From positions 217,834 to 248,745 of the forward strand of contig MU619260.1 of assembly GCA_025201805.1 (NCBI GenBank): 30,912 bases of DNA, written 5' to 3'. Source of the stretch: Parasitella parasitica. Lineage: Eukaryota > Mucoromycota > Mucoromycetes > Mucorales > Mucoraceae. The number at the start of each line of letters is the position of its first letter. The stretch's first letter is position 1. The position numbers were made by a program, and so were the translations under genes. The notes under the pieces are model-generated. The model was not told where the DNA came from. It made no database searches and saw only the letters and a list, made by a program, of their open reading frames with translations. Shown here piece by piece: positions 1-30,912 of the stretch.

Positions 1-1940
1 AAAAAAAAAAAAAAAAAAAAAAAAGAATTATTTGAATGTAAGGAACTTACATCTCGTTATATTTTCGAGTACGAAATGAGTGTTGTAAAATAAACACCAA
101 GTTGTAAAAACAAAAAGAATAAGCAAATTCATTCACAAAGCAATGCAAGTTCATTAATATATTCTCATGACCATACAGTACATCAGAACTGCTTTACACC
201 ACAAATAAATAATTATTTGTTAAAAGGTAGTAGCCCTGATTGTGCTGGTGTCAGCCAAACGTAAATCAAACCATACTTTTGCTATTTATTAAAGCCTGTT
301 GTCAGCGTTTGTAGTTGCTATTTTTAAGTGAAAATCTTTGTTGATGTCTTTATAAATATCGCTTTTTTATGGATAAATATGCTTTTATTATGATAAATTA
401 TGAAAAATGAAACTTTTTTTGCGCATAACCTTGGATAGACAAATTGCCCAGTGGAAACTGATTTATCAGAACGAGAAATTATGCAAATAAAACGGTTGTG
501 AATTAATCAGGTAAATATTTCGTTTATTACACGGAAAAAATGATGGTTTATATACTAGTGAATCTAAGTGGACTGATGGGAGGATAAGATACAAGTATGA
601 GACATGGTGTGATTTAGAGAGTAGAACGATAGATTGTATCTATTGTCTATGAACATGTCATGTTGAATTTATAAATAAGGAACATGATCCATTGGAAATG
701 TTCCTGAATTGTGTTCAGGATTGAGTTTACTTGAGCTTGACTTCCGGCTTGGGAAATTGACACATCAGAAACCAAGTTATGTTCAGATAGCAATGATCAT
801 CACTGTTTTTATAGGGCAAAATACAGGCTTTATTTTACTCTAAATAGCGGCCTATCAGTGTTTATTATGCGCAATTTTTGTTTGGAGTTTCTGTGCTAAC
901 TTTTTAGATGTCAATAAAGAGATCAATACAGATGTTGTTGCCAGATAGCGCCAAGTTAACACTATGTTCTGAAATCGCAGTTCTACGTTCATTTTTAGCC
1001 GAAGTTAAGAGCAAATATGTGATATTTATGATAAATATTGAAAAATAAAAATTGTTTTTCAAGATAACTTTTGATAGAGACATCATCCAAAAATAAAAAA
1101 CCAGAGATTAACGAGATACGAAAACTTGAAGATACTTTATTTAAAATCGAAATTGCGTCTGCTATTTATACTTAAATTATTAATTGACAAGACTAATTCC
1201 CAGTAACAATCTACTTGACAGAGTAGTATGTAAGGTTATACAACACGGGCTACAAGTCTTTGATCTGCAAGTGCTTTAACCCTTACCCTGTTGCTCAAAT
1301 CTGTCTTACTACATGAATAACCTTCTTGATTTGAAACAGAGGAGAATTTATTCTCCAATTTACACAAGCGTATTACATCACATCGTTGGACAATCATCAA
1401 TCTTCAATTGAGGTATATTGCCATGATCTCCTGTCTATAAATATGGCAGATCACAGATAGCCCTGACCATGTCTTTTTTTATGAACTTTAAGGTTTTATT
1501 TTGTCTTATATTATTTGACTATGAAAATCATTTTTCTGCTAGTAACTTTGTTTGCATTGGATAGCGCTGGTTCTATCTTTGTCTTTTTAGAATCATTTTG
1601 TTGCGTTTATGACATAAGAGATTGAGATTAGCTAGTTCATATTTAAGTCGCTAATAATAATAAAGCCTGTGTTAATTAATAAATTGGTTATGGCAACGAA
1701 TATATTGATGCTATACTCGCAGCAACAGGAATGCTTATTTTATTCATCATCATAAATCATTAATTAAGTTTACCTTGTTGGTAATATATTGTTCTATAAA
1801 ATACATAGTATATATTAAGATTTTTCGTATATACGATAATAGTGTAGCTCCTGATGAACTCTATGTGGGAAATGGCATGTATAACTTAATACTTCATTTA
1901 TTATTTTATGGACAATAATAATCATACTAATCGTAAAATA
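1..1940. other. AT-rich gene-free stretch at window start
   Basis: No ORF here carries a recognisable domain or a convincing exon chain. The stretch begins with a 24-base A run, which suggests a contig end. A short motif reading TAAAGCCTGT recurs near 290-299 and 1661-1670 on the plus strand and near 822-831 on the minus strand, and a diverged block with TATGAAAA followed by TTGGATAG occurs near 398-440 and 1518-1565. These look like remnants of an old dispersed repeat. TTTATT at 1897-1902 reads as AATAAA on the minus strand and could be the polyadenylation signal of the gene ending at 1941. Confidence 0.5.
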
Positions 1941-4900
1941 TCATGGTTTTGGTGCTTGCACTTTTAGTCGCTTGAATATACCAGACCAATGTAATTTAGC
2001 CTTTTTTGAATAATCTGAAGAAGCTTTTCTAAGTAAGTGATAATTAGAAAAACAGGCTGAAAAGGTTTCAATCTGTAAGAAACTTACTTTGACGTACTAC
2101 TGAGGCTTTTCTGTGGAATGAATTTTGAATTCAAGCTTTCTTGAGGTATTTGTTGTGATTGTTGCGCTTCCTTGGTATTTGTAATCGAGGAAAATGATTG
2201 CTTTGTGATAATTTTCTCCTCAGTAATGACATCCAATTTGACTTCTGTTTGGCCTAGATACAGCCTTACTATGATTGGAACTACGTCTCCAGGCTGTAAG
2301 GGTAGTGATTTAGGTAAGTCGATATTGCGTATCAAAACTTTATCAAGGCGAGAATCCAGCGCAGAATCGATGACCGTGTTTTCAGCACTTGTGCATAGTA
2401 TAGCTAGACATAAGAGTTATGACTACAGTTCCTGGATCAGGCGTACATGACTTACAAACAAAAGCATTATTAGGATAGGTGATATAATATTTCTTTTCAA
2501 CATATTCATTAGTTTTCATGAAATTGTTGGCTCTAAACAAGAAATCGAATTTAGACCTGACAAATCTCGTCTCAGAAGATGATTGCGGCAAACTAGCAGT
2601 GTTAATAAGTGGATGCAGTACTTCTAAACCGTATGATTTCTGTACAATTCTCCTTGCAATATAGCTTGTGTCCCTTGCCAATTCAACAGCACCTCGGACA
2701 ACGGATTGATCATACTGTGATGGCGCTCGCACTTGAATCCCTTTGTCAGCGAAATTGTCTTGTATTCTGTTCTGCAGATATTTAGACTGTCCTAGGCCAC
2801 CTGTTAAAATAATCATATCAAGCTTCATCTCAACCTTTTCCATTGCATAATATTGATTCTCGATAAGGTGCATAATATTGTTTATAATTGGGTCGAATAT
2901 CTTTGTAGACATGTCGTACGATGATATCACTATTTTGGGAGTACCTTTAATTGGTATGTTGATGATGGTATTTTGTTGGCTTTTATACGTAAATTTTTCC
3001 TATCGAGTTTGTCAGCACAGGCTGGCAGGGCTTAAAAATTACTAGTGCTTGCCTTGATATCTAAAATAAAGCTCAACACCATCTGTTCGAGCTCGTAGCT
3101 ACTCACTACATAATTTCTAGCATAGCACTCATGTCTTATGAATTTTCTAAATGCATCATCCAAGAATGAAGATCCACATAAGCTGCCACTACCGGCTGTT
3201 ACCTCGTCAATATAGTATTTTCTGTTGTTTTCTTTCTTAGAATACTCATAGGTAGCCATGTCGACAGTTCCTCCCCCAGCATCACAAATTAGCGTTCGCA
3301 CTTTTGTCTTTTGTGGGTTTTCCTTGAAATAATTTTTGAAGTAGTCGGTGCTGCTGTCGTTTGCATAGAATATAGCAGCAGCCTCAGGTTCGTTCACCAG
3401 CAAGAGTCTGTTTGGATTGTCTTGTGTAGAAATGATGCCAGCAGAGATAACTGTTTCTCTCATTACCCGTTTCATCTTATCGCTCCAAATTGTGGGCACT
3501 GTGAAGCAATACCGATATTTCTTGGCTGTTTTTGGAAACTTCATCTCCATGGCCTCTTTGATTTTGTCACTCAATGCTCGAAGATAGTTTGATATAGCGT
3601 TGATAATAATCATCTCATTCTCACCATTCTCGTCTATATTATCCATGTATAGTTTGAATCTTGACATGAGTTTTCCTGATTCTCCAGAGCGATAGTAATC
3701 ATCAAATGCTTCTTTGCCCCAGTATTTCTGCTGCGTCAAAGATTCGTCGTATAATGATAAAGTCGGCAGCTGCATCAAGTTTTTGCTATGTGAAACAATT
3801 AGCCTTGATAGAAAGCAAGCTACATACTTTTTGTAAACCCACTCAAAATCAACTTGATCAATGCTATCAATCTTGCTATAATACCATTTAGAGAAACTAG
3901 TGCCAAAATCTAAAGTCATAAATTTAGTGGGACAAAAGAAGAACAGAATAATTAAAACACACCAATGCCGATAATATGCGTGTAGTCATCATCATTGCTG
4001 TGCTGAGCATTGTCTTCGGCTAATATACTATGCTCCTCAACAAGGCAAATGGGTGCGGTCCTTGGGATCCCAAGCTTCTCGCTTAAACCGTAATACACAG
4101 CACCATGTGCAGATGAAAGGTCATCATTTGATACAATAATCACGTTGCTTGCTATTGCATTAAGCCGCTGTTTCATATATTGAAGATTTGAAAGCGTTCC
4201 ACACAAGAAAACGTATTCGCCAGATACAGATTTGCATTGCTCAGAAACAAGTTTACAGATTTCATCAATAATGGGATCGTATACTTTCTTTTTGAGATCA
4301 CTCATTTCAAGAGTCAAATATGGGGCGGCTCCTATGGTTGATTGAAAAGCAAGCAACTTTATAGGAACTTGCGTGTTGATGCTCAGATCCAAGGAATACT
4401 ACGATATTTAAAATTGGTATATTAAATTGCTTGCATCAGAAAATACCATACCATACCTTCATGTTATCCTCAAAGTATTCGAGCGCATCTGCCCTCATTT
4501 TGAATAGTTTATCTTCAGTGTATATGGGGTGCTTCTTAATAATATCTAGGACATAGCTTTCAAACAGATCGTTTAATTGGTCGCTGCATAATTTATCGCT
4601 CGTAAAATCGTGTTCTAATGCTTTGATATCTATATCGCTACCGGCACTGACAACCTCCATAACCTTAATTTTGAGGTATTTAGAGTCTACATCGCAAATG
4701 ATGAGACGATCGTCCAATTTCAAATTTTTGGTCCTGAGAAGATGCTTCGCCATTGCCGTATAAGAGTCAATAAATAGCAGCTTATCTTCTCTATCGTCAT
4801 CCTTATAAATTCCAGCTTTTTTGATTGCTTTAGTGATGTTAGTTTTGTATCTAGGTTGGCTTGGGTGTTGGAGTGTAAAACAGTATCTGATTCGGCTGAT

Positions 4901-5400
4901 ACCCTTTTCGCCTTGGTTTTCTTTAATATCCTCTACAACATGTTGATGAAACAGCTCTAAATAATCGGCAGCAGGGTTTCTGTCATTCTCTATAGGTTCC
5001 AAATCTTTGACATGCAGCACAAAAGGTAGGTGCTTGATGTGAATTGAGTTTGAGGTTACAGGCACATTTCCGAAACCTTTGATTTTGCTTTCAGCGTCGA
5101 TTGAGCTTTTTTGTTCAGTTAATGTATAGGCAATTGCAGATGGAACTATGCTAGTACTACTGTTGTGTTTGCCAGAATAAGCAATGACTGAAGGCACTTT
5201 TTCGTCTTTTACGGCTGCTCTAGGCCAGTTTTTTACTGAATAGACTGTGCTCGGATTTCCAACTCTAGCATAACAACAACTGGAATACGTGGTTCCAAAA
5301 TCTAATGCTTATATATAAGTATATTCATTCAATAAATTTTTACTAATTTGCTACCTATGCCAACGATATAGTCGTACTCTTTTTCGATGCTATTGTCCAT
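1941..5400 (-). CDS. Tandem Hsp70-type protein (degenerate NBD + intact NBD)
   Basis: Seven-exon model on the minus strand: 5400-5355, 5301-4457, 4398-3963, 3909-3053, 2999-2456, 2403-2088, 2028-1941; 1043 aa, all junctions in frame. Residues 16-22 (DFGTTYS) are a phosphate-1 loop, and a second one (DFGTSFS) begins at residue 443, so two actin-like Hsp70 nucleotide-binding domains lie in one chain. The C-terminal unit keeps NEPEAAA (about 615-621), DAGGGTVD (about 652-659) and the adenosine motif TGGLGQSKYLQ (about 794-804), resembling the atypical HSPA12-like group. In the N-terminal unit the equivalents are IDSYTAM (about 193), CDVDSKYLK (about 218) and LCGTLSNLQYM (about 362), so ATPase function there is probably lost. 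Intron 3 joins the halves at the same place and phase as intron 1. Intron 4 begins with GC rather than GT. The last exon is less certain: without it the protein stops at 2084. Function inferred only as chaperone-like or nucleotide-sensing; client unknown. Confidence 0.8.
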
Positions 5401-5939
5401 ATCGAAATAAAAGTAAAAGAAGAAGGAAAGCAGGAGTAGAACTTTCACTATCAGGCTTAGGTGTTTTCAGTGTGTCACATAGCACCAAATAAAGAATTTA
5501 CTAAATGAGACATCGTTTATGAAAACTAACAAGGCTTAATAATGAGAATTGCTCAACAAAAGTACGAGTACTAGTGCAGTGGATACACGCTTAAATATAA
5601 GCAAAGCAAACGTCTGACTTGTATATGCGTAGCAAGCGATGTGAAAGCATGTGTGAGCGACGCCTCTGGTCAAATTGAGCGACCTTTGTTTTTTTATCTT
5701 CTGCTTTCGAGCACGTTATTGATAATCCTAATGATCATACGGATCCTAATGCATGCATTACGTATAGTCAGACAATACAGGGATTTTTACCCTTTGGGTA
5801 TTTGTTTGCAACCATTGGTATCTTTAGGATAATGCTACTTGACAGCCACAGCCGCCCCACAAGAGGAAATGAAAAATATTTTCGGCCCCAGTTATACTCT
5901 TCTCTTTTCATAACCTTGCATTAAACCTTCAAAGAGATC
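5401..5939. promoter_or_regulatory. Divergent intergenic region, tandem-Hsp70 gene / RSM22
   Basis: This 539-bp stretch lies between two divergently transcribed genes and must hold both promoters and 5' leaders. I see no coding potential beyond short chance ORFs and no motif I can name with confidence. Confidence 0.4.
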
Positions 5940-7710
5940 ATGGCAACTAAGCAATTCGTTCGACGCTTAGCAACCACAAGACACTGCTCTTCCAACAAGG
6001 TTGTTTTCTTGACCGAAAAGCAGCTGCAGTCATTATCCTTGGATCAGGAAAGGTAGCAGCAGCAGCAGCAGCATTTTTTCCATCTGTTATGACAGCTAAT
6101 TTGATATAGGGAGCTGCTGGCCACAGAAATCAGTGTATCCTCCACACATCATGTTAGAAGCTCTGAGGAGGCAGATTTTGGGCGCAAAAGAATTGGATGT
6201 GTTGAACTCCCAAAGCCTCTGATCAAAGGCATTACTGACCTTGTCGAAGGTACTGTTCTCAAGTTTTTGACAGCTCTGCAGATAGATTGACATTCCAATT
6301 AGGTCAAGATAAACGATTAATCAGAGCAGATGCTCTTCGGTTATATGACGCATTACGATCCACAGCGAAGATACCCAAAGAATCAACCGAGGATTTTGAC
6401 GGCTCAAGAAAAGCCAAAAAGCTACGAAATGCATCTTCTTCCTCTGCCAAAGCACTGATCGAACCACATAAGCTCTCCTACGGCCCTAGAGAGTCAGTCG
6501 CGTATGCAGCTGGCGTCTTGCCGTCGACTTTTGCAGCGATTACTAATGTTATGCATGAAATTTCTGCGAGGATTGCGGATTTTCGTCCTCGATCAATGTT
6601 GGATTTCGGTACTGGACCAGGCACGGCGATCTGGTAGTGTTTATTGTGCATTCATGAGTAATTTCGAAGGATTCTAACAGGAAAATGGCGGGGGGGGGGG
6701 TTTTAGGGCTGCAAGGGGGGTATTTAAACTGGAGAAGTGTGTTGGTGTGGATCTCTCAGAGGACATGCTTCGAGTTGCGGAACATTTAGAGGGTATTTGT
6801 TGCAGAATGACATGTCTGCTGTTTGCTGATTGTTTTGTAGAATCAGTCAAGACTGAGGGTGACAGCGCAATAGAATTCAAACGATACTTGGCCTTTGATC
6901 CAAAGGTAGTGGAACTTTATTTGAACAGGATATTTGGATTGATGGAGAAATTTTAGGCACCAAAGACGGATTTAGTTGTTGGTGCATTTACGCTGGGAGA
7001 TATAGCGTCTACTGCACTTCAAAAATCCACAGTAGAGCAACTGTGGGCACAGACAGGAGACATTTTGGTATTTATTTGATAAATGTGTGTCTCTGGTACC
7101 ATGCTAATGTTCACTTTGCAGGTGCTGATTGAGAGAGGAACGCCAATTGGATTTTCCAACATAGCAAGAGCAAGACAATGTATTTTGGATTCAGAAAGCG
7201 TAAATGCTCATGTAGTAGCACCTGTAAGGTTGTAATATAGTTGCTGTTGTATCCAATGCTGAAATATGATAGTGTTCGCATGACCGTCCTTGCCCATTAT
7301 TGTTTTCGCCACAAGCTAAACCTGAGGCTTTATGGTGTCATTTCTCACAAAGAGTGCAGCGCCCACCATTCTTGATGAAGACCAAGCATTCCAAATCCAA
7401 CGCCGAAGATTCAAAGTACAGCTACGTAGTTTTACGCAGAGGAAACAGGCCAAAAGCTGCTACAACAATTGAAGAGCAAGCCTATCAATGGCCAAGGTTG
7501 ATCCAACCTCCACTGAAAAAGAATGGGCATGTAGTCATGGATGTATGTTCCAAGGAGGGGGAGATACAGCGCATGGTCGTCCCTAAATCTCAAGGCAAGA
7601 TCCCCTACCGTGATGCCAGAAAAGCAATGTGGGGTGATTTGTTTCCTCACAGCCCCAAAAACAAGGTAGTTACTCGAGTTTCTAAAGGAATGCACGAGAA
7701 AGCCCTATAG
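5940..7710 (+). CDS. RSM22: Rsm22/METTL17-like mitochondrial ribosome assembly methyltransferase-fold protein
   Basis: Eight exons: 5940-6052, 6110-6249, 6303-6633, 6707-6792, 6841-6905, 6957-7067, 7122-7223, 7273-7710; 461 aa, close to METTL17 in length. The N-terminus (MATKQFVRRLATTRH) is basic and hydroxylated, as expected for a mitochondrial presequence. A SAM-methyltransferase-like core follows: LDFGTGPGTAIW (motif I), then CVGVDLSEDML, then LVVGAFTLGDI and a conserved VLIERGTPIGF segment. Downstream, CSHDRPCP and WCHFSQR supply the cysteines that in the family bind an iron-sulphur cluster. The family acts in assembly of the small mitochondrial ribosomal subunit. The exon 3/4 junction was set at the TTTTAG ending at 6706, which restores the frame (AIW-AAR) and places an 11-base G run inside the intron rather than in coding sequence. 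Intron 1 starts with an AGC triplet run. Confidence 0.88.
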
Positions 7711-7802
7711 TCGATTTTTGTCCACAATAAATCAGTAAACATACACATATACAGCCGGTACGATGGCAGCCGAGAATTAATTGTCGCAAAAGAAATTTCA
7801 AT

Positions 7803-7866
7803 TTGTCGTTTTAGGAAAAGCGTTTTGTTTTGGGAAAAGTGTATTGTCGTTTTGGGAAAAAGCGTA
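7803..7866. repeat. Short minisatellite, about three 20-23-bp units
   Basis: Three imperfect head-to-tail units share a core of TTGTCGTTTTGGGAAAAG: about 7803-7822, 7823-7843 and 7844-7866. They lie just before the Tc1-like transposase remnant and may be its subterminal repeat. I found no inverted counterpart on the far side. Confidence 0.6.
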
Positions 7867-7889
7867 TTGTGTGTCGTTCCTAACACAAG

Positions 7890-8570
7890 TTGTGTTTGAC
7901 CCTCAAGAGAACATCGCCAGTGGAAGAAATACAAACAACTGAAAGAATAGTAAGAGAGCGAAAAGATTACTGTATTGGCCTTTCGCACAAAGGTATTAAT
8001 TACATGACAAATTGTATTTTTGTTGATGAAAGTGGATTTAATGCTTGTATGGTACCCGGACGGGCAAGATCAGTCAAAGGAAAGAAGGCCCATGTAATTA
8101 CAAAGACGAAAAGAGGCCAAAAAATTTCAATCATTGGTGCTATTTCAGCAAAAGGGTTGAATCTTTACAAGGTGTTACGATAGACGGTTTCACAAGCAGC
8201 TTTATTTTTGCTGAATTTATCAAGCAGCTGTTGGAATGGGTTGATATGGAAATCCAACATCAAGAACTCTATTTTATTCTGGATAATGTAAAATTTCACA
8301 AGAGTCTTGTATTACACAGCATCTTTTGAAACACTCAAAACATAGCGGCCATTTCTTGCCACCATATTTTCCTATGCTAAATCTAATAGAACTACCTTCA
8401 ACAAATTGAAAAACTTTGTTAGAAGGAGCCCAAAGGAAACAAAGAGACTCTCTTGGAGCTCACTAAGGAAGTAGAGAAGTAAATAACTCCTCCAGTCTGT
8501 GAAAGATGGGTCCATCATTGTGTCAATATTGTTGATAGATGTATTGCTGGAGAAGATCTCACCTTTGAAA
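7890..8570 (+). pseudogene. Decayed Tc1/mariner-family transposase (DDE domain only)
   Basis: Reading frames from about 7890 encode a DDE_3-type catalytic domain of the Tc1/mariner (IS630-like) superfamily. FVDESGFN near 8017-8042 carries the first aspartate, YFILDNVKFHK near 8270-8302 the second, and LPPYFPMLNLIE near 8357-8392 the final acidic residue. The frame is broken: one base appears lost in the G run near 8153-8157 (between the ISAKG and VESLQG segments), and the next frame stops at 8327 although similarity resumes in another frame to about 8570 (ERWVHHCVNIVDRCI-like end). The N-terminal helix-turn-helix part is missing and I see no terminal inverted repeats. This is a non-autonomous relic lying just downstream of RSM22. 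Confidence 0.8.
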
Positions 8571-8762
8571 ATTAGTGTTATATTCTACCGAATAAAATAA
8601 TCTTCTTCATCAAAGTCGCTATTTGTATACTGTCTATATGAGATTCATTTTTAGATTTTGTAGATGCCTCCAAATATTGTGAGTTTGATTTGAGATTGAT
8701 TTAGGAACGATAAACTATTAATTTTGCCACCTCTCTCTTCAACATTTAACCAATTTCTCAAA

Positions 8763-11106
8763 ATGAACAAAAAGCCAGTTTTACATGGTCTTAGACCTGA
8801 TTTCACTTTTGACAGAAATACTTGCAACATTTTGAAAATTAATCCGATTTTCTCCTCATTACCAGCTGTAAAGTGGAGTGACATAAATCAGCTAGTCAGT
8901 TCTTACGTAGAGAAAAATGAAAGTGACATAGTTGACGCAGATAAAGCTTTTTCACAAATTTGCAACTCTTTAGAAACGATTTGCAAGAAAAGGCGCAAGC
9001 ATTTAGCTCTTCTCTCTTACTGTACCGATCTTTTACGTTTTCTCAAACAAATCAAAAATAAAAAGCAGTTCAAATCAAAATTTGCAAGCAAATTACACGA
9101 ATTGGAAGAACAGACTTTAGATACTCAGGCGCGTCAAGAGGGCTACACTAATGGAGTTCGACTAGCAATCATTGGCGGTAGAGGATATGCAAACACACTT
9201 GATAAAGAAAGAAGGGAAGAACGTTATGAAATAAACTCAGTTGACAGCGAGAGAGAAACTGATCCAGTCAAAAGCCAACAAGAAGCAGTTGAAGTATTGT
9301 TGCATTGCAACGAAAATCCTAATATACCAGATACGGAAGCCAATTTTCTTTTCAAGGTAACATGTCACTTTTGGTTGTATTTTCCTTATTGAGCCAACCG
9401 GTGTTATATTTTTCAGAGAGAGCGTGATTGTTTTTATGCTAAAGTTGATAGCAACAATAGACGTAAGAGGATCTCTGTAGGAACAGCTATCAAGTATGAT
9501 GCTTTATTGAAATACGAACTATTCAAAAAAGAAATTAGTTTAAATAGCTTTGAAAGAAAAAACATGAGGTAGGCATTATCAATTGATATTTGAACCAATT
9601 TCATACTATCAGCTAAACAATTATATAGCACGGGGCTATCGTCTACTTTGGATTTGATAGACTTGACAGATGAAGGACAAGCCTGTAATTTTGAGCAACA
9701 GGAATGGCAAGAGATAATGAGTTCGCTGATGGCCAAATACGCCAGTAACAAAAAATGTCATGTTCCTCAAGAGATAGTTACTACATGGGAGATCATCACA
9801 TCGGTAAATTGATAATAGTTTTTCATTAAAAAGAAAACTCACTAAATCATGTCTTTTCGCTGTGATACAGCTATCACAACGAGATAATGGATTTGAACTT
9901 GGGTAAAAATATATCACAGAGTTAGAGGAAGCGCCAGGGTACAAACCTTTTTTAAAATACTTATCTGTCTTACAAGTTTGGTAAAGGGTCTATAACAAAC
10001 AGTGAGTTTACGCACATATGTCTAATACTTTCACTTTGTTTTTACTAGCTTGAATATAATGGAAAACAATTCAAGGCTATTAGAAAAAAGATACGCTAAT
10101 CGTTTTACTGAATACGATTATTTAGGAAAAATTTGGATTCCTTTGTTCGACTCAATCTTGGCAATAAACGGTTCGACAATTAGATTGAAAAGGTTTTTAT
10201 CTGAAGCTCAATAAAAAGCTATTATAAGCATACTGACATCGTTTATATGTAGTGGAGAGAGCATAAATAGTAGTAGCACCGGAAACAAAGAAGAGCAATA
10301 TGAATCAAGCAAATCGGTCAAGGGGTTTAAGATTGATTTAAGATTCATTTACGACACAGACGAAGATGAATACGATGTCGGTGCTGGTGAAGCTGCCAAG
10401 ACGAACAATGATGATAAACTTTTGCAAGACCTCGGAAAAGTTATTAGAGAATCAAAAGATGTATTAGATGGCCTCCTAAATATTGTGATGGAAGAAAGTA
10501 TTGCGAAGTCGTTGTCTGCGTGGTTTGTGCAAATTTGTGGTCTCCAAGGCGAAATAGCATCTGTTCACTTAGCTTTTGATGGTTTGTATGTGGCTGTACC
10601 ACAGGGAAAGCTAAAGTTCCCTACAAGTATCGCAACAATGGGCGATTTTCTGGGCACTTTCAGCTCTATGCTATTATTTGTGGTAAGCAATCTATAATAA
10701 AAAGAATGAACAAGCTGTCTTACCCTTTATATTTATTTATTTTTGTAGTCAAAACTAGAAAAATGTGCTATTGACATAAAGTCTGCCATTGAACAACTGG
10801 AAAACAGAAGGAGCTCCATGGGTTTTACGTTCAATAGAGCAAGACCATTAATTGAAGGCCATCAAAGATCAGAATGGATGAGGCCGACTTGGTATTCCCC
10901 ACCCCGTCAGCAACAAGCCAATTCGCAACTGCTTTGGAAGAGAAGTATATTACAGTGAACCCGAGGAAGACGCTAGTTCAGAAGCGGAGAGCGAGAGATT
11001 TGAAGAAGAAAATGCAGACGAATTTGGTTGGATCAGAAGAAATGATGGCTGGTTCAACATCCACTCAAAAACTGTTAGCCATATTCATTACAAAAAACCC
11101 GAATAA
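8763..11106 (+). pseudogene. Decayed multi-exon gene of unknown function
   Basis: A chain of exons fits well by splice sites and phase: 8763-9356, 9417-9568, 9629-9803, 9871-9980, 10049-10682, 10749 to about 11106, about 670 aa if unbroken. Three lesions interrupt it: an in-frame TAA at 9904-9906 (before KYITELEEAPGYK), an in-frame TAA at 10212-10214 (after FLSEAQ), and a one-base frame change near 10905-10924, after which an acidic tail (SEPEEDASSEAESERFEEE) continues to a stop at 11104. The first stop could be avoided by a longer intron, 9903-10048, but the second cannot be removed by a normal-sized intron. The protein is polar and lysine/glutamate rich, with conserved-looking segments such as YLGKIWIPLFDS and EWMRPTWYSPPR. 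I do not recognise a domain; it could be a mucoralean lineage-specific or transposon-associated family. Confidence 0.55.
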
Positions 11107-11907
11107 GATGAATGGGTAAGTGCAATAACTAGTACACCTATCCAGCGATTTTTAGAGGCACGCAAAAGATTCAAATAATCAAACAAGAATATATGGTTTA
11201 ATAATCATCGGAATCCGCCATAGAACAAACAAGTACAAGTCTCTCAATAATTAGTGTAATAGGAATCATTTCAGTGCATTACTTCTCTTATACAGCATAC
11301 GGTGCGCAAGCAATGTTTTTTATTAAATTAAAAAATTGGAAGCAATGAAATGATTAAATAAACTAAAAACTATTGCTCAGTGTAATATTTGAAAAGTTGC
11401 TATAAGTAGATTTATAGTTGAAATGGATGTTTCTTAATGGATGTTTTTTTATTGTTATAAATTGGTTTATTATCGTATGGAGTCTCCAAAAGTCCCAAAA
11501 GTCCCTCATACATTTGGAACTCAGGACGTAGTAATTCTTGTTAATTATGGCATTCACCGTAATAACAGTAGTTATTTACGGTTCAAGTCCTCAGAGATAG
11601 CTATTTCAAAGACATAAACGTATGCATTTCTGTAATCAAGATGGGTTTTGCTAAATATGCATAGCTTTCGCAAACTCTACATAAAGTCTACCTACAAACT
11701 GCCACACGTACATGTGCTTCGGCTTATGGATACACTGTATTTCTTCAAGCGTTAGATTATGCCTTTCTCAGATTTTGATTCGTATTAGATCAACAAAGTC
11801 AATTTCAAAAAGCAACAGTTGTATATATTGAATAGGAATAATGAATGATAAGAACAATAATAAATGATGCTGACATACACTATATATAGTTTATACAATA
11901 AGGCTGC
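11107..11907. other. AT-rich intergenic stretch
   Basis: I see no gene here. The region separates the decayed gene ending near 11106 from the 3' end of the recombinase gene and would include that gene's 3' flank, and possibly the right end of the Crypton-like element. Short runs of A and T are common, but I see no clear repeat or inverted end. Confidence 0.4.
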
Positions 11908-14225
11908 TTAGGAGGAGCCAAAAATCTCGGCTTTGTTCATTGATAGCCAATGTATTGTTTTTCCTTTCTGTACCCTTCTTTTCTCAGCAATTCCAACAGC
12001 AGTTTTCATGACTATGTGCCTTTCCTCAGCGTACTGTTGAATCACCTTGATAATGGCATTTCTTCTCAAGAAAAACTTCTTCACACCCTCGTCGTCTCTC
12101 CATCTTGTACCATATTGGCGCTCCAAATCCAACACAGCAGGGCCACCACAGAAACCTTCCGACCACTCCCTCCAAAGATCAGTGAGTGAAACAATCCCAC
12201 GACTCATATGGTATGTTGGAATTCTTGTTGTTGTCGGTGATGATGATGTTGCTGTTGCTGCTGCTGCTGCTGCTTCTGGTGTTGCCGTTGCTGTGGATTG
12301 AATGGTGTTGTTAGCACGAATTGTTTGGTTGAGAGTGGGAAGATTCACTGTGAGATTGACACTAGCTTGACCAGTGACTAAACGAGTGATGTAGTCATTC
12401 AAGACATCTTGCTTTCTTGCTTGCTCGTTTAGTCTGGTAGAGAGGTCGCTATGTAATGTCCTTAAGCGTTCTTCCACTATAGGGATGGATCGTTGTAATA
12501 GCGTATGAGCAGGGTCGTTGTTTTGATTGATGATGGCTTTCATGCGTCTAATTAATAATATTTGGATTAGGTATCAAAATAAAAGGACAATAGACATTGG
12601 AATAAAAACACTTACTCCTTGTAATCTAGAAACATTTGATTTGTAAAGATCTCGTTCGTCCACAAAGGATGATTTGGAAACTTTTCCATCATTACTACAG
12701 AGTCTTGTATGATGGTCTTCCTCAACATGTAAAATAGCTCAAAGCAAGCTTTTGCTGCCACTGTGATCTGTATGGGATCTCCATTGTTCGGATTGTGTTT
12801 TTTTTCGATCATTCTTGCGTTCCATGCATCAAGTTCAGGGAATATCAACTGCGCCAGCTCTTCAGGTGGATCCAAGGATGCCCTTGGGATGAAAAATTGT
12901 CCTTGGTGGATGGTAAATCCAGCCATGACACGCATGGCCTCCCTGGACAATCCCGTGAGATACGCACCATTCATTGTGGTATTGTTCCATCGTCCCAGAC
13001 GACGTATTTGATCTTCGTGGACACCAGCAAGATCTGCCATTCTGGCAGAGCTACCACGACCGACATGCGTCTTGCTTTTAGAAAAAATATTGGCGCCATT
13101 GAGCCCTCTTGAAATCGCATCCTTATGGCTGGAATACTTCCAGGCAACAGTGGGTTGGCGCTCGTCTGACTTGAAGATCTTGGTAAAGTACCAGTCGGGT
13201 GAGGTCGTAAAGTTAGGAAACGGCTCATTTTCCATATGAAAACGCCAAAACATATATAATCCAAGGGCCATTATTGGACAGACTTCTACTCTATTACTTC
13301 TTATACATCCACCGAGTTCAAGACGATTGTTTTTGTTTGTTTTTCCTCGTCTTAAAATCATTACTAAAGCTGGACATTCAACATCTGGCCTCATGCTTTC
13401 ATTTTCAAGATTGACTGTTTGAAAATCCGTTAATTCTGCCATGATGATCGACTGACTTCTCAACAAAAAGTAATGGGAAAAAAGAAAAGCAGCAGAGGCT
13501 TTCAGATTTGAACCATGATCACGGTTTTGATCCATATAGAATTTGACAACGTTTGCAACTTGATTGATGGTTGTGTACCCATCGGCAAGTGTTCCTTCGC
13601 CTCGGTCTTCATAGTTTTCTCGTTTTGACTGGAAATCTCGATCCTTTTGCACTTTTAAGAGATCCTTGACAATTGCTCTTGGATGCTCGTTTCCATTTGT
13701 CTTCCTTCCTACTTGGGTTCTATAGAGATCTGTGATAGCTGCAACATACTGACTGATACTCGATGATGTTATTTTTTTGGGGGCTTTGCCCTTGCGAGAT
13801 AAACGACCTATAACCTAAAATAGATGATGGATTATAAAGCTATTCTGCAGTGGATGGACAAGAGAGCAAGTTTCTCTATAACACTTTACCACTTTATGCA
13901 AGAAGTAGTTGAGTTTTTCACCAGAAACGATGGTTCGTTGTTCGAATGGTTCGTTTAAAAATGTTTTTTTCGCCCATTCTTCAAACTCTTTCGACTTTGC
14001 TTGATAGGCCTTTTTTGTAGCTAGAGGACGGATTTCTTCTGCTGCTCTTGTAGTGTCTTCAACAGCTTTTACCATGTCATATTGAACGAAGGCTCCTGCT
14101 GTAGCATCTGCCATCTCTGTATGATTATCTTCAGGGACGGATGCAGATACGGATGCAGATGATGATGCTTCAGATGCTTCAACTGTATTCAATTCAGTGT
14201 TTTCAATAGTTTTATTTTTGTTCAT
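11908..14225 (-). CDS. Crypton-like tyrosine recombinase with Ndc10-like core and GCR1_C-like domain
   Basis: Three exons on the minus strand: 14225-13890, 13814-12616, 12547-11908; 724 aa with all phases consistent. After an acidic Ser-rich N-terminus comes a SAM-like core-binding segment (about 60-170), then a tyrosine-recombinase fold. Candidate catalytic residues are Arg about 231 (FLLRSQS), His about 362 and Arg about 365 (THVGRGSS), Trp about 388 (LGRWNN) and Tyr about 397 (GAYLTG). After an Ala/Thr-rich linker, residues about 626-715 (SLTDLWREWSEGF ... RYGTRWR-like ... RRNAIIKVI) match the GCR1_C DNA-binding pattern often paired with this core in fungi. No stop or frameshift interrupts the ORF, so the element may be functional or host-adopted. 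Crypton elements integrate by tyrosine recombination and lack long terminal inverted repeats; none are seen here. An alternative reading is a domesticated Ndc10/GCR1-type regulator. Confidence 0.75.
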
Positions 14226-14270
14226 ATGATTAAATTGTATAATTTAAAGAGATAAAAACAAGGTCGACTG
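14226..14270. promoter_or_regulatory. 45-bp gap between divergent start codons
   Basis: The recombinase gene starts with ATG at 14225 on the minus strand and a short plus-strand ORF starts with ATG at 14271. If both are genes they share overlapping leaders and promoters. AT-rich; no named element. Confidence 0.25.
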
Positions 14271-14498
14271 ATGACAGCATTGGAATCTCATTTTGACATT
14301 CGTGAGAATATCAATGCAGATGACGCTTATTTGTTTGAAGTCCTATTTAAGCTGGTGACTCAAGTCTGGGACTCTATCTGGGCAGGTGAAGATAACTCCT
14401 GTTTATTTTTTTTTATTGTGAACGAATTTTTTTTTTTTTTTTTGAGCGATTATTTTCCGGAAATAGTGTATTGCTATGGATTCGGGCATGAAGTTTGA
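14271..14498 (+). CDS. Possible first exon or fragment of an unknown gene
   Basis: An ORF opens with ATG at 14271 and reads about 43 residues of ordinary composition (MTALESHFDIRENI ... LFEVLFKLVTQVWDSIWAG) before running into T-rich sequence from about 14395. A possible donor (GGCAG|GTGAAG) lies near 14386. A later acceptor near 14613-14614 could join a short Ser-rich exon, but I could not build a convincing chain. It may be the remnant of a gene divergent from the recombinase, or chance. Confidence 0.25.
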   Translation: MTALESHFDIRENINADDAYLFEVLFKLVTQVWDSIWAGEDNSCLFFFIVNEFFFFFLSDYFPEIVYCYGFGHEV

Positions 14499-14848
14499 AT
14501 TGTCTGCGGGCATGGAATATATATGGCAGTTGTATTGATGCAAACTGACTTTGTCAGGTGACGGATGTCGCACTCAGAGTGTATGTACTTGAATATTTTT
14601 GTTATTTTCAAACAGTGATATCGGCAGCAGCAGCAAGCTAGCCCTGATCAAGATTCCTGGCAGTAAGTGAACCGGTGGGTATGAAATGATTCTCCGTGGA
14701 ACAGGTCTATTGACTGAACGAACACCTTTATTAAAAAAAAAGTTAGAAATCTAGATATTCGTAACAAATAATACTTTCCATTTGTGAGGCATATTGTCTC
14801 ATCAGAGCGTATGATTGTAGAACGTGATTGACCAAGCTTTACAATAAA
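14499..14848. other. Intergenic stretch before the direct repeats
   Basis: No gene is supported here apart from the doubtful Ser-rich segment near 14615-14670. Confidence 0.3.
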
Positions 14849-15029
14849 GTAACCGCCAGCTAGTAACAGCTCCGCCCATAGGGAAAGGCAACGAAGAATG
14901 CTTAGGACAAATCACTATTACCGACCAGGTTGGAGTTAAAGAACTATAGTTCAAACGTCTATGCTATGGGAACAAAGACATGCGGTACTAATGAACAGTT
15001 GCAATAACAGCCAATGTCAACAGGACTTA
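14849..15029 (+). repeat. 181-bp direct repeat, copy 1
   Basis: This copy begins GTAACCGCC and ends near CAGGACTTA. It aligns without net length change to 15091-15271, a constant offset of 242 bases, with about 20 scattered mismatches by eye. It holds a perfect 12-base palindrome, GAACTATAGTTC, at 14941-14952, followed by AA and a run matching the second copy almost exactly. I do not recognise the family. Confidence 0.85.
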
Positions 15030-15090
15030 CGGTAAACTAAAACAAGAGCACACACAGCATCTGCACATAATTTTCCAGTTTTTTGCAAAG

Positions 15091-15271
15091 GTAACCGCCA
15101 ACTAGTAACATCTTCGCCCATAAGGAAAGGTAACGAAAGATGCTTAGGAAAAATTATTACCATCAACCAGGTTGGAGTTAAAGAACTATAGTTCAATCGT
15201 CTATGCTATGGGAACAAAAACATGCGGTACTAATGAACAGTTGCAATAACAGCCAATGTCAACAGGATTTA
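15091..15271 (+). repeat. 181-bp direct repeat, copy 2
   Basis: Second copy of the repeat at 14849-15029, separated from it by a 61-bp unique spacer. The palindrome GAACTATAGTTC recurs at 15183-15194. The stretch from the palindrome to the end is the best conserved part. Confidence 0.85.
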
Positions 15272-15360
15272 TGAAGGATTACAGAGCTTTTGGAATCATG
15301 ATGAAAGACAAAAAAAAAATTTATACACGCTCGTAAATAAAAATAAGAAAAATGATGACG

Positions 15361-15663
15361 TTATTGTCTGGAATTGAATGTGAACAGTAACAAAGCAAAA
15401 CGTGGCTTAAAACCTAAAGCTACATCCCTCACACAGACCATGCGACAATCATTTCTCGACTGCCGACAAATATTTTTTAATTGGCGACAATATCCATCAT
15501 ACCGGCTTGCCACGTGCATATTGCTGTGCCTGAATACACTGTTGTAGGCAAGCTTCAACAAATAAGCTTGATGGAAAGGATCCGATCCAATCAGCTCGAA
15601 CCGCCCCCAACTGGCACTACTTTTGCACACCTTGCAGGACAATGATGTTGCGTTCCATAGCAT
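15361..15663 (-). CDS. Small Cys/Arg-rich ORF, function unknown
   Basis: An uninterrupted 100-aa ORF starts at an ATG (15663-15661). It has a CKVC pair near the N-terminus and an Arg/Cys-rich second half (SRYDGYCRQLKNICRQSRNDCR), then a hydrophobic Phe-rich end. Composition is not that of random AT-rich DNA, yet no domain is recognised and no upstream exon was found. It lies just beyond the 181-bp direct repeats, so it may be part of a mobile or repeated element instead of a host gene. Confidence 0.35.
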   Translation of the reverse strand: MLWNATSLSCKVCKSSASWGRFELIGSDPFHQAYLLKLAYNSVFRHSNMHVASRYDGYCRQLKNICRQSRNDCRMVCVRDVALGFKPRFALLLFTFNSRQ

Positions 15664-15731
15664 TCCATTATTGGTGATCTGCCTATAAGAGTTGTTTACA
15701 TATCAAAGGAAGACCAGACATACATATCATT

Positions 15732-15953
15732 ATGGCTTTGATAGCAGTTCTGCATATGATCTCTGATCAACACGCAGATGAGGTGGTTGGTGCATTCGCG
15801 GGTGTCTTGCCTAGTGCTTTTTGCTTTGTTTGTGCTACCGTAAAATCATTTTTGAGGAGATGTTATATTGCGTGCGTTGTCATATATTGCAATATGGTGG
15901 GGGGGGTTTATATTGAGAGACCTGAATGGTCTATTATGCTGACTGTGCAATGA
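15732..15953 (+). CDS. Small hydrophobic ORF, doubtful
   Basis: A 73-aa ORF begins with ATG at 15732 and encodes two hydrophobic stretches, LPSAFCFVCATV and CYIACVVIYC, which could span a membrane. It contains the codons of an 8-base G run near 15899-15906. No homologue is recognised and it could be chance. Confidence 0.2.
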   Translation: MALIAVLHMISDQHADEVVGAFAGVLPSAFCFVCATVKSFLRRCYIACVVIYCNMVGGVYIERPEWSIMLTVQ

Positions 15954-16110
15954 TGGAACTGAAAGAAGAGAAAAGAAAAAAAAAAGCCAGAGTGCGTGCT
16001 AAGTGTACGATCAAGATATAAGCTTTTGGCTTAGATCATTACACAAACGTTAAAAGAATATAATCTTTGAAGTTTTGTCTTGCGTTTTTCTTTCTTTGTT
16101 GTTACTTGAA

Positions 16111-19100
16111 ATGATGACTTTTGAAGAAAGTAGTGGTGTACCCAAAATTCTGTTCTCACAGCGAACCAAGAAAAAGTATAGCCGTGTTATAGGCTTTGGT
16201 AAGAAGAACGTCTCTGTTTGGTATGTAACAAACTGACGCCATTTTCATAGACCTTGGATCATCTGCTCTTTGCTGCTCGCTCTCCACTGACAAAAACCCA
16301 GTCATCGCGTCAGTGTTCAAAGATTGGATCAATGGCTCAAAACGAAGATCCTCGTATCCTGCTTGCATTCAGTACAAAAACTGGCCTGCTTCGACTGACG
16401 ATATCAGAGTCGGTTTTAAAGGTCGTCCCAAAGTTACTGCAATTAACGATGGCGATGTCTATATCCCCAATATCAAAGGATATGTAACCCGATGGATTAC
16501 GGAAGGCACTAGTGAGGATGGCCCTGCAGCAGACCTGGTTCTCTTCAACTTTTTTGAAGCCGTACGGGCTAATTTCGAAAAAGTGTTCCTTGAGCTAAAC
16601 AAAGATGCAGCAAAATCCTACACCCTTGACAATTGTCGATTCTGTTTCGCAGTTCCTGACAGTCTCAAGGGTAGACTGGAATACACTGGCCTTATCCGAG
16701 AAGCCTTCAAAAGGGCTGGGTTTCTCAAGGAAGACGATGATGACAATCGACTGATATTTGTCTGCGATGCAGTAGCTGCTGGCTACAACTGTCTGGCCAC
16801 ACCACGTATTTTTAGCGGAATTGAGCTCGAGAAAAGCTATTTAGTTGCTGATATTGGGTACGATTCAGCCAAATTCTCAGTTATCAAGGCTCAGACAACA
16901 GAGGCTGGCAGCTTTGTCGAATCCGTCATTTCAAGTGGAACTAAAGGTTATCGCAGCCTCAATGATAATTTCAGAAGCTATTTGGTAGAGAAATCTGAAA
17001 CGCTTGGCTTAGACATTACCAATCTTAGACAGCTTGACCAAATTGTTGAATCGTTTGAAAAATATGAAAAGGTATATATGTACATCCATCTTGGCTCAAG
17101 CGATGTGTTAAATTTTGTGTAAATTAGGTCAAAATTGATTTGAACGATGACGAGGAAACGACGAGCTTCAAAGGCATATCTGGCTCTGTAGAAGTTAGCA
17201 ACACAGATCTACGACAAGTTGTTTTCGAGCCGTTCCTGGATGGCATTTTCAGCCTGATCTACGCCCAGTGTGAGGCAAACTCCATCAAGGAAATTATTTT
17301 CCGCGGTCAGTACTGTGAAGATCCTTACTTTTATTACAAATGCAAAAAATTTACTACCGACGCTACAAAGATGAGGAAGCTGAAGAGTATTCCTACTTGC
17401 ACTGTATGGGAAAAAGAACCACAATTCATGGTTTCCAATGGTGCTGTCTCGTTTGGTCTCAGGTCGGCTTCAACACAAATCCCTACTTTGGTCAGCCAGC
17501 AGATTTCAGGAATAAAAGAAAGAGATATTCCACCTAATTCATCCACTTCACCCACTTTATCCACACTAGCCATTTCAAACAATCAGCAACCGAACAAAGC
17601 CTCTGCGCAACCTACTGTCGTCCCTAAAGGTCACTTTGCTGTTGGAATTGGTAGGTTGAATCAAGTATCCAATTTGAACTGGTTGTAACGATTTTCTGAT
17701 CCATAGATTTTGGAACGACATTTTCCGGATGCTCTTTTGCTGATATCAGTACGGTAGATTCAAATAACAGACGCGAGATTATTCCGGTTAATGAATGGTA
17801 AGGAGGCAGTGTGAGTTAAGAGCGAAGCATGTATTGATACCGCTCGCATTTACTCAGGCATCAGGCTCAGCCGTATCCTAAAATCTCGACAGCACTGAGA
17901 TACAACGAGTACAAAAAAGAGTTCACCCAATACTGGGGTTTTGATGCCTTAGACAAGCGAAAGAAGAAAGGAGACATCAACTTGGAATTCTTTAAGCTTC
18001 TTCTGTCGCCCGATAACGTTGAGAGATTTTATGGCAAAGGAAATAGAGACATTCAGGACATCACAGATAGACTTTTCATGTTCAATGTTGGTCCTCAAAG
18101 CGAAAGAAAAAGCAACCATATCAAAACCTTGACACCAGTGGATATCATTGCAGAATACTTGTGGAATTTCAATGCCAAAATCAGAGAGATCTTGAACAAA
18201 AGATTTAGAGTTAGCTTTAAAGACATGAAATTACACTACGTGCTTACAGTCCCTGCCATGTGGACCGAGACTGGTAGATCTACCATGATAGAGGCTGCAA
18301 TAAAGGCTGGATTGATGAAAAGGGGCGAAGAGAAAACAGTGCAGCTTATCACTGAGCCTGAAGCAGCTGCACTCTCCTGCGAAGAATTCATGAAGCACAC
18401 TTTTAGACTTACAGACGATCTTTACAAAGAGGGCTTAAATTTCATCGTCTTTGACGCTGGCGGAGGAACTGTCGATCTGGTCACTTTCCGACAACAAAGA
18501 GTTGATGGTTATGACAGCATCCATCAAATCGGTGATGGTACTGGTGGCACTTGCGGCGCTGTTAATTTAGACAGAAAATTCAGAGAATTGATCGAAACGT
18601 TTTATACTCAAGTAATGGGTGTGGGAGATGCAGAAGAAGAATTTTACAAGCACCACATGGATCGCTTCAAACAAGAAATAAAGGTATGCGTTTCAGTATA
18701 CCGCCAAACAGCGTGTCAGTATTTTTTCTCAATAATTATTAGGAAAATTTTATGCCTACTAATAACCCTAAACGCGAATTTAAAATCGAATTACCAAGGT
18801 TTCCCGAGATTCCTATCGATGCTGAGCCTCAGGCGTACCCTGGATTTGATAATAATTGCAAACTAACGCCTGACAAAAAGACGTTTATAATAACAGAAAG
18901 CGATATACAAGAGCTTGTTTTTGACCCTGTCATTGAAGAAGTACTTGTGTTGCTCAAAAAACAGATTGAAAAAAGCGCCCAGTTCCCATTATCTGCTGTT
19001 CTTTTAGTTGGTGGCTTCAGTCAATCAAGATACTTGCAAAAGAGAGTCAAGGATTATTGCAAAGAGAACAACATTCCGCATGTTGGCATACCCCCTGAAG

Positions 19101-19742
19101 GTGTAACGGCTATTTCTCGAGGCGCCGTATCTTATTTTTTGGATCCTCGCCTAGTATCAAAGAAAAGCGCCAATGTTTCGTACGCCATTCAAGTTGACCT
19201 GCCAAACAGAGAAGGTGATAAAAGCCATTTGGCTTATTTTATTCGAAAAGGTACTCCTATTGAAGTGGAAGAAACACTGTATCAGCAAACTGTCTCTGTT
19301 AACTACCCTGAAAGTGCTGTCATTGGTAATTATTTTGACCTTGCGTTGTTTATGGATAAATGCTAAATTCCTTTTATTAGCACTCTTTTCCAGAGATGAA
19401 AAGACAATGCCTGATAAAAACGATCGAATCGAAGCATTTCAATCAAATGAACAAAATGATATCAAAAAAGTAGCCGAATATGTAATTGATTTACCTGAAA
19501 ATCAATCCATTAAAAACGGCACACCTGTCCAGCTGGAGATATCCTTGAAAATGACTGTAGAGGGGGTATCGCTCAACATAAAGAGCCTCAATTCTCTCAT
19601 TAAAATAGAGCAGAGTGGACAAATTGATGAGGCTGCTTCTATCCTTTTTGAGAGGATCCAACCTGAACCTTTGAATATCCACTTGAATGCGGAAAAAGTT
19701 CATTCTTTTAATATTTTCTCCATTTTTTCATCCAAAAAGTAA
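16111..19742 (+). CDS. Second tandem Hsp70-type protein (degenerate NBD + intact NBD)
   Basis: Seven exons: 16111-16198, 16251-17071, 17128-17650, 17707-17797, 17858-18683, 18743-19325, 19381-19742; 1097 aa, all phases consistent. The N-terminal unit starts with DLGSSALCC at about residue 30 in place of a normal DxGTT phosphate-1 loop. Its other motif sites read CDAVAAG (about 201), ADIGYDSAKF (about 229) and FRGQYCEDPYF (about 361), so it is probably inactive. A Ser/Thr/Gln-rich linker of about 50 residues (about 420-470) leads to a second NBD from residue 478: DFGTTFS, TEPEAAA (about 673-679), DAGGGTVD (about 707-714) and VGGFSQSRYLQ (about 874-884), all intact. It shares five intron sites with the gene at 1941-5400 and has one extra (after residue 507). 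The C-terminal substrate-domain-like region is short and variable. Probable role: nucleotide-dependent chaperone or signalling protein of the HSPA12-like group; partner unknown. Confidence 0.85.
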
Positions 19743-20277
19743 TAGATCTGAAAAAAAAATTTGGACAAAGTATAATAAAGTTAGCTTTATGTGTTGTCAG
19801 GTAGCCAGTTTTCTTCTATGATTTGCACTACAAGATATTGGATGTCCATGTACAGATTTACGACCTAGATGTTAAAGGATCAATGCCGTAATTTACGACT
19901 TTTTTGGACTCTTTTCGAGGGTTGAAGTTGCTTTATAGTTCTAAAAATCATCTGCTCGATCCTTTTTGTAAGGTACAAGTATCTGATACAAAGTAGCAGT
20001 TGTACATAACATTCGTGAGCGGTCAGATCCGCTCATTGTAAACATCATCGGAGTTTTATTCATAATGTTAATATTCAATTTCCGTTCAGGGCTGATGTTT
20101 GATTAATTCAATTTTAGGCTTTTTGCAAGTGAATCAAAGATGAAGTAACTGCCATGATAATTTATTTGATAAAATGTTAATGATATGTAACAAGTATTAA
20201 GAAAAAAATAAAACGAGAAAATATAATATTACAAATTTAGAATTTATGCTATACAAAGTTTTGATGTCTGACATGTT
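19743..20277. other. Convergent intergenic region
   Basis: This 535-bp stretch separates the 3' ends of the tandem-Hsp70 gene (+) and the nucleolin-like gene (-). I see only AT-rich 3' flanking sequence and no gene. Confidence 0.4.
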
Positions 20278-21195
20278 TTAGTTACGACCACGACCACGGC
20301 CGCGACCACCGAAACCACGACCACGGTCTCCACCACGACCACGACCACCAAAGCTACGACCACGATCTCCACCACGGCCACGTCCACCACTGAAACCACC
20401 ACGAGGAGGACGGCTACGGACTCTGGAAGTATCATCCCCACCACTGAAATCAGTGCGAATAGGACGGCCTTCAATGCTTACACCGTTCATTTCCTTGACA
20501 GCAGCCTCGGCTTGACCATCAGTTTCGAACTCAACATAGGCAATACCACGAATCTTACCAGTCTCTCTGTTGAAAGGTAAACGAATATCACCGATAATAG
20601 TACCAAATTTCTCGAAAGCTTCGCGGATACTGTCTTCGTTAAGGCTGTGAGCTAAATTGGCCATAAAAACGGTATTTGTCTTGGGACCAAAGTTAGTATC
20701 CTTAACGCGAGGAGTAGCGGGATTCGCATTGTCAACCTTGATGGTGCGATCCATGAATGTAGTACCATCCAGTTCCATAGCAGCAGCCTTGCCAGACTTT
20801 TCAGTGAAGTCAATGTGAGCGAAACCACGAGAGCGACCAGTTTGAGGATCTAAACGAAGTCGTATATCAGAGATTTCACCGCAGGATTTGAAATGGTCAC
20901 GGATATCGTCAGGTGTAGCGTCAAAGCTAAGTTGACCAACCCAAACAGTGGCACCTTCAGCACCGAAAGCCTTTTTTGTAACTTCTTCAACCTTGACAGT
21001 CTTCTTGGGACGTTTCTCTTCTTGCTCATCCTCAGAATGAGAACGTTTGATATTTACCTTTTCTTCCTGGTCATCATCATCAGATTCGTTTTCCGAAGCA
21101 GATGGTTCTTCGCTTTCCTCATCAGATGTATTCTCGTCGCTGGAAGCAGACTTGGGAATTTCTTCGGCTTTGATTTGAGCAACAGACTTTCCCAT
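20278..21195 (-). CDS. NSR1: Nucleolin-like nucleolar RNA-binding protein (Nsr1/Gar2 type)
   Basis: A single uninterrupted 305-aa ORF with no intron, unlike its neighbours. Order of parts: an acidic Ser/Asp/Glu-rich N-terminus (about 15-60), a basic KRPKK nuclear signal at 61-65, RRM1 at about 83-156 (RNP2 VWVGQL, RNP1 RGFAHIDF), RRM2 at about 175-250 (RNP2 VFMANL, RNP1 RGIAYVEF), and a Gly/Arg-rich RGG tail from about 262 to the end. This is the arrangement of yeast Nsr1, fission-yeast Gar2 and animal nucleolin, which act in pre-rRNA processing and small-subunit biogenesis in the nucleolus. It is shorter than Nsr1 because the acidic region is brief. The start ATG lies about 45 bp from a 66-base T tract (A on the coding strand). 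Confidence 0.92.
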   Translation of the reverse strand: MGKSVAQIKAEEIPKSASSDENTSDEESEEPSASENESDDDDQEEKVNIKRSHSEDEQEEKRPKKTVKVEEVTKKAFGAEGATVWVGQLSFDATPDDIRDHFKSCGEISDIRLRLDPQTGRSRGFAHIDFTEKSGKAAAMELDGTTFMDRTIKVDNANPATPRVKDTNFGPKTNTVFMANLAHSLNEDSIREAFEKFGTIIGDIRLPFNRETGKIRGIAYVEFETDGQAEAAVKEMNGVSIEGRPIRTDFSGGDDTSRVRSRPPRGGFSGGRGRGGDRGRSFGGRGRGGDRGRGFGGRGRGRGRN

Positions 21196-21239
21196 TTATA
21201 AAAAAAAAACAAGTTGAAGAAATTGGATTATAAAATTTG

Positions 21240-21240
<1 letters not shown>

Positions 21241-21306
<66 letters not shown>
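21241..21306. repeat. 66-base T homopolymer
   Basis: An unbroken T run (A on the strand of the nucleolin-like gene) lies 46 bp upstream of that gene's ATG. Poly(dA:dT) tracts commonly exclude nucleosomes at fungal promoters, so it may be the promoter's open region. Its exact length is unlikely to be assembled reliably. Confidence 0.9.
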
Positions 21307-22043
21307 CGCCTTTTTATGTAAAATGCATAAGCGTCTGCTTTTCATGTTGTGACAAGTGACAAGCCACGCTGAGAGAGCATGGAAATGTTCATGAAACATT
21401 TGGCAAGTGCCAACCGTACTTTATGATGTGTAAATCAGTGTAATGAAAACCAATCAAGTGAATAGAAATGAAGACTTTTCGTAGTAATCGCTTGGTAAAA
21501 TTGAACATTCAAATGTATGACTTTGCGTTTTCTCGTTTTAATGAGTGATACGGAGCGACCAACACAGACATGCAAACATTGCTACGAGGGAAGAACGGCA
21601 GAGCAAGTACAGTATGGTTTATAAAAATGCGTGCAGATGAGGGGTACTCTTTGTCTTTCTGTATGTCATCAAATAAGATAGTATTGACGCTGTGTTGTAG
21701 CTATCCTGGTTTTAACTCTTGATATGTGTCTGTTCCCTCTTTTACATGTACGAGTACGAGCCAAGTGTATTAAATGCACGAGCAAAATAATACCAGGGAT
21801 ATATGATGGTTGATTTCCCTGGTTAAAACTGCACACTGACAAATGTCACAATACGTAGCTAAACTTTGATTTTAAAGACCATCTATGAATGATTATTATG
21901 CACCTAACACACTGCATTTAAAATGGGGCAACTGCTGGAAATCCATGCATTTAATTAAGCTTTTCCTATCCGACGCGAGTATTCCTTGCCTTTTCCTCTT
22001 TTTCTCTTTTTCTGTTTTTCTCTTTTTCTCTAAACAATCAAGG
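21307..22043. promoter_or_regulatory. Divergent promoter region, nucleolin-like gene / PKC1
   Basis: The region lies between two divergent genes. The last part, about 21985-22032, is a pyrimidine-rich run of C/T with repeated CTTTTTCT, a typical fungal initiator or leader tract just ahead of the PKC start. No gene is seen. Confidence 0.5.
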
Positions 22044-25000
22044 ATGAGCGTAAGTAACAGCTTGCTGTGTGTCAAGAAAGGCCCCATAACGACCTATAAA
22101 TTAGGACCAATATCAAGCAAGATTGAGTGAACTTCGAGCTAAAATAGTTCAAAATGAAAGAATGCGCGATAAAGCCTACCAACTGAAACCGCTTCTAACT
22201 GATCGCAACGCCCTTTCTCAATGTGAGACTGAAATAAGAGAATGTCAAAAATACATTGATTACTTTACAGAGGAACTAGCCAAGATAGAAACTAAAAAAG
22301 AGCTGGACAACGACCTTGGCAGTGGTACCGCACCAGGAGGACACTTTCCTTCGAATGATGGCTCAACTGCTCCTCCTCCTACTACTACTGCTACTACTGC
22401 TACCACTATTACTACTACTAATAATAATACTACCACTCCTCCTCCTCCTGCACGTACAACGAGTGCCGGAACACCAGCAGACAACCACCAGGTCAAGAAA
22501 TACTCAACACTAGGTAAAACGAAACTTGGCATGGATACGTATGCATATTGCTAATATTTGCCCCAGATTTATTGACCACAGATACTTTGTACAATAAATC
22601 AAAGGTGTCTCTTAAATTGCATGAACTAGAATACAAACTTGATGTAGAAAACAAAGTGTTGGCAGGTATAAAGACTATGGCCGACGTAATGGACAGAGAC
22701 CCTTCGCTGAGCGACAGAAAACGACGAGCTGAATTGCAGCTGCAAATGTATGAAAGCATTGAAAAGCTGAATTTACTGACCAAGGCGTTAAGAAAATACA
22801 AGAGCCTTTACATTGGAGAAGGAGACGATGACGATGATTATGGTGAGAATAACATTCTTGCGATGCATTTACTGTCTAACGCTAAGCAAACAAACACAGA
22901 ACTGGAAACACCTCCCTCAGCTCGCATGCCACCGGGATTCAGAAGACCAGTTACGGGGAAATTACAACTTGAACTTGTTCAGGCACATGGGCTTGCTCAT
23001 GCACCAACAAGAATGTTCAAGATGCCTGATACTATCGTGTATGTCAAGGTTGACGGCAATATTGTTTATCGATCTAGGTTGTCTCGCAATGATAAATGGC
23101 TCGATATGTGTGAGACGCATGTCAACAAGGCAACTGAAGTGGAAATTTCAATCTATGATCAAGAAGCAGAACGTAGCTTGCCGATTGGTATATTTTGGCT
23201 TAAAATCACAGACATTGCTGAGGGTTTGCGTAAAAAGAAGATTCAACAAGAGAGCGGCCCTGGTTGGGTTCCTGCTGAAGTCTATCAAAAACAAGAGAAG
23301 GAGGGTCTCGATCGCCTACCCATTCCTCATCAACAGCAGCTACAGCCCCAACAGCCATCCCATGTCGAATCTAATCAGGAGGGCATTCAGGCCTGGTTCG
23401 ACGTAGAGCCATCAGGCGAAATGCTGCTTCGTGTCAACTTTGTGCGTGAGGCTGCCAACCGCCGTCCATTGGATAAGCTAGGTCGTGCTGGCGCTGTGAG
23501 ACAAAGAAAAGAGGAAGTCCATGAGATGAATGGCCATCAGTTTGTAGGGAGGAAATTTTACAACATCATGCGCTGTGCTTTGTGCGGAGAATTTATGGTG
23601 AATAGTGGCTACCAGTGCGAAGATTGTGAATATACTTGTCATAGGAAATGCTTTACAAAAGTGGTTACCAAGTGCATTTCGAAATCAAATGCTGATAAAG
23701 ATGCTGCTGACGAAGACAGGTTGAATCATCGCATCCCTCATCGCTTTGAGCCCATCACCAATATTGGAGCTAACTGGTGCTGCCATTGTGGTTATATGCT
23801 ACCATTAGGCTCCAAAGGGGCTAAAAAGTGTTACGAGTGCGGTGTTACCTGTCATATTAAATGCCAGCATTTCATTCCTGATTTCTGCGGTCTGTCTATG
23901 GAAATGGCCAACCAAATGTTGGCTGAAATCAAGGCTGCCAACAGGCGCAAGACATTGGAAAGCACTGCAGTGACTCCGTCTACTTCGACTACTACTACTA
24001 CTACAGCCGGCAGTAAACCAAGCCGTGCATCTCGGCCGGACGAGGAAACCAAGTTGGGTGACCAAATATCTCAGTTATCATTGAATCAACAAAAGCCCTT
24101 GCCTGTTCCTCAGAATCAACAGCAGCAGAAGCAGCAGCAACATGTCCAAACGCCTCCGCCTGTATTGCCCACTCATGGTCAACCGTATCAACCTCAACAA
24201 CAATACCCAGTTCAAATAAATGACCCTCGTTACCAACAGCAACAGGCTCATCCTGCATCTCCCTATCAGCAACCTGCTTCTGCCAGTATTTCACCAAATT
24301 TGCGGCCTGCATATAGCTACGCCTCTTCTGCATTGGAAATAGCTCGTCCGCCTGCACAAGCCAAACCAACACAACAACAAGTGGAGGTACAGCAGCCACA
24401 GGCAGCACAGCGACGTGTTACACTCAACGACTTTAACTTTTTGTTTGTTCTTGGTAAAGGCAACTTTGGTAAAGTCATGTTGGCAGAGGATAAATATGAT
24501 AAGCGTCTGTATGCTGTCAAGGTATTGAAAAAACGTTTCATTATCGATAATGATGAGATCGAGAGGTAAGCTTGATGTGCGCATATCAACACAATTTTTT
24601 TTCTAACACTAGTGCAGTGTTCGATCAGAAAAGCGTATCTTTCAAGCTGCTAATCGTGAAAAGCACCCCTTCTTGATTGGCCTTCAGTCATGTTTCCAAA
24701 CGGAATCTCGCATTTACTTTGTCATGGAGTATGTCAGTGGCGGTGATTTGATGTGGCACATCCAAAGAGAACCCTTTTCTGAGAGAAGAGCCAAGTTTTA
24801 TGCTTGTCAAGTCTTGCTGGCATTGGAGTATTTCCATAGTCAAGGTATCATTTATCGTGATCTCAAACTGGATAATATCATGCTGGGATTAGATGGCCAT
24901 ATCAAAGTAGCTGATTATGGTCTTTGTAAAGAAAACATTTGGCACGATGATACAACAGGGACATTCTGTGGGACACCAGAGTTCATGGCACCTGAAATCC

Positions 25001-25535
25001 TGCTGGAGCAAAAATATGGTCGCGCTGTAGATTGGTGGGCATTCGGTGTTCTTGTATATGAAATGTTGCTTGGTCAATCACCTTTTCGTGGTGAAGATGA
25101 GGATGAAATTTTTGATGCAATTTTGGAAGATGAAATACTGTATCCTGTAAATATGTCGAGAGATTCCGTTTCTATTTGTCAAAGAGTGAGTTTTTGTAGT
25201 AAAGTGTATCTTGTATGTGATGCTAATTGGTGAAATAGCTACTGAATCGAGATCCTAAAAAGAGATTAGGTGCTGGTTCGTCGGATGCTGCTGAAATCAA
25301 AGAGCACCCCTTTTTCAGTGGTGTCAATTGGGATGATATGCTTGCTAAACGCGTTCCCCCTCCTTTCTGTCCGTCTATTACTGGGCCGCTTGATACGTCC
25401 AATTTTGATGAGGAATTCACTCGCGAAAGGCCGGCCTTGACTCCAATCAATAGCGTATTGAACCGTGCTGAGCAACAAGAATTCCAATCCTTTTCATATG
25501 TTGCTGATTGGACTCAAGGAGCACCTAAATGGTAG
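22044..25535 (+). CDS. PKC1: Protein kinase C (fungal Pkc1 type)
   Basis: Five exons: 22044-22049, 22105-22513, 22567-24565, 24618-25185, 25239-25535; 1092 aa. The first exon holds only two codons (Met-Ser), with a perfect GTAAGT donor. Domains in order: HR1a (about 1-75), a Pro/Thr-rich spacer, HR1b (about 138-222), C2-like (about 269-390), two C1 zinc fingers (about 462-511 and 530-580, each with the H-C-C pattern), a Gln/Pro-rich linker, and an AGC kinase domain from about 761. The kinase shows [24 protein letters not shown] (Asp about 886), DYG in place of DFG (as I recall for fungal Pkc1), and the activation loop [13 protein letters not shown]. The tail has turn-motif LTPINS and hydrophobic-motif FQSFSY. 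In fungi this kinase is activated by Rho1 through HR1/C1 and heads the cell-wall integrity MAP-kinase pathway. Confidence 0.96.
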
Positions 25536-25622
25536 TTTTTCACTATCTCCCTTTTTTTTTAAGAAACAAATTAAATTAATTAACGATGATACTTCTGTAT
25601 TGAAAATATGAATGAAAATCAT

Positions 25623-26540
25623 TTATTTCGTACTAAGCTTAACTCTTTGAAGATAAGCATCCCAACCAGCTTGACGATAACGTTTAGCTTGAGCTTCCAC
25701 TTGATCTGGATTGCCATAAATACCACGACCAACGATAATAATGTCCCCACCGCTTTCAACAATAACTTCATGAGGAGTCCTGTATTGTTGACCTAAACCA
25801 TCACCCTTCACATCAAGTCCCACACCAGGGGACATGACGATAAAATCTTCATCGTCATATTCATTCATCTTGTGTTGAGCAATGAAACCGAAAACAAAGT
25901 CCTTATTACGACGTGCCATTTCAACAGACTCAGATGTGTAACTACCTTTGGTCAAGGCACCTTTGGATGACATTTCAGCCAGCAAAAGCAAACCACGGCC
26001 AAGGGGAAGACCAACCTCACCAAGACCCTTGATAATACCTTCACCAGGTACAGTGTGTGCATTTGTGATGTGTGACCAAGAAGCGATCTTGTAGATGCCA
26101 TTGGCATATTGATGTTTGACAGTGTTGCCTAGCAACGGATTGAAATTGATATACAATTTTAGCAAGTCAGATCAAATTAAGAAACTTACCAATATCAGCA
26201 AATTTACGATCCTCAAAAATTAAAAAGTCGTGCTTCATGGATAAGGCTTCCAATTGATGAACCAGATCATAGTCAAAATCTTCAACAATGTCAATGTGCG
26301 TCTTGAAGCAACTTTTTTTAATTTTATGAAATTAAAAAGAATCTCTTTCTTTGATTTTACCTTGAGTACACAAACAAAAGGACCAACAGCATCAGCTATT
26401 GATAATAATTCCTTCTTTGTGGTGACATCTACAGCAACAGATAAATTTGATTGCTTGCGCTCCATTAATTGGAAAAGAGAACGAGCACAAGCATTAGGAT
26501 GTTTTTCTCCACGCTCAGTATAAGTTTTGTTCGTGTTCAT
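25623..26540 (-). CDS. pyrG: Orotidine-5'-phosphate decarboxylase
   Basis: Three exons on the minus strand: 26540-26361, 26301-26190, 26128-25623; 265 aa, the usual length of the fungal enzyme. It converts OMP to UMP, the last step of de novo pyrimidine synthesis. The catalytic signature [10 protein letters not shown] sits at residues 89-98, with Asp91, Lys93 and Asp96 at the same numbering as in the yeast enzyme; the partner lysine is Lys60 (VLK), immediately before intron 1. The phosphate-binding end [10 protein letters not shown] is intact. The 3' end faces PKC1 at a distance of 87 bp. The 5' end is only 90 bp from the stop codon of the EXS-domain gene transcribed in the same direction; a TTTATAAA box in that gap is the likely TATA element. 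The symbol follows fungal use (URA3/pyr4 elsewhere). Confidence 0.97.
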
Positions 26541-26630
26541 ATTATCAAGTAAGAGATGAGTGAAAGAATGATGGATTTATAAAAGGCTTTTCTAGTTTTT
26601 TTTTATATTTTTCACTCTTTGCAACTAAAG
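26541..26630 (-). promoter_or_regulatory. Compact promoter of the OMP decarboxylase gene
   Basis: The 90 bp hold both the 3' flank of the upstream EXS-domain gene and the promoter of the decarboxylase gene. On the minus strand TTTATAAATCC lies about 35-45 bp before the ATG and fits a TATA box. A T-rich run (A-rich on the minus strand) near 26595-26612 adjoins it. Confidence 0.5.
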
Positions 26631-28042
26631 TCACGAATCTTCTTCTTCTATAGGTGATAACAGACCTGATGAAGATAGTTTACGATCTAGTAAATTCATT
26701 CTTAAATTATCAAAACTTCCAGAGGGTAGAGAGTTATACACCTTCTTCACCCATTCACTTTCCATGCGGAATATCACCCAGATCCAGCGTCTAAAAACCT
26801 CGAGTAACTCCAATAAAAAGATGCTTCCATCTAGTTTTCGAATGTAGATGTGTGAGCTTAGTTTTAAACTCCAGGTAATTCGAAGCAGGAAATCAAAAAA
26901 GACAGCAATAATGTACCAAAGTGGCTGCGAGAAATAGAGTTGTCTTCGGAAATGTATGATGGGTGTAGTATGCTTTTGTGGTGGTAAGTGAATGGCTTTG
27001 GGATGTGTGTTTTCGTCAGACTGTGGTGTTTCAAATGTAATGCTCAACAAGTTCCAATCCATTGAAATATCCCACCAAAATGAAAACATGGAATTAATAA
27101 ATACAAACAGCATCCTGCAACTCCCAGTTAGTCAAAATATATTTATCATATATATACATGTTTATACATACCAAAATCTGAAAATCGTGTCTTCTTTCAA
27201 ATACCAATTTTGAGGCACCGTACCTGATTCTGCAATGTAGATGGCTGCCTTTCTCTGTATAGCTGAAAATATAACTACTGGTATCGAGGATGTATATTTG
27301 AGAGCGTTGAATACATGTCGCCTTTCTTTAGATTCAATATACTCGGACATGCACTGTTTTAATCGAATCAGGTAGGGAAGACTATAGCAATATTTAGTCG
27401 TGATGAAATATGAATTTATCTTTGTATACAAGTACCTTATCAGAAGAGGAATCATGTAGTCTCTATAATACAAATTATGTGTGTTATCCATGAAATAAGA
27501 GGGATTATGCCCCGCAAACATGACACACAATGCTATAAACAAATCACCAAATACATTTGAGAAACTAGTCAACATGTCTGCCAAGATAATATCAGAAAAG
27601 AATACGGGGGCATACATATTGATTGAAAACACTCTTCTTAGGATCCTAAGAGCGAGGAAATCATAAGTTAGTATTGAAGAAAAGCAAAAGCTCTGCTATG
27701 AATATACCTTATAAAACGGATTCTTTCCTTTCGTTGTAACGATTTGCCTGGCCATAGTAATAGAACTAGAGCAGAAACATAAGGGATGATGGCCAATGTA
27801 CTACTATACAAGTAATGTAAACACAAATTAATGAGTACTATCAAGAATAGTACTCCTGAAAGTATGAAAATTGGTTTATAAAGTGGTGTATTTTTGTCGG
27901 TTTGGTGAAGCTGTAATAGGGAAACAGGGTCTATTGAACACTTTGAAAGAATAAATAGGTTCATGGCCCATCCAAATATACCTATTGAAAATAGAACAAT
28001 GGGTCTATATGTGATAGGTAACATTGTGTCCTCTACATTCAT
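26631..28042 (-). CDS. ERD1: EXS-domain membrane protein, Erd1-like
   Basis: Three exons on the minus strand: 28042-27708, 27645-27172, 27114-26631; 430 aa, phases consistent. Several hydrophobic spans are visible in the first 100 residues (about 12-33, 58-80, 84-99) and more in the EXS region. The EXS signature is spread across the exons: FSDIILADMLTSF, then YYRDYMIPLLIRYL, SLPYLIRLKQCMSEY, RRHVFNALKYTSSIPVV, WWDISMDWNLL and RRWIWVIFRMESEWV. The EXS family includes the phosphate exporter XPR1/Syg1 and yeast Erd1. There is no SPX domain and the length is near that of Erd1, so an Erd1-like Golgi protein, linked in yeast to phosphate recycling and retention of Golgi/ER proteins, is the best fit. 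The start ATG at 28042 is the first good one; an extra upstream exon cannot be excluded. Confidence 0.8.
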
Positions 28043-30912
28043 GGGATAAAATTTGTATGGATGAAAAGAAGGATTTATTTTTCTGTTGAAGTACGAACCC
28101 TCTTAATTTCAAAGCACGTTAATACCTCCTTACAAAAGCAGATACTTTATTAAAGACAGCTAATGGCGTAGATTATCTTGGCTTAGTGCAGATTTAGTAA
28201 ATATTTGGACTTGGATTTTGTTTTCTTGTTATCGATTTCTCGGCCATGGCATTCCAGGTTTGTAGGTATGTGCTTGGTTATTTGTAGATCATCACACACT
28301 CTTAAAATGATTCAGAGTTATGCGGTAGCACAGTTTACTGAAAGACTGCATTGGTATAATTTTTTTTTTTTTTTTGGCTCAAGCGAATGCATAGTGATGA
28401 CACAAGGGCAGAAATAACTAATTCGTCTGTTATTATCTTATTCTAATGGGAAAAAAAGGGGGGGGGGGCATTTCCAGAAGAGAACCTGGAGAGTATATCT
28501 TTAGGGCTGAAAAGAAGAAACGTGTCTAGTACTCCCTTCGAGAAAATGAAACCTCTGATGAAGTATTTAATTTTTTTATATTCAAATGCAATGTCATGAG
28601 GAACAACAAAGAACAAAGGAGAACAATCATTTAATATGATGTGTAGATATGTAGAACGATGTATTTTGTTAATGTCGAATGTTGGCATTTCTAATTGTTA
28701 ACATTGCTATCTGAGCCATTACTTACTATATAATAAGCATAAATATTACTAATCGAATAGTAATTTGGCAGCAATATGTGGGAGGTAAGCTATTTTAAGG
28801 CAACAAAACTTTAGTATGGCGAATGTTGATCAGAAGCGACAGATCAAATTGAAGCAAAGATTAATCAGGCTTATAATTATAATGATAATTAGGAAGAGAT
28901 AGACATTTCCACTACTGTTCCAGTATTTGCTTTATTGGCTTGGGATGTTTTATGTAAAATGAAACATCATGTAATATGAATGTTTACAAAGCTACGCTGT
29001 TGTCATGAACATTGTGTTTTGATGGTTCCTTAAACAACGCATTCTACTGATTGCTTATATTTACTATGCACAATAACCGGTGACATTTAACCTTAAGATC
29101 CGATCAGGAACGGCTGCCATGACAACAGAGTTGAAATAGTATTCTATGAATACAACAATGTATCTGTAGCCAGTATCATGTATATAAGTACATAACTTGT
29201 AGTGCGTATCTAGAAACTGGAAATACACATCTGAAGCATAGATATTATTTGGCATAAGCTCGTAGCACAAACTAAATCTAGTAGATGCCTTAGGCTCGTG
29301 TCGAGATATGTAAAAGTCTATAGCGTCACCCATCCTAATGGTGCCATCCCTAGCCTATATTTTATATATAGTATAAATCTGAATTGTACATTTTATTATC
29401 TGTGCATATATGTAATGTATATCAATTTAAGGTAACCGGATGAATCTAGAAGTGGAGTGCAGATCATTATAGTGAATGTATTTCGCACTAAGTGCTTCTC
29501 AAATGACCTTACTTTCTGCATAGAAAACAACGTAGCAGAATCTCTTGCAAATCTTTCGGTAATATTTGTTGTATGCATAAATACAATGGCTACCACTGTT
29601 TTGAGTAGGCAGTCATGACAACCGTTCCTGGATCGAGTCTAATGTTGAATACTGTCCATCATATTAGCACAGCTGCCATATCAACCACTCCTGGTCGGTC
29701 GGCCTAAGGTTAAATGTCGCCGGTAATTCTACAATTAATAGGATTATTCATGAAATTTCTTGTGTAAGAGAACATCTTGGTTGGGTTCTACTTATTCTGC
29801 TAATACAAGGTACCCATTGCTCCCACTGCGTCCCTCTCTTCAGCACATGAATGGCGTACACCTATTCCGAATCACCGCTTTGCTATAAGGGATCGCAAAA
29901 TTTGCAAAACATATTGAAATAACATACGCTCTTCAACAGTCTCAGGTTGGAGCATTGTTTAATTACTTAATGATCTGTCAAAAAACTTTTTATTGAATGA
30001 GATACCTACCATGTTCAATCTTAAGTAACAGGTTGGCTTAAAATATATACTAAAAGCCGAAAATCGATCGTTCAAAAAATCACTTTTTATGCCAGCTCTG
30101 CTTTGATACTCCCCAACTTGTAACTGTTAAGGTCTTTTAGATTGCGAATATCTCGTGTCTATGAACCACATGTCTGTGCTTTTGGGTAGCTATTCTGGTA
30201 ACAGAATACTAATACCCTATAAACGAAGATTGAATGGAATAACAGATCATCAACATGAAAGAAAAGTCATTACAAAATTAAATGCCAAGATATTTTGGAA
30301 AGCCTTTGAAGAAAACTCGGTTATCAACAATAACGAAATGGAACCATAAAACATCGATTTTGTTCTCATCTTATCCTAAAAGACACAAATGCTATTTGTT
30401 TTTAATATGAACTAATTTTCAACAACATGGGCTATATTAAAAAAATTAGGATGTGAGTTATTGAATTCGCCTTAGTTATACAGTATCTGAACATGAGCGT
30501 GCACAGATATCATTGTATGGAATATTTTATTTGTAGACAGTTTACCAACTCTTTGGTTATGTAACTTCATATCTCAATATCTTTTAAAACAATATTAATC
30601 ATGATGTTTGTGCAATATAGTATACGTTGATACATTGTAATAAAGCGAAAAAAGTGCCGTGTTCAGCAATTGATCACCAGATATTGTTGCGGGATAAAAT
30701 GGCGTAGTCAGTGATGATTCTCATCAGTCAAAAAGATAATACACACATCATCCTATACTTACATTTAAGGTAATGTTGTAAGTGTCTTCAGAATTAGGAA
30801 TGATGTATATAATAAAAAGATCGCATAATTATCAATAAAAGAGGAGGTGGCTGTCGTGCTTGCCGGGTTACAAAGAGAATCTTGATTGCTTTCTTATTAT
30901 CCTTTTTTTTTT
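28043..30912. other. Gene-poor AT-rich terminal region
   Basis: No ORF here has a recognisable domain. The longest ATG-started ones are 29064-29333 (-), 89 aa, and about 30161-30349 (+), 62 aa (basic, Asn-rich); neither is convincing. A 7-A plus 11-G run lies at 28451-28468. A short degenerate repeat family is present: the minus strand near 29077-29125 resembles the plus strand near 29613-29650 and 29670-29725 (see findings). The window ends in a 10-base T run. Confidence 0.45.
29077..29725. repeat. Degenerate short dispersed repeat (three copies)
   Basis: The minus strand at about 29125-29077 reads GCAGCCGTTCCTGATCGG followed by AAGGTTAAATGTCACCGGT. The plus strand at about 29670-29725 shows a closely related ACTCCTGGTCGG then AAGGTTAAATGTCGCCGGT. 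A third, more diverged copy lies at about 29613-29650 (CATGACAACCGTTCCTGGATCG). The orientation is mixed, as in old transposon debris. Confidence 0.5.

Follow-up and report, generated by a model that had tools for sequence, protein, structure and literature searches.

An Hsp70-like protein of Parasitella parasitica and related moulds joins a very probably inert nucleotide-binding domain to an intact one

Can one Hsp70-like chain carry two nucleotide-binding domains (NBDs), a dead one in front of a live one, and what might the dead one do there? The question is raised by a locus of Parasitella parasitica lying within a 30,912-nucleotide stretch of contig MU619260.1, here called the window, which belongs to a 30.7 Mb genome. 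A sequence-only reading of this locus had described a single gene in which a pseudo-ATPase Hsp70 unit is fused to an intact one. This gene, gene A, is located on the minus strand (5400-1996), has eight exons and specifies a protein of 1004 aa in which a pseudo-NBD1 is followed by NBD2 and by a C terminus resembling a substrate-binding domain (SBD). Once spliced, the model is identical over all 1004 aa to a public P. parasitica protein, P0001, whose database entry reads 'hypothetical protein BD408DRAFT_413403 [Parasitella parasitica]', and it is also backed by A-family relatives. The exon chain had been said to run without a break from one NBD to the next, which this identity bears out. The coding end had been put at 1941; the true end is 1996, 55 bases short of that position, and the public model takes another last-exon acceptor.

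In the model shared with P0001, exon 1 (5355-5400) encodes MDNSIEKEYDYIVGI, the first strand of NBD1. Exon 2 (4457-5301) holds the bulk of pseudo-NBD1, with the phosphate-1 motif DFGTTYS kept and with E175 and phosphate-2 replaced, and exon 3 (3963-4398) combines the end of pseudo-NBD1, the joint and the first NBD2 strand, YTHIIGI. Intron 3 (3910-3962), in phase 1 after GI, occupies the same site as the first intron of C10, a single-NBD paralogue from the same genome. Beyond it, exon 4 (3843-3909) encodes the phosphate-1 region of NBD2 (DFGTSFS), exon 5 (3053-3785) the part of NBD2 with NEPEAAA and DAGGGTVD, and exon 6 (2456-2999) the end of NBD2 (GGLGQSKYLQ) together with the start of the SBD-like part. 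The SBD-like beta region is encoded by exon 7 (2088-2403), in agreement with P0001 and with the full-length structure model, and the C-terminal tail and stop by exon 8 (1996-2023), again as in P0001; all of these features are on the minus strand. The intron preceding exon 6 (3052-3000, minus strand) is a predicted GC-AG intron, on which the public model agrees, while the gene B described below has a GT-AG intron (18684-18742) at this site.

The fusion itself had been located at intron 3. The coordinates given for this intron, 3962-3910, are exact in the corrected model, but it corresponds to the first intron of a C10-type gene, and the joint lies inside exon 3 (4398-3963), between GAVYYGL and YTHIIGI. 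The unspliced DNA contains both frames of a possible pair of adjacent genes, of which the first would end ...IIGIGVF-stop and the second would start at an ATG in intron 3 (MTLDFGT...). However, a second gene of this kind would lose its first strand, YTHIIGI, which is encoded by exon 3. An equivalent strand precedes DFGTS in all ten joints examined (YAYVVGI in P0012), and P0002 also has the strand, though its model then runs on differently. In six of the ten joints the 60 residues ahead of NBD2 contain no methionine; the other four contain one but are annotated straight through. Moreover, intron 3 lies at the site of the first C10 intron and gene B has the same layout. The two-gene explanation, to which we attach next to no credence, was rejected on the content of exon 3, the intron positions and the layout of gene B, and the single gene first proposed is supported. 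Gene A is almost certainly one conserved dead-plus-live protein.

The arrangement is not unique: the window contains a second such gene, gene B, which the sequence-only reading had missed, and a version in the opposite order is found elsewhere in the genome. Gene B (16111-19742, plus strand) has seven exons (16111-16198, 16251-17071, 17128-17650, 17707-17797, 17858-18683, 18743-19325 and 19381-19742) and encodes 1097 aa comprising a pseudo-NBD1, an NBD2 and a C-terminal part; in both architecture and intron phases it agrees with gene A. Its public model, P0121, stops after 989 aa, at the last intron; the model from another assembly, P0122 (1094 aa), agrees with ours in length and splicing. Close relatives of gene B (P0121-P0126 and P0064) are found in Parasitella and Mucor. 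The locus tags of A and B relatives are two apart in M. velutinosus (009519/009517) and in M. bainieri (009556/009558), which means that the A-B pair is old. The third dual-NBD gene of this genome, a predicted model on contig C184 (about 10418-14484, plus strand), has the reverse order: the first NBD carries DAGGGTVD and would be live, and the second has LQIFFRHDTFHLS at that site and would be dead. It resembles the Helicostylum protein P0073.

Between genes A and B lie a DDE_3 transposase fragment (7884-8180, plus strand) and an NDC10_II-domain protein (12612-13814, minus strand), which we take to be a Crypton-like recombinase. Other neighbours are, by Pfam, Rsm22 (6239-6634), a protein kinase (24613-25230, PKC-like by eye), an OMP decarboxylase (25626-26171) and an EXS family member (27671-28102), and, by eye, an RRM nucleolin-like protein (20278-21195). 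Heat-shock elements are not enriched in the window: 11 matches to GAANNTTCNNGAA with at most one mismatch were found against 14.25 expected, and the 300 bases preceding each of the two genes contained none.

How far has the first half of the protein lost its ATP site? Residue names below follow the numbering of bovine Hsc70, with profile columns placed by eye from the motifs. Two phosphate-1 loops had been announced at about residues 16 and 443 of gene A, and they are found at D16 and D443. It had also been noted that EPEAAA, DAGGGTVD and GGxxQSxYLQ are limited to the second half, and indeed NEPEAAA, DAGGGTVD and GGLGQSKYLQ occur only there; at the corresponding sites the first half of P0001 reads DSYTAMA, DVDSKYLK and GTLSNLQYMK, respectively. 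The NBD2 half of P0001 has all the sites of the Hsp70 superfamily considered, namely phosphate-1, K71, E175, DAGGGTVD and the adenosine GG.

The same division holds throughout family A, in which 11 proteins were scored (P0008, which starts too late, was left out). In the N halves, E175, G202, G203, T204, D206 and G339 are each retained in none of 11, G201 in one of 11 and K71 in three of nine, while D10 and G12 (10/10 each), T13 (9/10), D199 and G338 (11/11 each) are kept. In the C halves D10, G12 and T13 are present in 10/10 and all the remaining scored sites in 11/11. Single-NBD proteins keep all 13 sites in 40 of 40 cases, 38 of these 40 proteins being those that made the profile. Lacking phosphate-2, E175, the second adenosine glycine and, mostly, K71, the NBD1 of family A is very unlikely to turn over ATP, and we consider it very probably inert as a catalyst.

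The B-group, with 16 proteins of which several are partial or poorly aligned, presents a related picture. Its N halves have lost G202, G203, T204 and G339 (0/12 each), rarely keep D206 (2/14) or K71 (2/10), keep E175 in 5/15 and T13 in 3/9, and retain G201 in 13/14. The full set of 12 counted sites is found in no N half of either group (0/11 in A and 0/16 in the B-group). Only eight of the 16 B-group C halves have all 12, which suggests that the live half erodes too in this group. Some of these misses are a matter of K71 alignment; those that look real are the substitutions G203S (P0128), T204I (P0055, P0057), D206E (P0055, P0056) and E175D (P0058).

The homology of NBD1 to Hsp70 domains was assessed with a profile of 567 columns, built from 38 single-NBD Hsp70-like fungal proteins of 560-760 aa taken from matches P0013-P0052. 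Residues 4-405 of P0001 match columns 12-412 (E 6e-43) and residues 427-964 match columns 8-559 (E 4e-114). The extents of the two matches indicate that the first unit is a full NBD without an SBD-like part and that the second is a whole unit. Thus the proposal of a pseudo-ATPase unit fused to an intact unit holds for the dead and live NBDs but not for the extent of the first unit, which lacks an SBD, so that the chain reads NBD-NBD-SBD. When an alignment of the first half (10 family-A rows) was compared with the single-NBD alignment by hhalign, the probability was 100 across 384 columns, and none of five column-shuffled controls exceeded 0.51. A chance resemblance of the first half to an NBD was ruled out by the profile scores and these controls.

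Pfam HSP70 scores 29.2 bits against whole P0001 (curated cut-off 20.6), over residues 539-813, that is, part of NBD2 only. Each half of a preliminary gene A model, which differs in three splice choices, gave no Pfam HSP70 match when scanned alone (E up to 1); as the second half is also missed in this way, the Pfam match is to be regarded as marginal. Comparison of NBD1 with the canonical Hsp70 of the same genome by hhalign detected no match (probabilities of 0.15 for A and 0.58 for B), a result of little weight since the target had been assembled from the longest frames of four loci and was partly mis-cut. The label HSPA12-like used here for the group is our assumption, drawn from database names of matches ('Heat shock protein 12B', 'Heat shock 70 kDa protein 12A') and not from comparison with human HSPA12.

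The full-length AlphaFold2 model, obtained with 43 sequences, has a mean pLDDT of 81.8 and a pTM of 0.61. NBD1 is mostly confident in this model, its strands and helices following largely the same order as those of NBD2, and it is uncertain how the halves are positioned relative to each other, as the pTM indicates. No helix of at least four residues is predicted beyond residue 818. The protein thereby departs from the canonical layout of DnaK, Ssa and BiP (one NBD, SBD-beta and helical lid) in having two NBDs and no such helix after 818. The best PDB matches found by Foldseek are entries containing DnaK, BiP, Ssb, Sse1 and Ssz1, with aligned rows spanning residues 435-966, and sequence matches to PDB chains cover profile positions 381-820. 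Among the matches listed, which NBD2 fills, there are none for residues 1-434. Given this coverage, the fold of NBD1 is derived from homology and from the full-length model. Exon 2 modelled alone (pLDDT 53) was too poor for a fold search.

Twelve A-family proteins (P0001-P0012) were found among the matches listed, in Parasitella (two assemblies), seven Mucor species, Thamnidium and Backusella, together with P0011. All 12 cross the join, P0008 and P0011 beginning inside NBD1. Each protein search scored about 8000 candidates sharing most words, and the A search lists the best 120 of 201 matches, from which no absence is claimed for Rhizopus, Lichtheimia, Phycomyces or Mortierella. Of the 131 proteins fetched, 30 are 830 aa or longer, and every one of these matches the profile in at least two separate regions.

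A comparison of the two halves across these relatives gives some indication of the constraints acting on NBD1. The two Parasitella proteins P0001 and P0002 are 84% identical in the N half and 85% in the C half; the corresponding values are 66 and 73% for P0001-P0003, 58 and 72% for P0001-P0005, and 67 and 71% for P0009-P0010. At greater distance they fall to 38 and 48% (P0001 against P0009 of Thamnidium) and to 26 and 48% (P0001 against P0012 of Backusella). For gene B, P0121 and P0122 from the two assemblies share 83% of the N half and 89% of the C half, and gene B shares 39 to 47% and 51 to 54%, respectively, with three Mucor proteins. Across 10 family-A N halves 39 columns are invariant, compared with 122 across nine C halves. 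To judge from these identities, constraint on the dead half approaches that on the live half among close relatives and is clearly lower among distant ones; its faster change over longer distances and its fewer invariant columns fit a weaker constraint on the N half.

This pattern has to be weighed against the idea that NBD1 is a passive relic of tandem duplication, the fusion being real and the dead half tolerated and drifting. The greater divergence of the N halves at longer range (26 against 48% for P0001-P0012), their smaller number of invariant columns and their long branches in the trees would all be expected of such a relic. However, when closely related proteins are compared, conservation of the N half almost equals that of the C half, an NBD1 open frame of about 400 aa has been retained by relatives of A and B from several genera, and invariant replacements occur in or beside the former motifs (Y, L and K at profile columns 194, 226 and 229, in all 10 N halves). 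A drifting relic is therefore unlikely. The retention of the dead-plus-live pair by relatives of the protein in related moulds makes it probable that the dead copy has a job and is not junk, and we consider it probable that NBD1 has been selected for a binding or regulatory role.

Intron positions provide information on the origin of the fusion. The single-NBD paralogue C10 has introns at profile columns 23, 49, 293 and 484, and NBD2 has them at 23, 50, 293 and 484 in gene A (with one more in the tail) and at 23, 49, 293 and 484 in gene B. The exact four-intron set is found in one (C10) of eight other loci of this genome; the remaining seven have other sets or are partial, several sharing the column-49 intron. 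The positions common to C10 and the NBD2 of A and B suggest that the units most likely derive from C10-like genes. The introns of NBD1 are at columns 23 and 297 in A and at 23 and 293 in B, and the absence of the column-49 intron from both N halves favours one fusion preceding the split of A and B. Two trees were computed. The first included 17 of 40 single rows and was made without the N halves of P0053, P0055, P0129 and P0130, which have low coverage; it places the Helicostylum sequence P0073_C among N halves and the B-group C halves nearer the N halves than the family-A C halves. The second was built from 14 of the 30 dual proteins and 12 of the 40 single matches, together with six single-NBD models from this genome and both halves of the C184 gene. 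In it the N halves group together (support 90/77), and a topology that unites the C halves in one clade is not rejected either (p-AU 0.186). One fusion ancestral to both A and B would agree, weakly, with the second tree and less clearly with the first; given the long branches in the trees, such a common origin is a tentative reading.

Taken together, these results can be accommodated by the following scheme. Genes A and B would each encode one chain of two HSPA12-like (atypical Hsp70) units, of which the upstream unit would have kept its whole NBD and lost the substrate-binding part and the catalytic residues, and the downstream unit would have retained a complete ATP site and the C-terminal SBD-like part. 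In the simplest proposal, NBD1 might then be a non-catalytic partner that is permanently attached to NBD2, providing in cis a counterpart of what Ssz1 and Hsp110 do in trans; it could set nucleotide exchange or co-factor access, or dock the pair on a target. By analogy, a tethered partnership of this kind is plausible, and a dead NBD1 as tethered partner of a live NBD2 is, in our view, the best explanation overall, held with moderate confidence. That NBD1 specifically regulates NBD2 in cis is a more doubtful proposition. Equally tentative is the wider notion of a mucoralean Hsp70-like class with a pseudo-ATPase NBD as built-in cis regulator, comparable to pseudokinase-kinase tandems, which may have evolved in both orders: dead-live in A and B, and the reverse in Helicostylum P0073 and the C184 gene.

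NBD1 could also have been repurposed, either to bind a nucleotide or another ligand or to provide an actin-like polymerising or docking surface, and do so without regulating NBD2. The conservation in family A N halves of phosphate-1 (D10 and G12 in 10/10, T13 in 9/10) and of D199 and G338 (11/11 each), with changes in phosphate-2 and elsewhere in the adenosine motif, is in line with this possibility. However, with G202, G203, T204, E175 and G339 at 0/11 and K71 at 3/9 in family A, little of a nucleotide site is left, and B-group N halves keep T13 in only 3/9. Repurposing of this sort seems rather unlikely, and the tethered partner is preferred.

If this preferred reading is right, the family would be of interest for several reasons. 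Because the dead and live NBDs are fixed 1:1 in a conserved chain, control of an Hsp70 by a non-catalytic or divergent relative, already known in trans from Ssz1 and Hsp110, could be studied in one purified protein. The dead-plus-live chain would likewise offer a natural way of testing what remains possible for an Hsp70 NBD once ATP turnover is gone. More generally, the case suggests that the Hsp70-like proteins of Mucorales, a family that has received little study, include architectures that databases know only as 'hypothetical', 'uncharacterized' or 'Hsp70 family'.

The rule of one NBD per chain, from which the novelty of this arrangement had been argued, does not hold as an absolute, as bivalve models and a metagenome protein, P0060, also carry two. 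In the bivalve models P0063, P0173 and P0186 there are two such NBDs per predicted chain, but both have intact sets of the three motifs checked. P0060 has two NBDs whose halves are 72% identical, with phosphate-2 broken in the first; it is a single member, and its nearest named relatives are bacterial and of single-NBD length. On sequence grounds it is an independent recent duplication and a separate dead-live case. Among the two-NBD chains found (P0060, P0063, P0173 and P0186) there thus appears to be no other conserved dead-plus-live family. A search of open-access PubMed Central text (titles and abstract starts, among the matches listed, subscription papers and preprints lying outside it) returned no paper on a two-NBD or dead-plus-live Hsp70.

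The closest known systems each share part of this arrangement. Pseudokinase-kinase tandems such as JAK place a dead domain before a live one in one chain, and their regulation is established. Gene A has the same order, but the fold is unrelated and regulation in gene A would be by inference only. The fungal single-NBD relatives of HSPA12A/HSPA12B type (P0013-P0052) are matched at the level of the group profile by each half of A, and C10 shares the intron positions of NBD2; they differ in having one NBD with all 13 sites kept (40 scored), in front of which gene A adds a dead NBD. Ssz1 of the ribosome-associated complex is described as binding and not hydrolysing ATP, with ATP binding dispensable for function, and a model pairs its NBD with that of Ssb as a heterodimer (PMC10191838). 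It resembles gene A as a non-hydrolysing Hsp70 paired with a catalytic one (PMC10191838) but is a separate chain acting in trans with its own truncated SBD, whereas the dead NBD of gene A is fused and without an SBD. Hsp110/Sse1, a divergent Hsp70 relative, binds catalytic Hsp70 as an exchange factor and responds to ATP (PMC4428496); it too is a separate chain, whereas NBD1 of gene A is fused to its presumed partner and lacks most of the ATP site.
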